From: Spongiibacter nanhainus
GTDB taxonomy: Bacteria; Pseudomonadota; Gammaproteobacteria; Pseudomonadales; Spongiibacteraceae
Assembly: GCF_016132545.1 (NCBI RefSeq)
Contig: NZ_CP066167.1
Coordinates: 3,594,001 to 3,658,000, forward strand
DNA: 64,000 nt
Reading direction: 5' to 3'
Below, one piece after another: positions 1 through 64,000 of the stretch (position 1 is the stretch's first letter; each line of letters starts with the position of its first letter). The notes under the pieces were generated by a model. The model worked only from the letters and a program-made list of their open reading frames with translations. It ran no database searches and was not told the DNA's origin. Both the position numbers and the translations under genes were made by a program.

Positions 1-895
1 TCATATGGAACATCCCGGCCAGACCTTTGCCGGGTTGCCCCAGCAACTCGCCGACACAGGGTGAGTCCTCCCCAAGTACCGGGACGGTATTCACAATACC
101 CCGCTGCCCCATTTTGTGATTTAGCCCCGAGATCACCACACCGTTGTGCTCTCCCAGGCTGCCGTCGTCATTGACTCGATATTTGGGAACAAGAAACAGC
201 GATACGCCCGCACTGCCCGGCGTCAGGCTGCCATCGCGGTTTTCGATCTTGGCCAACACCATATGGACGATATTGTCGCTGAGGTCGTGATCACCACCGG
301 AAATCCACATCTTGCTGCCGCGCAAATGATAGCTTCCATCGGGCTGGAGAGTGGCTCGGGTGCGAATATCCCCCACCGACGACCCGGCGTGAGGCTCCGA
401 CAGCATCATAGTGCCAAACCATTCGCCACTCACCAGCTTGGGTAGATAGCGCGCCTTTTGCTCCGTAGAGCCCACCACATCCAACATATTGGCCGCTGCA
501 GCGGTGATAAACAAATAACCCACACCGGTGCCGGCATGAGCCATAGTGGGTACGCTCAACATTTGCGACACCGAGTAGGGCAAGCCCATACCGCCCCATT
601 GCGGACTGAAGCCAGCCGAGAAAAAACCGCTGTTTATATAGGCTTTCAGTGCCGGCTTTAGGCGCGGGTGATTCCACACGCGCCCGTCTTCCAGGCGCGG
701 CTCGTTAGCATCCAGCAGGTCCGCCATACCGACAAATTCGCGCTCGGCAATATCAATCACCGCGTCCAGCATCGCCTCGATATCGTCGGTAGAGCACTCC
801 GAGTATTCTGGCAACGAAAGTGTCGATGCCACATCGCCAAATTCAAACAACCAAAAAGCGAGATCGCGGCGGGTAAACAGTTTGTCACTTATCAT
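1..895 (-). CDS. Acyl-CoA dehydrogenase, DmdC/long type (C-terminus beyond window)
   Basis: The minus-strand frame is open from an ATG at 895 to the window edge, giving about 298 residues with no stop. The N-terminus (ISDKLFTRRDLAFWLFEF) and the FAD/substrate-loop segments (SEPHAGSSVGDIRTRA, then KMWISGGDHDLSDN) match the roughly 590-600 residue ACAD subfamily that includes 3-methylmercaptopropionyl-CoA dehydrogenase (DmdC) and FadE-like relatives. These flavoproteins oxidise acyl-CoAs to 2-enoyl-CoAs. The catalytic C-terminal half lies outside the window, so the substrate cannot be judged. The next gene upstream (CBS/pilU unit) is about 90 bp away on the same strand, with no obvious functional link. 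Family assignment is firm; the exact member is not. Confidence 0.88.
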   Translation of the reverse strand, partial: MISDKLFTRRDLAFWLFEFGDVASTLSLPEYSECSTDDIEAMLDAVIDIAEREFVGMADLLDANEPRLEDGRVWNHPRLKPALKAYINSGFFSAGFSPQWGGMGLPYSVSQMLSVPTMAHAGTGVGYLFITAAAANMLDVVGSTEQKARYLPKLVSGEWFGTMMLSEPHAGSSVGDIRTRATLQPDGSYHLRGSKMWISGGDHDLSDNIVHMVLAKIENRDGSLTPGSAGVSLFLVPKYRVNDDGSLGEHNGVVISGLNHKMGQRGIVNTVPVLGEDSPCVGELLGQPGKGLAGMFHM

Positions 896-986
896 TATCT
901 ATCTCATCAGTAAGCGAGAGGTGTCGAGGTAGACCAGACAGGCGCCATGGCAAGGGCATACGCGCCGGCGGCGGATACGGACTCGA

Positions 987-1421
987 TCAGAGCCGACCCA
1001 TTGTATCGCGAATTGCCGCATCATCGGCAAATGCACGCATCAGATCCCGCCAACTGACGACACCCAACGGTTTATTTTCCGCGCTCACCACCGGCAGGCA
1101 GGAAATCGCGTGCTGGCACAGTAAATCCACAGCATCGGTAACGGTGTCCTCTGCCGAGACGGTAATGGGATCCCGGGACATGATTTGGTGTGCCCGCTTG
1201 TTAAGGGTCGCCAGGTCCCCGGCTGACTCCGCGGCTGTTCCCAAATTGGGACTAATAGCCCTGAGCAAATCGCGATCGGAAATCACACCGACCAGCAGGC
1301 CAGCGTCAACCACTAACAGATGATGAAAATGGCAGCTATCCAACAGGCGCCGAACCTCCGACAGCCGGTCGTCCATCTCCACCGTCACCACCGGTTTGCT
1401 CATAATGTCGGCCAGCTTCAT
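987..1421 (-). CDS. Tandem CBS-domain protein
   Basis: A 144-residue protein made of two CBS motifs: residues ~1-60 (ADIMSKPVVTVEMDDRL, then VGVISDRDLLRAI) and ~75-140 (HQIMSRDPITVSAEDTV, then LGVVSWRDLMRAF). Stand-alone CBS pairs (Bateman modules) bind adenine nucleotides or S-adenosyl ligands and act as energy or ligand sensors. No enzymatic domain is present. The ATG directly abuts the pilU stop codon (TAA then ATG), so translation is probably coupled to pilU. A role in tuning pilus retraction by nucleotide state would be inference only. The start is fixed by the ATG at the junction. Confidence 0.85.
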   Translation of the reverse strand: MKLADIMSKPVVTVEMDDRLSEVRRLLDSCHFHHLLVVDAGLLVGVISDRDLLRAISPNLGTAAESAGDLATLNKRAHQIMSRDPITVSAEDTVTDAVDLLCQHAISCLPVVSAENKPLGVVSWRDLMRAFADDAAIRDTMGRL

Positions 1422-2540
1422 TTAACTCTCAGCCGAGCCGCCCGGCGGACTTATCTCAAAGTGGCTTTCGGTGATCTCACCGCTCAGTCGCATTTTCACC
1501 ATCATATTGTTTTCTGAGTCAGCAAATTGTAGCGCGGTCTCCCGTGATACCCTGCCCTCTTTATAGAGGCTAAACAGGGCGTGATCGAAGGTCATCATCC
1601 CCATGTCAGTGCTCTGCTCCATAGCATCTTTCAGGGCATCCACATCCCCCTCCTCAATCAGCTCAGCAACAAAGGGAGAACGCAGTAGGATTTCTACTGC
1701 GGGGACACGCTTGGTATCCACACCCGGCACCAGACGCATTGCCACCACCGCTTTAAGATTGAGGGATAAGTCGGCCAGCAGCTGGCGGTGAGCGCTGTCG
1801 GGAAAGAAATTAATAATTCGATTCAATGCCTGATTGGCGTTGTTGGCATGCAAAGTCGCTAAACACAAGTGCCCGGTCTCGGCATAGGCAATCGCGTGCT
1901 GCATGGTCTCCTGGTCGCGAATTTCGCCGATCAGGATCACATCTGGCGCCTCCCGCATGGCGTTGTGCAGGGCTGAGGAAAAATCCAGTGTGTCGAGGCC
2001 AACTTCGCGCTGGTCAACAATAGAACGCTTATGGCTGTGCAGGAATTCGATGGGATCTTCGATACAGAGAATATGCCCGGTACGAACGCTGTTGCGGTAG
2101 TCAATCATCGACGCCAGGGTTGTGGATTTGCCGGAGCCTGCCGCCCCCACCACTAACACCAAGCCGCGGTTGAGCTGTATCAGATCTTTTAGTTTTTCGG
2201 GAAGGTTAAGAGAAGCCAGGTTGGGAATGTGGCTTTTAATATAGCGAACGACCATGGAGACTTCACCGCGTTGGCGGTAGAGGTTAAAGCGGAAGCGGCC
2301 GATATTTTCAAAACTCACCGCAAAATTGAGCTCCATGGTGCGCTCAAAGGTTTTTTTCTGCTCGTCGGTCAGTATCGAGTATGCCAACTCCTTCACGTGA
2401 TGCGGTTGAAAGACGGCTTTACCGATCGGGTAGCTGCGCCCCTCTACTTTGAGATTGGGCGGTGCCCCGGTGCTCATAAATAAATCGGAGGCATCTTTCG
2501 CTACCATCAATTCAAGGTAGGCAAGCAGGTTATCGGCCAT
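1422..2540 (-). CDS. pilU: Type IV pilus retraction ATPase PilU
   Basis: A 372-residue GspE/PilT-family hexameric ATPase. It shows Walker A (GAAGSGKST), the Asp box (EDPIEF), Walker B (VILIGEIRD) and the His box (ETGHLCLATLHANNANQAL). The YRN.V.TGHI..IEDPIE and NRIINFFP segments and the overall length fit PilU rather than PilT. PilU assists PilT in retracting type IV pili at the inner-membrane base. The ATG at 2540 was chosen over an upstream TTG because GGGAGGA lies four bases in front of it. No pilT is visible next to it; in pseudomonads pilT and pilU are neighbours. It is followed without a gap by the CBS-domain gene. Confidence 0.92.
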   Translation of the reverse strand: MADNLLAYLELMVAKDASDLFMSTGAPPNLKVEGRSYPIGKAVFQPHHVKELAYSILTDEQKKTFERTMELNFAVSFENIGRFRFNLYRQRGEVSMVVRYIKSHIPNLASLNLPEKLKDLIQLNRGLVLVVGAAGSGKSTTLASMIDYRNSVRTGHILCIEDPIEFLHSHKRSIVDQREVGLDTLDFSSALHNAMREAPDVILIGEIRDQETMQHAIAYAETGHLCLATLHANNANQALNRIINFFPDSAHRQLLADLSLNLKAVVAMRLVPGVDTKRVPAVEILLRSPFVAELIEEGDVDALKDAMEQSTDMGMMTFDHALFSLYKEGRVSRETALQFADSENNMMVKMRLSGEITESHFEISPPGGSAES

Positions 2541-2790
2541 CGGTCCTCCCAAGCGTCCGTTCCGGCATCGATAGCGTCAAGGGCACACCTAGCCCCAACG
2601 AACAACACCGTCACTGCATAGTGATCGGGAAATGGCGCGCCTTCAAGCCCCCACAAGTCCACCAAAACAACAATAGGTTTTAGCAATCGAAAACCAAATA
2701 TAAATCGATTATGAAAACAACAACCAGAGTGGTGTACTGACGTTGAGCAAGAGCAAGGCGAGCTTGATCGTGTGACTCGGAGGCTAACGT

Positions 2791-3051
2791 ATGAATTGTC
2801 GGACTATCGAATACATTGTCAGCTTAGCGGATACAGGGTCGATGAAGTTGGCTGCAGCCAAGTGCAACGCCACAACAGGGACCATCAGCCATCAAATCAG
2901 CAAACTGGAGTCCTACTTAGGCACTAAGCTGTTTGTCAGTCGGGCCGACCCGGTCACGCTGAGCGACCGAGGCAAAGACCTTCTGCCATTGATGCGCCAG
3001 GTAGTCGAAAGCTTGAGGGATATCAATAGACTGGCAAGGATGGACGCCTAA
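2791..3051 (+). CDS. LysR-type DNA-binding domain only (OxyR-like N-terminus)
   Basis: An 86-residue ORF with a good ribosome-binding site (CGGAGG, 6 bases before the ATG). Residues 1-60 form a LysR-type winged helix-turn-helix (MNCRTIEYIVSLADTGSM, then GTISHQISKLESYLGTKLF). The MN.R..EY.V.LA opening and the spacing resemble OxyR. The protein ends at residue 86, after the linker helix, so the ~200-residue ligand/redox domain is missing. Only 146 bp separate it from katG, too few to hold that domain. OxyR commonly controls katG in proteobacteria, so this may be a truncated katG regulator. It could be a decayed gene or a functional mini-regulator; the intact frame and good RBS slightly favour the latter. 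Confidence 0.7.
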   Translation: MNCRTIEYIVSLADTGSMKLAAAKCNATTGTISHQISKLESYLGTKLFVSRADPVTLSDRGKDLLPLMRQVVESLRDINRLARMDA

Positions 3052-3062
3052 TCTATATTTGA

Positions 3063-5381
<2,319 letters not shown>

Positions 5382-5388
5382 GGGTAAA

Positions 5389-5424
5389 AAAAACCGCCGT
5401 GGCCTTATAGGCACGGCGGTTTTT
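5389..5424. terminator. Rho-independent terminator between convergent katG and acyl-CoA synthetase
   Basis: Perfect 13-bp inverted repeat AAAAACCGCCGTG / CACGGCGGTTTTT around a 10-base loop. It starts 8 bases after the katG stop and has a T-run on the plus strand and another on the minus strand. It can therefore terminate both katG and the convergent acyl-CoA synthetase gene. Confidence 0.9.
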
Positions 5425-5442
5425 CATTGACGGCGCAGACAG

Positions 5443-6969
5443 TTAAGCAAACTGTTCGCGCAGTACCTTTTTCAGGATTTTACCGGAAGGGTTGCGGGGC
5501 AACATATCGACATAAGCCAGCTTTTTAGGGATTTTAAAACCGGCCAGCTTGTCTTTGCAGAATGCTGTGAGGCTTTCTATGTCGAGCTCTTTGCCATCCT
5601 GAGCTACCAATACGGCCAACGGTACTTCGCCCCACTTGTCATCGGCAACACCGATCACCGCGGCATCGGCAATATCGGGGTGGGCCAGCAATACCTTTTC
5701 CAGCTCGGCGGGGTACACATTTTCACCGCCGGAGATGATCATGTCTTTCACCCGGTCTTTGATGTAGAGGTAACCCTCGTCATCAATAAGGCCAGCGTCA
5801 CCGGTGTGTAACCAGCCATCCTTCAAAGTCGATGCTGTGGCTTCTTCCCGCTTCCAGTATCCCTTCATCAATTGCGGGCCGCGCACCAGGATTTCCCCAA
5901 CCTCGCCAGCGGGCAGCTCCTCGCCGTTATCGCCGATAATTTTCAGCTCCGTCTCAATCACCGGCTTACCACAGGATGTTAGCAGCTCGGGTTTTTCCTC
6001 CATGGCGCGATGGTGATCTGCCGGCGTCAAGAAAGTAATCGCCGTAGTTGCCTCAGTCTGGCCATAGCCCTGGGCGAAGTCACAGCCAAACACCTCGACA
6101 CACTGTTTGAGCAGGCTCGGTGCCAGAGGTGAACCGCCGTAAGAAATCAACTTCAAGGACGAGAAGTCGTACTTGTCCAGATCGGGCACCATGAGAGCAA
6201 ATTGCAACATCACTGGCACCGCCGCCATGGCGACGATCCCGTCGGCGGCAATGGTCTCCACCATGGCCTGGGGGTTGAAATCCCGATGAATCACAATGCC
6301 GCCGCCAAACATCAGCGTCCACAGTGAACCGGCCAGGCCAACCGCATGGAAACTAGGGGCAATCATCAGACCCTTATCACCCGCTCGCACCGGATAACCG
6401 TGACTCACCGCGGCCTGAAAGGCATTGGTCACCAAGCCACCATGGGTCAACAATGCCCCCTTGGGCACACCGGTGGTCCCGCTGGTATACATCTGTACCA
6501 GCACATCACCGGCATCGTTTTGACGTGGCTCAACTGGCTCGGCGTCAGCCAGCCACTCATCCATACCCGGCACACCGCTCAAATCTCCAAAAGTGCAGAC
6601 CCGCGGCAACGCCTCAAGAGGCTTGCTCAACAGCTCGCTAAACTCGGCATCGTGGAACAGCGCTTTGATCTCAGCATCGCCGGCAATCTGGGCAATTTCG
6701 GTACCGGTAAGGCGATAATTGATGGCCACCGGTACCACGCCTACTGTGGCGCATCCCAGGAACAACAACAGATTATCCACGCCGTTTTTACCTAAAATGC
6801 CCACCCGATCTTCAAAGCCTAAACCCTCAGCGCTCAGCCTGGCACCGATCTGGCGAGCCCGCTGCCAGGCCGCGGCGTAGTCAAGATCCAGAACCTCGTC
6901 CCGGGCAAACAAAAAACCCGGACGAGTCCGGGCATGAAAAGCAATATAGTCAGTGAGATTGTTCAGCAT
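5443..6969 (-). CDS. Acyl-CoA synthetase (AMP-forming), beta-oxidation operon
   Basis: A 508-residue class-I adenylate-forming enzyme that activates a carboxylic acid to its acyl-CoA through an acyl-AMP. Visible motifs are the P-loop YTSGTTGVPKGALLTH, the acyl-binding GYGQTEAT, the hinge GWLHTGDAGLIDDEGYLYIKDRVKDM, SGGENVYPAELE, and the C-terminal catalytic lysine in NPSGKILKKVL. It is the last gene of the minus-strand operon beginning with the thiolase at 13479, 27 bp after the desaturase, with AGAAGGAG before its ATG. It closely resembles the synthetases at 14723 and 30829 (same opening, same hinge), a paralogous set that probably differs in acid chain. Medium/long-chain or branched acids are likely; the exact substrate cannot be read. 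Confidence 0.92.
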   Translation of the reverse strand: MLNNLTDYIAFHARTRPGFLFARDEVLDLDYAAAWQRARQIGARLSAEGLGFEDRVGILGKNGVDNLLLFLGCATVGVVPVAINYRLTGTEIAQIAGDAEIKALFHDAEFSELLSKPLEALPRVCTFGDLSGVPGMDEWLADAEPVEPRQNDAGDVLVQMYTSGTTGVPKGALLTHGGLVTNAFQAAVSHGYPVRAGDKGLMIAPSFHAVGLAGSLWTLMFGGGIVIHRDFNPQAMVETIAADGIVAMAAVPVMLQFALMVPDLDKYDFSSLKLISYGGSPLAPSLLKQCVEVFGCDFAQGYGQTEATTAITFLTPADHHRAMEEKPELLTSCGKPVIETELKIIGDNGEELPAGEVGEILVRGPQLMKGYWKREEATASTLKDGWLHTGDAGLIDDEGYLYIKDRVKDMIISGGENVYPAELEKVLLAHPDIADAAVIGVADDKWGEVPLAVLVAQDGKELDIESLTAFCKDKLAGFKIPKKLAYVDMLPRNPSGKILKKVLREQFA

Positions 6970-6996
6970 TTTTATTCTCCTTCTAAAAAGCAGGGG

Positions 6997-7923
6997 CTAA
7001 CTTACAGCGGCGGTAGGCTCCTCACTCTGCCAGGTCCCCGCCGGGTATATCGTCGGCTGGATGGCGAAGTTGTGCTGCACCGCCAGATCGTACTGGCGCA
7101 ATTCCGGTTCCAATAACTGCCATACACGGCGGTTGTTGTAGAACGGTGTCGACGGGTACATATGGTGGATCAGGTGATAGTTCTGCCACTGAAACAGCGG
7201 ACTCATCAACCACTCCCAACCAGCGCGAATAGCGGTCGCGCGGGTAAAGTTATCGGCCTGTACCGTATCGTGGGGCACATGGGGCAACCAAAAAAAGCTG
7301 TATCCCAACAACAAAAATATCAAGCGCGACGGCACAAACCACAGCCAGAAAATATGCCACCCGTAACCCCAGTAAATCAACAGCGCAAACAGGCAAACCG
7401 TCAGCATTGCCATATACAGGGTTTTACGCAGCTCGGGCGTGGATACCTTATCACCGTGACGTATCGCGTGACGGAAATAAGCCAAATCAATCAGCATCCA
7501 TCGCAGCGGCAAGCTCCAGACCGGCCCTTTAAAGACCATATCCGGATCCTTCTCGCTGTTGGTAAAGCGGTGGTGCAGGCTATGCCCCCAGCGAAACAGC
7601 TTCAGATTGACATAGGGAGACCCTAGAAACGCGGCGGACTGACCTAGCCAATCATTGACCTTGACGTTCTTGGAGATACTCCGGTGAATGGCATCATGGA
7701 GGATGCTAAAACCCATGTAGCCCATGACGGTATTGATAATAGTGCCGACCCAAAGCGGGTACAGCGCCATGACCGCCATGGTGTAGTTGGCCAGCGTAAT
7801 GCCGACCACTACAACCCATTGCACCACGGTTGGCCAGGAAATCACCGGGCGCGATGTCAGGCGTTTCAGCTCTTTCCTTTGCGCATCGTCCAGGTGGGCA
7901 AGGGTCAAAGGGAGTTTATGCAT
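6997..7923 (-). CDS. Membrane fatty acid desaturase / hydroxylase family protein
   Basis: A 308-residue integral-membrane di-iron enzyme. Three histidine boxes are visible: HDAIH (res ~75), HSLHH (~112) and HLIHH (~236), plus an extra HVPHD between the last two. Hydrophobic spans lie at ~30-70 and ~140-190. This is the FA_desaturase superfamily (desaturases, beta-carotene hydroxylase-like enzymes); the box pattern is not that of AlkB alkane hydroxylase. It lies inside a beta-oxidation operon, between enoyl-CoA hydratase (30 bp) and acyl-CoA synthetase (27 bp). That suggests it modifies the operon's own substrate, or adjusts membrane lipids while that substrate is used. Electron donors are not encoded nearby. 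Confidence 0.85.
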   Translation of the reverse strand: MHKLPLTLAHLDDAQRKELKRLTSRPVISWPTVVQWVVVVGITLANYTMAVMALYPLWVGTIINTVMGYMGFSILHDAIHRSISKNVKVNDWLGQSAAFLGSPYVNLKLFRWGHSLHHRFTNSEKDPDMVFKGPVWSLPLRWMLIDLAYFRHAIRHGDKVSTPELRKTLYMAMLTVCLFALLIYWGYGWHIFWLWFVPSRLIFLLLGYSFFWLPHVPHDTVQADNFTRATAIRAGWEWLMSPLFQWQNYHLIHHMYPSTPFYNNRRVWQLLEPELRQYDLAVQHNFAIQPTIYPAGTWQSEEPTAAVS

Positions 7924-7953
7924 CTCGCGTATATCCTCTGAACCGAAGCGCGC

Positions 7954-8733
7954 TTACTTACCCTTAAACACCGCGGGGCGTTTTTCCATAAAGGCGCGTA
8001 CAGCTTCCTGGGCATCGGCGGTGGCAATGCAGGTATTCTGCACTTTGGCTTCCGCCGCGACGGTTTCCATGTAACTCTGGTCTGCTGCGTCGCGTAACAG
8101 TTTCTTGGCATTGCGCAGCGCTATCGGCGCCCGCTCAGACAGATTCTGCGCCCACTGCAGAGCCGCGCTCTCGACTTCCTCAGCCGGTACTAGCTTATTG
8201 GCAATGCCCGCTTCCACACACTCGTGGGCAGACATACGGCCACCCTCGACGATAACCTGGAAGGCGCGCTGGTAACCCAAGTGACGCAGCAACAGCCAGC
8301 TGGCGCCGCCATCTGGCACCAGGGCAATATTGGTAAAGGCCAACAGCATGTAACCGTTGTCGGCCATCACCATTAAGTCACAAGCCATCGCGAAGGCGGC
8401 ACCAATACCCGCCATACCGCCGGGAACAGCAGCGATAACAGGCTTGCCCAGATTGCCGATTTTCTCGAGAGCCGGGGCGTATTCCTGGAGGATTTGCTCC
8501 TCGATAGACGACGCATTGCCCAGGCCTTCCGCCAGGTCAGCGCCGGAGGAGAACATTTTGCCCTCGGCACCCAGTACCACAGCACGGACATCTGCATTGT
8601 CATCCGCCTCAGTCAGCGCGCTCAACAACTCGGCGCGCAACTGGGTGTTGAAGGAGTTTAAAGTTGAAGGGCGGTTCAATTTAATGTGAGCAACCGCACC
8701 GTCGACGTTATAGCTCAAACATTCGTAGCTCAT
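7954..8733 (-). CDS. Enoyl-CoA hydratase/isomerase (crotonase family)
   Basis: A 259-residue crotonase-fold protein. The oxyanion-hole segments FSSGADLAEG (~res 62) and PGGMAGIGAAFAMACD (~105) are present. At the position of the first hydratase glutamate it has VPDGGASWLL (~130), a variant seen in isomerase-like or PaaG/PaaF-type members, so it may isomerise double bonds rather than hydrate a plain trans-2-enoyl-CoA. It is the fourth gene of the operon, 11 bp from the ACAD, ahead of the desaturase. Because the operon also encodes a fused hydratase/dehydrogenase, this separate crotonase probably serves an unsaturated or branched intermediate. Confidence 0.9.
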   Translation of the reverse strand: MSYECLSYNVDGAVAHIKLNRPSTLNSFNTQLRAELLSALTEADDNADVRAVVLGAEGKMFSSGADLAEGLGNASSIEEQILQEYAPALEKIGNLGKPVIAAVPGGMAGIGAAFAMACDLMVMADNGYMLLAFTNIALVPDGGASWLLLRHLGYQRAFQVIVEGGRMSAHECVEAGIANKLVPAEEVESAALQWAQNLSERAPIALRNAKKLLRDAADQSYMETVAAEAKVQNTCIATADAQEAVRAFMEKRPAVFKGK

Positions 8734-8744
8734 AGTGCGCTCCC

Positions 8745-9917
8745 TTAACTGCGGTCGATGTAGGGCGTGAAGCCCTCAGAGAATACTTCACGAGACACAA
8801 TCAGCTTCATAATCTCGGAAGTACCGGCAAAGATGCGGGTAATCCGCGCATCGGTGTACATGCGGGAAATCGGATACTCGTCCATATAGCCCGCACCACC
8901 GTGCAACTGAACGCCTTCGTCAACCATGCGGCCCAGTACTTCGCTGGTATAAAGCTTGGCTTTAGCGGCGTCTTCGGCAGTGAGCTTACCGTCATTGAAG
9001 GCCGCCACACAGGCATCGACGTGGGCTTGGGCAACATCGATCTCTGTACGCAGCTCGGCCAGTTTAAACTGGGTATTCTGCATTGCCGACAGCGGCTTGC
9101 CGAACACTTTGCGCTCCATAACAAATTCACGAGTCACTTCAAAGGCTTTTTGGGCGGCGGCGATAAAACCACAAGCGCCGATCAAACGCTCTTCCGCCAA
9201 ACCCTGCATCAGGTAGATAAAGCCTTTGCTGGGATCGCCCAGCACGTTCTCTTTAGGCACCTGCACGTCGTTAAAGAACATTTCGGCGGTGTCCTGGGCT
9301 TTCATACCCATTTTCTTCAGGTTGCGGCCACGCTCAAAACCTTCCATACCGCGCTCAACCAGGAACAGGCCTACCGCGTGAGGGTTATTTTCCGGGTCGG
9401 TTTTTGCGGCAACCACAACCAGGTCGGCATTGATGCCGTTACTGATATAGGTCTTGGAGCCGTTCAGTACCCAGTGGTCGCCCATATCCTTGGCAGTGGC
9501 CTTCATACCTGCCAGATCCGAACCGGCATCGGGCTCGGTCATGGCCACTGCCAGAATGCACTCACCGCTAACGCACTTTGGCAGGAAGCGATCTTTTTGC
9601 TCTTCATTACCAAAGCGAGTCAGGTAAGGGCCCACCAAGCGGCTGTGCAGGGTATTGGTCCAGTCGCCGGCGTAGACGTTGGCAGTCTCTTCGATAATAA
9701 TCTGCTCAAAGCGGAAGTCTTCGTCGCCCATGCCGCCGTATTTTTCTTCCGGCCACACCATCAAAAAGCCCATTTCACCGGCTTTGGTATAGATCTCGCG
9801 ATCGACAATGCCCTGCTCTCTCCAACGCTCGACATTGGGAGCCACTTCTTTTTCCAGGAACTTGCGGTAGGCGTCCCGGAACATGATTTGGTCTTCGGTA
9901 AAATTGCGTGGCAGCAT
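8745..9917 (-). CDS. Acyl-CoA dehydrogenase
   Basis: A 390-residue ACAD that makes trans-2-enoyl-CoA with FAD and passes electrons to ETF. FAD-binding segments are AMTEPDAGSDLAGMKATA and LNGSKTYISNG; the C-terminal part has LHGGAGYMDEYPISRMYTDARI and RIFAGTSEIMKLIV. The AGTSEIMK ending is the isovaleryl-/long-chain-type signature, in which the catalytic glutamate lies in an earlier helix rather than in the YEGT loop. The gene is third in the thiolase-led operon. The 157-bp gap from the upstream hydratase/dehydrogenase gene is the largest in that operon and might hold an internal promoter. Confidence 0.93.
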   Translation of the reverse strand: MLPRNFTEDQIMFRDAYRKFLEKEVAPNVERWREQGIVDREIYTKAGEMGFLMVWPEEKYGGMGDEDFRFEQIIIEETANVYAGDWTNTLHSRLVGPYLTRFGNEEQKDRFLPKCVSGECILAVAMTEPDAGSDLAGMKATAKDMGDHWVLNGSKTYISNGINADLVVVAAKTDPENNPHAVGLFLVERGMEGFERGRNLKKMGMKAQDTAEMFFNDVQVPKENVLGDPSKGFIYLMQGLAEERLIGACGFIAAAQKAFEVTREFVMERKVFGKPLSAMQNTQFKLAELRTEIDVAQAHVDACVAAFNDGKLTAEDAAKAKLYTSEVLGRMVDEGVQLHGGAGYMDEYPISRMYTDARITRIFAGTSEIMKLIVSREVFSEGFTPYIDRS

Positions 9918-10074
9918 GGCTGCACCTCTCTAATATTCTATAAATCTGTCAGTGAGACTTGGCCCGCTCTTTGGCTACCATTGAGCACTGTTGCAAAGAG
10001 CCAGAGTCGGTTCGTGTTAGCTTGTAATAGTGGTTTGGGCAGGAGGTCGGCAAGGCCGCCTCCTGCCTCAGGGC

Positions 10075-12219
10075 TTACATGAACAGCTCGCCCTTTTCCG
10101 CTTTGTCCAACAGCATCTGAGTTGGAGTAAAGCGCTCGCCGTATTTCTCTGTCAGCTCTTGCAGGCGTTCGGCAAAGGCCTTCACGCCGTAGGTGTTGAT
10201 GAACTGGAAGACACCGCCGGTGTGGGGCGGGAAGCCTATACCCATGACCGAACCGATATTGGAATCGGCGACGTTGTTCATCACGCCCTCTTCAAAGCAG
10301 CGCAGCGACTCAATGATCTGGCGGAACAACAGACGGTCTTTAATATCCTGCACCGGCAGGCTGACGTCTTTGTTGTAATACCAGTTGTACACTTCCGGCC
10401 AGATATACTTTTCGCCATCTTTCGGGTACTCGTAGTAACCACCACCGTGGAAGCGACCAGCCCGGTCGTTTTCCATCATCTTCTTGGCCAAGCGGTAGCC
10501 GGCATTGTCCTTGGCAAACTCGTGGCCCAGGCGCTCGTCCAATTCTTTGTTGGTTTCATTGGCCTTTACGGTCAGCTGCTGGCTGACTTCGTCCTGCACC
10601 GCCAGAGGACCCACCGGCATGCCAATCGCGCGACCGAGGTTTTCAATCACGATCGGGTCCAGGCCTTCTTCGATCAGCAGGCCGCCTTCATCGATGTAGG
10701 TAGAGAACACCCGCGAGGTAAAGAAGCCGCGAGAGTCATTAACCACGATGGGCGTCTTCTTGATTTGCTGGGAGTAGTCGAATGCCCGAGCCAATGTCTC
10801 GTCGGAGGTTTTCTCACCGACAATGATTTCCACCAGCGGCATTTTGTCCACCGGCGAGAAGAAGTGAATACCGATAAAGTTCTCGGGCTTCACTGAGGGC
10901 TCTGCCAGCAGGGTGATGGGCAGCGTCGAGGTGTTTGACCCCCACACGCCGTTTTCTGCCAGTTTGGGTTCCAGCTCTTTGGTGATGTTGTGCTTGAGAT
11001 CGACGTTCTCGAATACCGCTTCGATGATCAGGTCGCAACCTTCCAGCGCATCGGCGTCGGCAGTGGCGTTGATCAGGCCCAGTACGCCGGCAGCCTTCTC
11101 TTCGGTCATGCGGCCTTTTTCAATACGCTTCTTCAGCAGGCCTTCCGTGTAGGCTTTACCTTTGTCGGCAGCGTCCTGGCTGATGTCCTTGAGGACCACT
11201 TCGATGCCTGCCATGGCGGAAACATAGGCAATGCCCTGCCCCATCATGCCGGCACCCAGTACGCCCACCTTTTTGACTTTGGACTTCTCGATGCCCTTGG
11301 GACGACTGCCACCGCCGTTGACCTGGTTCATTTGCAGGAAGAAGGTCATCAGGTTTTTGGCCGTAGGCTCAGTCAGCAAGCTGGCAAAGGCACGGGTTTC
11401 CATGATTTGCGCGGTGTCGAAATCAACGCGCAGCGCAGAGCTCACCACGTCCAGAATTTTGACTGCAGCGGGAATCAGGCCGCGAGTCTTCTGGAACAAC
11501 ATGGGGTTGGCGCCCTGGATCAGCTGAGAGATATTGGGACGGGTAATGTTGCCGCCGGGGATTTTGTAACCTTTCACATCCCAGGGGTTGCAGGCTTCCG
11601 GGTTGGCTTTGATCCAGGCCTTGGCTTTCGCCATCATGTCGTCGGCGTCGGTAGCCAGTTCTTCGACCAGCTCGCTTTTCAGGGCTTTCTGAGCATTGAA
11701 GCGAGTGCCTTCCAGCAACGGCATCACCGCGCGCTCGGCGCCCAGCTTGTTCACCAGGCGAACAATACCGCCACCGCCAGGCAACAGACCCAGGCTCACT
11801 TCGGGCAGACCAACCTGAACCGCTTTGCTGTCCAGCGCTACGCGGTGGTGACAGGCCAAGCAGATTTCGTAGCCGCCACCCAGCGCCGCGCCATTAATGG
11901 CGGCGACGACCGGCTTGCCGAGCTTTTCCAGACGGCGAATTTGGCTTTTGATTAACAAGTTCATATCGAACATGTTTTGCACATCTTCTTTGGTTTCGAT
12001 GGTGAGCATGCTTTTGATGTCGCCACCGGCAAAGAACGTGCTCTTGGCCGAAGTCAGCACCACACCAGCGATGCTGTCTTTTTCCGCTTCCAGGCGATCA
12101 ACCGTCTCACCCATCAGCTTTACGTACTCTTCGTTCATCGCGTTAACCGGACCGGTCATGTCCATGGTCACGGTGACGATGTTGTCGGCGTCTTTCTCGT
12201 AGTTAAATGTTCCAGTCAT
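10075..12219 (-). CDS. Bifunctional enoyl-CoA hydratase / 3-hydroxyacyl-CoA dehydrogenase (FadB/FadJ-type)
   Basis: A 714-residue multifunctional beta-oxidation protein. The N-terminal crotonase half (res 1-~190) has FFAGGDIKSM and INGAALGGGYEICLACH. A linker leads to the NAD-binding Rossmann domain (VGVLGAGMMGQGIAYVSA, res ~317) with the catalytic-His segment GIHFFSPVDKMPLVE. Two C-terminal HCDH domains follow (NDSRGFFTSRV; PPHTGGVFQFI). It hydrates 2-enoyl-CoAs and oxidises the 3-hydroxyacyl-CoA. The thiolase gene lies 52 bp upstream in the same operon, as in fadBA or fadJI pairs. Length and domain order are complete. Confidence 0.95.
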   Translation of the reverse strand: MTGTFNYEKDADNIVTVTMDMTGPVNAMNEEYVKLMGETVDRLEAEKDSIAGVVLTSAKSTFFAGGDIKSMLTIETKEDVQNMFDMNLLIKSQIRRLEKLGKPVVAAINGAALGGGYEICLACHHRVALDSKAVQVGLPEVSLGLLPGGGGIVRLVNKLGAERAVMPLLEGTRFNAQKALKSELVEELATDADDMMAKAKAWIKANPEACNPWDVKGYKIPGGNITRPNISQLIQGANPMLFQKTRGLIPAAVKILDVVSSALRVDFDTAQIMETRAFASLLTEPTAKNLMTFFLQMNQVNGGGSRPKGIEKSKVKKVGVLGAGMMGQGIAYVSAMAGIEVVLKDISQDAADKGKAYTEGLLKKRIEKGRMTEEKAAGVLGLINATADADALEGCDLIIEAVFENVDLKHNITKELEPKLAENGVWGSNTSTLPITLLAEPSVKPENFIGIHFFSPVDKMPLVEIIVGEKTSDETLARAFDYSQQIKKTPIVVNDSRGFFTSRVFSTYIDEGGLLIEEGLDPIVIENLGRAIGMPVGPLAVQDEVSQQLTVKANETNKELDERLGHEFAKDNAGYRLAKKMMENDRAGRFHGGGYYEYPKDGEKYIWPEVYNWYYNKDVSLPVQDIKDRLLFRQIIESLRCFEEGVMNNVADSNIGSVMGIGFPPHTGGVFQFINTYGVKAFAERLQELTEKYGERFTPTQMLLDKAEKGELFM

Positions 12220-12270
12220 GGGATTACCTATTCGTCAAATTCAGTGGACTGTGTTCAGTTAAGCGATGGC

Positions 12271-13479
12271 TTACACGCGCTCGATGATGGTCGCGATACC
12301 CATACCGCCACCCACGCAGAGCGTGACCAGACCGGTTTTCAGGTCGCGGCGCTCCAGCTCATCCAGAATGGTGCCGATCAGCATACCGCCGGTGGCACCC
12401 AGCGGGTGACCCATGGCGATGGCGCCGCCATTGACGTTGATTTTTTCCCAGGGGAACTGGGTGTCCTGCTGGAAGCGCAGTGCCACTGAGGCGAAGGCTT
12501 CGTTGATTTCCACCAGATCGATTTGATCAATGGTCATGCCGGCTTTTTCCAGCACCTTAAAGGTGGCCGGTCCGGGGCCGGTCAGCATGATGGTGGGCTC
12601 AGTGCTGGTTACCGCTGTTGCCACAACCCGGGCGCGGGGCTTGAGGCCGATTTTCTCGCCTGCGGCCTTGCTGCCCACCAATACCGCCGACGCGCCATCG
12701 ACAACGCCTGAAGAGTTACCGGCGTGGTGAACGTGATTGATTTTGGCTGCCTGGGGGTACTTGCTGATGGCGATGTCGTCAAAACCAAAACCGCCCATCA
12801 TCGCGAAGGAAGGCTTAAGGCCTGCCAGAGACTCGACGGTGGTGCCGGGCTTGATGAAGTCGTCTTTCTCAAGAATAGTGAAGCCGTTCAAGTCTTTAAC
12901 AGGCAGTACAGACTTGTCGAAGTAACCGGCTTCACGGGCCGCTGAGGCATTGTCTTGAGAGCGCACAGCAAACTCGTCCAGCTGCTGACGGCTGTAGCCT
13001 TCCAGCGTGGCGATCAGGTCGGCGCTGACGCCTTGGGGAATAAAGCCAGTGTCGAAGGCGGTTTGTGGATCTTCGCCCCAGGCACCACCGTTACTGCCCA
13101 TGGGTACGCGGGACATGCTTTCCACACCACCGGCAACTACCAGGTCTTCCCAACCGGAGGCAATTTTCATGGCCGCCAGGTTGACGGCTTCCAAGCCAGA
13201 GGCACAGAAACGATCCAACTGAACGCCAGCCACGGACTGATCCCAACCCGCCTTCATCACTGCGGTTTTGGGCAAACAACCACCTTGCTCACCCACCGGC
13301 ATCACACAGCCCATCACTACGTCGTCGACGAGGGCAGTGTTCAGGTCGTGGCGGTCGCGAAGGCCGTTCAACAGGCCGGCCAGCAGGTCCACCGGTTTAA
13401 CTTCACTCAGGGCGGCACCCAGTTTGCCTTTGGAGCGCGGAGTGCGCACGGCGTCGTAAATAAACGCGCTATTGCTCAT
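12271..13479 (-). CDS. Acetyl-CoA C-acyltransferase (thiolase)
   Basis: A 402-residue thiolase. Catalytic residues are visible: the acyl-accepting Cys in [10 protein letters not shown] (~res 93), His in NEAFASVAL context (~350), and [14 protein letters not shown] plus CVGGGMG (second Cys) at the C-terminus. It cleaves 3-ketoacyl-CoA to acetyl-CoA and a shortened acyl-CoA. The start at 13479 ([15 protein letters not shown]) is the standard thiolase N-terminus; the 13-residue upstream extension is unsupported. It is the first gene of the minus-strand beta-oxidation operon and divergent from the AraC regulator at 13697, which is the likely regulator of the operon. Confidence 0.95.
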
Positions 13480-13696
13480 AGTTCTATCCCGTGTTGATGA
13501 AGGGTGAAAGGGTGGCAATTGCCGATCACAGGGCGGCCACCGTGTTATTGACGGCGTACAGCATGGTTTCAGCCGTTACATTCCTCAATGATCTGTCGTG
13601 ACAGGCGATAGACATTTTGTTACAACTTAAAATCGACCTTTAGTCCATAGACGCCGGCTGGCGCCAGGGGACAACAATGACGCCAGAGGCAATAGA
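13480..13696. promoter_or_regulatory. Divergent promoter region, thiolase operon / AraC gene
   Basis: A 217-bp intergenic stretch between divergent genes. It holds two short palindromes: CTGTC-GT-GACAG at 13593-13604 and TTGT-T-ACAA at 13617-13625. Both are possible sites for the adjacent AraC protein or another dimeric regulator. No convincing -35/-10 pair can be fixed by eye. Confidence 0.35.
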
Positions 13697-14704
13697 ATGG
13701 CCTTGAGAGAGCAGCGCACAATCAGTGCCGTATTCGTTAAATCGATCTTGGAGAAGGCGCCACTAAGCGCCGAAGAAAAGGGCCGATTGTTACAGCGGTG
13801 CGACATCCCGGGATCCGCCCTGCACGGCGGGCGCTCCCGGGTTACGCCCGCCCAGTTCGCCCGTTTGAGCCAAGTGGTCACCGACGCCACCCAGGACGTG
13901 GCCATGGGCCACTATCAAAACCGGCTCAAGCCGGGCGTCGTACATACTATGGCTCGTTATACGCGGGACGCCGACACGCTGTTGCAGGGCGTGAGCCGCA
14001 ACGTGGAGTTTTACAACCTGTTTGACTCCGGCTTCCAGCTCTCTCTGCACCAGCGCGACAACTTTGCGTTTTATCGGATGGAGGCTGAACCGGGCTTCGA
14101 GATGACACCTTGGGTGTGTGAGCATCACCTGATGGTCAACCACCGCTTTTTTTGCTGGTTGACCGGAACACCGATTCCGCTGTTGAGGGTGAACTTGCCC
14201 TACCCGGAACCGGAACACGTGGGGGAGTACCACCATTTATTCCACTGCGAGCCGCGCTTTAACCAGGGCAACGCAGAGATTATTTTTGAACGGCGCATGC
14301 TGGGGCTGCCGATTCTGCGAGAACGGGTCGAACTGGAGGACTACCTCACCCGTATCCCCTATGAGTTCTTGCAGATCCCCAGCCGCGACAGCAGTTACAC
14401 AGAACAGATTCGGCGCTATTTAAAAAATGCGCTGCCGCATTTACCCAGTTACGAGCAGGTCGCGGCGTCATTAAATATCGCACCTCAGACACTGCGGCGG
14501 CGCTTGGCCAACGAGGGTTGTGACTACCGACAAATTAAAAACGAATTGCTTCGCGACTTGGCAATTAGTTTACTGTCGGAAACCGAACAGGATGTAAAAG
14601 GCATCGCCTATCGACTGGGCTTCTCGGAACCCAGCGCGTTTATACGGTCATTCAAGCGATGGACAGGCAGTACACCCAATAATTACCGACAAGACAATCA
14701 ATAA
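13697..14704 (+). CDS. AraC-family transcriptional regulator (OruR/arabinose-bd N-domain type)
   Basis: A 335-residue regulator. The N-terminal ~200 residues resemble the long ligand-binding domain of the OruR/ArgR-like AraC subfamily (DVAMGHYQNRLKPG; REQ/H-rich FHCEPRF, then NAEIIFERRMLGLPI). The C-terminal double helix-turn-helix is at ~235-330 (SYEQVAASLNIAPQTLRRRL, then DVKGIAYRLGFSEPSAFIRS, then FKRWTGSTP). It lies between the divergent beta-oxidation operon and the co-directional acyl-CoA synthetase (18 bp downstream). It probably controls both in response to a fatty-acid-like effector; that is inferred from position. Confidence 0.88.
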   Translation: MALREQRTISAVFVKSILEKAPLSAEEKGRLLQRCDIPGSALHGGRSRVTPAQFARLSQVVTDATQDVAMGHYQNRLKPGVVHTMARYTRDADTLLQGVSRNVEFYNLFDSGFQLSLHQRDNFAFYRMEAEPGFEMTPWVCEHHLMVNHRFFCWLTGTPIPLLRVNLPYPEPEHVGEYHHLFHCEPRFNQGNAEIIFERRMLGLPILRERVELEDYLTRIPYEFLQIPSRDSSYTEQIRRYLKNALPHLPSYEQVAASLNIAPQTLRRRLANEGCDYRQIKNELLRDLAISLLSETEQDVKGIAYRLGFSEPSAFIRSFKRWTGSTPNNYRQDNQ

Positions 14705-14722
14705 CGTTTAGGGAGTAATACT

Positions 14723-16279
14723 ATGCAAGTGCACGAGCTTTTCGACTACCACGCCACCCAGCGACCCGACGACTGCTGCCTGATCTTTAATGGCGAGAAG
14801 CTCAGTTACGGCACCGTGGGCGACATGGCCCGCACCATCGCGGCCGGGCTGGCCGCAGAGGGCGTCCAGGCCGGACACCGCGTGGCCATCCTCTGCCAGA
14901 ACTGCCCGGAATACCTGGCGTTTTTGATGGCCTGCAGCCAACTCGGTGCGGTAGCCGTACCGCTGAACTACCGCCTTGCCCCCGCTGAAATCGCCTATGT
15001 ATTGGCCGATGCCCAAGTTCACCTGCTGCTGAACCCCGACACCGAGCTGGAGCCACTGCTGCTGTCGCTTTTAGATAGCGACGATGAAGCCCCCCGCTGC
15101 ATCGCGCATACCGAGCGCGCGGCGTTGAGCTGGGATGAGTGGCTAAGCAATGCCAGCGGCAAAAGCTTTACTGCCGTTGATCAGGGCCCCGAAGCCTTCC
15201 TGCAACTTTATACCAGTGGCACTACCGGCCACCCCAAAGGCGTCGTACTGAGCCACGCCAACCTGGTTTCCCTGTTTACCATCTCCACCGTCTCGGCGCC
15301 CCACAAAGCTGGCGCCGACACCGTCGACCTCGTCAGCGCCCCCAACTTCCACATCGGTGGCAGCGGCACCTTGTTGCTACCCATTATGGCCGGCGGCTCA
15401 GTGGTACTGCACAAAACCTTCGATCCCTTTGCGCTGGTTAACGACGTTGAACAATACAAGGTCGACCATATGTTTATCGTGCCGGCGATGATCCTCGCGG
15501 TCATCAGCATGGTGCCCGACCTCGACAAGCGCGACTTTAGCCACCTCAAGCAAATCATGTACGGTGCCTCGCCGATTACCACCGACCTGCTGGAGCAAGC
15601 CCTCAAGATATTCCAATGCGACTTCGCCCAGGTCTACGGCATGACCGAGACCACCGGCAGCATCGTAATGCTGACCCCGGCGGATCACCAACGCGCACTG
15701 AAAGACAAGCCCGAACTACTGCAATCCTGTGGCCGCCCACAAGCTGGTGTAGCGGTCAAAATCTGCGATCCCGATGGCAAGGAACTCCCCGCAGGCGAAA
15801 CCGGCGAGCTGTGGATTCGCAGTGGCAGCAATATGCTGGAGTACTACAACAACGAGGGCGCCACAGCCGAAACACTGATCAACGGCTGGATACGCACCGG
15901 CGACTCCGGCGTTAAAGATGAAGAGGGCTTCCTCTATTTACGGGATCGCATCAAAGACATGATCGTCAGCGGTGGCGAAAACATCTACCCCATCGAAATC
16001 GAAAATGTATTGAGCCGTCACCCTGCTATTGCCGACGTCGCCGTGGTGGGCATTCCCAATGAGAAATACGGTGAGGCCCCGCTGGCCTGCGTCGCCCTCA
16101 AGCCCGAGCAGAGCTTGAGCGAAGACGAGATGATCGACTATTGCCGGGACAAACTGGCGGGCTACAAAATCCCCCGCCAGCTGCAAATCATGGAGGCGCT
16201 GCCCCGCAATCCGTCTGGCAAAATACTGAAGAAGGAACTGCGTGCACCGCACTGGGAAGGGAAAGAGCGCAATATTTAA
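14723..16279 (+). CDS. Acyl-CoA synthetase (AMP-forming)
   Basis: A 518-residue class-I AMP ligase. The motifs are complete: LYTSGTTGHPKGVVLSH, VYGMTETTGS, GWIRTGDSGVKDEEGFLYLRDRIKDM, SGGENIYPIEIE, and the catalytic lysine in NPSGKILKKEL. It makes acyl-CoA from an unidentified acid plus ATP and CoA. It has GGGAG 8 bases before its ATG and is probably cotranscribed with the AraC gene 18 bp upstream. It is a paralogue of the synthetases at 5443 and 30829. A hairpin after the stop closes the unit. Confidence 0.92.
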   Translation: MQVHELFDYHATQRPDDCCLIFNGEKLSYGTVGDMARTIAAGLAAEGVQAGHRVAILCQNCPEYLAFLMACSQLGAVAVPLNYRLAPAEIAYVLADAQVHLLLNPDTELEPLLLSLLDSDDEAPRCIAHTERAALSWDEWLSNASGKSFTAVDQGPEAFLQLYTSGTTGHPKGVVLSHANLVSLFTISTVSAPHKAGADTVDLVSAPNFHIGGSGTLLLPIMAGGSVVLHKTFDPFALVNDVEQYKVDHMFIVPAMILAVISMVPDLDKRDFSHLKQIMYGASPITTDLLEQALKIFQCDFAQVYGMTETTGSIVMLTPADHQRALKDKPELLQSCGRPQAGVAVKICDPDGKELPAGETGELWIRSGSNMLEYYNNEGATAETLINGWIRTGDSGVKDEEGFLYLRDRIKDMIVSGGENIYPIEIENVLSRHPAIADVAVVGIPNEKYGEAPLACVALKPEQSLSEDEMIDYCRDKLAGYKIPRQLQIMEALPRNPSGKILKKELRAPHWEGKERNI

Positions 16280-16290
16280 TCGTAAATAAA

Positions 16291-16315
16291 CTCGGGGCAG
16301 TCCACCTGCCCCGAG
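16291..16315. terminator. Hairpin terminator between convergent acyl-CoA synthetase and SDR
   Basis: Perfect 10-bp stem CTCGGGGCAG / CTGCCCCGAG with a 5-base loop. On the minus strand it is followed by TTTATTT, so it best terminates the SDR gene that ends at 16326. It may also slow transcription from the synthetase gene. Confidence 0.75.
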
Positions 16316-16325
16316 CCAATTCACC

Positions 16326-17090
16326 CTAGGTCTTGCTAATTGACACGCCCCCCTCTACCAAGAGGGCTGTGCCTGTAGAAAAGCTCGACAGCTCAGAAGC
16401 AAGGTAGAGCGCCGAATTGGCGACTTCCTCCGGCTGCGCCAAACGCTTCATCGCGTGAATACTCTTGGTAAATTCAATGGCCTCTGGCGTACTCGAGGCT
16501 TCCCGCCCCATCGGTGTATCGGTACCTCCAGGCAATAGCGCATTCACGCGGATGCCATCAGCAGCACACTCTACAGCCAGCGCTTTGCTTAACCCCACCA
16601 TACCCGCCTTGCTGGCAGAATACGCCGACATACCCGGCAAGGCCACGGTATAGCCGACAAATGAAGACACATTGACGATCGAGCCGCCGCCGGATTTCCG
16701 CATCGCCGGCACTTGGTATTTGGCTCCCAAAAACGCACTGGTCAGGTTGGTATTTAATACCTGCAGCCACTCATTCAAAGACACTTCTTCTGCCGGAAGT
16801 GACGAGCCCAGCATACCGGCATTGTTTACCGCGACATTCAACCCGCCAAAACTCGACACCGCATATTCAACCATTTCCCGGGCGGCATTCTCCTCAACCA
16901 CATCACCCACATATACCCCGGCGCGCCCGCCCAAGGCCGTAATCTCATCGACAAGACTAAGCAACTCCGGTTCCCGCCGAGCCACCACAACAACATTCGC
17001 CCCCTGCGACGCAAACAACTTGGCTGTTGCCCGACCAATCCCCGTACTCGCGCCGGCGACCAGCGCTGTCTTACCACTAAGCAATTTCAT
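16326..17090 (-). CDS. Short-chain dehydrogenase/reductase
   Basis: A 254-residue classical SDR. Cofactor motif GASTGIG (~res 12-18), NNAGMLGSS (~88), catalytic Ser in NVSSFVGY, and Tyr/Lys in YSASKAG (~153-157). LPGGTDTPMGRE follows the active site. It interconverts an alcohol and a ketone; substrate and cofactor preference are unknown. The second of two in-frame ATGs (17090) has GGGGA at better spacing than the ATG at 17096. It stands alone on the minus strand, converging on the synthetase at 14723 and about 200 bp downstream of an AraC gene on the same strand. Confidence 0.9.
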   Translation of the reverse strand: MKLLSGKTALVAGASTGIGRATAKLFASQGANVVVVARREPELLSLVDEITALGGRAGVYVGDVVEENAAREMVEYAVSSFGGLNVAVNNAGMLGSSLPAEEVSLNEWLQVLNTNLTSAFLGAKYQVPAMRKSGGGSIVNVSSFVGYTVALPGMSAYSASKAGMVGLSKALAVECAADGIRVNALLPGGTDTPMGREASSTPEAIEFTKSIHAMKRLAQPEEVANSALYLASELSSFSTGTALLVEGGVSISKT

Positions 17091-17294
17091 CCTCATTCCC
17101 CAACAATTAGAAGCTAATGGAGATGAGGAAATTAGAGATTTGGGTGTATTCAGTCGAACCGATTCTTGCTCTATTTAATCGTGGTCCGAAAGCGACAGGC
17201 CGCTAAATCGCGCCCCCAACAACATCGTTTCTTAGCTGCGGTCACGCTCTTTCGGTTGGGTGAACATGAGCTTATTAGGACTAACAGCGCCCTT

Positions 17295-18119
17295 CTATTC
17301 GCAATTCACCAGCCTCACATAATCTGCATCAATTACCTTGGAGGGATTCATACCGAAGACTTCATTAAATGCCCGGTCAACGTGAGCCAGATCATGGAAG
17401 CCGGCCTCCAGGGCCAGATCAGTAAACTTCATCCCGCGCTGCCACAACAGCGCCCCGCGCCACACCGCACGCCAGCGGGCATATTGACCAATAGTAAACC
17501 CTGTCTGCTTTTTAAACAGTTCTCGCAGCCGCGACGGAGACAGGTGCACTTGCTCGGCGAGGGACTCCAGCCGGACCTCGTTAAGGGGGGTGTCATCCAG
17601 TATTGCTCTGGCCCGAACGATGCGATTGTCCAAGGGCATTCTGGCAGCATCGACTTCGCCGGCGATCGCTCTGACCACGTCTTTGACCAGCCCCTTAATA
17701 GCGTCTCGTGACAGAGTTTCGACCATGGCTTTTCTGATAGTCGGCACAAATGTCGCCACATCATCAAAGGGCAGATCGATAATCTTCTGTTCTCCGAGCT
17801 TGTTCTTTAGCGCGGCATACTCGGGCATATCGATGGGAATATAAAACAGCGCGATATCACTGTTCACCGCCGTTACACGTTTACGCCCGGCGCGTGGCGC
17901 CACCAACGAGGCGCGGGTCTGGAGGGTTTTACCCTCCACTTCAATTGTGTAGGGCTCGTTACAGGCAATTCTTAGGGTAGCGCAAAGAGGGCTGGCGGGA
18001 CGGTCCAGCAACAGCGACGGCGCGAGCAACACCAGGCTGCACGGCCAGTAATAAATGGTAACGCCCGCTTCCGCAGGGTGCGCAATCTTGTCGTTATTAT
18101 GGGTTTGCGATGAAGCCAT
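17295..18119 (-). CDS. AraC-family transcriptional regulator
   Basis: A 274-residue regulator with a cupin-like N-terminal half (res ~20-110, with TIEVEGKTLQTRASLVAPR) and a C-terminal AraC/XylS double HTH (VRLESLAEQVHLSPSRLREL, FKKQTGFTIGQYARW, then LALEAGFHDLAHVDRAFNEV, FGMNPSK). The ATG is at 18119. Candidate targets are the SDR downstream on the same strand and the divergent lipoprotein esterase/peptidase pair, whose promoter must lie in the 322-bp gap. Nothing in the sequence decides between them. Confidence 0.87.
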   Translation of the reverse strand: MASSQTHNNDKIAHPAEAGVTIYYWPCSLVLLAPSLLLDRPASPLCATLRIACNEPYTIEVEGKTLQTRASLVAPRAGRKRVTAVNSDIALFYIPIDMPEYAALKNKLGEQKIIDLPFDDVATFVPTIRKAMVETLSRDAIKGLVKDVVRAIAGEVDAARMPLDNRIVRARAILDDTPLNEVRLESLAEQVHLSPSRLRELFKKQTGFTIGQYARWRAVWRGALLWQRGMKFTDLALEAGFHDLAHVDRAFNEVFGMNPSKVIDADYVRLVNCE

Positions 18120-18441
18120 TGCCGCCAGCTTTGTACAAAGATCGTCATTTCATACTAGCGGGATACTACGTTGAGGGGATACGGTAGGCAACATTATAAA
18201 AGATGCCTGAGACCACAAATAATGAAGATGAATAAGCCCTTACACCCGTCCGCCATCTCCCCTTACATCGCGGCAAATCGACGACTCCCAGTCGCGCCAT
18301 AAGCAGCAATACGCTCCGGATATAAGACCGCGCGGTAACGCGCTCCCTCGACACACCCGATATCGCACACAGATCGTAGGCGTTGCGGGTGGCGCTCGCC
18401 CGTTAAACATTGCCGCAGGCAGTTGCGTTATAGGAGACCCC
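18120..18441. other. Intergenic region upstream of lipoprotein pair (no gene seen)
   Basis: A 322-bp gap between the divergent AraC gene and the esterase lipoprotein gene. Short ORFs here (up to ~60 residues) have no RBS or recognisable composition. The region must hold the promoters of both flanking genes, but no clear operator or -35/-10 pair stands out. The only distinct signal is TAGGAG, 6 bases before the esterase ATG. Confidence 0.5.
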
Positions 18442-19716
18442 ATGAATAAGCACCTAATGATAGGCCTGTTTCTGCTGCTGGCCGCCTGTGGTGGCGACGA
18501 TGGCGGAATCTCTGGCAACGATGCTTTGCCAACACCGACACAACCCGAGCGGGAAGGCCCCCCGCCATTGATTCCCGATACTCCTCAGGCGGAAGTCCCG
18601 CCAATTTCTGCCAAAGGCTGGCAATTCTTCGAGCCTGGTACTCTGGTCGAAGCCCACCCAGTCAATGACTTCCTCCGCCTCTCGGGCGCGGCACATACGG
18701 TGTTCGTGCGTTACACCACCGTTGATGTCCACGGCAATCTAACACTGGCATCAGGGTTGGTAATGCTTCCCGAGCAGCCGCAATTCGCTCAGGGCGAATG
18801 GCCACTAGTAGTCTACGGCCATATGACAACAGGGGTCGCCGATGCCTGTGCCCCCTCCCATGCCTCAGCCGACTCGACCGAGTTGCAGAAAATGCAGCAG
18901 GGCGACGAGATCGCCCGCCAGCTGCTGAGCCGCGGCGTGGTCGTTGCCCGCCCCGATTATGAAGGGCTTGGCGAGCCGGGCCCCCACCCCTACCTTCGCG
19001 GCGACTCACTGGCCCAAGCCATGCGCGACATGGCCTCGGCGGTGGCGAGCCACTGGGACAAAGTGGGCGATTACTGGGTGGCAGCGGGACACTCTGAAGG
19101 TGGAGTCGCTGCACTCAACAGTGGCAGCCGCTTGCATCCCGAAGCCCGCGACCTAACGCTGGTGGGCGTGGTCTCTGTCACTCCGGTGACCCAATTGGAA
19201 AATCTGGTGCTGATCGCCGAAGCGCTGCCCATCACTGGTTTGGGCATTAACGAAGCCGTCGCTCTGGCGGCGTTGGTGGCTCACGGCATTGCAACCGTCG
19301 ACCCGGATTTCAAACGCTTACTGCTAGAGGAAGGTGGCCTGTCGGAGCGGGCGCTGGCGCTCTGGCCGGATTTAGAGCGCCTGTGTCTGGGGGATTTGTC
19401 GCGCCCTGAATCCTGGGGTGGACTGCCTCCCAACCAGCTTAAAGGCCCCAAAGGGGACGAAGCTGCCGCGGAAATACGCCGCGCCCTGGCTGCCGATGAT
19501 GTGCGTCATTTACCCATGCGCTTCGATGTCCCCATTCGCATTGATGTTGGCATTTTCGATCTGGTTGCCCACCTGCCCTATGCCGAGCAATTGGTAGCCA
19601 GTTACCGCGACAACGGCTACGACGTCGACTACTACCGTTGGCCCGCCGCCCATTCGCCCACCGCAGATATGGCTGCAGGCTCCATCGCCGACTGGATTAT
19701 CGAGAGATTTTATTAA
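18442..19716 (+). CDS. Lipoprotein alpha/beta hydrolase (secretory-lipase-like esterase)
   Basis: A 424-residue exported lipoprotein. The signal peptide ends in the lipobox LLLAAC with the lipidated Cys at 16, followed by a low-complexity Gly/Asp/Pro-rich linker. The alpha/beta hydrolase domain starts near residue 60. The nucleophile elbow is GHSEGG (S218); a later Asp (DVGIFDLVAH) and the His in AAHSPTAD near the C-terminus complete a plausible triad. The layout resembles fungal/actinobacterial secretory lipases (LIP family). It is expected to hydrolyse esters at the outer or periplasmic face. Its stop codon overlaps the ATG of the M28-like peptidase (TAATG), so the two are translationally coupled. 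Confidence 0.82.
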   Translation: MNKHLMIGLFLLLAACGGDDGGISGNDALPTPTQPEREGPPPLIPDTPQAEVPPISAKGWQFFEPGTLVEAHPVNDFLRLSGAAHTVFVRYTTVDVHGNLTLASGLVMLPEQPQFAQGEWPLVVYGHMTTGVADACAPSHASADSTELQKMQQGDEIARQLLSRGVVVARPDYEGLGEPGPHPYLRGDSLAQAMRDMASAVASHWDKVGDYWVAAGHSEGGVAALNSGSRLHPEARDLTLVGVVSVTPVTQLENLVLIAEALPITGLGINEAVALAALVAHGIATVDPDFKRLLLEEGGLSERALALWPDLERLCLGDLSRPESWGGLPPNQLKGPKGDEAAAEIRRALAADDVRHLPMRFDVPIRIDVGIFDLVAHLPYAEQLVASYRDNGYDVDYYRWPAAHSPTADMAAGSIADWIIERFY

Positions 19717-21155
19717 TGACCACCGTATTCAAACTCCCCCGTATTTTCGCGCTGTCATTGTTGTTAAGCCTGCTCTCAGGCTGCGGCGGCGACAGCCAAT
19801 CCCAATCCGCCAGCGCCGGTAACGACGGCAGCAGAGATGTGCTGCTTCCCACAGAGCCGATGCACCCCGCGCGCCTGCACAACTGGGTGCAGGAACTGAC
19901 CAGCTACGAACCCCGCTGGGCGGGCTACCCGGAAGAGCGCCTGGCCACCGAGTGGCTGGCCAGGGCGCTAGAGGACGCCGGGTTGGAGACCGAAATCGAC
20001 CCCTACAGCTTCCGAAAGTGGCAGCTGGACGACTGGCAGGTGCAGCTCATCGAGGACGGCGTTCCCACGGAGCTCGACAGCTTCCCCATGTGGTCAAGCA
20101 AAGGCGGCACCGGCACCGCCGAACTGGTTGATGTGGGACTGGGCACTGAGCTGGAACTGATGGCGCAGGACATCAGCGGTAAAGCCGTGGTCGTCACCGG
20201 GCGGGCCCTACTCAACGTGTTTGCGACCTATCCCAATACCTACCACCGGGCCGCCGAGTTGGGCGCGGTTGCCATGTTTGTCAGCTCTGACGCCCCCGAT
20301 AACCTGATTCGCCCTACCAGTTCAGGCAGCAATTTGCTGGACGACAACGCCATTCCCGCATTCCAACTGGGAGCGCAGGACCTGGCGCGGCTTCGCCGGG
20401 CAGCTCGGGACGGCGGCTCGATTTCCTGGCAGCTGGACGCCCGGCACGTCAACGGCACCACGCACGATGTTATTGGCCACCTGCCCGGCTCTGGAGAATT
20501 GGACGGCACCATACTGGTCACCGCCCACTACGATGCTTGGTTCGCCGGCGCCCTGGACAACGCCACTGGCGTGGCCGGGCTAATTGGGCTGGCGGAATAC
20601 TTTGCTTCGCTTCCACAATCCGAGCGACCGCGGGATATGCTGTTTCTTGGAGTCACCGGGCACGACGCCGGTTATCCGTACGGGGGCGTCAACCACTGGC
20701 TGGAGGAAAACCGACATCGGGTCGATCAGCTGGAGCTTTTTATAAACCTCGACCACCTGGCCGCCAAGGGCGAAGAGCATATCAGCACCACCGGGCTAAT
20801 CGACATGCTGGGGCTGGTGCTGGAGCGCCCCGGCGACGAGGAACGCGCCCTCTTCACCACCGCGCATCCTGCCCTGATCCGGAAATTCATGCCCCATATT
20901 CTAAAATTCACACCGCTTACTGTCGTCCTGCCCACCGTACCCACGGTCACCGCAAACGGCGATCTGGAGGGAGCCATGGGCGAACTCGGAGTGCCCAGCG
21001 TCAACCTCACCATGGCCACGCCGCACTACCACACTGAAGAGGATACCGCCGATCGCATTCCCGCTGAGCAGCTTTCGCGGGCGGTAAAAGCCCACCGGGA
21101 TTTTCTGTTGGATGTATTACCGATGACACGAGATGAGATAAGATCTCCGCTTTAA
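19716..21155 (+). CDS. Lipoprotein M28-family metallopeptidase homologue with altered active site
   Basis: A 479-residue exported lipoprotein (lipobox LLSGC, Cys 23). A PA-like insert (~res 130-225) precedes the M28 domain. Metal-site residues: H271 (TAHYDAW), D281 (GALDNATG), D346 (INLDHLA) and H437/H439 (PHYHTEED). Where M28 enzymes carry the Glu-Glu pair (base plus zinc ligand), this protein has H316-D317 in VTGHDAGY. The metal site may be kept, but the general base is changed, so hydrolysis of peptides is uncertain; another amide or ester substrate is possible. The ATG overlaps the stop of the esterase gene. Confidence 0.78.
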   Translation: MTTVFKLPRIFALSLLLSLLSGCGGDSQSQSASAGNDGSRDVLLPTEPMHPARLHNWVQELTSYEPRWAGYPEERLATEWLARALEDAGLETEIDPYSFRKWQLDDWQVQLIEDGVPTELDSFPMWSSKGGTGTAELVDVGLGTELELMAQDISGKAVVVTGRALLNVFATYPNTYHRAAELGAVAMFVSSDAPDNLIRPTSSGSNLLDDNAIPAFQLGAQDLARLRRAARDGGSISWQLDARHVNGTTHDVIGHLPGSGELDGTILVTAHYDAWFAGALDNATGVAGLIGLAEYFASLPQSERPRDMLFLGVTGHDAGYPYGGVNHWLEENRHRVDQLELFINLDHLAAKGEEHISTTGLIDMLGLVLERPGDEERALFTTAHPALIRKFMPHILKFTPLTVVLPTVPTVTANGDLEGAMGELGVPSVNLTMATPHYHTEEDTADRIPAEQLSRAVKAHRDFLLDVLPMTRDEIRSPL

Positions 21156-21315
21156 CGAGCTTGCTCCGTGAAGCACATAGGATGGAGCGGAGTTACTTAG
21201 TAACATCCAAAGAATAGCCAGCCTGGAAAACGCTCACACGCGTTTCCCCCTCCCTTCTACAGAGCGCTTTTTTAAGGGTGAATCTTTTTGGTTGCGTCGA
21301 TTAGGCTGGTCAAGC

Positions 21316-22350
21316 TCAACCAAGCAAGAGCACCCCTCGACTCAGACACCAATACACCGACACGCTGCCCATTGCATAGACCATCGTCAAGGTAACCGGT
21401 CGATAGCTGGCGGAGGACAATTTTCGCAGCGCCAAGAGGCAGCCAGCCAGCGCAGCCACGAACAGCAGCTGGCCCAACTCGATACCCACATTGAAAGCAA
21501 ATAACGCGCTTAATAAATTCTCTTTGGGCAGCCCAAGTTCACTGAGCACGCCGGCAAAGCCCAATCCGTGCACCAAGCCAAACACGCCGGCAACCGGCCA
21601 CTGGTATCGAGACAAGAGCGAAGCAGAGGCATTTTTTTTTCGGTGGGCCAACTCCAGCGCCAAAACCAATATCGTCAGTGCAATACCAAATTCAATTAAC
21701 GCCGACCACTGAGGAATCAGCTTTAAACTCACTAAAGCCAGTGTGATGCTGTGTCCTACAGTAAAGGCCGTTACCGTTTTAAGCAGGGTTCGCCAGTTAC
21801 CCGCCAGTAACAGTAAGGCGGCGACAAAGAATAAATGGTCAAGGCCAATCAGAATATGTTTGCCGCCAAGAATCAGATACTGGACAACGACATTGCTGCC
21901 AGATTGAGACGCCGGCACCGTATAAGAGGTTTCACCCGGCATAACCAGAGTCTCTTGGGGAGCATTGGAATCCAGCGTAACAAGACGAACCAGCGTTGCG
22001 GTCTGCCCAGCTTCTCCCGGTGTCCAGCTCAGCGTTTCTCCGGCTAAACCGGTTTTGCAGTGCAGGGCCCACTGGCGAATCACGGCGGTGCCCTGGTACT
22101 GAAGCGGAGTCGCGCCCGCTTTCTTGGCGGCGTCGTCACGACGCTCATGGCACTGGCTAGGCCAGCTTGGCATGGCGGAGCGTTGATCCGTTACCGAGGT
22201 TCGCCAGGTCAGCAGGTAGTCCTGCTCGCTTTGCTGATGCAGCTCCAATAGCGCCGGAGCAAATTTATGAGCTAGCGCGGCAGAACTTAGCAGTGCGAGA
22301 ACGGCACCAAACAATATCGCGGCGATAACTGGCAGGCTTCGTAGCATCAT
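21316..22350 (-). CDS. HupE/UreJ-like membrane protein
   Basis: A 344-residue membrane protein with an N-terminal signal (LPVIAAILFGAVLALLSSAA, then LAHKFAPA), a periplasmic domain of ~150 residues, and a six- to seven-helix C-terminal membrane part. The latter has the HupE/UreJ pattern GGKHILIGLDHLFFVAALLL, VTAFTVGHSITLAL, GVFGLVHGLGFAG and FNVGIELGQL, with conserved His in helices. Members of this superfamily include nickel/cobalt permease-like proteins; the substrate here is unknown. The start (ATGATGA) overlaps the stop of the isomerase gene upstream, so the two are coupled. No hydrogenase or urease genes are in the window. Confidence 0.82.
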   Translation of the reverse strand: MMLRSLPVIAAILFGAVLALLSSAALAHKFAPALLELHQQSEQDYLLTWRTSVTDQRSAMPSWPSQCHERRDDAAKKAGATPLQYQGTAVIRQWALHCKTGLAGETLSWTPGEAGQTATLVRLVTLDSNAPQETLVMPGETSYTVPASQSGSNVVVQYLILGGKHILIGLDHLFFVAALLLLAGNWRTLLKTVTAFTVGHSITLALVSLKLIPQWSALIEFGIALTILVLALELAHRKKNASASLLSRYQWPVAGVFGLVHGLGFAGVLSELGLPKENLLSALFAFNVGIELGQLLFVAALAGCLLALRKLSSASYRPVTLTMVYAMGSVSVYWCLSRGVLLLG

Positions 22351-23285
22351 AAACTCACCACTTGATAGCGAGCCTTGAGCTTTTCGATATAGGCGGACAA
22401 GGCGGCTCGCTCTCGCTCTTGCCGCCAAAGTTCTTTGACCTCTTCGCGCACCGACTCGTAAGACTGCTGGTAAGCGGACTGAACCTCATGCACTCTCACC
22501 AGGTGCTGGCCGAAGGCTGAGGGAATGGGGCCCAGCCATTGCTCTGCGCTATCTTCGTTGCTCGAGGTAATTTGATGGGCCTTTAATACCGCATTGGCAA
22601 AACCATGCCCCATGCGGCGGTCCAATTCTGCCGGCGTCTCTACCATAAATTTAAAGCCCTGCAAAAAAGGGTCGCCGGAGATGGTATTGCCAGATTGCAG
22701 ATCCGCTTTGGCTCGGTGGGCGCGAGCCCGCACTTCGCCCTGATCGGCACTGAAGAAAATATGCTCCAGGGTAATTTGCTGTTCTCGCTGCCAGCGCGGG
22801 GAATGCTGGCGATAGACCTGCTTGAGCTCGGTCTCACTGGGCTCGCCAGCAGCCCCGAACTGATGGCGACCGATCTCCTCAACCCGCTTAATCAACTGGC
22901 GGCGAATGACTTCGTCACCCTCGTAGAGGCGCAGCTGATAGGCGCGCTCCAGCTTTTCGCTGTCGGTGCCGGGAATGCCGAGAAAATCGGCATCACGCAG
23001 CAAGCGCTGTATAACTAAGGGATCTCTAAGGTGCAGCTGCTGGCGCAACGCTTCCTGAAATAGGATGGTATCGGTCAGCTGGGCCTCGTAAGCTTGTTGG
23101 CGGGTCGCCGCATCCACTGGGAGTCGCGTTTGCTTCACCCACTCCGCCAGGCGCTGATCGACGTCAGCCTGAGTCGGAGCAGAAATCCGGTAAGAGTCCC
23201 GCCATTGCAGCCAGGCATCAGCGGCAAACAACAAGCCGCCCAGCATCAGGAAGTGCACTAAGGGCTTACGCAGCAATGCCTTCAT
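22347..23285 (-). CDS. Membrane-anchored parvulin-type peptidyl-prolyl isomerase
   Basis: A 312-residue protein with one N-terminal membrane anchor (res ~9-24, VHFLMLGGLLFAADAWL), a SurA/PpiD-like helical region, and a PpiC-type rotamase domain at ~165-265 (ITLEHIFFS, SGDPFLQGFKF, WLGPIPSAFGQHLVRVHE). It should act in the periplasm on folding of exported proteins. Its stop overlaps the start of the HupE-like gene, and it lies 90 bp from the SDR in the TonB-receptor unit. A role as a dedicated chaperone for the HupE-like protein or the nearby receptor is inference. Confidence 0.82.
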   Translation of the reverse strand: MKALLRKPLVHFLMLGGLLFAADAWLQWRDSYRISAPTQADVDQRLAEWVKQTRLPVDAATRQQAYEAQLTDTILFQEALRQQLHLRDPLVIQRLLRDADFLGIPGTDSEKLERAYQLRLYEGDEVIRRQLIKRVEEIGRHQFGAAGEPSETELKQVYRQHSPRWQREQQITLEHIFFSADQGEVRARAHRAKADLQSGNTISGDPFLQGFKFMVETPAELDRRMGHGFANAVLKAHQITSSNEDSAEQWLGPIPSAFGQHLVRVHEVQSAYQQSYESVREEVKELWRQERERAALSAYIEKLKARYQVVSL

Positions 23286-23374
23286 CCAACCCCCGTCAGT
23301 GGCCCATCATCCAAAACGGAAAGTATAACCAGGCTGACGGGCTTGCAGGTATCCTCCGGGCGGAGGACAGTTCG

Positions 23375-24157
23375 CTAGGCGCTGGCTACCACGCCACCGT
23401 CCACGGTCAGGGTGGCGCCGGTCACATAATTCGATCCTCGGGAGGCAAGGTAAATAGCGGCGGCAGCAATATCGTCGCCCTTCCCCATCCTTTTCATGGG
23501 AATGCCTTGAACGAAGGGGTTGTCCTCCTCACTCTCCCCTGCCTGCTGCATAAAGGCCGTCATCTTTGAAGGAAAGAAGCCCGGGGCAATGGCATTGACG
23601 TTGATATGCTCCTGGGCAAGGCGGGCCGCCAGGTGCTGGGTGAGTTGCAGTACCGCAGACTTGCTGGCTGTGTAGGAGTAATTCTCCATGTGGGAGTAGC
23701 GCAGGCCATGTACCGAGGCAATATTGATCACCTTGGCCGGGGCGCTCGGCTCCGCCTTGGTTTTAAGCATGGGCAAAAGGCTTTTGACCAAAAAGAAGGG
23801 CGACTTTACGTTCAGATCCATGACTTTGTCCCAGCCATTTTCGCTAAAGGCCTCAATCGACTCGCCCCAGGTGGCGCCGGCATTGTTCACCAGAATATCG
23901 ATGCCGCCCTCTTGCTCCTGGAGTTTTTCCGTCAGTGCCGCGATGCCGTCGAGACTGGACAAGTCCGACACGATTGCCCGGCAGTCGCCAAACTGGGCCA
24001 ACTGATCCCGAGCTGCCAGCAGCTGGGCCTCCTTGCGGGCAGTGATATAGACCCGCGCGCCCCCTTCCAGAAAGCCCTTGGCAATCATTGCACCGATACC
24101 GCTGGAGCCGCCGGTAACCACTGCGACTTTATCACTGACTGAAAACAACTCTTGCAT
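23375..24157 (-). CDS. Short-chain dehydrogenase/reductase (RhlG/FabG-like)
   Basis: A 260-residue classical SDR: cofactor motif TGGSSGIGAM (~res 16-24), NNAGATWGES (~92), catalytic Ser in NIASVHGL, Tyr/Lys in YTASKSAV, and APGFFPSKMT. The ending GSNYVTGATLTVDGGVV is typical of FabG/RhlG-like NADPH-dependent ketoreductases. It is the gene right after the TonB-dependent receptor (28 bp), probably in one transcript. It may process what the receptor imports. Confidence 0.9.
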   Translation of the reverse strand: MQELFSVSDKVAVVTGGSSGIGAMIAKGFLEGGARVYITARKEAQLLAARDQLAQFGDCRAIVSDLSSLDGIAALTEKLQEQEGGIDILVNNAGATWGESIEAFSENGWDKVMDLNVKSPFFLVKSLLPMLKTKAEPSAPAKVINIASVHGLRYSHMENYSYTASKSAVLQLTQHLAARLAQEHINVNAIAPGFFPSKMTAFMQQAGESEEDNPFVQGIPMKRMGKGDDIAAAAIYLASRGSNYVTGATLTVDGGVVASA

Positions 24158-24185
24158 AGTATTCTCCCCGTAAACTCACCTTAGG

Positions 24186-26474
24186 CTAGAAAGTATAGTT
24201 GATATCGGCAGTGATAATCCTGGGTGGCATCAAGAAGCCCATATGGGAGCCGTCAAAGATCGGCAGGTCGGCGGTAAAGCGCCGAACCTTTCTATCCTGG
24301 AGGTTTTTCGCGTGGACTAAAAACTTCCAGCGCTGATCGGGGTCGATGATACCCACATGCAAATTGATCAGGTGGTAGGCGTCCTGGGAGTCAATCGGGT
24401 CGACGTCTAAATCAAAGAATAAATCACTCCGCCAACTCACATCAGCCCCCAAAAACAGTGCCGCACTGTTATCGAAAAGCGGATAGACAAAGGTGCCGCC
24501 GAGATTGGCACTGTACTCCGATGATCGCGGCAAGCGCTCACCGCTAAGATCACAGGTTTCCTGCTGGGAGCCCGCCTGACACGGTCCATCCTTAAACTCG
24601 TCAAAGGTGGCATCGGCAATACCCATGCTGGCAAACAGCGAGGTACCGGCAAAAGGCTGGTAATTGACATCCACTTCCAGCCCCTGGGTGGTGGCCTCCG
24701 CCGCGTTGCTTACCAAAAAGCCATTGCCGATAAAGGCCTGAATTTGCATGTCCTCAAACTGGGTAAGGTAGAGAGCGGAGTTCACCACCAGCGCCCCTTC
24801 AAGGGCCGTCATTTTGTAACCCAACTCGTAGGCCTGGGCGTACTCCTGGTCAAACTCGGCCTCACTGGGGTTGCGGGCCAGCGGATTGTAGCCCCCCGCT
24901 TTAAAGCCCTCGGCATAGCTGGCATAGAGCATGTCGTCATCACCCACGGCATATTTCAAGGCTAACTTTGGCGCCACGTTGGACTCATCCCGACTGGCGT
25001 CGAGGGTATATTCAGACACGCCAAAGGCTGCCTGCAATAACAACCCAGTGGCTTCGTAGTCCTGGTCCAGGAATACCTCCTTGGTTTCCTGAGAGGCCCG
25101 CAGGCCGCCCACCAGGCTCAGCCGCTCGGAAAGATGCCAGGTCACCTGGGAGAACAGTGCGGTGGTGCGGGTATCCAGTTGGTAGTTTTGTATCAGGGCG
25201 TCTGTGGTAAGCGAGTTAAGCAGCGCATCCACAGGGCTCAACAAGGGGCTGGTCAACAAGTTCCCCAAACCCAACAAGGTCTCCAACGCCGGCCCTACCA
25301 ACCCCGATAGCGGACCTTCCGGCAGCATTCGCAGATCGCCCGCCTGCTGAGTCTCGGACCAAAAACCAAACACACCGATTAGGTATTCGACTTTGCCGGG
25401 GCCTGAGGCCAAGCGCAGCTCCAGCATATTCTGTTCGTATTGAAAGTCTCTAAACCAGTCTGCCACTGGCGCGGAGGCAGTATCGGCATCCAGGTATAGC
25501 ACTTCATCACTTTCTGCACGACTGGCGATAAAAGTGAGAGTGTGCTCCCCGAGGTCCCAGTTAGTCAGCCAATTGGTGAGTTCGGTCTCAAAGCGGTTGC
25601 GGTTATCTGAGTTAGTGTGACTGCGGTAGTCAAATCGATCTTCGAGGTTTGGGTCAAAGAGGCTGTGGACCAACAGCCCCGCGCCCTGCAATACAAAGGG
25701 CTCCCAACCCTGGCCGGTATCGGCGGAGCTACCTCGGTAATGGGTGAGCTCGGTGCTAATGCGGTCGTTGATATCGAAAAGTAACTTGGCGCGAATGCCG
25801 TCCTTATCGACGCTCTTCTCATCGCCACCGCGCAACACATTTTTGACGTAGCCGTCCCGGGAGCTGCTGGTTGCGGCAACTCTCAGCGCCAGTCGATCTG
25901 CCACCAGCGGCAAGTTCACCATCACATCGGCCTGACGAGTATCCAGATCACCGGCGGTATACGTTACTGAGGCCGCCGGTTCATAATCGGGTGATGCCGT
26001 GGTGACGTTGATTGCACCGGCCACGGTATTCTTACCAAACAGGGTGCCCTGGGGGCCCTTGAGCAGTTCTACCCGCTGCAAGTCCAAGAAGGCATCCTGC
26101 AAGAACGCCGTTTTACCGTAGTACACGCCGTCGACATAAAAGCCGACCGACTGCTCCATGCCGTCGTTGATGGGGGAGTTCAGCCCCCGCATACCCACCT
26201 GCACGTAGCCTGGCGTCATGTTGATGTCGGTGTTGGGGCTGGCCTGGGACACATCCTCAAAGGACTCAATGCTGGTGTTCTTCATCCGCTCGCCACTCAG
26301 CACCGAGACCGACAGCGGTACATCCTGGATGGATTCGGCTTTTTTCGTGGCGGTGACGATAACCTCCTCGATATAGTCGCGGCGCTTCTTTTCGCGCCCT
26401 TGAGGGCCGGATTCCTGGGCGAGGGTGAGGGAGCAGGCAGCGCATAGCGATGCCATAAGGATAGCTTTATTCAT
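24186..26474 (-). CDS. TonB-dependent outer-membrane receptor
   Basis: A 762-residue receptor with a signal peptide (MNKAILMASLCAACSLTLAQ), a short TonB-box region (IEEVIVTATKKAESIQDVP), an N-terminal plug (VQVGMRGLNSP; VELLKGPQGTLFGKNTVAGA) and a long beta-barrel ending in an aromatic residue (DINYTF). The ITVTA/plug style is that of the large Sphingomonas/Spongiibacter-like family of receptors for small hydrophobic or carbohydrate ligands rather than classical siderophore receptors. It heads the unit with the SDR, isomerase and HupE-like genes. The motif AATAACAATGA lies 27 bases before its ATG. Confidence 0.92.
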   Translation of the reverse strand: MNKAILMASLCAACSLTLAQESGPQGREKKRRDYIEEVIVTATKKAESIQDVPLSVSVLSGERMKNTSIESFEDVSQASPNTDINMTPGYVQVGMRGLNSPINDGMEQSVGFYVDGVYYGKTAFLQDAFLDLQRVELLKGPQGTLFGKNTVAGAINVTTASPDYEPAASVTYTAGDLDTRQADVMVNLPLVADRLALRVAATSSSRDGYVKNVLRGGDEKSVDKDGIRAKLLFDINDRISTELTHYRGSSADTGQGWEPFVLQGAGLLVHSLFDPNLEDRFDYRSHTNSDNRNRFETELTNWLTNWDLGEHTLTFIASRAESDEVLYLDADTASAPVADWFRDFQYEQNMLELRLASGPGKVEYLIGVFGFWSETQQAGDLRMLPEGPLSGLVGPALETLLGLGNLLTSPLLSPVDALLNSLTTDALIQNYQLDTRTTALFSQVTWHLSERLSLVGGLRASQETKEVFLDQDYEATGLLLQAAFGVSEYTLDASRDESNVAPKLALKYAVGDDDMLYASYAEGFKAGGYNPLARNPSEAEFDQEYAQAYELGYKMTALEGALVVNSALYLTQFEDMQIQAFIGNGFLVSNAAEATTQGLEVDVNYQPFAGTSLFASMGIADATFDEFKDGPCQAGSQQETCDLSGERLPRSSEYSANLGGTFVYPLFDNSAALFLGADVSWRSDLFFDLDVDPIDSQDAYHLINLHVGIIDPDQRWKFLVHAKNLQDRKVRRFTADLPIFDGSHMGFLMPPRIITADINYTF

Positions 26475-26507
26475 AGCTTCTAACCTTCCGACGTCATGTC
26501 GTCATTG

Positions 26508-26765
26508 TTATTGTGATTTTTTTTCCTTGAAGACTAAGCGCTGCATTTGCCACTGGGCGTACACCCCAAAGCCAATGGCGCAAAGCAGCGCTGTGATCAT
26601 TCGCGATACGCTAAAGGCGTTGGCATCGTTAGCAAACGTCAGGCGTACCCAGTCTGTGGCCGGCCACAACACCAAAAACACGTAAAGGGACATAACAGCC
26701 GCGATCTTTTGTAATTTAGCGCGGGTGACGGCCATATCACGATTCGGGGTCTGCGGATGTTCCAT
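26508..26765 (-). CDS. Small two-helix membrane protein, unknown
   Basis: An 85-residue protein with two hydrophobic segments (~res 22-38, AAVMSLYVFLVLWPATDW, and ~55-72) and a basic C-terminus (RLVFKEKKSQ). I recognise no family. The ATG at 26765 has AAAGG at 10 bases; a GTG two codons upstream is less well placed. It follows the 175-residue membrane protein by 13 bp and precedes the TonB receptor by 33 bp, so it probably shares their transcript. Confidence 0.65.
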   Translation of the reverse strand: MEHPQTPNRDMAVTRAKLQKIAAVMSLYVFLVLWPATDWVRLTFANDANAFSVSRMITALLCAIGFGVYAQWQMQRLVFKEKKSQ

Positions 26766-26778
26766 ATTCACAGCGCCT

Positions 26779-27306
26779 TTACAGGGGTTTGACGGTGGCC
26801 AGATACACTACACTGACGCCGCCTATGGCGATGAGGGGGGTGGTGACCACCAAAAACCACAGGTGGTACTGCATCACTTGCTCGTAACGGCGGGACGACA
26901 GTGGGTCGCCACCTTCCCGGCGGCGAATTTTCTTTTTATTGCCACCAAAATGGGAAAGCCAGTAGTCGTAAATTTCTATTGGCAGAAAAATCAGGCATAC
27001 CACTCCCAGCTTTAACACCAGCCAGTAGCTGTCCGGCCCCCAGCCCCCCACCAACAACAGGCACAGACCGCTGAGCAACACTACCGGGAAGGCGACGTGC
27101 TCCAGGACCACCCCATCGTCAAACCGCTCCAATACCTCGTTGCGCTGCTGCAATAAGGCGGGGTTGTCGGGGTCGGCAAACCAGCGCCGCACCACCGGCA
27201 CAATATAGGTTAAATAGGCCACTGCCGTGCTCCACAACCACACCATGGCAAACAACAGGTGCACGAACTTCACCTTCATGTAGTGTGGGCCGAGAAATTG
27301 AGCCAT
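26779..27306 (-). CDS. Four-helix membrane protein (CopD/DUF2269-like), unknown
   Basis: A 175-residue integral membrane protein. Four hydrophobic segments are visible at ~res 12-30 (FVHLLFAMVWLWSTAVAYLT), ~68-82, ~90-105 and ~148-168, with a charged loop (GGNKKKIRRREGGD). His residues near the helix ends (KFVHLL; VLEHVAF) recall CopD/cytochrome-b-like membrane families, but the match is loose. The start at MAQFLGPHYMKVK was chosen because a longer frame would run into the TetR operator; MKVK nine codons later is an alternative. It is divergent from the TetR gene and probably repressed by it. Confidence 0.65.
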   Translation of the reverse strand: MAQFLGPHYMKVKFVHLLFAMVWLWSTAVAYLTYIVPVVRRWFADPDNPALLQQRNEVLERFDDGVVLEHVAFPVVLLSGLCLLLVGGWGPDSYWLVLKLGVVCLIFLPIEIYDYWLSHFGGNKKKIRRREGGDPLSSRRYEQVMQYHLWFLVVTTPLIAIGGVSVVYLATVKPL

Positions 27307-27371
27307 TGAGTCCAGGAGTGTCACAGGCGCCTCTCCGCGATTGCCAATACGTATTCTTATGTTAAGCTCGC

Positions 27372-27400
27372 AAACCATACCATACGGTTTGGTATGGTTT
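27372..27400. promoter_or_regulatory. TetR-type operator
   Basis: Perfect inverted repeat AAACCATACC - 9 bases - GGTATGGTTT. The spacer ATACGGTTT itself carries a further related half-site, so two overlapping dimer sites are possible. It sits in the 135-bp region between the divergent membrane-protein gene and the TetR gene, where a TetR repressor would control both directions. Confidence 0.75.
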
Positions 27401-27441
27401 ATTGTCAACTAGATTTACATAAATGCAGTGAAGAAAAGATT

Positions 27442-28035
27442 ATGCCCAGCACATCTTCCAGCCAAGACAGCAAACAGGATACCCGGCTCTCCCACAGCGA
27501 CTTTGTGCTGGAGGCCTTTGCCATTATCGCGGAGACCGGCAGCTATGAGCAGGTCACCATCGACAACCTGTGCCGACGCCTCAAGGTCTCAAAGGGGAGC
27601 TTTTACTGGCACTTTAAAAACCGCGCTGCCATGATCGACTCGGTAGTGGAGGCCTGGTCTGGACGCTTGCACCAAAACATCTATGGCGATATCGAGAAAG
27701 ACGCCAAGGGCAATGCCAGTGCCAGCATTCGTCAAATTGTGACGGTGTGGCAGACTTCCAACATCGCCGCAATTGACCGAGTCATGCGCAATTGGGCCTG
27801 CAAAGACGAGCGCGTCAGCGAGGCGGTCGCCAAGGCGGATTTGCTGATTCTGGGCTACCTTAAAGACAAATTTATTGCTCTTGGTATCGACCCCATCGAA
27901 GCTCATCGCCGCGCGCGACTATTGATCGCCATCGGTATTGCCCAACCCCAACTCACCCATTTGCCGCATCCCACTTCAGCCACCGAGGAGTTAGCATGGG
28001 CAGTGAATACTCTACTGCCACTTAATGGTGACTAA
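27442..28035 (+). CDS. TetR-family transcriptional repressor
   Basis: A 197-residue regulator. The N-terminal HTH is at ~res 15-60 (FVLEAFAIIAETGSYEQVTI, then RRLKVSKGSFYWHFKNR), the KGSFYWHF box being typical of TetR. A helical ligand/dimer domain follows. The ATG at 27442 replaces a longer frame that would start inside the operator. It is divergent from two small membrane proteins and 5 bp upstream of an HSL-type esterase, so esterase and repressor are cotranscribed and probably autoregulated through the operator at 27372. Confidence 0.88.
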   Translation: MPSTSSSQDSKQDTRLSHSDFVLEAFAIIAETGSYEQVTIDNLCRRLKVSKGSFYWHFKNRAAMIDSVVEAWSGRLHQNIYGDIEKDAKGNASASIRQIVTVWQTSNIAAIDRVMRNWACKDERVSEAVAKADLLILGYLKDKFIALGIDPIEAHRRARLLIAIGIAQPQLTHLPHPTSATEELAWAVNTLLPLNGD

Positions 28036-28040
28036 GCCCT

Positions 28041-29048
28041 ATGCAAGCAGCCGACACCCGCGACAACGAGCGGGTGATACGACATCGTCAACTGGAACTG
28101 AGTCGGCGTTCGCGCTTTGTGCTCGGCATGATGCGCGCCTTTGTTCGGCCGATGCTGAGTTCGTCGGAAACGCCCCGCCCCAAAGATATCGCCAAACGCC
28201 AGCGGCAAATGAAGTCGATGACATGGCCGAGCCTTCGCGGCCATACCATTGTGTCGCACTCGCTGGGGGAGGTGCCCTGTCACACCTGGGGGCCGCTGGA
28301 CGACAGCGACCGACCCATCGTTTTATGGCTGCACGGCGGCGCCTTTATCTTGCCTGCCGCCCCTCACTTTCATTTCTCTGCAATGGCAAAGGTCTGTCAC
28401 AAACTGGGCGCCAGCGGCGTAATGCCGGATTACCGCTTGTCACCACAACACCGCTATCCGGCAGCGCTGGATGACTGTGAGGCCGTATACCGGGACTTAC
28501 TGCAGCGGGGGTTTTCCGCCAATAAAATTGTATTGATCGGTGACTCGGCAGGGGGGAATTTATTACTCGGTTTGCTACAGCGGCTTCGCGAGGCGCAATT
28601 ACCCTACCCTTGTTGCGGCATTCCACTGTCACCCTTAACCGACATGGCCCGGACCCAGAACCCGGCCAGGCGCTATCTACAACGGATTCGCGACCCGCTT
28701 CTGCCGGTTTCCTCCCTGCCCCACCTGGTGGATATCTACTGCCCAAACCAAGACACCAGCAACCCCGAAATCTCTCCGCTATTTATGGATTGTCGGGGCC
28801 TGCCGCCGCTGTTTTTTATCGCCAGCAGCAGCGAAATCCTGGTGGACGACGCCGTGGAGATGGCCCAGCGCTGCCACGCGGCCGAGGTTGCCGTTAAGTG
28901 CGATATCTGGCCCCATCTGCCCCACGTGTTTCCGGTGTTCTACCGGATACTGCCCGAAGCCAAAGAGGCCCTTCGCGACGTCGCGATATTTGCCAAAGAG
29001 CACTTAGCCGCCAAAGAGCAGTTAGCCGCCAATAAGCAGCGCGACTAG
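28041..29048 (+). CDS. Alpha/beta hydrolase, HSL (hormone-sensitive lipase) family esterase
   Basis: A 335-residue esterase of family IV. The oxyanion motif HGGAF (~res 97-101) and nucleophile elbow GDSAGGN (Ser ~170) are clear; the acid is in SSSEILVDDA and the His in WPHLPHVFPVF. It is expected to hydrolyse short/medium acyl esters or lactones in the cytoplasm. Residues ~25-35 (R-rich) may be a cap. The C-terminus carries a repeated AAKEQLAA-type tail. It is cotranscribed with the TetR gene (5-bp gap). Its stop codon shares the palindrome CTAG with the stop of the convergent P450 gene. Confidence 0.88.
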   Translation: MQAADTRDNERVIRHRQLELSRRSRFVLGMMRAFVRPMLSSSETPRPKDIAKRQRQMKSMTWPSLRGHTIVSHSLGEVPCHTWGPLDDSDRPIVLWLHGGAFILPAAPHFHFSAMAKVCHKLGASGVMPDYRLSPQHRYPAALDDCEAVYRDLLQRGFSANKIVLIGDSAGGNLLLGLLQRLREAQLPYPCCGIPLSPLTDMARTQNPARRYLQRIRDPLLPVSSLPHLVDIYCPNQDTSNPEISPLFMDCRGLPPLFFIASSSEILVDDAVEMAQRCHAAEVAVKCDIWPHLPHVFPVFYRILPEAKEALRDVAIFAKEHLAAKEQLAANKQRD

Positions 29049-30409
29049 CGCGCCACCAATTTAATCGGCAAACCGTCAGTGGGGAAGGATATCGGCACCG
29101 CGCTGTATTTCATTTGGTAGCCGGGCTCCACTTCAATACGGTAGTGCCGCAGTAGCGCATACAGGAAGAGCTTGACCTGTATTTCGGCAAAATTCAGCCC
29201 CAGGCACTTGTGACTGCCGCCGCCAAAGGGTAACCACTGGTAGAAGTGCTTTTTGTGCTCGGCTCGCTCCGGCGAGAATCGCTCCGGATCAAATTTGGTG
29301 GGCTCAGTCCAGTACTCTTCCATGTAATGGGTGAACAGCGGCGACAAACCGATCGCGGTATTTTTGGGGATACGGTAGCCACCGATTTCTGTCTCCTCAA
29401 TACAGCGCCGGGGAATTGCCGGTACCGGTGGATACATTCGCAGCGCCTCCTGCATCACCAGGGCGGCGTTTTTAAACTCACCCAAGTCGGTATAGTCGGG
29501 CTTGTCTTTGCCCAGAGCCGCAAATTCCTCGTGGAGAATATCCTGCCACTGGGGATTCTTGGCCAGGGCGTAGACAATCGAACACAGGGTACTGGTCGTA
29601 GTGTCGTGGGCAGCAAACAGCAAGAAGATAATGTGATCTCGAACCGCTTCATCACTGAGGTAGTTACCGTCCTCATCTTTGGCGTGACAGAACTGGGAGA
29701 AGAAATCGGCGCTTTCGACTTTGCGCTTTTCGTCGATCTGGCTTTCGACAAACTTCACCAGGGTTTGCCGCCCCTTCAGGCCCCGATACCACAAGGTGCC
29801 CGGCACCGGGATTTTGACTACTGCCAGCGAGGCCTCCATGGCATTCACAAAGGCTTTGTTGATCTTGTCCGCATCATCGCCCATTTCCACCCCCATAAAC
29901 ACTTGGGCGGCAACGTCCAGCAACAGGGCTTTGATCTGATCCTTAAAGCCGAAGGTTTGATCCTTGGGGAAGTCGGCGACGCCTTGCTCCAGTCGCGGCA
30001 GCATCACATCCAGGTAACCCATCAGCGCTTCTTTTTTAAAGGCCGCCTGTAAAATTTTGCGATGGAAGCGATGCTCGTCAAAATCCCGCAACATCAAGCC
30101 ATCGGGAAAGAGTCGATCAAGGAGAGGGTCCCAAGCCAGTTTGCTGGAGAAGATTTTGTCGCTGTTTTTTAGCACCAGCTCGTTGTATTCCGGCCCCAAC
30201 AGCGCCACGGAATTCTGCAGCAATGCATTGTTGCGAAAAATCCGCCCGTACTTGGCCGCCTTGCGCTGGGACAAGCCCAGGTAATCCTTCAAAAAAGGCA
30301 GGGTATCGCCAAGTACCGGAAGCTGACCGCTGTCGCCCGGGATGTGAGACAGGCGAGAGTTAGGCATTCGCGGTAATTGCAAATAATCTGTAGACGTTGG
30401 CGATTTCAT
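29045..30409 (-). CDS. Cytochrome P450
   Basis: A 454-residue soluble P450. I-helix oxygen-binding motif FAAHDTTTST, the ExxR motif EALRMYPP, the PERF-like FDPERFSPER, and the haem loop FGGGSHKCLGLNFAE with Cys402. The style (HDTTTS, long N-terminal proline-rich segment) resembles CYP51/CYP26/CYP120-like enzymes rather than camphor-type ones, suggesting terpenoid or steroid-like substrates. The start at 30409 has GGGAGGAG in front; a longer frame is unsupported. No ferredoxin or reductase gene is next to it. It is the last gene of the minus-strand operon that starts at 37504. Its stop overlaps that of the esterase. Confidence 0.92.
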   Translation of the reverse strand: MKSPTSTDYLQLPRMPNSRLSHIPGDSGQLPVLGDTLPFLKDYLGLSQRKAAKYGRIFRNNALLQNSVALLGPEYNELVLKNSDKIFSSKLAWDPLLDRLFPDGLMLRDFDEHRFHRKILQAAFKKEALMGYLDVMLPRLEQGVADFPKDQTFGFKDQIKALLLDVAAQVFMGVEMGDDADKINKAFVNAMEASLAVVKIPVPGTLWYRGLKGRQTLVKFVESQIDEKRKVESADFFSQFCHAKDEDGNYLSDEAVRDHIIFLLFAAHDTTTSTLCSIVYALAKNPQWQDILHEEFAALGKDKPDYTDLGEFKNAALVMQEALRMYPPVPAIPRRCIEETEIGGYRIPKNTAIGLSPLFTHYMEEYWTEPTKFDPERFSPERAEHKKHFYQWLPFGGGSHKCLGLNFAEIQVKLFLYALLRHYRIEVEPGYQMKYSAVPISFPTDGLPIKLVAR

Positions 30410-30447
30410 TGTGATCTCCTCCCAGAACTCAACGCGAGCTTGGTGAC

Positions 30448-30807
30448 TTATAAAAAAGTTTCGGTAAACGCCAGCCACTGGGACCCGGCTAGCCACACAC
30501 ACAGGGCGGCGATCACCAGCACACCAACACCGTAACTCGGCGGGCGTTTGACGAAATTAATGAACGCGGCACCCAGCATAATAACAAACAGTAGCAGGGC
30601 TCCCGGGGCGGTATAGGCCGGCTTAAAAAACCCCACTATCAGCAGCGTTACTGCCAGCACTTCCCCTACGGCGGCCACATAGGCCAGCCCGTAGGGATAG
30701 GCGAATTTCTCAAACTCCTCCACCATATGGGGATGGCGAATCAACTTAAGCAGCGCTGCCACACCAAAGAAGGCTATCAACAACGCCTGTAGAACGCTAA
30801 ACCCCAT
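30448..30807 (-). CDS. DoxX-like small membrane protein
   Basis: A 119-residue protein with four hydrophobic helices (res ~3-18, ~43-62, ~68-88, ~95-110) and the pattern HPHMVEEFEKFAYPYG between helices 1 and 2, as in DoxX/DoxD-like families. Function is unknown; some relatives associate with membrane redox systems. It lies between P450 and acyl-CoA synthetase in the operon (38 and 21 bp). Confidence 0.72.
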   Translation of the reverse strand: MGFSVLQALLIAFFGVAALLKLIRHPHMVEEFEKFAYPYGLAYVAAVGEVLAVTLLIVGFFKPAYTAPGALLLFVIMLGAAFINFVKRPPSYGVGVLVIAALCVWLAGSQWLAFTETFL

Positions 30808-30828
30808 ACACGATTCCCCTGGGCCAGC

Positions 30829-32379
30829 TTAGAATCCGTATTTGTCAGCAAACAGCTGGCGCAGATCTTTCTTGAGAATCTTGCCGCTGGGATTGCGGGG
30901 CAAGCCGGGAATGTATTCCAACTTGCTGGGAATTTTGAAACCCGCCAGTTTACCGCGACAGTAGGCCTCCAGTTCTCCTTCACTCAATGGTGGGTTTTCA
31001 CCGGACACCAACACCGCCAGCGGCACCTCGCCCCACTTCTCATCCGGGATGCCAATCACTGCGGCATCGTCGATTTGTGGGTGTGCCATCAAGTGGTTTT
31101 CAATCTCTACGGGATAAATGTTTTCTCCCCCGGAGATAATCATGTCTTTAACACGATCTTTGATAAAGAGATAACCGCGCTCATCCATCAACCCGGCATC
31201 GCCGGTGTGCAGCCAGCCATCCACCACGGTTTTGGCTGTTGCCTCATCGTTGTTCCAATAACCCTGCATAATCTGCGGGCCTCGGGCGACGATCTCGCCA
31301 ATCTCTCCCCGAGGCACCTCCTGCCCGGCATCGTCGACAATCTTGATATCGGTGCCCGCCACTGCGCGACCACAGGAGCGCAGCAATTCTGGCTCAGATG
31401 CTAGGGCCCGGCGGTGATCTTCGGCGGTTAAGAAGGCCAGCGCCATGGTCGCTTCAGTTTGCCCATAACCCTGCACAAAATCACAACCAAAGGTATCCAT
31501 ACACTCTTTTAGCAGACTCTCCGGAATCGGTGAGGCGCCATAGTTAATGGTATGGAGATGGGAAAAATCGTAGTCCTTGATATTGGGCACCATCATCATT
31601 GAGAACTGCAGCATCACTGGGATCACCGCCACCACATTGATGCGCTCATTGGCCAGGGTCTCAATCATCCCCACTGGATCGTAATCGCGATGAATGACCA
31701 GAGACGAGCCGTAAATCACCCCCATCAGCGACCCCACCAAACCCACGGCATGGAAGTTGGGGGCAATTACCAGGGCACGCTCACCGACCCGGGACCATAC
31801 ACCGCTGCTTAAAGGCGCCTGATAGCAATTAATCAACACGTTGCCGTGGCTGATCAACACCCCCTTGGGGCGACCGGTTGTGCCGCTGGTATACATATGG
31901 AACAGGGTGTCGTCGGCGGTGACTGCCACATCATTAAAGGTCCCAGCCCCCTCCAGCCAGGCGGCCAGTGACGCTGTACCGGCGATATCGCCATCGATAC
32001 AGACGCCGGGTTTGCCCTGCAAGTACTCACCCCGCAGTTCATCAAACTCACTGTCAAAGCACAGCAGTTTGATATTGGCATCACTGGCGATAAAGTTGAG
32101 TTCGTCAACGCTCAAGCGATAGTTGAGCCCCACCGCCACCGCGCCGATGCGGGCACAGGCCAGAAACACGCAAAAGTTATCCACCGAATTTTTGGCGAGG
32201 ATGCCCACCCGGTCGCCTTTGGCAATACCACTGGACTGCAGGGCGGCGGCGATACGCTGAACGTAGTCCCGAGCCTCCCGGTAGCTCAGCGAGCTGTTGG
32301 CATCGCTGGACATCATCACGTCACCGCGATTGGTAGCGTGAAAGTCCAGGTACTCACACAGGTTGTTAAACAAGTTCAT
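30829..32379 (-). CDS. Acyl-CoA synthetase (AMP-forming), MarR-region operon
   Basis: A 516-residue class-I AMP ligase with full motifs: MYTSGTTGRPKGVLISH, GYGQTEAT, GWLHTGDAGLMDERGYLFIKDRVKDM, SGGENIYPVEIE, and catalytic lysine in NPSGKILKKDL. It activates the acid that the flanking ACADs oxidise. It is a close paralogue of the synthetase at 5443. The AATAACGATAA motif lies 12 bases before its ATG. It is 43 bp downstream of the ACAD pair and in the same operon. Confidence 0.92.
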   Translation of the reverse strand: MNLFNNLCEYLDFHATNRGDVMMSSDANSSLSYREARDYVQRIAAALQSSGIAKGDRVGILAKNSVDNFCVFLACARIGAVAVGLNYRLSVDELNFIASDANIKLLCFDSEFDELRGEYLQGKPGVCIDGDIAGTASLAAWLEGAGTFNDVAVTADDTLFHMYTSGTTGRPKGVLISHGNVLINCYQAPLSSGVWSRVGERALVIAPNFHAVGLVGSLMGVIYGSSLVIHRDYDPVGMIETLANERINVVAVIPVMLQFSMMMVPNIKDYDFSHLHTINYGASPIPESLLKECMDTFGCDFVQGYGQTEATMALAFLTAEDHRRALASEPELLRSCGRAVAGTDIKIVDDAGQEVPRGEIGEIVARGPQIMQGYWNNDEATAKTVVDGWLHTGDAGLMDERGYLFIKDRVKDMIISGGENIYPVEIENHLMAHPQIDDAAVIGIPDEKWGEVPLAVLVSGENPPLSEGELEAYCRGKLAGFKIPSKLEYIPGLPRNPSGKILKKDLRQLFADKYGF

Positions 32380-32422
32380 GGCGCTTCTCCATTATCGTTA
32401 TTGCCCCTCGCCCGGCGGGCGC

Positions 32423-33520
32423 TTATTGAGGTAGATCTGCGTAGCGATGCTGATAAAAGCGCTCGCGCTGGATATCGGCGCTGCCCAGACAGGCATCGAT
32501 CATCATTAGACGTTTTAAGTACTGGCCGATGGGTAACTCCTCACTGACTCCCATACCGCCGTGCAGTTGAACGGCCTCCTCGGCAATCTTGCGGCCCTTA
32601 CGCCCCACTTGGTATTTCAGTGCCGCCACCACCTCGGTGCGATCGGCGCTGTGGTCCAGCACCGCACATTGCCCACGCAGCAGCATGGCACGACACAACT
32701 CGGCGTCCGCATACATGTCCACCATGCGGTGCTGCAAAGCCTGGAAGGAGCCGATGGCGACGCCGAACTGCTTGCGGTTTTTGGCGTATTCCACGGTGTC
32801 TCTTAGCAGGGCATCCATCGCGCCCTGGGCTTCTGCCGCCAAGGCCACTGTCGCCGACAGCAGCACCTGCTCCAGCGCTGCCTCACAGCCATCACCGGTA
32901 AACAGACAGGCCCCGGCATCAACGCTGACATCCTCCAGTATCAAGGTGCAACAGTCACTGCCATCCATCAAAGCCATGCGCTCGCTAATGAGACCGTCAC
33001 TATCGGACGCCACTACAAACGCATTGAGCTCACCGGACTCGGTACGCGCCACCACCAGCGCTTGATCAAAGTGGGCACCGGGCACCAGGACTTTGGTGCC
33101 GCTCAGTCGCCAGCCGTCGGCGTCGCGACGGGCAAGACACTGCCAAGAGGACGGAACCTCACCGTAGTGACCTTCAAACAGGGCCGGGGTGAGACGGAGG
33201 TCACCGCTCATCACCTCAGTGAGTAATTCATCCCGGCGCGGCGAAGCTGGCGCGGCCGCCAGCAGTGCACCGGCCACCAATATCGACGACCAAAACGTCG
33301 CGATACTGGCCGACTTGCCCAGGCCTTCCATCAGTAAGCAGCTCTCCACAATGGAGCCACCAAAGCCACCCAGATCTTCCGCAAAGGGCATCGCCAACCA
33401 GCCCAGCTCGGCAAATACCTGCCACTGCTCGGCGGCGTCTACGTCTGGCTGTTGATCCGCGCAGTAGCGTTCAATACTGTCTTTTAACAACTGCTGTTCG
33501 TCGGTCAGGGAAAAATCCAT
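32423..33520 (-). CDS. Acyl-CoA dehydrogenase subunit, divergent C-terminus
   Basis: A 365-residue ACAD-fold protein (start MDFSLTDEQQLLKD, with AAGGAT upstream; the 64-residue upstream extension is unsupported). It has LHGGMGVSEELPIGQYLKR, but the usual (Y/F)xGTxEIQ catalytic/FAD loop is replaced by CLGSADIQRERF. The N-terminal FAD segment is also weak. Such ACADs usually pair with a second, better conserved one as an alpha2beta2 enzyme, as in actinobacterial steroid side-chain FadE pairs. The partner is the ACAD 10 bp upstream. Substrate unknown; bulky or branched acyl-CoA is likely. Confidence 0.85.
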   Translation of the reverse strand: MDFSLTDEQQLLKDSIERYCADQQPDVDAAEQWQVFAELGWLAMPFAEDLGGFGGSIVESCLLMEGLGKSASIATFWSSILVAGALLAAAPASPRRDELLTEVMSGDLRLTPALFEGHYGEVPSSWQCLARRDADGWRLSGTKVLVPGAHFDQALVVARTESGELNAFVVASDSDGLISERMALMDGSDCCTLILEDVSVDAGACLFTGDGCEAALEQVLLSATVALAAEAQGAMDALLRDTVEYAKNRKQFGVAIGSFQALQHRMVDMYADAELCRAMLLRGQCAVLDHSADRTEVVAALKYQVGRKGRKIAEEAVQLHGGMGVSEELPIGQYLKRLMMIDACLGSADIQRERFYQHRYADLPQ

Positions 33521-33530
33521 TGTTCTATCC

Positions 33531-34712
33531 TTACAGTCCCAGGCCGTACTTGGCGATGATATTTTTCTGCACTTCGTTACTGCCACCGTAGATGGTGGCC
33601 GCTCGGCCAAACATATACTCCCGACGTATGCGGTGGGCATGGCTGAGGTGACTGGCGAGATACTGACCCCCAGCCGGAAACTGGCTGACGCTGCCGAAAC
33701 CGGCAGTGACATCCCAACGTAATGCTTGCAGGGCCTGTTGTAATTCCGTTCCTTTCAATTTCAACAGCGAGGATTCCATCCCCGGCGCCTGTCCTTTATC
33801 CAACTTGTTAAGCACCGACAGTTCGAGAAACTCCAGCGCCATCAGATCCATTTCAATGTCGGCCATACGGGCTTTGACATCCGCCGTCGCCGCCAGGCAG
33901 TGGGCGCGGTGCTCACCGCGAAACAATCCTTTGATGTCCGCCAACATGCGCTTGCAGGCCGCCACTCCGGCCAGTGCCGTGCGCTCGTAATTCAACAGCG
34001 CCTTAGCGTACTCCCAGCCGCGGTTTTCCTCGCCGATCAGATTGCCCACCGGCACCCGCACAGCGTCGAGATGCACCTCATTGAGGTGATGCTCACCATC
34101 GATGGAGATAATGGGGCTGACAGTGATACCGGGGGAGTTCATCTCGATCAGCAAAAAGCTGATCCCCTGTTGCGGGCGGCCTTCGTCACTGGTCTTTACC
34201 AGACAAAACATCCAGTCCGCATACTGAGCATAGGTGGTCCAAATCTTACTGCCGGTCACCACGTAGTCGTCGCCGTCGCGCACAGCCCGGGTTTTTAAGG
34301 CGGCCAAATCCGAGCCGGCGCCGGGTTCAGAATAGCCCTGACACCACCAGATATCCGACGCTTTGGTGGGCGGCAGAAAGCGCGCTTTTTGCTCTTCGCT
34401 GCCGTAGCTATATAACACCGGCGCCACCATCTTGATCCCCATTGGAATCACATCAGGGGCTCCCACTGCCGCCATTTCGCTGCAATAAATGTATTTTTGG
34501 GTGGCGCTCCAGTCGCAGCCGCCGTGCTGGACGGGCCAACCGTTGGCCGCCCAACCCTGGGCATCGAGGCTTTTTTGCCACTCGATAGTGGCCTCTTTAA
34601 AAGTCTCGGGGTGTCGTAGCCGCTCCGCCAGCTCTGGCGTAAAAGCGGATTGCATAAACGTCCTGACCTCCTCCTGAAAGGCGGTTTCCTCTGGTGTAAA
34701 GGTCGCGTGCAT
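33531..34712 (-). CDS. Acyl-CoA dehydrogenase
   Basis: A 393-residue ACAD. FAD-binding segment YSEPGAGSDLAALKTRA and VTGSKIWTTYAQYAD; C-terminal FGRAATIYGGSNEVQKNIIA. It belongs to the bacterial FadE-like group that often forms heteromers. The neighbour 10 bp downstream is the divergent ACAD, so together they probably make one enzyme. A 169-bp gap separates it from the upstream DUF6285-like gene. Confidence 0.92.
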   Translation of the reverse strand: MHATFTPEETAFQEEVRTFMQSAFTPELAERLRHPETFKEATIEWQKSLDAQGWAANGWPVQHGGCDWSATQKYIYCSEMAAVGAPDVIPMGIKMVAPVLYSYGSEEQKARFLPPTKASDIWWCQGYSEPGAGSDLAALKTRAVRDGDDYVVTGSKIWTTYAQYADWMFCLVKTSDEGRPQQGISFLLIEMNSPGITVSPIISIDGEHHLNEVHLDAVRVPVGNLIGEENRGWEYAKALLNYERTALAGVAACKRMLADIKGLFRGEHRAHCLAATADVKARMADIEMDLMALEFLELSVLNKLDKGQAPGMESSLLKLKGTELQQALQALRWDVTAGFGSVSQFPAGGQYLASHLSHAHRIRREYMFGRAATIYGGSNEVQKNIIAKYGLGL

Positions 34713-34768
34713 AGTGAATTGCCTTTTGTTGTTATCTCAGCCTCACTGCCTTGATGCTTCGGCCCGCT

Positions 34769-34828
34769 TAGCTCTTAACTGTCAACTTTTAGCTCTCAAC
34801 TTTTATTTCTCAATATTTAACTCTTAAC
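34769..34828. repeat. Short imperfect direct repeats in intergenic spacer
   Basis: Three copies of TA(G/A)CTCT(T/C)AAC at 34769-34779, 34790-34800 and 34818-34828, within an AT-rich stretch in the 169-bp gap between the ACAD and the DUF6285-like gene. They could come from slippage or form regulatory half-sites. No gene is seen in the gap. Confidence 0.4.
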
Positions 34829-34881
34829 ATCACCGCTATGCCGCAGAACACAGCGTGCAGTGATGTCTTTGCTATCCAGAC

Positions 34882-35265
34882 TTAGCTCCCGGAGGGCGCC
34901 AAGGCCTGGTAGCTCGAATACCTCGGGTTATCGATTGCCAGCTTGGCCAATGCAATCTCTTTAAGCGCGGTTAGCACCTCGGGATCGGCGGCGTCCAGCG
35001 CGCCGTCGCGCAGGGCTTGGGCCATCTGCCGGTTTAATTCTTCAGCATCGCCCTGCACCGCCAACAGCTGTGAAAACCGCGTTTGCTCCAGCTGTGACAG
35101 CGCCTCGGATTGTTCGCACTCCCGGGCCACAATGGACAAGCTGTTGGCAGCGACTTTTAAACGATAGGCTACAGCCGGGTCGGTGATCGCCGGCTGAACC
35201 TCCTCTTTCAAGAATTGCCGTATCGCCTCCAGCAGTTGGCGATCGCTGGGAAATCCTAGCGCCAT
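34882..35265 (-). CDS. DUF6285-like small protein (LvaB-like partner of APH kinase)
   Basis: A 127-residue, mostly helical protein (RQLLEAIRQFLKEEVQPA at the N-terminus; DAADPEVLTALKEIALAKLA near the C-terminus). Its start at 35265 overlaps the end of the kinase gene by 10 bp, so production is coupled. The position and size match LvaB, the small protein that Pseudomonas putida LvaA needs to phosphorylate 4-hydroxyacyl-CoA. The assignment rests on gene context plus resemblance to the DUF6285 pattern, not on a visible active site. The longer upstream frame lies inside the kinase gene and is rejected. Confidence 0.72.
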   Translation of the reverse strand: MALGFPSDRQLLEAIRQFLKEEVQPAITDPAVAYRLKVAANSLSIVARECEQSEALSQLEQTRFSQLLAVQGDAEELNRQMAQALRDGALDAADPEVLTALKEIALAKLAIDNPRYSSYQALAPSGS

Positions 35266-36293
35266 AACTCCCCTCCTGCGTCGATCAAATCGACAATATC
35301 CAATTCGCACTCCGATACCCGCCGGCCAATGGCCGCGCGCTCCACCGAGGGCAACACACCACTGAGGTGAACATGGCACTGGTAGAGACAAATCACGCCC
35401 CACTTCAGCACCCCGAACAACTCCCACACCGCCACACGGGTGGGATCGACGGCCTGACCACTGGCGGCCTGATAGGCACTGAACAACGACTCGCGATCGC
35501 CGAACCCGCCCACCGGCTTATCGCGGTTACCAAAGCGCCAGGAGTTCACACACAACCACCCCAGGTCTTCCATCGGGTCGCCTATGTGAGCCAGCTCCCA
35601 ATCCAGCACCGCCCGCAAGCCCGTCTCGTCAACAATGATATTGCCGTTGCGGAAGTCGCCGTGCACCAGCGCCAGAGAAGACTCGGGCAGCTCAAAATCC
35701 GCCACCCGGCGACGCAGAACTTGAAACGCCGCCTCAAACACCGGCAGCGGATGATCGAATTGGCGATAGCTGTCTTCGTAGAAATCGATCTGCCCGCGCA
35801 GATCATTGACCGCCAGATGATTCACCTGAGTACGGGGCACAGAATGAATCCGGGCCAGCTCTGTGCCGCACTGCCCGGCAAGCTCGGCGCGGGCAGACTC
35901 GAAGCGGGGGTCCTTGAGTATTTTCGGCGGCAGGGTTTCGCCGTCGATGCAGCTCATCACAAAACCCTCGCCCAGCCCGTGGCGCTCATGGAGCACGCCA
36001 AGCACTTCCGGCGCACTCACACCACAGGCCACTGCGGCGGCAATCACCTTCGCCTCGTCGGCCTTGCCCAGGGCGCCGGCAAATTGATCGGCGTCCACAC
36101 CCCGGCGCAAAATCAAGGATTGCTCGCCGGCCTGACTCTGGGCAGTAAAGCGCCAGGTCTGGGCCGCAGCGCCGGCGGTAAGTTGCCGCAACTGGTCAAT
36201 GGTAACGGGCTCGCCAATAAACTCGGACACCGCAGCTTGCAAGCGCGGCTGAAGCTGCTCAGCAGAGGCGGAAAAATCCAGAGCATCCGCCAT
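35256..36293 (-). CDS. APH-family phosphotransferase (ACAD10/11 N-domain / LvaA-like acyl-CoA kinase)
   Basis: A 345-residue aminoglycoside-phosphotransferase-fold protein. Brenner motif LVHGDFRNGNIIVDE (~res 208-222) and the metal motif VLDWELAHIGDPMEDLGWL (~228-246) are complete. The family next to ACADs is not for drug resistance: in human ACAD10/11 and in bacterial LvaA it phosphorylates the hydroxyl of 4-hydroxyacyl-CoAs. Its ATG overlaps the stop of the ACAD gene (TAATG), and its end overlaps the DUF6285-like gene. The three therefore form one coupled module. Confidence 0.88.
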   Translation of the reverse strand: MADALDFSASAEQLQPRLQAAVSEFIGEPVTIDQLRQLTAGAAAQTWRFTAQSQAGEQSLILRRGVDADQFAGALGKADEAKVIAAAVACGVSAPEVLGVLHERHGLGEGFVMSCIDGETLPPKILKDPRFESARAELAGQCGTELARIHSVPRTQVNHLAVNDLRGQIDFYEDSYRQFDHPLPVFEAAFQVLRRRVADFELPESSLALVHGDFRNGNIIVDETGLRAVLDWELAHIGDPMEDLGWLCVNSWRFGNRDKPVGGFGDRESLFSAYQAASGQAVDPTRVAVWELFGVLKWGVICLYQCHVHLSGVLPSVERAAIGRRVSECELDIVDLIDAGGELWR

Positions 36294-37504
36294 TAGCCGC
36301 TCCACTCCGCGTCCCGCTCACCAAAGTCCCAGCCGCGACCATCGCTGTCGCGATAGCGTTTAAGGATCTGCTTGGCCACGGATTGAATGTGTACTTCATC
36401 TGGCCCGTCGTAAACCCGGGCTTCACGGGCATGGCGGTACATCCTGCTCAGCGGGGTATCGTCAGTCAGACCGGCGGCGCCGTAGACCTGAATGGCCCGG
36501 TCGATCACATTGTGGACCATTCGCGCGCCCACCACTTTGATCAGGCCAATCTCGACACGCCCCGGATCACCACTGTCGATGCACTTGGCCGCGTGCAGAG
36601 TGAGCTGTCGGCAAGCCTGAATTTCAGACAAGGAATCAAACACGTGCTGCTGCATTAACTGCTTGTCGGCCAGGGGGCCACCAAAGGCACTGCGGTTGTG
36701 AAGACGCTCGCACATCAAGTCAAAAGCACGCTGCGCCTGTCCCAACCAGCGCATGGCGTGAAAAATACGACCGGGGCCGAGTCGGCGCTGGGCAATTAAA
36801 AAGCCTTCGCCGCGCTTGCCCAGCAGGTTTTCCTCCGGCACGCGGATATTGTCGTAGACCACTTCGAAGTGGCCGGTGTTTAACCCCAGCACGGGGGTAT
36901 CACGCTGAATCTTGTAACCGGGATGGTCAGTGGGGACCAGAATCATACTAAAGGCGGAGTGGCCTGGGGCCTCCGGCTCGGTGCGACACATGATGGTGGT
37001 ATAGGCAGCAATATCAGCCCCGGTGGTAAACCACTTGCGACCGTTGATCACCCACTCGCCGTTTTCCAGCACGGCTGAGGTCTGCAATTGGGTGGGGTCG
37101 GAACTGGCCAAGTCCGGCTCGGTCATCGCAAAGCTTGGGAAAATCTCCCCCGCAACCAGAGGCGCCAAATACTGCTCCCGCTGCGCTGGCGACGCGTACT
37201 GATTGAGCATAATGGAGTCTTGCAAGGTATAAGTGCCAAAAACCAATTGGGCGTATTCAGAGCGGCCGATCACTTCGTTGATGTACACATACTCCAGAAA
37301 GGGCATACCCTGACCACCGATCTCCTTAGGGTCGCCCAGCGCCCACAGGCCTGCCGTTTTAGCCTCGGCCATCAGCCCGCGCAAGGTCTCCATAGAGCGC
37401 TGCTTATCCTCGCCTTGCAAGATCGGCTCTGCGGGGTAAATCCGCTCTTCCAAAAAGGTTTTGACCTCGCGTCTCACTACGGTCCAGTCGCGGGATTCAG
37501 ACAT
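36293..37504 (-). CDS. Acyl-CoA dehydrogenase, ACAD10/11 / LvaC type
   Basis: A 403-residue ACAD. FAD segment MTEPDLASSDPTQLQTSA and NGRKWFTTGAD; C-terminal VYGAAGLTDDTPLSRMYRHA and VYDGPDEVHIQSVAKQIL. The YDGPDEVH ending is the mark of the ACAD10/11 subfamily rather than simple fatty-acyl dehydrogenases. In the LvaABC pathway the equivalent enzyme removes phosphate from 4-phospho-acyl-CoA to give an enoyl-CoA. It is the first gene of the operon running to the P450; a GTCAA-N5-TTGAC palindrome lies 66 bases upstream. The following APH gene overlaps its stop. Confidence 0.92.
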   Translation of the reverse strand: MSESRDWTVVRREVKTFLEERIYPAEPILQGEDKQRSMETLRGLMAEAKTAGLWALGDPKEIGGQGMPFLEYVYINEVIGRSEYAQLVFGTYTLQDSIMLNQYASPAQREQYLAPLVAGEIFPSFAMTEPDLASSDPTQLQTSAVLENGEWVINGRKWFTTGADIAAYTTIMCRTEPEAPGHSAFSMILVPTDHPGYKIQRDTPVLGLNTGHFEVVYDNIRVPEENLLGKRGEGFLIAQRRLGPGRIFHAMRWLGQAQRAFDLMCERLHNRSAFGGPLADKQLMQQHVFDSLSEIQACRQLTLHAAKCIDSGDPGRVEIGLIKVVGARMVHNVIDRAIQVYGAAGLTDDTPLSRMYRHAREARVYDGPDEVHIQSVAKQILKRYRDSDGRGWDFGERDAEWSG

Positions 37505-37829
37505 CGTTATTCTCCGATTTCAGTGCTTGTGGAGCGCGATCCCCATCAAATCAAGGACCGCGACTATTTGTCAAGGATATTGACTTATTTGCTCGACGGA
37601 GGACTGACACCATCGCAACGGCAACGTCTCCGCCAACACAAAGGTACGGCGTGTGGCCGAGGGATGCTTGGACACCGACGAAAAACTAGGACTTAACCGC
37701 CACTTTATTTATTGTCTACTGGCGCTGCCGGCAACTTTAAACCACCGGCTCGATTAACCCGGCAAGCGCCATTCAAGCCATACACCCTACACGGCTACGC
37801 AAACGCTTTTGTACCGTACATCGAAGGGC
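37505..37829. other. Intergenic region with operator (no gene seen)
   Basis: A 325-bp gap between the ACAD operon and the marR gene, both on the minus strand. It contains the palindrome at 37570-37584 and a candidate minus-strand promoter (TTGACA overlapping the palindrome, 17 bases, ATTTGA). The remainder has no ORF with an RBS. Confidence 0.5.
37570..37584. promoter_or_regulatory. Putative MarR operator, ACAD operon copy
   Basis: Perfect palindrome arms GTCAA - GGATA - TTGAC, 66 bases before the ATG of the first ACAD. A minus-strand TTGACA (-35-like) overlaps it, so binding would block transcription. The same motif recurs at 38378 and 42280. Confidence 0.65.
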
Positions 37830-38282
37830 TTAGATTTTGATGACTGATACCGGGCCCCACTCGTGATTAAGGGATTTTTTCAGGGACTTGAACTCTGCTT
37901 CACCCAAGCGCCGGGCCAGCTCCTTCTCGATGCCTTTCATTATTTTTGCCGCATCAGCGCGGATCTGGTCGGCACTGGGGGCAAACTGGACCACCTTGGC
38001 GCGACGGTCTTTGGGGTCGGCGACCATTTCGATCAAACCCTCATCCCGCATGCCCTGCAACAACTGGTGAATCGCCTGGCGGCTGATCCCCAAACTGCGC
38101 GCCAAATCTGCAGGGCGGTTTATGCCGGCGGTGATATTGACCATGATCATTGAGCGGGTCCGACTCATGCGTTCCCAGCCTGCCGCCTGCAAGCTGGCTT
38201 GCAGGCTCTCGTCCACCCAATACAAGGCATAGGCCAGGGTACCAATCAGTACGTTCTTGTCTTCGCTCACAATTTTCTTCAT
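37830..38282 (-). CDS. MarR-family transcriptional regulator
   Basis: A 150-residue winged-helix regulator: recognition region RPADLARSLGISRQAIHQLL (~res 58-77) and wing VADPKDRRAKVVQF (~88-101), flanked by dimerisation helices. MarR proteins usually repress and release DNA on binding an aromatic or acyl-CoA ligand. It sits in the middle of the region whose units carry the GTCAA-N5-TTGAC palindrome, one copy being in its own divergent promoter region (38378). It is the best candidate regulator of the ~29-45 kb catabolic cluster. Confidence 0.87.
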   Translation of the reverse strand: MKKIVSEDKNVLIGTLAYALYWVDESLQASLQAAGWERMSRTRSMIMVNITAGINRPADLARSLGISRQAIHQLLQGMRDEGLIEMVADPKDRRAKVVQFAPSADQIRADAAKIMKGIEKELARRLGEAEFKSLKKSLNHEWGPVSVIKI

Positions 38283-38377
38283 ATCAAATGCGACACCACA
38301 GCTGTTATTTGCCCGTGCTCAGTCAGCACACGATTGTAGGCTCAATCTCCATACAAGCCCACTCGGACAGTATTTTA

Positions 38378-38392
38378 GTAAAGTATATTGAC
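38378..38392. promoter_or_regulatory. Putative MarR operator, marR/hydrolase intergenic copy
   Basis: GTAAA - GTATA - TTGAC, one mismatch from the palindrome seen at 37570 and 42280. On the plus strand it overlaps TTGACA (38388-38393), followed after 17 bases by TGTACT, a plausible promoter for the hydrolase gene that starts at 38442. It lies 95 bases upstream of marR, allowing autoregulation. Confidence 0.55.
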
Positions 38393-38441
38393 ATTATAAG
38401 AGGGAGTTGCTGTACTTTCCAGCACAATAAGGAGGTGCTAA

Positions 38442-39611
38442 ATGAGCGAAAAAACCCGATCTTACGAACGTATTCCCTATCTCATTTTTTATCAGGACAA
38501 GAGCCCGTTTAAAGAAACCTACGCCGGCCCGCTGGACTTTGGCGCTCTAAAATCCCACCACCTCAAACCCGCCGAACCCAAGAGCAACAACGTTATTTTG
38601 TTTATGCACCCCATCGGCGGCGGTGAGTACCTGCCCATGGTGGTCGCCTTGGCCAAGGCCGGCTATCCGGTGATTTATTGCCAGAGCCGCTATTCTGGCA
38701 ATGACAGTGCCTTGATCATGGAAAAAGTCGCCATCGACATGGGCAACTGTATTCGTCACGCCAAGGAGCAGCTGGGCTACGACAAGGTTATTCTTGCCGC
38801 CTGGAGCGGTGGCGGTTCGCTGTCCCTGTTCTACCAAAGCCAGGCCGAGAATCCCACCATCACCCACACCCCAGCTGGCGACCGGGTAGACCTGACCATC
38901 CAGGACTTAATCCCCGCCGACGGCGTGATGGTGCTGGCCGCCCATGTCAGCCGCGCCCACACCCTGACCGAGTGGATGGATGCCTCAATAATGGATGAGA
39001 GTGACCCGGAACAACGGGACCCGGAACTGGACCTCTACAATCCGGCCAACCCCAATCAGCCGCCCTACTCCGAGGCCTTCCTGACCCGCTACCGGGAAGC
39101 CCAGGTGGCCCGCAACCGCCGCATTACGCAGTGGGTAAAAGATAAACTGGCCGACTTTAAAGCCAAGGATCGCCCCAACGAGGAATTTGGTTTTGTGGTT
39201 CACGGCACCATGGCCGACCCGCGCTGGCTGGACCCCAGTGTCGACCCCAATGACCGCCAAGCCAACTGGTGCTACTTGGGCGACCCCCAGGTGGTCAACA
39301 ACGGGCCGGTGGGCCTGGCACGTTTTTGCACCCTGCGCAGTTGGTTATCGCAGTGGAGCTACGATGACTCCAACGCTGACGGCGTGGCCTGCGCAGGCAA
39401 AATCTCTGTGCCCATTATGGTGGTGGGCAATTCTGCCGATGACGCCTGTACGCCCAGCCATACCCACCGGCTGTACAACGCCATCAGCCACGACGACAGG
39501 GAAATGCACGAAATCCAGGGCGCGACCCACTACTACTTTGGGCAACCGGAACAATTGCAGGAGGCCGTCGAGCTGTGCGCTAGCTGGTTGCAGCGCAAGG
39601 GTTTTGCCTAG
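38442..39611 (+). CDS. Alpha/beta hydrolase, probable ester/lactone/CoA-thioester hydrolase
   Basis: A 389-residue alpha/beta hydrolase with a strong RBS (AAGGAGGTG). Near the N-terminus HPIGGGEYLPMV (~res 52) would form the oxyanion side; the nucleophile elbow is AAWSGGGSL (Ser ~120), an Ala-variant of GxSxG. Late Asp (GNSADDACTPSHTHR) and His (GATHYYFGQ) complete the triad. No signal peptide, so cytoplasmic. It is divergent from marR with an operator between them. It might open a lactone or ester to feed the hydroxy-acid pathway in the neighbouring operon; that is inference. Confidence 0.82.
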   Translation: MSEKTRSYERIPYLIFYQDKSPFKETYAGPLDFGALKSHHLKPAEPKSNNVILFMHPIGGGEYLPMVVALAKAGYPVIYCQSRYSGNDSALIMEKVAIDMGNCIRHAKEQLGYDKVILAAWSGGGSLSLFYQSQAENPTITHTPAGDRVDLTIQDLIPADGVMVLAAHVSRAHTLTEWMDASIMDESDPEQRDPELDLYNPANPNQPPYSEAFLTRYREAQVARNRRITQWVKDKLADFKAKDRPNEEFGFVVHGTMADPRWLDPSVDPNDRQANWCYLGDPQVVNNGPVGLARFCTLRSWLSQWSYDDSNADGVACAGKISVPIMVVGNSADDACTPSHTHRLYNAISHDDREMHEIQGATHYYFGQPEQLQEAVELCASWLQRKGFA

Positions 39612-39684
39612 GGCCGGGCGCCGACGGGCAATCCCCAGGAGCAAGGTCTGAATCTGCCGGCGCTGTACCCGCCAAAACCGCGCC

Positions 39685-42078
39685 TCACCAATTGTAATAG
39701 AGTGAGGCAAACACCTTTCTGCCCTGCTTTTGCCGCACGTTGTAACTACCGGGGAAAAACACCGTATCCAGCGTCTGACCGGCAATCTCCTCGTCGCTAA
39801 GGTTGCTGCCGCCGACACTGATAACCCAACCGCTATCCAGAGAAGCGAGGCTCAGACGCGCAGAAATAGTGGTGTAAGCCTCCAGGAAGGTGGCCCGATC
39901 AAGGTCGCCATCGGTGTACTGATCCCCTTGGTAGAGAATATCGACACTGGCAGCGGCCCCCAAACCAAATAGCGGGAACTGAATGCTGGGCGTCAGGCTG
40001 GCGGTTTGTTTTGGCGCCAGGGAAATGCGGCGATCACTAAGATCTTGCTGGGCGTCTGTCCCCTGCTCAATCGGCGCCGGAGCTGAGGGATAGTTTTCAT
40101 AGCGCGCATCCAACAAACCCAACGAACCGGAAATCTGCAGAATTTGTAGCGGCGTTAGCCAGGTAAAGTCCAGCTCGACACCGTCAGATATTGCCGACGC
40201 CGCATTGGTCACATCAAAGAAAGCGCCGTTAAAGGCCAGCACTTGCAGATCATCAAAATAGGTGCGGTAGGCCACCGCGTTGAGGCGCAGGGTGTTGTCG
40301 AAGAACTGGCCCTTCAGCCCCCCTTCGATAGTGTAGGCCTCCTCCGGTTCGAAGTTCAGGTCTTCGCCACCAAAGGACGAGGCGTTAAAGCCACCACTCT
40401 TAAAACCCCGGGAGTAAGTCACAAATAGGTTGGTGTCGTTATTGAGGTAGTACTGCACCGACAGTTTGGGCGAGACATCGGTTTCGGTTCGCTTTAAATC
40501 ATCTTCGTTATAGTTTTCCGCACTCAGTGCCAGCTCCATCACACAGGGCAAGCTCAGCGCCGCTTGGGTGCAGCTCGCCTGGCCACTCGCCACACCGGTT
40601 TTCTTTTCACGGCTATAGCGCACGCCGGGGGTTATCACCCAGCTCTCGGTGAGATACCAACTAAACTGACCGAACAAGGCCTGGGCTTCCACGTCCAGCA
40701 GATAATCCAGCAGGTATTGATCCTCGCCAATCACTGCGGCGGTGATATCGGCAATGGGCAAAAGGCCGGCCAGATTTAAGGTGCCCAGCAAGCCACCACT
40801 GCTGATGGAGGTATTACCGCTGAGCAGCTGCAACAAGTCATCGGTGGTCAAATAGGCGCCCAGATCATCACCGGCCTGTATCACCGTCTGCTGGGTAAAG
40901 CGCGAGTCGAAGAGGAAGGTGCCCACCACAAAATCCAGGCGCTCCCCCAAACCAAACAGGCCATCAAAGCCGCCGGTAAAGCGCCACTCCAAGGATTGTT
41001 GTTCGTACTGGGAGGCGACACCCAAAGTGGCCAGATCTGCGGGTGAGGTGTCCAGATCCACCAGGCTCTCCAGGTTTAGCTCGGTGTCAGCCACCACCAT
41101 GGTAGAGTTTAAATCCTGAATGGCACCCAGGTCACCGATGCTCCACTCAACCTTTAATGATAGTGTTTCCGAGTCTTTATCGATAAAGCCCGGCTGATCA
41201 TAGGAGGTCTGCTGGTCGTTGGGGTCATCCTCAATATTCGGGTCGTAGTTCTGTAAAAAGGTCCGGGTGCCGTCGTCCAGTTGTGATAATTGCAGGCCCC
41301 AGTAGTTGGCGCTGGTCTCCGAGCGCACCGCGTTAAGGGTGAAACTCAGCGACTCGGTCGGCGTCGCTACTACTTTCAGGCGCTGGGCATCCTGCTCGTG
41401 CTTATCGTCCTGTCGATTCAGAAAGCGGTTGTGCAACTGGCCATCCCGCTGGATATCCATGGCGGAAAAGCGCAGCCCCAACCAATCGGTAATCGGCCCG
41501 CCAATGCCCAGCTCCAGGCGGCGCTCATCCGGATCGGTCTTGGTTGCCTGAAGGTCGCCGGAAAACGCGTCACCGGGCTCTTTGGTACTGACATTAAAGA
41601 CACCTGCCACGGTGTTTTTACCAAACAGCGTACCCTGAGGCCCCCGCAACACCTCGACACGGGCAATATCAAAAATCGCTTCGTTGTAATAGGACGGGCG
41701 GGCGAAGAAGACTTCGTCCTGCACAAAGCCCACCGAACTTTCAAAGGCCGCATTAAGGGGGTTGGAGCCAAAGCCGCGAATATTAATCTGCGCCAACGCC
41801 GGATCGGTGTCGGAAGAAAAACGCACATTGGGGATATAGGGCGCAATATCCTGAAGACCAGCGCCCCCCAATTCACGCATTTGCTCGCCGCTGATCGCCG
41901 TTAGCGAGATAGGCACATCCTGGGATGACTGCTCTATCTTCTGGGCGCTGACGATCACCTCTTCCAGAGTCCGGTTTGACTGCTGCGCCACACTGGTCGC
42001 ACTCAATAGGCTAAACAACCCAGCAGCCAGCCATTTTTCAGGTGCCACGCTCAGCCCATTTTGCTTGTCATTGCTCAT
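39685..42078 (-). CDS. TonB-dependent outer-membrane receptor
   Basis: A 797-residue receptor. N-terminal signal region (WLAAGLFSLLSATSVAQQ), TonB-box-like TLEEVIVSAQKIEQSSQDVP, plug (INIRGFGSNPLNA; VEVLRGPQGTLFGKNTVAGV) and a beta-barrel ending in FASLYYNW. It is related to the receptor at 24186 but clearly a different copy (e.g. different surface loops). The promoter region (42079-42316) is shared with the divergent GST operon and contains the best copy of the MarR-type palindrome. It likely imports the cluster's hydrophobic substrate. AATAACAATAA lies 11 bases before its ATG. Confidence 0.92.
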   Translation of the reverse strand: MSNDKQNGLSVAPEKWLAAGLFSLLSATSVAQQSNRTLEEVIVSAQKIEQSSQDVPISLTAISGEQMRELGGAGLQDIAPYIPNVRFSSDTDPALAQINIRGFGSNPLNAAFESSVGFVQDEVFFARPSYYNEAIFDIARVEVLRGPQGTLFGKNTVAGVFNVSTKEPGDAFSGDLQATKTDPDERRLELGIGGPITDWLGLRFSAMDIQRDGQLHNRFLNRQDDKHEQDAQRLKVVATPTESLSFTLNAVRSETSANYWGLQLSQLDDGTRTFLQNYDPNIEDDPNDQQTSYDQPGFIDKDSETLSLKVEWSIGDLGAIQDLNSTMVVADTELNLESLVDLDTSPADLATLGVASQYEQQSLEWRFTGGFDGLFGLGERLDFVVGTFLFDSRFTQQTVIQAGDDLGAYLTTDDLLQLLSGNTSISSGGLLGTLNLAGLLPIADITAAVIGEDQYLLDYLLDVEAQALFGQFSWYLTESWVITPGVRYSREKKTGVASGQASCTQAALSLPCVMELALSAENYNEDDLKRTETDVSPKLSVQYYLNNDTNLFVTYSRGFKSGGFNASSFGGEDLNFEPEEAYTIEGGLKGQFFDNTLRLNAVAYRTYFDDLQVLAFNGAFFDVTNAASAISDGVELDFTWLTPLQILQISGSLGLLDARYENYPSAPAPIEQGTDAQQDLSDRRISLAPKQTASLTPSIQFPLFGLGAAASVDILYQGDQYTDGDLDRATFLEAYTTISARLSLASLDSGWVISVGGSNLSDEEIAGQTLDTVFFPGSYNVRQKQGRKVFASLYYNW

Positions 42079-42279
42079 ATCGACGTCGCTTATTGTTATT
42101 CATCGTTTGGCAATATGGAGCGGCTGGATAGTTTGCAGGCAGGCCGCCCCACACTTTGTAAACTTACTTTACATTTATCTCTGCGCCGGTCAAGCCCCGC
42201 CCGCTCACTGTGGCGCCCCAGGACAGCTTGCCCACCCCGAGCCAATCACGCCTTACGACTGGACAGGGCCAAAGTCATC

Positions 42280-42298
42280 ATGTCAATATAATTGACAT
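42280..42298. promoter_or_regulatory. Putative MarR operator, TonB receptor / GST copy
   Basis: Perfect 19-base palindrome ATGTCAATATAATTGACAT (8-bp arms, 3-base centre), containing GTCAA-N5-TTGAC. It lies 18 bases before the GST start and ~200 bases upstream of the TonB receptor, so it could repress the GST operon directly and possibly the receptor. Confidence 0.7.
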
Positions 42299-42316
42299 AA
42301 TTAGCGGAGGCAAACA

Positions 42317-43045
42317 ATGATAAAACTCCACACCGTGCCCACACCAAACGGCCACAAGATCTCCATCGCTCTTGAAGAGTTAGGTGTTGATTACGAGGTG
42401 ATTCCCTACGACATCACTAAGGGCGATCAATTTAAGCCGGAGTTCCTGGCCCTGAACCCCAATAACAAACTGCCGGTGTTGGTGGATGACGAGCCACTGG
42501 GCGGCGGCGAGCCGATAGTGGTATTTGAGACCGGTGCCATTCTGATTTATCTGGCCGACAAGTACGGGCAACTGCTTTCCACCGAGCCCCGTCAGCGCTA
42601 CGCTGAACTGCAGTGGTTGATGTTCCAAATGGCCAGCGTCGGCCCGCTACAGGGCCAGGCCCACCACTACGTGCGCTATGCCCGCGTTAAACAGGATTAC
42701 GCCCAGGAGCGCTATTTGAATGAAACGCGCCGACAGTGCCAGGTGCTGGAATCGCAACTGGCAGACCGTAACTATATCGCCGGCGATAACTTTTCCATTG
42801 CCGACATTGCCCTCTGGCCCTGGTTGCGTGCACTGCCCTTAATCGACATTCACCTGCAACAGGACTATCCCGCCACCCACGCCTGGTTCGAGCGGGTCGC
42901 GGCCCGCCCCGGTGTGGAGCGAGGTAAAGATGTGATTGATGGGTATGTCTATATGCTGCCGCCCAATTTCTATATGGAGCTGGATGAGCGAACCTGGTCC
43001 TACTCCTTCGGCAACGAACAATACAAGGATCGACAGCGCCAATGA
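42317..43045 (+). CDS. Glutathione S-transferase (YfcG/nu-class-like)
   Basis: A 242-residue GST. Thioredoxin-like N-domain at res 1-85 (HTVPTPNGHKISIALEELGV, NPNNKLPVLVDDE, ETGAILIYLADKYG) and helical C-domain (DNFSIADIALWPWLRAL). The TPNG opening is typical of nu-class/YfcG-like GSTs, which have glutathione-dependent disulfide reductase or peroxidase activity. GCGGAGG precedes the ATG. Its stop overlaps the ATG of the CoA transferase (ATGA), so it belongs to that operon. A possible role is conjugating or reducing a reactive intermediate of the pathway. Confidence 0.9.
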   Translation: MIKLHTVPTPNGHKISIALEELGVDYEVIPYDITKGDQFKPEFLALNPNNKLPVLVDDEPLGGGEPIVVFETGAILIYLADKYGQLLSTEPRQRYAELQWLMFQMASVGPLQGQAHHYVRYARVKQDYAQERYLNETRRQCQVLESQLADRNYIAGDNFSIADIALWPWLRALPLIDIHLQQDYPATHAWFERVAARPGVERGKDVIDGYVYMLPPNFYMELDERTWSYSFGNEQYKDRQRQ

Positions 43046-44271
43046 GCCCCTTGGAACATACCGCCCTGGCGGCGAATAAACCTCTGGCAGGCATCCGCGT
43101 ATTGGACCTGACCCACATGTTATCCGGCCCCTATTGCACCATGACCCTGGCGGACTTGGGTGCCGACATGATTAAGGTTGAACCCCTCAAAGGCGAGGGC
43201 ACCCGAGCTCTACTGGCCAAGGACCCCAAGCACGCCATCGACGGTATGGGGGCGTATTTTTTAACCCTTAATCGCAACAAGCGCACTGTCAGTATCGATT
43301 TAAAATCGGAAAAAGGCCTGGCGGTTTTTTACGAGCTGGTCAAAAACGCCGACGTGGTGGTCAACAATTTTGCGGCGGGTGTCCCCGCCAAACTGAAAAT
43401 CGACTACGAGCACCTTAGCCAGGTCAACCCGCAGATCATTACTTGCTCCATCACCGGCTTTGGTGAGAACGGCCCCGGCGCCAACCGCCCAGCCTTTGAC
43501 CAGGTTGCCCAGGCCTATGGTGGCGGTATGTCCATCACCGGCACTGACGCCGACAACCCCACCCGAGCCGGCATCCCCATCGGCGATCTGGGCGGCGGCA
43601 TGTACGGCATTATCGGCGTGCTCACCGCCATCATCGAGCGCCAACGCTCCGGCAAGGGGCAACACGTCGATATCTCCATGTTGGATGTGCAAATCTCCCT
43701 GCTCAACTACATGGCCACCATGCACTTTCTATCGGACGAAGACCCCGAGCCCATCGGCAACAGCCACTTTGTGCACGTACCCTACAACAGCTACGCCACG
43801 CGCAATGGCCATATTGTGATCGCGGTGCTGACCGACAGCTTCTGGCACAACTTAAAAACCCTGCTCGACTGTCCCGAGCTGGAGAAACCGGAATACGATC
43901 ATCAACCGGGCCGCCTGGCCGACAAAGCCGTTATCGATCAGAAAATTGGCGACATACTAAAAACCGACACCACAGAAGCTTGGCTGGATAAACTCAACGC
44001 CCTGCGTATTCCCGCTGCGCCGGTCAACACCTTTAGCCGCGCCCTGCGAGATCCGCAAGTACAACACCGCAATATGGTGGTGGAACTTCAACACCCCAAT
44101 GGTCAATCCACTCGCGGGCCAGGCTGCCCGGTAAAACTGTCACGCAGCAATGGCGAAAGCTACACCCCCGCCCCATTGTTGGGACAAAATACTGATCAAC
44201 TGATGAAGGAACTGCTCCACTACAGTGACGACGCTATCGCTCAACTCAAAGCCGAAGGAGTCATCGGCTAA
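43042..44271 (+). CDS. CaiB/BaiF (family III) CoA transferase
   Basis: A 409-residue family-III CoA transferase. Opening LAGIRVLDLTHMLSGPYCTM (the first part of the CoA site), ADMIKVEP, and the catalytic-Asp region GIPIGDLGGGMYG (Asp ~182), then GQHVDISMLD. It moves CoA between carboxylic acids without ATP. The gene overlaps both neighbours (ATGA with GST, TAATG with HMG-CoA lyase). The pairing with HMG-CoA lyase suggests a role like succinyl-CoA:hydroxymethylglutarate CoA transferase, giving HMG-CoA or a similar 3-hydroxy-3-methyl acyl-CoA. Assignment of the exact acid is inference. Confidence 0.9.
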   Translation: MSPLEHTALAANKPLAGIRVLDLTHMLSGPYCTMTLADLGADMIKVEPLKGEGTRALLAKDPKHAIDGMGAYFLTLNRNKRTVSIDLKSEKGLAVFYELVKNADVVVNNFAAGVPAKLKIDYEHLSQVNPQIITCSITGFGENGPGANRPAFDQVAQAYGGGMSITGTDADNPTRAGIPIGDLGGGMYGIIGVLTAIIERQRSGKGQHVDISMLDVQISLLNYMATMHFLSDEDPEPIGNSHFVHVPYNSYATRNGHIVIAVLTDSFWHNLKTLLDCPELEKPEYDHQPGRLADKAVIDQKIGDILKTDTTEAWLDKLNALRIPAAPVNTFSRALRDPQVQHRNMVVELQHPNGQSTRGPGCPVKLSRSNGESYTPAPLLGQNTDQLMKELLHYSDDAIAQLKAEGVIG

Positions 44272-45194
44272 TGGCAGAGCGGATTACTATCAACGATGTC
44301 GGCCCCCGGGATGGTCTGCAAAACCAGGCCACGATCTTAACTCTGGAGCAGCGACTGGGGCTGATTAACGCTTTGCTAAACGCCGGCCTTACGCACATTG
44401 AAGTCGGCTCCTTCGTCTCCCCCAAGGCGGTACCCGCCATGGCGGGTACCGGCGAACTGGTGGCTGGCCTACCCCGGGGTGAACACTTTCAATTCTCCGC
44501 CCTGATTCCCAACCGCAAGGGCTACGACTTGGCCCGTGAAGCAGGTATCCAACACGTCGGCATGGTGGTGGCGGCCAGCGACGGTATGAACCAAAAGAAC
44601 ACCAACATGCCCACCCAGCGCGCGCTGGATATTGCCGTCGAACTCTTTGAGCAGGGCAAGAGCGACGGCATGAAACCCCTGGCCTACATTGCCACTGCCT
44701 GGGAATGCCCCTATGAAGGCCCGGTAGATCCCGGCGTGGTCATCGATATCGCCGGCCAACTCATCGACGCCGGCACTGCAGAAATCATCCTCGCCGACAC
44801 CATCGGCGCCGCCGCCCCCGGTCAAGTCAAAAGCCTGGTCACGGAACTGGTCAACCAATTCGGCGCCGACACTTTCTCTTGCCACTTCCACGACACTCGG
44901 GGCATGGGCGTCGCCAATGTGTATGCGGCAACCGAAGTTGGCATTCGCAAATTCGATGCCTCCATTGGCGGCCTCGGCGGCTGCCCCTTTGCCCCTGGCG
45001 CCACCGGCAACGTCGCCACTGAAGATGTGGTATTGATGCTGGAGCAAATGGGCTTCGATACCGGCATAGACCTAGTCAAACTGGTTGCCGCTATCGACAC
45101 GGCATCCACTCTTGTCGGCCGAGACCTGGGTGGACACAGCCTGCCTTGGCTTCGTCAGCAGATAGCGAAAGGCGCATTGCCACCGCAACACTAG
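44271..45194 (+). CDS. Hydroxymethylglutaryl-CoA lyase (HMGL-type)
   Basis: A 307-residue lyase of the DRE-TIM family. Catalytic/metal residues: VGPRDGLQNQ (Arg-Asp), CHFHDTRGMG (the two metal-binding His) and the mobile loop GLGGCPFAPGATGNVATED with its Cys. It cleaves HMG-CoA to acetoacetate and acetyl-CoA. The gene overlaps the CoA transferase stop by one base. With it, a 3-hydroxy-3-methyl dicarboxylic acid could be disposed of. Related enzymes act on citramalyl- or longer 3-hydroxy-3-methyl-CoAs, so the substrate may differ. Confidence 0.93.
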   Translation: MAERITINDVGPRDGLQNQATILTLEQRLGLINALLNAGLTHIEVGSFVSPKAVPAMAGTGELVAGLPRGEHFQFSALIPNRKGYDLAREAGIQHVGMVVAASDGMNQKNTNMPTQRALDIAVELFEQGKSDGMKPLAYIATAWECPYEGPVDPGVVIDIAGQLIDAGTAEIILADTIGAAAPGQVKSLVTELVNQFGADTFSCHFHDTRGMGVANVYAATEVGIRKFDASIGGLGGCPFAPGATGNVATEDVVLMLEQMGFDTGIDLVKLVAAIDTASTLVGRDLGGHSLPWLRQQIAKGALPPQH

Positions 45195-45376
45195 ATTTAT
45201 GAAACTGGTAACAACAACTACAGCCGATGCAATGACTGCGTTTATCTCGCGTCTTTTATAGCACTATTCAAAGCGCCTGCTCCTGCTAATTTTTGACCAA
45301 GTATGGCAAGCTGTCAAAATAACAACTTTCTGACCTACGATCTTTGGTCAACAGCAGTAAGACAAGCGAGAGTGTG

Positions 45377-45835
45377 ATGACTAAAAATAATTTCGAGGAG
45401 GATTTGGTTCGCTGCATTTACGCGAGCACGGCCGCTAAAGAATTACAGCTTGCTGACTTAAAAGAACTGCTCGTCGAAGCAAGAAAGAAGAATGCAGAAC
45501 TGGGAGTAACGGGCATACTGCTCTATGAAAACGGCGCACTTTTCCAGGTCTTGGAAGGCACCTCCAGCACAATCGAACAGCTCTACAACACCATAAAATC
45601 AGATAAGCGACACCAACGGATCATCAAATTGATTTACGAACCTATTGAAGCCCGCGAGTTTGCAAATTGGAGTATGGGGCTGGCCACGGTATCGCTGGAT
45701 GAACTTAACGAGATTGAGGGGCTTAATGACTTTTTCTGTCGTGGAAAGTGTTTCACCGACCTCGATGAAGGTCGGGTGAAAAAACTCCTGGCCGCGTTCA
45801 AAGAAGGGAGGTGGCGTAACACAATTTCTGGGTAA
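45377..45835 (+). CDS. BLUF-domain blue-light photoreceptor (stand-alone)
   Basis: A 152-residue protein consisting of one BLUF domain (res ~10-105) and a short helical tail. The flavin-site residues are in place: Y15 (RCIYAS), N39 (EARKKNAELGVTGIL), Q57 (LFQVLEG), and W98/M100 (FANWSMG). BLUF proteins bind FAD and change hydrogen bonding in blue light. With no output domain it must act through a partner. The ATG at 45377 gives the canonical N-terminus. It stands alone between the HMG-CoA lyase and the convergent ketone-carboxylase operon. A weak promoter (TTGACC - 17 - AAAATA) lies at 45293-45321. Confidence 0.9.
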   Translation: MTKNNFEEDLVRCIYASTAAKELQLADLKELLVEARKKNAELGVTGILLYENGALFQVLEGTSSTIEQLYNTIKSDKRHQRIIKLIYEPIEAREFANWSMGLATVSLDELNEIEGLNDFFCRGKCFTDLDEGRVKKLLAAFKEGRWRNTISG

Positions 45836-45900
45836 GAGGCGCTCATAAAAACCGTATCGTTAGAGCTTAGCCCCTCAGCAGGATACCTGACCGCCCACCT

Positions 45901-47079
45901 CTACGCCGAATAAATCGTCACCACCACAGCTCCGCCCAAACCAATATTGTGCTGAAGTGCGGTGCGCGCTCCCTCTACCTGACGCACCCCCGCCTGCCCC
46001 CGCAGCTGCCAGACCAACTCGGCGCACTGGGCCACGCCGGTGGCGCCGATGGGGTGGCCCTTGGACATTAACCCGCCGGAGGGGTTAACCACAAAGCGGC
46101 CGCCGTAGGTGTTGTCACCGTCGCGGACAAACTTCTCCGCCTCGCCGCGGCCACATAAACCCAAGGCTTCGTAGCTCAGCACCTCATTGGGCGTAAAGCA
46201 GTCGTGCAGTTCCACGACCTGGATAGATTCCGGTCCGAGGCCGGCCTTTTCGTAGGCTGAAGTCGCGGCGGCCCGGCTCATTGAGGCGCCAACCAGGTCT
46301 TGAGCACTCTCAAAGCTCTCTACCGTATCGGTTGCCATACTCTGGGCGACGATTTTCACCTTACTCTGTAAGCCTTTGCGGCGGGCAAAGTCTTCACTGC
46401 AGACAATGGCAGCCGCAGCACCGGAGGTAGGTGGGCAGGCCATTAGGCGGGTCAGATAGGGTGGGAATTGCTGCGGCGCTGCCATCACCTCGTCCACCGT
46501 TAAGGGCGTTCTAAATACGGCGCGCTCGTTATGCTCGGCGTGGCGGCGGGATTTCACCGCCACCTGGGCAAACAATTCCGGCGAGGCCCCTGTCTGCTGA
46601 AGGTACTCGGCGCCGGCACCACCAAACAAGCGGATGGCCATTGGCGCCAGTGGCGCGTCCGGTTGCAGGGCACTAAGCCGGGATAGCAACGGCTCCATGG
46701 GATCGTCGCGATCGTTAAAGTGAGACGCCAGGGCGCCGGCACTCATCTGCTCAAAACCCACCACCAATGCGCAGTCTATCTCGCCGGATTGCACCGCCTG
46801 GCGGGCCAGGAACAGGCCCGTTGAACCACTGGAACAGTTGTTATTGACGTTGACCACGGGAATGCCGGTCATACCCACATCGTAGAGCGCTCGCTGGCCG
46901 CTGCAGCTATCGCCGTAGATATAGCTGCAGAAGGCCTGCTGAATATCGCCGTAGTCCAGACCGGCGTCGGTCAGCGCCTCATTGATGGCGGCGTGTACCA
47001 TCTTGGTGTAGCTGGCAGCCTCGCTGGGCTTGCGAAACTTGCTCATGCCTACACCGGCAATCACTACCTGAGTCGTCAT
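45901..47079 (-). CDS. SCP2-type thiolase / acyl-CoA acyltransferase, last gene of ketone operon
   Basis: A 392-residue thiolase-fold protein of the SCP-x/lipid-transfer group. Nucleophile Cys in NNNCSSGSTGLF (~res 85), HDCFTPNEVLSYEALG in place of the NEAF motif, and NPSGGLMSKGHPIGATG plus HNIGLGGAVVV at the end. SCP2 thiolases cleave bulky or branched 3-ketoacyl-CoAs. Here it should split the beta-ketoacyl-CoA made by carboxylation and ligation. It is the last gene of the operon starting at 56772, 20 bp after the ligase. Confidence 0.88.
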   Translation of the reverse strand: MTTQVVIAGVGMSKFRKPSEAASYTKMVHAAINEALTDAGLDYGDIQQAFCSYIYGDSCSGQRALYDVGMTGIPVVNVNNNCSSGSTGLFLARQAVQSGEIDCALVVGFEQMSAGALASHFNDRDDPMEPLLSRLSALQPDAPLAPMAIRLFGGAGAEYLQQTGASPELFAQVAVKSRRHAEHNERAVFRTPLTVDEVMAAPQQFPPYLTRLMACPPTSGAAAAIVCSEDFARRKGLQSKVKIVAQSMATDTVESFESAQDLVGASMSRAAATSAYEKAGLGPESIQVVELHDCFTPNEVLSYEALGLCGRGEAEKFVRDGDNTYGGRFVVNPSGGLMSKGHPIGATGVAQCAELVWQLRGQAGVRQVEGARTALQHNIGLGGAVVVTIYSA

Positions 47080-47099
47080 GTTTGGTGGTCCTCTTAGCC

Positions 47100-49103
47100 T
47101 TAAGATGCAGCGCGCTTGGCGATAAAGTCAGCGGCAAAGTCGATGTAGTAGTCGATGGCATCCGCATTCTTCATTGAGCCCCGGCCCACGACTTTGTCAG
47201 CGGCATAGCCCAGTAGCAGTTTTCTCACTGGCACCTCCAGCTTTTTGCCGGTGAGGGTGTAGGGTATCTCGCTGACCGGTACTACCTCGTCGGGAACGTG
47301 ACGGGGCGAGCACTCTGATTTAAGCCGCGCGGCAATGGCTTTGTTTAGGTTTTCGTCGAGGGTCGCGCCCTCCGCCAGCTGCACAAACAGCGGCATGTAA
47401 AAACCGCCATCGCCGGTCTCAACGCAGACGATCATGCTGTCGCTGATCTCCGGCATACTCTCCACCGCACGATATATCTCGGCGGTGCCGATGCGCACAC
47501 CGTAGCGGTTCAGGGTGGCGTCGGAGCGGCCGTAGATATAACAGCCACCGCGCTGGTTGATTTTGATAAAGTCGCCGTGGCGCCACACACCGGGGATCTC
47601 CTCAAAGTAGGACTCCCAGTATTTCTTCATGTCGGGGTCGTTGAGGAAGTACAGCGGCATGGAAGGGAATGGCGTGCGACATATCAGCTCGCCAACATCG
47701 TCCCGCACCGGCTTGCCGTCGTCGTCCAGGGAATCCACATTCATAGCCAATGCCCGGGCCTGAATCTCTGCGGCGTGTACCGGCAAGGTGGGGCTCGCCG
47801 CCACAAAGGCGCTGGCAATTTCAGTACCGCCACTCTGGGAGGTGAGCCACAGGTCCTGCTTCACATTGTTGTAAAACCAGGCAAAGGTGGCGGGCATGGA
47901 GGGCGAGCCGCCAACCAGAATGGTATTGAGACGACTGAGATCAAAACTGTCTTTGGGAACGACTTTGTTGTCTTCCATCAATTGTACATAGCTGGGGCTG
48001 GCACCAAAGACCGTGGCGCCACTGGTTTCCGCCAGCTTCCACAGCACGTCGGTAGACGGGTATACCGGACTGCCGTCGTACAGTGCAATTGAAGCTCCGG
48101 TCAGCATCATGCCCACCACCAGATTGAACATGACCCAACCGGTGGTGGTGTAGAAGAAGCTGGTATCGCCGGGCTTCAAGTTCATGTGGAAGGTCATGAA
48201 CTTGAGCATTTCCATCAGCACGCCGACGTGGGAGTGGGCGATGGCCTTGGGCAGGCCGGTGGTGCCGGAGGAAAACACATACCACAGTGGATGATCGCTG
48301 GGCACACGTTCAAATAGAAACTGCTCGCCGGGGTCTTCGCCTGCCATTAGAGATTCCCAGCTTTCCACAGGCTTGTCGACGCTAAAGGGAGTGCCGCTGC
48401 CAATCACATCAAAGCGCACAATAGCATCGAGGGAATCGAAGCTGTCGATCAGCCGGGAGAACTCCTCGGCGCGATCAAACTGCTTACCGTTGAACTCATA
48501 GCCATCGCAGAGAAACAGCATCTTGGGCTTGGCCTGCCCCAGGCGGTCGTTAATGGCCTGAGCGCCAAACTCCGGTGCGGCATTGCTCCACACTGCGCCG
48601 ACACTGATCGCCGCCAGCATCGCCACCACTGTCTCGGTGAGGTTGGGCATCACGCCACAGACTGAGTCACCGGGTTTGATCCCCCGGGCTCGCAGCGCCG
48701 TGGCCAGCACCCGAACCTGACGGGCCAGCTCCGGCCAGGAGGTCTCCCGCAGTGTGGCCGCTTCCGACATGGCGTAGATGGCAGTCCCATCGTTGCTCTG
48801 GGCGTGACGGAGAATATGCTCGGCGAAATTGACCCGGCTACCCTCAAACCACTTAACGCCGGGGCGCATTTCCAGGCTGTCTACCACCGCCTTGTAGGGG
48901 GTATCGCTCTGCACATCAAAGTACTGCCACAAACTGCCCCAAAAGGCCTCAGGTTGATCAACAGACCACTGCCACAGTGATGAGTAATCATCGACCTCAA
49001 CAATGTCCTGCTCTTTGAGCCAGTTCATTAGCTGAGTCAGATTGCTGTTTTGCACAAACTCCTGGGGCGGCGACCAGAGCAATTCCCCTTCACGTACTGT
49101 CAT
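47100..49103 (-). CDS. Acetoacetyl-CoA synthetase-type ligase (beta-keto acid:CoA ligase)
   Basis: A 667-residue AMP ligase of the acetoacetyl-CoA synthetase family. N-terminal VDDYSSLWQWSVDQPEAFW, P-loop VFSSGTTGLPKAIAHSH, hinge YGRSDATLNRYGVRIGTAEI, and the catalytic lysine in YTLTGKKLEVPVRK. It activates a beta-keto acid with ATP and CoA. In the acetophenone pathway of Aromatoleum the equivalent enzyme is benzoylacetate-CoA ligase, a relative of this family. Here it follows the fifth carboxylase gene by 16 bp and precedes the thiolase, so it probably activates the carboxylated ketone. The ATG at 49103 gives the family N-terminus; the longer frame overlaps the previous gene. Confidence 0.92.
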   Translation of the reverse strand: MTVREGELLWSPPQEFVQNSNLTQLMNWLKEQDIVEVDDYSSLWQWSVDQPEAFWGSLWQYFDVQSDTPYKAVVDSLEMRPGVKWFEGSRVNFAEHILRHAQSNDGTAIYAMSEAATLRETSWPELARQVRVLATALRARGIKPGDSVCGVMPNLTETVVAMLAAISVGAVWSNAAPEFGAQAINDRLGQAKPKMLFLCDGYEFNGKQFDRAEEFSRLIDSFDSLDAIVRFDVIGSGTPFSVDKPVESWESLMAGEDPGEQFLFERVPSDHPLWYVFSSGTTGLPKAIAHSHVGVLMEMLKFMTFHMNLKPGDTSFFYTTTGWVMFNLVVGMMLTGASIALYDGSPVYPSTDVLWKLAETSGATVFGASPSYVQLMEDNKVVPKDSFDLSRLNTILVGGSPSMPATFAWFYNNVKQDLWLTSQSGGTEIASAFVAASPTLPVHAAEIQARALAMNVDSLDDDGKPVRDDVGELICRTPFPSMPLYFLNDPDMKKYWESYFEEIPGVWRHGDFIKINQRGGCYIYGRSDATLNRYGVRIGTAEIYRAVESMPEISDSMIVCVETGDGGFYMPLFVQLAEGATLDENLNKAIAARLKSECSPRHVPDEVVPVSEIPYTLTGKKLEVPVRKLLLGYAADKVVGRGSMKNADAIDYYIDFAADFIAKRAAS

Positions 49104-49119
49104 TTTTTGGCCTCCCGCT

Positions 49120-49974
49120 TTACGCCCAGGCAACAAACTGCTGTTTGAGGCTGGCAATGTGTTTGCGAATTTGCTCAGGCGCCAGTTCCACAGGCACTTG
49201 GGAATAGACCACTTCCGCCGGCTCCGGTAGGGCGCCGTCTTGCCAGAAGGCACTGCCCAGTACCGCGACATTAGCGGCAGAGCCCGAGGACACAACAATG
49301 TCCGCGCCATCTTTAAAGGGGGCATCGTCGGCTTCAGTGTTGACTATGCAGCCAAAGGACCACTGGTAGTGCTCTGCCACGTTGGCGATGGGCTGATACA
49401 GTTCCGGCCGGGCACCGGCCGCCATATCCTCATTTCCAACGGAGGCGATCACCGCTGTAACGCCACACTCTTTAAATTCCCGCACCAGGTCGGCCAGGTA
49501 AACCGACACGGAGTCCACATCCAGTTCAGTAAGATCAAAGACTTCAGCATCGGGATTGGCCTGGGTGTGGGCCCAGCGTGTTACTTCACTGCTGCTGGGC
49601 AGCACCACAAAAATTTCGCCGCGGACCACACCGCCAATGGATGACAGCAAGTCCTTGAGGTCGTGTCGAAATACCGGATGGGTCAACAGTTTTTTCACCG
49701 CATAGCGCACCCGTTTTTTACCCGACATATCCATCAGTGCCTGGGGGTTGGCCTGTAACCAGGCAGTCAGTATCTCCATAAGCGGCAGGCTCAGGGCATC
49801 GGCCGAGAGCACACCTTCCAACTGACCAAACAGCGACGCGGTTTCGGTGCTGTTCATCCAGGGAATTTGCCCGCTTTTCAGCAGGGTTCTCTTTGCAAAC
49901 TCAGTGCCGTCCAACCACAGTTTGTGGGTTGCTGTAGCCTGACTGCCGTGCAGAATTTCCGCGTTTGTTGTCAT
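49120..49974 (-). CDS. Fifth subunit of ketone carboxylase operon (ApcE-like position), family not recognised
   Basis: A 284-residue protein, about 31 kDa, with no signal peptide or membrane segment. It contains RVRYAVKKLLTHPVF, IGGVVRGEIFVVLPSSS, AVIASVGNEDMAAG, and near the end DGADIVVSSGSAANVAVLG. The last stretch could be a nucleotide- or acid-binding loop, but I cannot place it in a known family. Its place and size match ApcE (about 34 kDa), the extra subunit of acetophenone carboxylase. The ATG at 49974 is preferred to the GTG two codons upstream. It lies 23 bp after the HyuB-like gene. Confidence 0.75.
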   Translation of the reverse strand: MTTNAEILHGSQATATHKLWLDGTEFAKRTLLKSGQIPWMNSTETASLFGQLEGVLSADALSLPLMEILTAWLQANPQALMDMSGKKRVRYAVKKLLTHPVFRHDLKDLLSSIGGVVRGEIFVVLPSSSEVTRWAHTQANPDAEVFDLTELDVDSVSVYLADLVREFKECGVTAVIASVGNEDMAAGARPELYQPIANVAEHYQWSFGCIVNTEADDAPFKDGADIVVSSGSAANVAVLGSAFWQDGALPEPAEVVYSQVPVELAPEQIRKHIASLKQQFVAWA

Positions 49975-49997
49975 GGTCACTATCCAGCTCTAATTCG

Positions 49998-52250
49998 TTA
50001 TTGGTCTTGGCTCATGGCGGCCAACTGGGCTTTCAATTTTGCCAGCTCGATATCTTTGGGGTCCGGCATAATAATCGGTGGGGTTTCACCGGGCAGCGCC
50101 TTGCCAAAGGGACCACAGAAGAGCTCTTTGGAGCCGTTCCAGCTGCCAAAGAAGGGCACTTCTGACTGGTCGGGTTCTTCGGTCACGTGCTTCTTCACAA
50201 ACTCGTCGTAGGTCATGCCCTGCTTGATACGCTGTTGGCGAATCGCGTTGCGCTTGGCCTCGGTCTCGGCTTGGTTGACGACCAGGGTGGTGGGATCAAA
50301 CACCACACCGTAGAGATCCAGTGCACACTCGGCGGTGATAATGCCCTCCTCGACATCCTTCATCACCATTTCGGTGTCCCGCTCCAGCACATCACCATAA
50401 CCACCGCCGGCGCCCTGGCTGGTCATAAACAGCTCGCCCTCGGGATACAGCTCAAAGGGCACCGCCATGGACAGGCTTTCGTAGGTGCAATCTTCAAAAG
50501 GCTGCTCGTTCATGATGTATTCCATGGAGGCACGGAAAATTTCCGGATCGCTCTTCATGGTGTGGAACAGGTTCTTACCCCGTACGCGAGTGGAGCCGTA
50601 GGTCGCAGACGAGTAGCCGCCGAACAGACCCTGGGTAGAGGGGAAGTAAGAGCCGCCGGTAAAGGTCTGAAAACCAAAGGGCTGGTCGCCAAAACGCATC
50701 AGGCCGTACTGGTAGCCAGAGCCGCCGCGGAACTTGCCAAAGCCACAGTTACCGGACCAAATCCGCTTGGAGATCGCGTAGATATAGGGCAGCTGTTCTT
50801 CAGCGTCCTCGCTCTCACCGATGTCGACGTTGGCACCGAAGCAAGGGGCGATACTGTGTTCACCGTCTTCGTCGCACTTGGCTCCGCCGGCCATACCGTT
50901 AAGGTCGCCGCACATGTTGCCCACGGAGTCCTCGTGCTGGTTAATGCCGCCGTAGATGATGGCCGCCGGTTGGTTGAACCAACCCGCCTTGGTCTTGCCA
51001 TAGCGATGGGGGGCGCCAAAGTAGAATTTGGCAAAAGCGATTTCCGATGCAGTCATCACTTTAAACATCGGCTGCACACACAAGGCCACCGGTACATCGT
51101 TGCCGCAGTCGGGAATGGTGCCGGGGTCGGTTTCAAACTCAAAGCAGTCGATGATCGCCTGGGCGCAGGGCATATCCGGCCAGATATGGTGGGCCAGGGT
51201 AATGGCGCAGCCCAGTACCTGGGTCGACAACAAGCTGTTGATGGGCCGGTTGTAAATCTCCGGCGAGCAGCCCCGCATATCGACAATGACTTTGTCGCCC
51301 TTAACGGTAAAGTTGTAGACCAGCTTGAGCATGGCCTGCTCCCGCATGGTGTCGTCGATAAAGAACTGGGTGCGCACGGTGCCGTCGGGCAGCGCGGCAA
51401 TACGGCGGCGGCCCTCGTCCCGCATAAACTCCACGGTGCTGCGCATGGAGCCTACGACGTTATCCACACCGTAGCGTTGCATATGCTCCTGGGCGCGGCG
51501 CTCAAGTCGGCAGCAGGCCGCCAGACGTGCCTTAAGATCCGCCAGCATGGTCTGGGGCTCCCGGCAGCTGTTCTGCATAAAGGTCACCAGGTCGGTGCGC
51601 AGCTGGAAGTTCTCGACGATTTTGATCGGCGAACCGCGGATGCCTTCATCCCAGGGGGACTCGATCATCGGCCCCATGCCGCCGGGGACCCGGGCGCCGA
51701 TTTCCCCTTCGTGCATCGCACAGACACACCAGCCCACTAGGTTGCCGTCGTTAAAAATAGGCATAAACAAGTGCTGGTCGGGGCTGTGAATACCGCCGTA
51801 GTGAGCATCGTTCAGTAGAAAGCCATCACCCTCTTTGATACCGACCGTTTGATCGTCTTCGTAATACTTGCGGATAAAACGAATCGGGTAGTGAAGGCTA
51901 ACCGTAAAGCCGGCCACACCCCGGGTAGAGGCCAGTGACAAGTCACCGGCCGCGGTAAAGTAACCGGTGGACATATCGGCGCACTGGGCCGCTGGTGACG
52001 CCACGGTCATCTCGGCGATTTTAAAGGTCTCATCCAAGGCCGCCCGCATACCGGAGCGAATCTCGGCGTAGAGATTGGTATCGATGTCCTCTGACAGCAC
52101 CCGATCTTCCCACTCACTGCGGGGTGCAACGTGGTGGTTGCGCTGAATCTCGGGGTCTGGCCCGAGAAAGGCACGGTTTTTACTGAGGAAACTGTCGACC
52201 AACGCTTTGTCATCGGCCAGGTCTGGATTGTTGTTAGCGAGATCATTCAT
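49998..52250 (-). CDS. Ketone carboxylase HyuB-like subunit (ApcD-like)
   Basis: A 750-residue hydantoinase B/oxoprolinase-family protein. Visible family segments: the metal-site region GDGFLLNDAHYGGIHSPDQH with AMHEGEIGARVPGG, the PINSLLS part near ~300, and QGAGGGYGDVLERD near ~620. In the acetone/acetophenone carboxylases this subunit carries the carboxylation centre. Start at 52250. The order (HyuA, small, HyuA, HyuB, extra) matches apcABCDE. The 517-residue plus-strand frame opposite it is an antisense shadow. Confidence 0.9.
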   Translation of the reverse strand: MNDLANNNPDLADDKALVDSFLSKNRAFLGPDPEIQRNHHVAPRSEWEDRVLSEDIDTNLYAEIRSGMRAALDETFKIAEMTVASPAAQCADMSTGYFTAAGDLSLASTRGVAGFTVSLHYPIRFIRKYYEDDQTVGIKEGDGFLLNDAHYGGIHSPDQHLFMPIFNDGNLVGWCVCAMHEGEIGARVPGGMGPMIESPWDEGIRGSPIKIVENFQLRTDLVTFMQNSCREPQTMLADLKARLAACCRLERRAQEHMQRYGVDNVVGSMRSTVEFMRDEGRRRIAALPDGTVRTQFFIDDTMREQAMLKLVYNFTVKGDKVIVDMRGCSPEIYNRPINSLLSTQVLGCAITLAHHIWPDMPCAQAIIDCFEFETDPGTIPDCGNDVPVALCVQPMFKVMTASEIAFAKFYFGAPHRYGKTKAGWFNQPAAIIYGGINQHEDSVGNMCGDLNGMAGGAKCDEDGEHSIAPCFGANVDIGESEDAEEQLPYIYAISKRIWSGNCGFGKFRGGSGYQYGLMRFGDQPFGFQTFTGGSYFPSTQGLFGGYSSATYGSTRVRGKNLFHTMKSDPEIFRASMEYIMNEQPFEDCTYESLSMAVPFELYPEGELFMTSQGAGGGYGDVLERDTEMVMKDVEEGIITAECALDLYGVVFDPTTLVVNQAETEAKRNAIRQQRIKQGMTYDEFVKKHVTEEPDQSEVPFFGSWNGSKELFCGPFGKALPGETPPIIMPDPKDIELAKLKAQLAAMSQDQ

Positions 52251-52274
52251 AACTGACGCTCTTCCGTATTATTG

Positions 52275-54419
52275 TTACTTGGCTTTGCTGAACCACACTG
52301 CCCCTTGGGCAGCGGCTTTAAAGGTCCAACCGGGCTCGACCAGATAGGTGGTGGAACCGGGGTTGACGATGGCGGGGCCCTCAATACAAACACCGGGTTC
52401 CAACGCCGCCGCACCGTACACCGGGGTTTCCATCGCGCCGTCGCTGCCCTTTCCGTCGCCACTGTTGAAGTAGCACTCCCGGAAGGCCACCGGATCGGGC
52501 TGTACCGGCAAAGGCGCCGGCGGCACCAGCTCGGAGAAAGTCACGGTGCCCAGGTCGACCCGGGACACTACCCGCACGGTGGTCACCCACACGCCGGACT
52601 CAGGGGAGACGATCTCGTGACCGTAGCGTTTACCAAAGTCGTCGTTCATTGCCTCGATGGCATTGAGTACATCGGCGGGTTTGGTCAGACGGCGATTGGG
52701 CAGCTCGATGCTGACCTCCATCTTCTGGATGCCATAGCGCATATCCAGTTCCAGGCTGTACTTGATGTCTTCATCGTGAAAGCCCTGGCGGAGCAGGTCG
52801 TCGCGACCGCGTTGCTCCAGCTCTTCAACCAATTCATTGAAACGTTGATAGTCGGAGTACAGGGCCCGCAGATGCTTGTTGTAGAAACCCAGTGAGACGT
52901 TTTTCTCGTGGATATGCATCTGATCCAGACCAGCGCCACCGCAGGCTGAGAACACGCTGCTGTAGGGCGGTGCCAGAATTTCGGTAATGCCGGCCTTGTC
53001 GGCAATGCCACAGCAGTGCAATGGACCGTTACCGCCGTAGGCCAGGAAGATAAATTCTTCGGCCTTGTAACCACCGCCGTTCAATTCCCGCACCAGGCCG
53101 GCGGCCATTTCGCTGTCGGCCATGCTCTTGATCAACAGCGCGGCATCCTGCTCGGAGATATCCATCTCATCACAGATATCTTCCAGCGCTTGATAGGAGC
53201 GGCGTTTATTAAGCGGGATGGCACCGTTGGCATAGTTGTCGGGATCGAGATAACCCAGTACCAAGTCGGCATCGGTAACGGTGGGATTCATCCCGCCGCG
53301 GTCGTAACAGGCGGGGCCGGGATCGGAGCCGGCACTCTGAGGGCCCACCTTGACGGTGTCGAAGATGGCGTCGTACTTGGCGATGGAGCCGCCCCCGGCA
53401 CCGAGGGTAACCAAGTGCACCATGGGCAGTGTGACCCGCCAGCGGTCTACCACCGGATTAAAGTCGTAGTGCTTGGTGCCGCCTTCGGTGATCAGACCGA
53501 TGTCGAAGGAGGTCCCGCCCATATCGCCGCAGACAAAATTCTTGGTGCCGCTTTGCAGCGCCAACTGCTCGGCGGCATGAATCCCGGCAACTGGCCCTGA
53601 GTGCAGAGTCTTAAGGGCATCGGTAGAGTTCAACTGCGCCATACCACCGGAGTTATGAACCAGCAGCATCGGCTTACCATAGCCATTGGTGCGCAGGTTT
53701 TGCTCCAGCGCACTCATGGCGTAGTACATGGTGGAATGCAGGAAGGCGTCGATAATGGCCGAGGAGGAGCGCACGTACTCGCCCTTGCGACCCACCACTT
53801 GGTGGGACAGCACCATGGGGATGGCACCCAGCATCGACGAGGGGAATTCCTCTTCAAAAATTTCCTGCACCCGCAACTCGTGCTCGGGGTTTTCCACCGA
53901 GTTGATCATATTGACGACGATGGCTTGCACGCCGCGGTCTACCAGCTGCTTGAGCTTTTCTCTGACGTCGGCTTCATCCAGATCCAACAGGATTTTGCCG
54001 CGATAATCCATGCGCTGCTTAACAGTACGGATGGAGGCGATTGGCACAATGGGGTCTGGGCGGCGCGCTCGGGACAAATCCCGTGCCTGCTCGTCGGGAA
54101 GACCGTCGCCGTAGCCCCGACCGCGGGACAGCGGCACAGTACTTTCAAATCCTTCGGTGATCAACAGACCGACTTTGGGCCCGCGCCGCTCAATCAGGGC
54201 GTTGGTACCCAGCGTGGTCGCGTAGCGCACCGAGTCGACTTCCGCCAGCATATCGCTGCGCGAGAGCTTTAGCATTTCACAGCTCTGGTCCAGAGCATCG
54301 TTAAAGCCCAGCGCCAGGTTGTGGTGGGTGGTCAGCGCTTTGGTCTGGATAAACTCATCGCCCCAGCACACAAAGCAGTCAGTGAAGGTACCACCGATAT
54401 CAACGGCAATTCTCTTCAT
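52275..54419 (-). CDS. Ketone carboxylase HyuA-like ATPase subunit (ApcC-like)
   Basis: A 714-residue hydantoinase A/oxoprolinase-family protein of the actin-like ATPase superfamily. N-terminal phosphate loop VDIGGTFTDCFVCWG; second motif GDMGGTSFDIGLITEGG (~res 300); later LGAGGGSIAKYD and GSDPGPACYDRGG. It couples ATP hydrolysis to activation of the ketone enol or bicarbonate. It is the second of two HyuA-type genes in the operon, unlike acetone carboxylase with one. It is two bases from the small-subunit gene and 24 bp from HyuB. Confidence 0.92.
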   Translation of the reverse strand: MKRIAVDIGGTFTDCFVCWGDEFIQTKALTTHHNLALGFNDALDQSCEMLKLSRSDMLAEVDSVRYATTLGTNALIERRGPKVGLLITEGFESTVPLSRGRGYGDGLPDEQARDLSRARRPDPIVPIASIRTVKQRMDYRGKILLDLDEADVREKLKQLVDRGVQAIVVNMINSVENPEHELRVQEIFEEEFPSSMLGAIPMVLSHQVVGRKGEYVRSSSAIIDAFLHSTMYYAMSALEQNLRTNGYGKPMLLVHNSGGMAQLNSTDALKTLHSGPVAGIHAAEQLALQSGTKNFVCGDMGGTSFDIGLITEGGTKHYDFNPVVDRWRVTLPMVHLVTLGAGGGSIAKYDAIFDTVKVGPQSAGSDPGPACYDRGGMNPTVTDADLVLGYLDPDNYANGAIPLNKRRSYQALEDICDEMDISEQDAALLIKSMADSEMAAGLVRELNGGGYKAEEFIFLAYGGNGPLHCCGIADKAGITEILAPPYSSVFSACGGAGLDQMHIHEKNVSLGFYNKHLRALYSDYQRFNELVEELEQRGRDDLLRQGFHDEDIKYSLELDMRYGIQKMEVSIELPNRRLTKPADVLNAIEAMNDDFGKRYGHEIVSPESGVWVTTVRVVSRVDLGTVTFSELVPPAPLPVQPDPVAFRECYFNSGDGKGSDGAMETPVYGAAALEPGVCIEGPAIVNPGSTTYLVEPGWTFKAAAQGAVWFSKAK

Positions 54420-54421
54420 GG

Positions 54422-54853
54422 TTACGCGCCTCCCTGATGAGAGTGGTCGTGACCACAGGCTCGGGTGGGCGTTGGGCTAACTTCAACGGTGGGTTGCCCG
54501 GGTTCTGCCAGCATCGGCTGACCGGTCCATTTTTCACGCAGGGAGTCGATGTCGATTTCCATGTCGTAGAGGGGCATGGCACCAGGCATGGTGTACTCCA
54601 CATCCATCAACGTGCCACAGTGGGGGCAGTAGAACTCGTAGATAACACAGACTTTGGGGTCCGGTGAAAAACACAGGTCATACATCTCCGGGTTGAGCAG
54701 CGGACGGTGCACTTCCTGTGGATTGCGGTTGTAGATCAGTGTGTGTTGCTTGTAGTTGTCTCGCGCTGAGCCGAGTTCGTTCTGGCAGCGACGGCACTCC
54801 CACTGCTCAGTGTCCAGATCGGCCTGGAGATATTCAGTCACGGATACTTTCAT
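54422..54853 (-). CDS. Ketone carboxylase small zinc-binding subunit (ApcB-like)
   Basis: A 143-residue protein. Zinc-type Cys pairs: C20/C23 (WECRRCQNE) and C76/C79 (YCPHCG), with C61 and C69 nearby, and a Cys/His-rich tail (ACGHDHSHQGG). The MPGAMPLYDMEIDIDSL segment is typical of the gamma subunits of acetone/acetophenone carboxylases. It lies between the two HyuA genes with 2-bp gaps on each side. The ATG is inside the AATAACAATGA motif. The usual small-subunit size is about 15 kDa; this one is about 16 kDa. Confidence 0.85.
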   Translation of the reverse strand: MKVSVTEYLQADLDTEQWECRRCQNELGSARDNYKQHTLIYNRNPQEVHRPLLNPEMYDLCFSPDPKVCVIYEFYCPHCGTLMDVEYTMPGAMPLYDMEIDIDSLREKWTGQPMLAEPGQPTVEVSPTPTRACGHDHSHQGGA

Positions 54854-54855
54854 TG

Positions 54856-56772
54856 TTATTGTCCCTTATTGGATTTCAGGAAAATGTCGCCATTGCCGGT
54901 GAAGCGGTAGTGCCAGTCAGCCGGCACGCTGCAAGTCCAGAAAGCCTCTTCCAGTACCGCCGGGCCCTGGCCTTCAGCGCCGGGCTGCTGTCCCTCAACA
55001 GCAATAACCGGCACGGCATGTGACGCGCCCTGAGGGTCGACCAGTTCGCGGTTGCTACCAATTTGCGCTGGCTGCGGCGATGGCTCACTGCCGCCTTCCA
55101 GGGTGGCGTGATCAATTTTCTTTACTGCACGCAGGCCAATGCGCACGCCCTCGCCCGCCTTTCCTGCAACTTTCGGCAGTTCATCGACGCTGCAATCCAC
55201 CAGGCGATCACCGGATTCATACCAAGCTTCCAGCTGGCATTCGTCCTCGCTGTAGCCCTCGGTATGCATATCTCGCAATACCCGCTCCCGCAGGCCGGCA
55301 ACCACATCTTCGACCTTAGTGGACGATTGAACTAACGCTGATGCTGAGTGGGCGATATCACTAAAGCCAATGCCATGAGCACTGAACACGGCGGACAAAC
55401 GGGGGATCAATACGGTATCGACGCCGGCGCTCTCCGCCACCGCCGCAATCCCCATCGGGCCACCACCACCAAAGGCCATTAGCACAGTGTTGTCGTCGAC
55501 ATCACAGAATTCGGCGATCCCCTTGGCAATCAGATCCGCCCAGGCTTTGGTCATTTGCTGACAGGCTTGATTGACGCTGATACCCAGCGGGTCGGCCACA
55601 TTGCGGCGGATCGCCGCCTCGGCCTTATCTTTGCTGAGGTTGAGTTTGCCGCCGAAGTAGGTGGCCGGATCCAGCAGGCCGGTAACCAGCAGAGCGTCGG
55701 TAATGGTGGCTTCTTCGCCCCCCATACTGAAGCAGGCCGGGCCCGGTGCACCGCCCACTGACTCGGGGCCGACGCGAATAGCACCCTCCACCACTTTAAT
55801 GATCGAGCCGCCACCGACACCGACGCTGACAATGTCAGCCAGGGCGTAGTCACACTTCACGCCCTCCACATGCCCCAGGCGGTGGGAGCGGATGGCGTCG
55901 TTTTCCACCAAGCCGATATCGGTCGTGGTACCGCCCACATCCACGGTGATGACCCGGCCCAAATTGTAGTGGCGGGCATAGGCCAAGGCGCCCTCTGAAC
56001 CGCCGCGGGGGCCGGAGCTGTATGTCTTCAGGGCGATGGTTTTGGCTACTCGACCGGAGTAACCATCGTTGCGATACACCAGCAAAGGATGGCGGACTTT
56101 ATAGCGCTGCAACTCGTTTTCGGTGTTGTAGAGGAAGCGCTCCATGGCCGGATGCAGGAAGGCATTGAGCAACGCCGTCCATACCCGGATATTGGGGTCG
56201 GCGTTCTGGCAGAGGGTATTGGCGTACAACACCGGTACCGAGCCCAACAAATGACGAGGAAAGGCCCTCAGCATCGCCGCGGCAATACGCTTCTCTGTGG
56301 CGGCATAATCGCCTTCCATGCACGCCACCACAATGCGGCTCGCGCCTCCGGCAGATAGCTGGTTTACGGCTTCGGTCAACGCCGCGCGAAAAGCCTCATC
56401 GCCTTGGCTGCTGTCCAGGGTAGCGATACGCTCACCCACCAGGTTCTTGAGCAGGCCTGCCTGCTGGTCGCTCTGATCGAGCCACTCCCGCGCGGCGGTA
56501 TCCACAATCAGTCCCAGCGCCGGCCCTTTCCGCTCAACCAGAGCATTGGTGCCCTGGGTGGTGGAGTAGCGGATATGGTCAGTAGACTGCAGCAGCGCCG
56601 CCAGATCCTCTTTACCATAGATATCCGCCGAGATCTTTTTCAGGCCCTCGAAAAAGCACTTACTCAGATCGTAGGGCGTGGTGATGGTCTTGGTGCGATA
56701 GGACTTATTACCGTCCAACACCCAGATATCGGTGAGAGTACCGCCGTTGTCGATATTGATCAGTTTTCCCAT
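54856..56772 (-). CDS. Ketone carboxylase HyuA-like ATPase subunit (ApcA-like)
   Basis: A 638-residue HyuA-family protein, about 70 kDa. Phosphate loop INIDNGGTLTDIWVLDG (Asn in place of the usual Val/Ile-Gly step), VDVGGTTTDIGLVENDA (~res 285), and GVGGGSIIKVV. The start at 56772 (MGKLINIDNGG) is set by the family N-terminus; an upstream in-frame ATG at 56895 adds 41 residues without similarity. It is the first gene of the operon. Size matches the 70-kDa ApcA subunit of acetophenone carboxylase. With the other HyuA subunit it implies two ATP-driven steps per turnover, as described for that enzyme. Confidence 0.9.
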   Translation of the reverse strand: MGKLINIDNGGTLTDIWVLDGNKSYRTKTITTPYDLSKCFFEGLKKISADIYGKEDLAALLQSTDHIRYSTTQGTNALVERKGPALGLIVDTAAREWLDQSDQQAGLLKNLVGERIATLDSSQGDEAFRAALTEAVNQLSAGGASRIVVACMEGDYAATEKRIAAAMLRAFPRHLLGSVPVLYANTLCQNADPNIRVWTALLNAFLHPAMERFLYNTENELQRYKVRHPLLVYRNDGYSGRVAKTIALKTYSSGPRGGSEGALAYARHYNLGRVITVDVGGTTTDIGLVENDAIRSHRLGHVEGVKCDYALADIVSVGVGGGSIIKVVEGAIRVGPESVGGAPGPACFSMGGEEATITDALLVTGLLDPATYFGGKLNLSKDKAEAAIRRNVADPLGISVNQACQQMTKAWADLIAKGIAEFCDVDDNTVLMAFGGGGPMGIAAVAESAGVDTVLIPRLSAVFSAHGIGFSDIAHSASALVQSSTKVEDVVAGLRERVLRDMHTEGYSEDECQLEAWYESGDRLVDCSVDELPKVAGKAGEGVRIGLRAVKKIDHATLEGGSEPSPQPAQIGSNRELVDPQGASHAVPVIAVEGQQPGAEGQGPAVLEEAFWTCSVPADWHYRFTGNGDIFLKSNKGQ

Positions 56773-56923
56773 AAGATTTACTTTTTTCTTGTTAGCGTTG
56801 GACAAAGTGTGTGCCCGCTTGCCGAATCGATGTACTACCCAATCGTGCAGTTTTTTACTTATTCGCTCTGGCAAACGGGGTTTAATCAGGATCATTCTTC
56901 ATAGCGGGTGGGGCCGGGGACAA

Positions 56924-56939
56924 CTACCCCAAAGGGTAG
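56924..56939. promoter_or_regulatory. Putative LuxR/LAL operator (TACCC/GGGTA palindrome)
   Basis: CTACCC - CAAA - GGGTAG, a perfect 6-bp inverted repeat in the region between the divergent carboxylase operon and reductase gene. TACCC..GGGTA half-sites are of the type bound by LuxR/NarL-type helix-turn-helix domains, and such a regulator is encoded ~1.3 kb away. The site is 97 bases before the reductase ATG and 152 before the ApcA-like start. Confidence 0.5.
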
Positions 56940-57035
56940 CTGTGTGGCTTTCGCGGATTCGGTAAAAAAGACAACATAGAAGCCATATCCGCCGCCAGCT
57001 CAATGGCGTACGGATAAAAATAAGGAATAAATTCA

Positions 57036-58049
57036 ATGAGATACTGGCGCTTTGATAAGCACCCCGAAGAAATGATCGACAGCGACACCCTCTCTCTGCA
57101 AGAGGCTCCCAAGCCCAAGATAGGCCGCGGAGAAGTGCTGCTGCGCAATCTGTACGTGTCGATGGATGCCACCAACCGCCTGTGGCTGGGTAAGCGCAAA
57201 GAGCTCTATATTGAGCCCCTGTCGCTGGGCGACACCATGAAGGGCTTTACCCTTTCAGTGGTGGAGGAATCCGACAATCCGGCCTTCGCCCCGGGGCAAA
57301 TCGTCACCTGGCTGGGCGAATGGGCGGACTACAGCGTCAGCAATGGCCTGGATCTGATTCCCTTCTCTGCGCCCGCCGATGTGCCATTGGCGGACGCTTT
57401 TGGTGTGCTCAATATCGCCGGCCCCACCGCTTATTACGGCCTGCTGGAAATCGGCCAACCCCGACCGGGCGAAACCGTGGTCGTTACCGCCGCCTCCGGC
57501 GCGGTGGGCTCCCTAACCGGCCAGATTGCCAAGTTGGCAGGCTGCCGTGTGGTGGGCACTGCTGGTAGCGACGAAAAGTGTCGTCGCCTCATTGAGGAAT
57601 TTGGCTTTGACGCCGCCATCAATTACAAGCAACCGGACTTTGCCGACAAGTTGGCGGCCGCTTGCCCCCACGGTATCGACATTCAATTTGAGAATGTTGG
57701 CGGCGAGATTCTGGATCACTGCCTAACACTAATGAACAATGGCGGGCGAGTGGTCATTTGCGGGCTGATTTCCATGTATAACTCAGAGCAGAACGTCCCC
57801 GGCCCCTACATGTTCCACAACACGATCATGAAGCGGCTGAAGATTGAGGGCTTTGTTATTCTCGACCACATGCAGGACTTCCCCAAAATGCAGCACCACC
57901 TTGCCCAGTGGATGAGCGAAGGTAAACTAAACTATCGTCTCGAAGTGATTGATGGGCTCGAGCACGCTGTGGACGCCTTGAATTCCCTGTACACTGGCAG
58001 CAACGATGGCAAGGTCATGATCAAAGTGGGGCCGGAGCCCTCTCGCTAG
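57036..58049 (+). CDS. NADP-dependent MDR-family oxidoreductase (CurA/PTGR-like)
   Basis: A 337-residue zinc-free medium-chain reductase. NADP-binding loop VTAASGAVGSLTGQIAKLAG (~res 153), GTAGSDEKCR, and FDAAINYKQPDF; the LRNLYVSMDATNRLWL opening is typical of the prostaglandin-reductase/CurA-like branch. These enzymes reduce alpha,beta-unsaturated ketones. It is divergent from the ketone carboxylase operon and upstream of the LAL regulator. That suggests it prepares the saturated ketone that is then carboxylated; this is inference. RBS TAAGGA before the ATG. Confidence 0.9.
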   Translation: MRYWRFDKHPEEMIDSDTLSLQEAPKPKIGRGEVLLRNLYVSMDATNRLWLGKRKELYIEPLSLGDTMKGFTLSVVEESDNPAFAPGQIVTWLGEWADYSVSNGLDLIPFSAPADVPLADAFGVLNIAGPTAYYGLLEIGQPRPGETVVVTAASGAVGSLTGQIAKLAGCRVVGTAGSDEKCRRLIEEFGFDAAINYKQPDFADKLAAACPHGIDIQFENVGGEILDHCLTLMNNGGRVVICGLISMYNSEQNVPGPYMFHNTIMKRLKIEGFVILDHMQDFPKMQHHLAQWMSEGKLNYRLEVIDGLEHAVDALNSLYTGSNDGKVMIKVGPEPSR

Positions 58050-58264
58050 CCACCTCTTTATTTTTGGCGGTAGCCCTTTTGGTTACCGTCTGTGGTACTG
58101 CGGTGCGAGGCGAGTTATGGAAGTGGCAAAGCGACGCGATACTGTGTGTGGCCATCGCCAAGCACTGCCACTGTCCCAGCGCCGCCCCCTTTTATCGCCG
58201 TTGACGCCACAGCGCCCATCGACTGCACACTGTGGCGCAATACAGAAAGATAAAAAAGCGCACA

Positions 58265-60970
58265 ATGCCAACAAATAAAGAAGCATCAGAAAAAATATTT
58301 CTGCATAAATTCAGCTCGCCTGCCATGGACCCCCTGTCCATACCCCGCAGCGGGCTGATAGAGCATATTGCTGGCCAGCCCCATGTGCGAACCATTATTG
58401 TTCAGGCCCCCGCCGGCCATGGCAAAACCACCTTACTGCAACAAATAGCCCAGTGCTGGCAAGACAAGGGCGGGCTCACTGGCTGGGTGACACTGGACGA
58501 AGCCGACAACGACGTGACCCGTCTGGCCGAACACCTGGAGCACTTGCTGGGTATTTTGAGAAGCCAAGGTACTCGGGACGGTAGTAAGGGTCGGGTTCGC
58601 AGCGACCCCTACAAAGCGGCCTACTGGGTGGAGCGTATCAACAGTCAGCTGCCACCCGAGGGGCAGTCGATACAACTTTTCTTTGATGACTACCAGAACA
58701 TTGATGACCACGGCGTTCATCAGATATTTCAGGAGGTCATCAGCCACCTCCCCGACTACATCACCGTATTTATCGCCTCCCGCTCCATTCCACCTATCGG
58801 TCTTTCCCGCCTGGTGGTAAACCAACAGGCTTTAATTCTACGCTTTGAAGACTTGAAGTTTTCGCCCGATGAAGCCCGCGCCTTCTTCAATATCAACAGC
58901 AAACTTAACCTTAGCGACGAAGAATTAGAGACGATTTACCAGCGCTCGGAGGGTTGGCCGGCGGCACTACAGCTGTTCCGATTGACTCTGGCGCAAAACA
59001 CCGTGCGGGACAGTCTTAAAAACCTCAGCTCTTACACGCCATATCAGATCACCGAGTATCTGGCCAGCAATGTGTTGGAGTTTCAGACCGAGCGGGTAAA
59101 GCAGTTCATGCTTTATACCGCACCGCTGCGTCGACTCTGCGCCTCTCTCTGCAACGCGATCACCGGCTGGGAAGACTCGCAGAGCTTTCTATTGTTTTTG
59201 GAACGCAGCGGTCTATTTCTCAGCAATATCGATCAGGAGCTGTACTGGTTTAAATTCCACGGCTTGTTTAGCCACTTCTTGCAGGAACAACTGAAAAGCG
59301 AGGCGCCGGAGGAATGGCAGCAGATACACCGCCGCGCCGCACAGTGGTTTTTCGAATGGGAGCTGTATGAAGACAGCCTCTACCACGCTATTGAGGCCAA
59401 AGACTACGAGTTTGCCGTTAGAGCCATGGACCTGTGGGCGGGCGAGGAAGTGGCCAATGCCTGCTTACAGAGTGTGGCCCGCTGGGCGGACAAAATCCCC
59501 ATCGACGAGATTGCCAAGTGCCCCACCCTGGTAGTTAAAGTCACCTGGGCGCTGACCTTTCTGCGTCGGCGCGACAAACTGGCGCCCTTCTTGGAGCTAC
59601 TGCGTGAGGGCAAACTCGATAGCGGCGAACAGCGTTTTCAGATCGACTCCGACATTATGATTTCGGTGGTGGAGCTGGTGCTGGACAACCTGGGTACGGC
59701 CTTCACCATGATCGCCGATATCGACACCGAGGTTTCTGAAGCCACCGATTTTTACGCCTTTGAACTCAGCGCTGCGGCCAATATCAAAGCCTACCACGCC
59801 ATGGCAACCGGCGATTTTGCCGGCGCCCGCAACTACCTGACCACCGCTCGTAATCACAGCCAGGAAGGCAAAGCCATCTTCCCCGGCGGGTACAACGTCG
59901 GCCTCAGCATTATCAGTTGTTACTTACAGGGCCGGGTGGACGAATCCCTACAACGCAGCGAGGCCACCCTTGAGGACGAACGCTGGCTGGTTGAGGGCTC
60001 TTACGCCGCAGCACCAGCGGTCTGTACCGCGCTCATGTCTCTCTATGAGAAAAATCGCCTCGATCAGGTCTTTGATGTATTTCAGCAATACCGTACTGAA
60101 ATCGATACTGGTCTGATGCTGGATTTTGTCAACAGTGCCTATCTGGCGATGATCAGAGCCTGCGACGCTAAAGAGCGCTTCGCCCAGTCCGAGCAGTTGC
60201 TGGAGTATCTCGAGGACATCGCGATCCACGCGACCTGGTCACGACTTTCCACTATCTGCGCCTGGGAGCACGTGCGACGGGCCCTGGTGCGAGGCGATAC
60301 GGGACAGGCCCAGGCGATTGCCAGTCGCATACCCACCCAGTCAACGCCACCAAAAAACTATTTGATGTTTTCGGATGCGATAGAAGGCGCCCGGCTCAGC
60401 CAGCTCAGACTGATGGCCTACACCGATAAATCCCGCAATGTGGAACAGGCACTTCAAAGTGAATTCAGCTTTGCGGTAAGCCAGCACTGCATACCCCGCC
60501 AGATTAAACTTAAGCTGTTCAGCGCGATCTACCGAGAGAATAAAGCACAGCACGAACTCGCCACCCAGGAGCTGACCGGCGCGCTCACCATGGCCCTGAA
60601 TCACGGTTTCTACCGCACTATTATTGATGAAGGTCGAGCGGTAATATCGCTGATGCAGCGCGCACTGGCGGAGCAACTACCCAAAGACACTCACGAATTC
60701 TGCGCAACCCTTCTTGCCGAAAGTGGTATTGAAACCACCCGAAGCAGTGAGCTGGGCAGTACCGGCTTTCAGCCTCTGGAACCTCTGACCAGCCGCGAGC
60801 TGCAAATGCTGTCATTGGTGGCGCGGGGCTCCTCCAACAAGGTTATCGCCCGGGATCTGTTTATTTCAGAGAATACCGTTAAGTTTCATCTGAAAAATAT
60901 TTACAGCAAGCTGGGGGTCAGGACCCGTACCCAGGCCATTCGCGCCGCTATGAATATGGGTGTGATATAG
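58265..60970 (+). CDS. LuxR-family regulator, MalT/LAL type (large ATP-binding)
   Basis: A 901-residue regulator. N-terminal P-loop ATPase: Walker [15 protein letters not shown] (Lys 54) and Walker [10 protein letters not shown] (~res 138-146). Long helical/TPR-like middle region (~350-800). C-terminal Lux[19 protein letters not shown], then [21 protein letters not shown]. The domain order is that of MalT and AlkS-like LALs, which bind an inducer in the TPR region. The ATG at 58265 is preferred over a GTG at 58232; neither has a strong RBS. It lies between the reductase and the convergent pseudoenzyme gene, and is the likely activator of the ketone pathway. Confidence 0.9.
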
Positions 60971-61009
60971 GTAAGAATCAAGCCGAGCGCCCGAGCTAAA
61001 AAGACTGAT

Positions 61010-62962
61010 TCAGCCCTCAAACATAAAGGCCCGACCGCTTCTGAATTCACCGTACCAATCCACCACCTCCGGCTTGGCGCAACGCCGTTTGATTTCGTCC
61101 ATATCGCAGCTACCCTCCACCAACAGCTTCTCCAGTGAACTGGACAGAATACGGCCGTTGTGACTGATCAGCATATCGGGGACCTGGTAAATCTGGTCTG
61201 GCAATAACCTGGGGTCGACAAACTGCTTTAACAGCTGCTGGACCCGTTCCTTACAGACTTCGTTGAGCTTGGCACCCTCTTCAAGTTGCAGGAACACCGG
61301 AAAGAAATAGCGCCCGCCCTCCAACTTGCAGCAGGCTGCCATCACTCCGATAACATGGCTAATGGCCAATACTTGGGTGTAAAAATCCTGAACTTCAACA
61401 TGCGCCCCATAACGCGCAAAACTGCGGTTGGAGGCGCCCAGCAGCATGAAGCCACCGGCCTCAGCTAGCCGGACATTTACACCACTGGTGATGGGCAAGC
61501 CAAATTGCGGTGATGGAAAGGGCAATTGGGTTAACAGCAGCTCGCCACCGGCGTCGCGAGTGTAGGGCTCGGTTTTAATCTCTACCGAGGCGCCCAGGGT
61601 GACAACCTGACTGCACCCGGCCGCATTAGGTAGCACAGGCGCGCCACCCAGAACAATTGATGCAGCGCGCACCACGGGCAACTGCAGGTTGATCCAGCAA
61701 TCATCTCGGCATAGCTCGCCCATTTTGTCCTGGACGGAGTTGGCCAGGTGATCGCCAAATAGATGTACCGCCTCACTGCGCCGCAACAAACTGGCCAGGG
61801 CATCACTGTTATATTTGAACAAACCCGACCACAGTACGTCCGGGTCGGAGATCAGCACCTGTTCTCCCTGCTCGGTGCTTTTGAGGGCCGCGTCACCGCG
61901 ACGCATTGGCACGGGGTCTCGCAGAGAAAGTCGACACCCCAGCATAAGCGCGGCAAAGCCAATATACCAATGCATATCACCCGGCTCGGCCAACAGCGTT
62001 ACCGGCGTTGCGTCTTGCAGGTTCATATGTAGCGCGGCGACCTTGTAGTATTCCAACGCCGCCTGCATATGCCCGACCTGAACCATAGGTTGTTGCGATT
62101 CGAGACTGGTTTCAGTCAGCAAGAAAAGCGGTGTATTGACACTGACCTCTACCGGAGAGAAAGGGACATCTGGGTCAGCGCCAGTATCAATAACAAAAGC
62201 CGTCGCCTTGGGTAACTCGTTATTGACGCTGCTGCCATCATTGCCCTCAGTGTCGCTGCGCCACTGCAGCATTAGCCGGGGCCCTGCCTGTAGATCGTCA
62301 CATTCGTGACAGGCGTCGGGCTCGGACTCCTCCAGAATCAAGGTAATTTCGCCACCGGGAATCGGTGCATGCTGGAGGCGATTGGCCACCGCGTGCAAAG
62401 GCACTCGGGCATCCACAGCAAAGTAACAGGCACCTACACTGGCCGCAGCCAGCATGCCACACAGACCGGCAATGCTGTTTGTCGAATGCCCCAGCACCAT
62501 CGATCCGGCGCCCACACTGAGGGAAGATAGCCGTGCCGCCAGGGCTGCTACCACAGCCCGCAATTGCCGCCGGGTAAGTGAGCGCAGCTCTCCATCCTGG
62601 GTGATTTCGTCCACAGCGATGGCATCGTCGTTTAGCTCGCGCAATAAAAGCGCTGCATAGTTTGTAAAAACCGCCCATTGTGCGTGGCCGGGGCGGTCTG
62701 GCAATAGCGCTGACATAGCACACTCATCGATACTCGGGAACATTCCGCTATATGTCGTCAGGGCTTTCCAGAAAGCGTCGCGCTGACTGCAAGACCACTG
62801 CAGCAGCGATGGATAATCATCAATGTCGTGACCGGTTTCACCCAGCCAATTAATAAACCGTTGCAGCTGAGATTGCGCAGCCCAGCTGGGTGGCTGCCGT
62901 GGCTCAGTGGGTGACGGCATGCCATTAATTTGGTCTATACGGGGAGTTCGTCTTCCACCCAT
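61010..62962 (-). CDS. Degenerate acetoacetyl-CoA synthetase homologue (probable pseudoenzyme)
   Basis: A 650-residue intact frame whose N-terminus (INWLGETGHDIDDYPSLLQW) aligns with the active ligase at 47100 (MNWLKEQDIVEVDDYSSLWQW). The AMP-ligase signatures are gone: the P-loop SSGTTGLPKA is replaced by LLTETSLESQQPM (~res 280-292), the hinge YGRSDATLNRYG by LLGASNRSFARYG, and the catalytic-lysine stretch TGKKLEVPVRK by HNGRILSSSLEK. No stop or frameshift is present, so it is not a plain pseudogene. It follows the DUF1329 gene by 20 bp, on the same strand. Start chosen at ATG 62962; GTG 62980 is possible. A regulatory, sensing or scaffolding role is possible. Confidence 0.78.
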   Translation of the reverse strand: MGGRRTPRIDQINGMPSPTEPRQPPSWAAQSQLQRFINWLGETGHDIDDYPSLLQWSCSQRDAFWKALTTYSGMFPSIDECAMSALLPDRPGHAQWAVFTNYAALLLRELNDDAIAVDEITQDGELRSLTRRQLRAVVAALAARLSSLSVGAGSMVLGHSTNSIAGLCGMLAAASVGACYFAVDARVPLHAVANRLQHAPIPGGEITLILEESEPDACHECDDLQAGPRLMLQWRSDTEGNDGSSVNNELPKATAFVIDTGADPDVPFSPVEVSVNTPLFLLTETSLESQQPMVQVGHMQAALEYYKVAALHMNLQDATPVTLLAEPGDMHWYIGFAALMLGCRLSLRDPVPMRRGDAALKSTEQGEQVLISDPDVLWSGLFKYNSDALASLLRRSEAVHLFGDHLANSVQDKMGELCRDDCWINLQLPVVRAASIVLGGAPVLPNAAGCSQVVTLGASVEIKTEPYTRDAGGELLLTQLPFPSPQFGLPITSGVNVRLAEAGGFMLLGASNRSFARYGAHVEVQDFYTQVLAISHVIGVMAACCKLEGGRYFFPVFLQLEEGAKLNEVCKERVQQLLKQFVDPRLLPDQIYQVPDMLISHNGRILSSSLEKLLVEGSCDMDEIKRRCAKPEVVDWYGEFRSGRAFMFEG

Positions 62963-62982
62963 ATCACATTCCGCCTGCACCG

Positions 62983-64000
62983 CTAACGACCGAGCCGGCG
63001 CATGGCGGCCTTGGTAAGGTAATCGTTGTAAATACTGTCGTCGTTGACTCGCATACTGTGGCCACCGGCGATTTGCTGGACCTGTTCCAGGCGAGTCATT
63101 TCACCGGACTGCACATCAAAGGCATGGACATGGCCCCACGACCAGTAAGGGTGCTTGCCATCCATGACTCGCTTGTCGCCGTCTTCGTAGAGGCCATAGG
63201 CGCCGTCGAAGGATTTGAACATTTCGCCGCGGCGGTCATAGGTCACCATCCCCACCGGGAGTTGAGTTCGCGCATCAAACCACACCCGCTTTTTACCCAC
63301 TGGCGCCCGGGGGAAACCGGTAGGCTCCGCCTCGACACCGATCACCTCGGGAACCAGCTCCACCTCGGTATCCCAAAATGTCTCGCCCTGCTGACCACCG
63401 TGGGTAGAGTGCTCCCAGTTATCGTGACTGGCATTCCAGCCACCGGATACGGCCGCCAACATCGGCCCGCGGCTAAAGATGCGATAGTTACCCCAGGTAT
63501 GCAGGGGGTCACCCGCCGCCCAGGCGTCGGATAAATACAGGGCCGAACCAGGCACCAGAGGTTCAAAACGTTGATCGGTGGGATAACGACGAATGCGCTT
63601 AAAGTCAGGAATATAGCCGTACAGCTCCGGGAACTGGTGCTGATCGTAATACCACACATTCAGAAAGGAGGTGCCGGCAACGCTATTGGGTGAGAGAAAG
63701 TACACGCTCTGATAGCGCAACTTGTCCTCATGCCCTTTCAATACATTGCCAGGCAACACCAAACGCCCTACCGGGGAGTACTCCGCCCAACCGGTTTGGT
63801 AGCCGTAGGTGACCTTGCCTTCGGCATTGAGGTCGTATTCTTTTATTGCATAAAAAGAAGCGTCATGGCGACCCCAGCTCAAGGTCAACCCGGCAAAATA
63901 CTCCACGCCAGTGGTGGCATTGGGAAACGGCAGCCCCCCTATCCACGGTCCGCCATCCGGCCCGCGAACATTGCCGACCTCATCAAACCGCGCCTTACCG
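62983..64000 (-). CDS. DUF1329 family outer-membrane-associated protein (N-terminus beyond window)
   Basis: The minus frame is open to the window edge, giving at least 339 residues. It contains GLPFPNATTGVEYFAGLTLS, YTYG/SP-rich segments, FPELYGYIPDFKRIRRYP and VWFDARTQLPVGMVTYDRRG, with a C-terminal GGHSMRVND. This is the DUF1329/LolA-like fold family, often encoded with DUF1302 proteins and RND exporters in degraders of hydrophobic compounds. The signal peptide, if any, is outside the window. It is directly upstream of the pseudoenzyme gene, 20 bp apart. Confidence 0.82.
   Translation of the reverse strand, partial: GKARFDEVGNVRGPDGGPWIGGLPFPNATTGVEYFAGLTLSWGRHDASFYAIKEYDLNAEGKVTYGYQTGWAEYSPVGRLVLPGNVLKGHEDKLRYQSVYFLSPNSVAGTSFLNVWYYDQHQFPELYGYIPDFKRIRRYPTDQRFEPLVPGSALYLSDAWAAGDPLHTWGNYRIFSRGPMLAAVSGGWNASHDNWEHSTHGGQQGETFWDTEVELVPEVIGVEAEPTGFPRAPVGKKRVWFDARTQLPVGMVTYDRRGEMFKSFDGAYGLYEDGDKRVMDGKHPYWSWGHVHAFDVQSGEMTRLEQVQQIAGGHSMRVNDDSIYNDYLTKAAMRRLGR

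Follow-up and report, generated by a model that had tools for sequence, protein, structure and literature searches.

In lignin degraders, the Acv and Hpe systems (biotin- and dikinase-type) spend ATP to convert aryl ketones to beta-keto acids, with proteins that are unrelated to those of the acetophenone carboxylase (Apc) type. The Apc type is defined by the gene order apcABCD(E), which encodes the alpha-prime, gamma, alpha, beta and epsilon subunits, and in the 2017 structure paper it was described as a highly diverse branch with a single characterised member (PMC5214803). In Aromatoleum aromaticum, the five subunits ApcABCDE (5L9W; ApcE, 9FOU) are encoded in this order with the ligase Bal next to them, and according to the excerpted text of one report they are under two-component regulation, while the thiolase of the pathway is "so far unknown" (PMC4729919). 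Acetone carboxylase (AcxABC; 5M45, 5SVB) shares the core of HyuA, HyuB and zinc-ribbon proteins, but is encoded by only three genes, acxABC, with a single HyuA, and is without an alpha-prime or epsilon subunit (PMC5214803). The HyuA and HyuB folds are also found in caprolactamase and the hydantoinases, which are hydrolases without gamma, alpha-prime and epsilon subunits. Apc-type genes outside an aromatic context are found in the "acetophenone carboxylase" cluster of Helicobacter bizzozeronii, in print since 2011, whose neighbours in the excerpted text are scoAB and a thiolase (PMC3234257), which points to a small ketone.

The operon described here lies in Spongiibacter nanhainus, within a stretch of 64,000 nucleotides that was analysed as a whole (the window), and probably encodes a biotin-independent, ATP-dependent five-subunit ketone carboxylase of the Apc type, together with downstream enzymes and a regulator of its own, for a bulky lipophilic ketone other than acetophenone. 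It consists of seven co-directional open reading frames (ORFs) on the minus strand (45901-56772), five of which are for Apc-type subunits: an apcA-like gene for the alpha-prime subunit, a HyuA-type ASKHA kinase (54856-56772, 638 aa), an apcB-like gene for a small zinc-ribbon subunit (54422-54853, 143 aa), an apcC-like gene for the alpha subunit, again a HyuA-type ASKHA kinase (52275-54419, 714 aa), an apcD-like gene for a beta subunit of the HyuB type (49998-52250, 750 aa) and an apcE-like gene for an epsilon subunit with a UroD-like barrel (49120-49980, 286 aa from a GTG start). These are followed, in the position of bal, by a gene for a beta-keto acid--CoA ligase of the acetoacetate--CoA ligase type (47100-49103, 667 aa) and then by one for an SCP2-type (SCPx) beta-keto-acyl-CoA thiolase (45901-47079, 392 aa), with gaps from apcA to the thiolase gene of 2, 2, 24, 17, 16 and 20 bp. 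The apcA ORF may alternatively open at 56895. The order of apcA-E and the ligase gene is kept in five relatives and interrupted by a contig end in a sixth, and every operon protein except ApcE has family matches at E < 1e-20, so that the operon stands beyond chance.

The original prediction had placed a seven-gene operon at these positions, and all seven ORFs are confirmed, with the ligase and thiolase genes 16 and 20 bp downstream as it had proposed and with sizes that agree except for ApcE (286, not 284 aa). The boundaries it gave were too narrow, since the conserved unit, as judged from sequence, also takes in a CurA-like, NADPH-dependent enone reductase encoded divergently from apcA (57036-58049, plus strand), a LuxR/MalT-type (LAL) regulator (58232-60970, plus strand, 912 aa), as opposed to the two-component regulation of A. 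aromaticum, and two operator-like sites between apcA and curA.

Assignment to the Apc type draws on sequence, motifs, gene order, a tree and a fold prediction. Among PDB sequences searched with phmmer, the top match of ApcA is 5l9w_b (276 bits), and ApcD and ApcB match 5l9w_A (238 bits) and 5l9w_C (87 bits), as opposed to 102, 119 and 49 bits for ApcA, ApcD and ApcB against acetone carboxylase. Two HyuA genes and a gene for a fifth subunit set this operon apart from that enzyme, which agrees with the proposal of a type other than acetone carboxylase. ApcB scores 110 bits with Pfam Acetone_carb_G, above the cut-off, and has four zinc cysteines (CRRC at 20-23 and CPHC at 76-79), while ApcD scores 249 bits with Hydantoinase_B. 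The PHOSPHATE 1, PHOSPHATE 2 and ADENOSINE motifs are present in both ApcA (DNGGTLTD, DVGGT and GGAPGP) and ApcC (DIGGTFTD, DMGGT and GSDPGP), with DMGGT replacing DVGGT in the latter. ApcA is predicted to be the kinase that activates bicarbonate, and ApcC the one that activates the ketone as its enol phosphate. The place of the R/KERiDsxG fingerprint, which belongs to the alpha and not to the alpha-prime subunit, is taken in ApcC by KQRMDYRG (134-141), in which E is changed to Q and which matches a relaxed pattern only; the fingerprint reads KERIDSAG and RERVDSTG in two near-canonical Apc loci (L149 and L150) and KERVDSVG in Helicobacter (L056), and a motif scan of ApcA found no [RK].R.D..G. 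The ATP motifs, the zinc motifs and the UroD-like epsilon fold are thus held in common with A. aromaticum. This fold is that of the fifth protein, ApcE, which has no sequence match in Pfam, NCBIfam or the PDB: its AlphaFold2 model (pLDDT 91.6, pTM 0.89) has A. aromaticum ApcE (9fou) as the top Foldseek match (E 4.7e-7, 13% identity), and the predicted structure identifies it as an epsilon subunit of the ApcE fold.

An ATP-dependent hydrolase (hydantoinase, oxoprolinase or lactamase) that has acquired extra subunits is a most improbable reading of these proteins. Beyond the common HyuA and HyuB folds, it is favoured by caprolactamase models, with scores of 405 bits (ApcC) and 169 bits (ApcD), and by the oxoprolinase/hydantoinase entry 6yra (152 and 123 bits), which ranks above acetone carboxylase, although below 5L9W, in the PDB search; yet hydantoinase clusters are of two genes only (PMC5214803), as opposed to the gamma-, alpha-prime- and epsilon-type subunits that are all present here, and the operon continues with a ligase and a thiolase. 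ApcC also falls outside the hydantoinase rows of its tree, with SH-aLRT values of 96-100 on the separating branches; the tree came with long-branch warnings, and its rows were thinned from 121 to 86 within a more distant set of 40 HyuA loci (L074-L113). The grouping with hydantoinases that the original prediction had named as speaking against a carboxylase therefore did not occur for ApcC, and its assignment to the Apc type is borne out. In the same tree, the acetone-carboxylase-like row (L165) forms a long, distant branch. The 40 more distant loci are mostly hydantoinase-like, with a gamma-like match in L074, L075, L079 and L080.

While the enzyme is of the Apc type, its sequence marks it as something other than acetophenone carboxylase proper. 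On the NCBIfam models for ApcA, ApcB, ApcC and ApcD it scores 330, 106, 544 and 267 bits, below the equivalog cut-offs of 1250, 250, 1500 and 1500, as opposed to 1487 and 1432 bits on the ApcC model for the near-canonical L149 and L150, and the window ApcC lies in a clade separate from acetophenone carboxylase proper. Six of the seven reported putative pocket residues (Leu81, Phe281, Asn282, Pro285, Ile333, Gln344 and Thr345) differ, the positions being T, L, H, P, V, H, L in the window clade and L, F, N, P, I, Q, T in near-canonical Apc, so that only Pro285 is kept. An aryl-alkyl ketone carboxylase acting on acetophenones or on phenylbutanones (raspberry ketone, for example), for which CurA would reduce a benzalacetone precursor, has in its favour that acetophenone carboxylase is the closest characterised enzyme and that E. 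coli CurA, according to excerpts of one report, reduces p-hydroxybenzalacetone and vanillylidenacetone (PMC7175512). Such an activity is nevertheless unlikely in view of the four low model scores, the altered pocket, which includes a change of Phe281 to Leu, and the 39 window proteins scanned, none of which matches an aromatic ring-cleavage family, in agreement with the earlier observation that aromatic-ring genes are missing nearby. The proposal that the ketone is not aromatic is accordingly plausible, with a pocket unlike that of acetophenone carboxylase and a lipophilic neighbourhood, but not proven.

The CurA-like protein scores 344.5 bits with NF058644, below the cut-off of 440, and its sequence thus makes it CurA-like rather than CurA proper. 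The gene has the same position in five relatives, where it is also adjoined by the LuxR/MalT regulator gene, whose product in the window scores above the Pfam cut-offs for GerE (76 bits) and TPR_MalT (47 bits). Within the genus and family, a CurA orthologue of at least 62% identity is present in 7/7 genomes carrying the module, while the best match in the 14 others is at most 45%; this co-occurrence (7/7 versus 0/14) is that of a gene physically linked to the module. No match to CurA, LuxR, DUF1329 or MMPL was found among the HyuA loci of the more distant set (L074-L113).

The first operator-like site, ACTACCCA-N4-GCAGTT-like (56834-56852, plus strand), is kept in 6/6 aligned intergenic regions and has one match in the window against zero expected, for a pattern derived from these same regions. 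The second is a palindrome, ACTACCC-N4-GGGTAG (56923-56939, plus strand), which occurs exactly in all seven module-carrying genomes, either between apcA and curA or next to curA, with no exact match in five other genomes tested. With up to one mismatch it accompanies 10 of 61 apcA starts (five in the genus and family of the window, and L041, L042, L053, L072 and L160) and is missing from 51, a set that includes duplicates (L044/L161, the same contig stretch; L051/L058, nearly identical; L057/G060, identical). In 200 kb of background there is one site only, and its locus (L267) had been chosen on account of that very site. Whole-genome counts against a reversed control are 2 versus 2 in this genome and 12 versus 6 over 12 genomes; the palindrome is not enriched in its own genome, and the evidence therefore lies in its conserved place and not in its number. 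Two extra sites occur in relatives, one just 3' of the ligase gene (G006, 23385) and one apparently inside an ORF (G019, 24368), and a sigma-70 promoter scan was uninformative (one site versus 5.8 in shuffles). The MMPL gene of this genome has two copies of the palindrome upstream, each with one mismatch; among the six carriers with an MMPL orthologue, only two have the palindrome before that gene. The MMPL gene of this genome belongs to a minus-strand cluster recognised by Pfam (DUF1329/DUF1302/YCF48/DUF1329/MMPL) that starts in the window (62983-64000) and runs past it (L114:2983-11225). The regulon of the LuxR/MalT protein, acting through the palindrome, probably comprises apcA-E and curA, with the MMPL/DUF1329 transport operon as a further member in this genome.

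The genes around Apc-type operons point to lipophilic compounds. MMPL proteins 57-61% identical lie beside the operons of L052, L152, L154, L156 and L158, and a TonB receptor gene lies 3' of the ligase gene in 5/6 relatives, a place between ligase and thiolase genes where the window has none. In two relatives (G007 and G008) the regulator gene is adjoined by kshA-like, extradiol-dioxygenase and acyl-CoA-dehydrogenase-type genes, which in a third (G004) are about 14 kb away. These surroundings bear on a carboxylase for small ketones (acetone, butanone) with Apc rather than Acx architecture, as the Helicobacter neighbourhood suggests. The window ApcC shares a large clade with Helicobacter genes beside a thiolase (54% identity to ApcC of three Helicobacter species), scoAB adjoins the genes of H. 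bizzozeronii in the excerpted report (PMC3234257), a relative on a Neorhizobium plasmid adjoins CoA transferase A/B, and the ligase belongs to the acetoacetate--CoA ligase type. A small ketone is even so very unlikely, as the conserved CurA, for which a role with acetone is not evident, the TonB receptor that the relatives have and the MMPL partners would suit a larger, hydrophobic and unsaturated substrate. No match to CurA, LuxR or MMPL was found in the stretches compared from the three Helicobacter species.

Downstream of the carboxylase, the ligase scores above its cut-offs for acetoacetate--CoA ligase (TIGR01217, 749 bits against 521; NF002937, 859 against 639) and the thiolase above its own (NF006102, 627 bits against 436), with the SCP2-thiolase type-1 entry 6hsj as nearest PDB match (426 bits). 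The predicted sequence of beta-keto acid, CoA ester and thiolysis fits these assignments. The near-canonical L149 also has an SCP2-type thiolase, and this type of enzyme therefore does not decide between an aryl and another ketone. A role for the thiolase as a dedicated partner of the module was rejected, as 61-63% identical orthologues occur in module-free genomes (G001, G014 and G016) and a second copy in this genome.

As to the substrate, a bulky lipophilic ketone other than acetophenone is the most likely. One tentative candidate is a steroid-derived ketone, such as a 20-ketosteroid or the C24 ketone that comes from the alkylated side chains of sterols, and an isoprenoid or other terpenoid methyl ketone is an equally tentative one; another long aliphatic ketone is rather unlikely. 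KshA (at least 79% identity) and HsaC (at least 74%) are found in the same 18/21 genomes of the genus and family, that is, in 7/7 module carriers and also in 11/14 non-carriers, and an exclusively steroid substrate was rejected because steroid ring-degradation genes do not discriminate between the two. The same steroid locus is present in two module-free genomes (G005 and G010), so that the steroid link may go back to one inherited insertion. HsaC and HsaA are named here from Pfam domains and the position of their genes, and not from a steroid-specific model. In a wider set, where G519 and G355 are the same assembly, strong HsaC (>200 bits) occurs in 8/33 and 0/8 of two groups of Apc-carrying genomes and in 0/17 genomes that had been selected because their HyuA is more distant. 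Six of those eight are Actinobacteria, and taxonomy may explain the association. Five loci from outside the family bear CurA (at least 38%; L052, L053, L065, L158 and L164); of their genomes, only that of L065 has strong HsaC (222 bits), the others having 115, 133 and 135 bits and none. RoxA-like genes (at least 60 bits), a possible source of methyl ketones from rubber, do not track the module either (5/7 carriers versus 8/14 non-carriers), and a rubber substrate was set aside on this ground. A P450 (29045-30502) was rejected as CYP125, its best PDB matches being CYP120 and taxadiene hydroxylase, with no CYP125 among the best 60 of 463.

In the proposed pathway, the CurA-like enzyme would reduce an alpha,beta-unsaturated ketone, whose enol would be phosphorylated by ApcC while ApcA activates bicarbonate, and ApcD, ApcB and ApcE would unite both activated compounds in the carboxylating direction to a beta-keto acid. 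The ligase would convert this acid to its CoA ester, and the SCP2-type thiolase would split the ester into acetyl-CoA and a shortened acyl-CoA. A more speculative version sees here a ketone step that is otherwise missing from lipid degradation: the enzyme would carboxylate either the C24 ketone of alkylated plant or algal sterols, after removal of the alkyl branch, or the methyl-ketone terminus of those oligo-isoprenoids that RoxA-like oxygenases produce, with acetyl- or propionyl-CoA then freed by the thiolase; for delta-22 sterols, CurA would reduce the 22-en-24-one. Among the matches listed from the open-licence PMC literature, none reports a steroid or isoprenoid Apc or an ACTACCC-N4-GGGTAG operator, and searches there for carboxylation of phytone or isoprenoid ketones, or for ODTD or rubber together with a carboxylase, gave nothing on point.

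The substrate class that had been proposed as new for this enzyme type is only partly so, as the non-aromatic Helicobacter context has been in print since 2011 and the diversity of the Apc branch had already been noted (PMC5214803). What the operon adds is a complete cassette of enzyme, ligase, thiolase, enone reductase, regulator and operator-like sites, from a separate and widespread clade, whose conserved palindrome opens a direct experimental route to the inducer and, by way of the inducer, to the substrate. The removal of C24-branched sterol side chains is called less characterised in the excerpted text of a review (PMC6678751), and if the ketone is derived from sterols or isoprenoids, the operon would fill a poorly characterised step in the degradation of sterols or polyisoprenoids.

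Seven minus-strand genes of Spongiibacter nanhainus (window G000:C1:3594001-3658000 of a one-contig, 4.08 Mb genome), running from 56772 to 45901 with spacings of 2-24 bp, carry in operon order the Pfam names HyuA, acetone-carboxylase gamma, HyuA, HyuB, none (ApcE), AMP-binding with ACAS_N, and thiolase. The top NCBIfam matches of the four core subunits are ApcA, ApcB, ApcC and ApcD, every one far under its equivalog cut-off; the ligase lies above both acetoacetate--CoA ligase cut-offs and the thiolase above that of PRK08256. When ApcA, ApcB, ApcD and ApcE were searched against PDB sequences, the best match was a chain of 5L9W, the acetophenone carboxylase of Aromatoleum aromaticum, for ApcA (276 bits), ApcD (238 bits) and ApcB (87 bits), while acetone carboxylase scored lower (102, 119 and 49 bits, respectively), which bears out the original prediction of an Apc rather than an acetone carboxylase match. 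The oxoprolinase/hydantoinase 6yra fell between the two for ApcA (152 bits) and ApcD (123 bits), and ApcE had no match in this search. Adjoining the thiolase end is a small plus-strand operon of overlapping GST, family III CoA-transferase and HMG-CoA-lyase genes (42317-45194), followed by a BLUF blue-light sensor (45344-45835), and a P450, an acyl-CoA ligase and a pimC/pimD-like acyl-CoA dehydrogenase pair form a second catabolic island at 29045-37504.

By family criteria taken from passages of the 5L9W paper (PMC5214803), the operon has the gene order, the ATP-site motif sets in both kinase subunits and the four cysteines of Apc enzymes, and the alpha fingerprint keeps its position with a changed sequence, KQRMDYRG as against KERIDSAG in the near-canonical locus L149. 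L149 and a second such locus, L150, score 1487 and 1432 bits, near the 1500-bit ApcC cut-off, and were therefore used as stand-ins for Aromatoleum. In an ApcC tree of 86 rows, built by a quick method that gave long-branch warnings, the window and six relatives form a seven-row clade (support 100) nested in a 56-row clade (support 100) that includes Roseobacters, Burkholderiales, Xanthobacter, Actinobacteria, Helicobacter and Porticoccus. The window's ApcC is separate there from L149/L150 and from hydantoinases, in agreement with the claim of a carboxylase and not a hydantoinase. At seven residues that the same paper proposes for the pocket, L149/L150 retain L,F,N,P,I,Q,T, whereas all seven window-clade rows have T,L,H,P,V,H,L; the 56-row clade as a whole, Helicobacter included, shares much of this change, which thus argues against acetophenone while naming no substrate. 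Because of the family criteria, the ApcC tree and the pocket residues, the operon is read from its sequence as encoding a ketone carboxylase of the Apc type that is distinct from acetophenone carboxylase proper.

The near-canonical locus L149 (G355:C11) includes an SCP2-type thiolase with 58% identity to its counterpart in the window; it is a candidate for the so far unassigned enzyme that cleaves benzoylacetyl-CoA when acetophenone is degraded. Apc-type A-B-C-D operons occur in Haloarculaceae too (L061, L148), where L148 has an extra gene after D and a neighbourhood that includes AMP-binding ligases, a thiolase and an OB-fold protein. The two HyuA genes flanking the ApcB gene are nearer ApcC than ApcA in L151 and L157, and in Thalassovita litoralis (L043:12175-15894) a single frame of 1240 aa apparently joins ApcD to a UbiB-like kinase domain, possibly through assembly error. 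ApcB/AcxC-like matches reach 11 in G355, six each in G263 and G234, and four in G455.

An ApcB match was found in 10 of 145 relatives searched, own genome counted. The seven genes of the original prediction stand, but not its limits, as a CurA-like reductase and a LuxR/MalT regulator are conserved with them: five relatives (G004, G006, G007, G008, G019) share these genes and their order, CurA and LuxR being divergently oriented to apcA, and in G017 the module is interrupted by a contig end. Among 21 genus and family genomes, a CurA orthologue of at least 62% identity is present in all seven carriers, as opposed to a best match of at most 45% in the other 14. A TonB receptor lies 3' of the ligase in five of six relatives, with the thiolase next after it in four; the thiolase is beyond LuxR in G019, and in G006 thiolase and receptor are together at another place on the contig.

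The apcA-curA intergenic regions of six genomes have a mean column identity of 58%, with two short blocks almost invariant. The exact palindrome ACTACCC-N4-GGGTAG is present in 7/7 carriers (in G017 adjoining curA on a separate contig), each with at most one additional exact locus, and in none of the five non-carriers tested. The palindrome gave 12 matches and a reversed control pattern 6 (2 and 2 in the own genome), so site number proves nothing and the conserved place is the evidence. The own genome has two one-mismatch copies within 337 bp upstream of an MMPL gene, and G006 an exact copy upstream of its MMPL-DUF1329-YCF48-DUF1302 operon; of the carriers that possess an MMPL orthologue, the remaining four show no site upstream of it at one mismatch. 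Sites at up to one mismatch precede apcA in five further loci (L041, L042, L053, L072, L160), as well as the thiolase in L041 and a TonB receptor in L053, and one lies in the LuxR-DUF1329 gap of L042. At the same threshold, 40 more distant HyuA loci (731 kb) have zero sites (0/45 hyuA starts). The LuxR/MalT protein probably binds the palindrome as a putative operator. The own genome's second exact copy (G000:C1:2840528; L267:9529) lies between two divergent small ORFs.

Several features were counted toward a lipophilic ketone: the thiolase is closest to SCP2-thiolase, and MMPL/DUF1329/DUF1302-type transport genes come next, as they do beside related operons in L052, L152, L154, L156 and L158 (57-61% identity). 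In G007 and G008, the module has F420-biosynthesis genes on one side and, on the other, pyruvate kinase, hsaA-like, hsaC-like and kshA-like genes in one block; in G004, about 14 kb separate this block from LuxR. The same F420/hsaA-hsaC-kshA-like locus occurs without the module in G005 and G010. The own genome carries kshA-like (80%) and hsaC-like (79%) genes relative to G008 at 2.34 Mb, and growth on cholesterol has been demonstrated for Spongiibacteraceae and Halieaceae isolates, as described in part of PMC5790920. A steroid-only reading was nonetheless rejected, since controls count against it, steroid ring-degradation genes for example being also in 11 of 14 non-carriers. The coenzyme F420 cluster flanking the steroid locus in G008 (L023:6715-12539) and relatives contains CofC, CofD, F420 ligase, CofH-type radical SAM and F420-dependent oxidoreductase genes.

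Isoprenoid methyl ketones are another possible substrate source, offered by RoxA-like genes, of which the own genome has nine matches of at least 60 bits, seven at 3514193-3548364; rubber cleavage products bear aldehyde and ketone ends, according to a section of PMC10731047. The RoxA-like genes did not track with the module. The seven cytochrome genes (L250, L251) lie ~46-80 kb left of the window with TonB-receptor-like genes, rubber-oxygenase-like genes occur in many genomes of the genus, and in G006 (L252:5960-13547) a CurA paralogue (39%) is flanked by two RoxA-like genes.

The enone reductase in the module would make sense if the ketone is alpha,beta-unsaturated when it first arises. E. 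coli CurA reduces p-hydroxybenzalacetone, apparently not benzalacetone itself, in the account excerpted from PMC7175512. Passages of one review (PMC6678751) call C24 branch removal from sitosterol and campesterol less characterised and describe it as involving carboxylation at C28, an aldol cleavage and, at a later stage, activation with CoA. If a ketone carboxylase were to work downstream of that cleavage, the steps would be the same but their order different. For sterols whose side chains are unsaturated, the genes are largely unknown, as stated in part of a 2024 stigmasterol paper (PMC11061730). The proposal of a new substrate class survives in part: a 2011 paper had already placed Apc-like genes of H. 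bizzozeronii outside an aromatic context (in portions of PMC3234257), and R. ruber Chol-4 has an annotated Apc cluster (likewise from portions of PMC6498646). A non-aromatic Apc is already known as an idea; the new elements are the distinct clade, the linkage of a thiolase and a reductase, and the putative operator.
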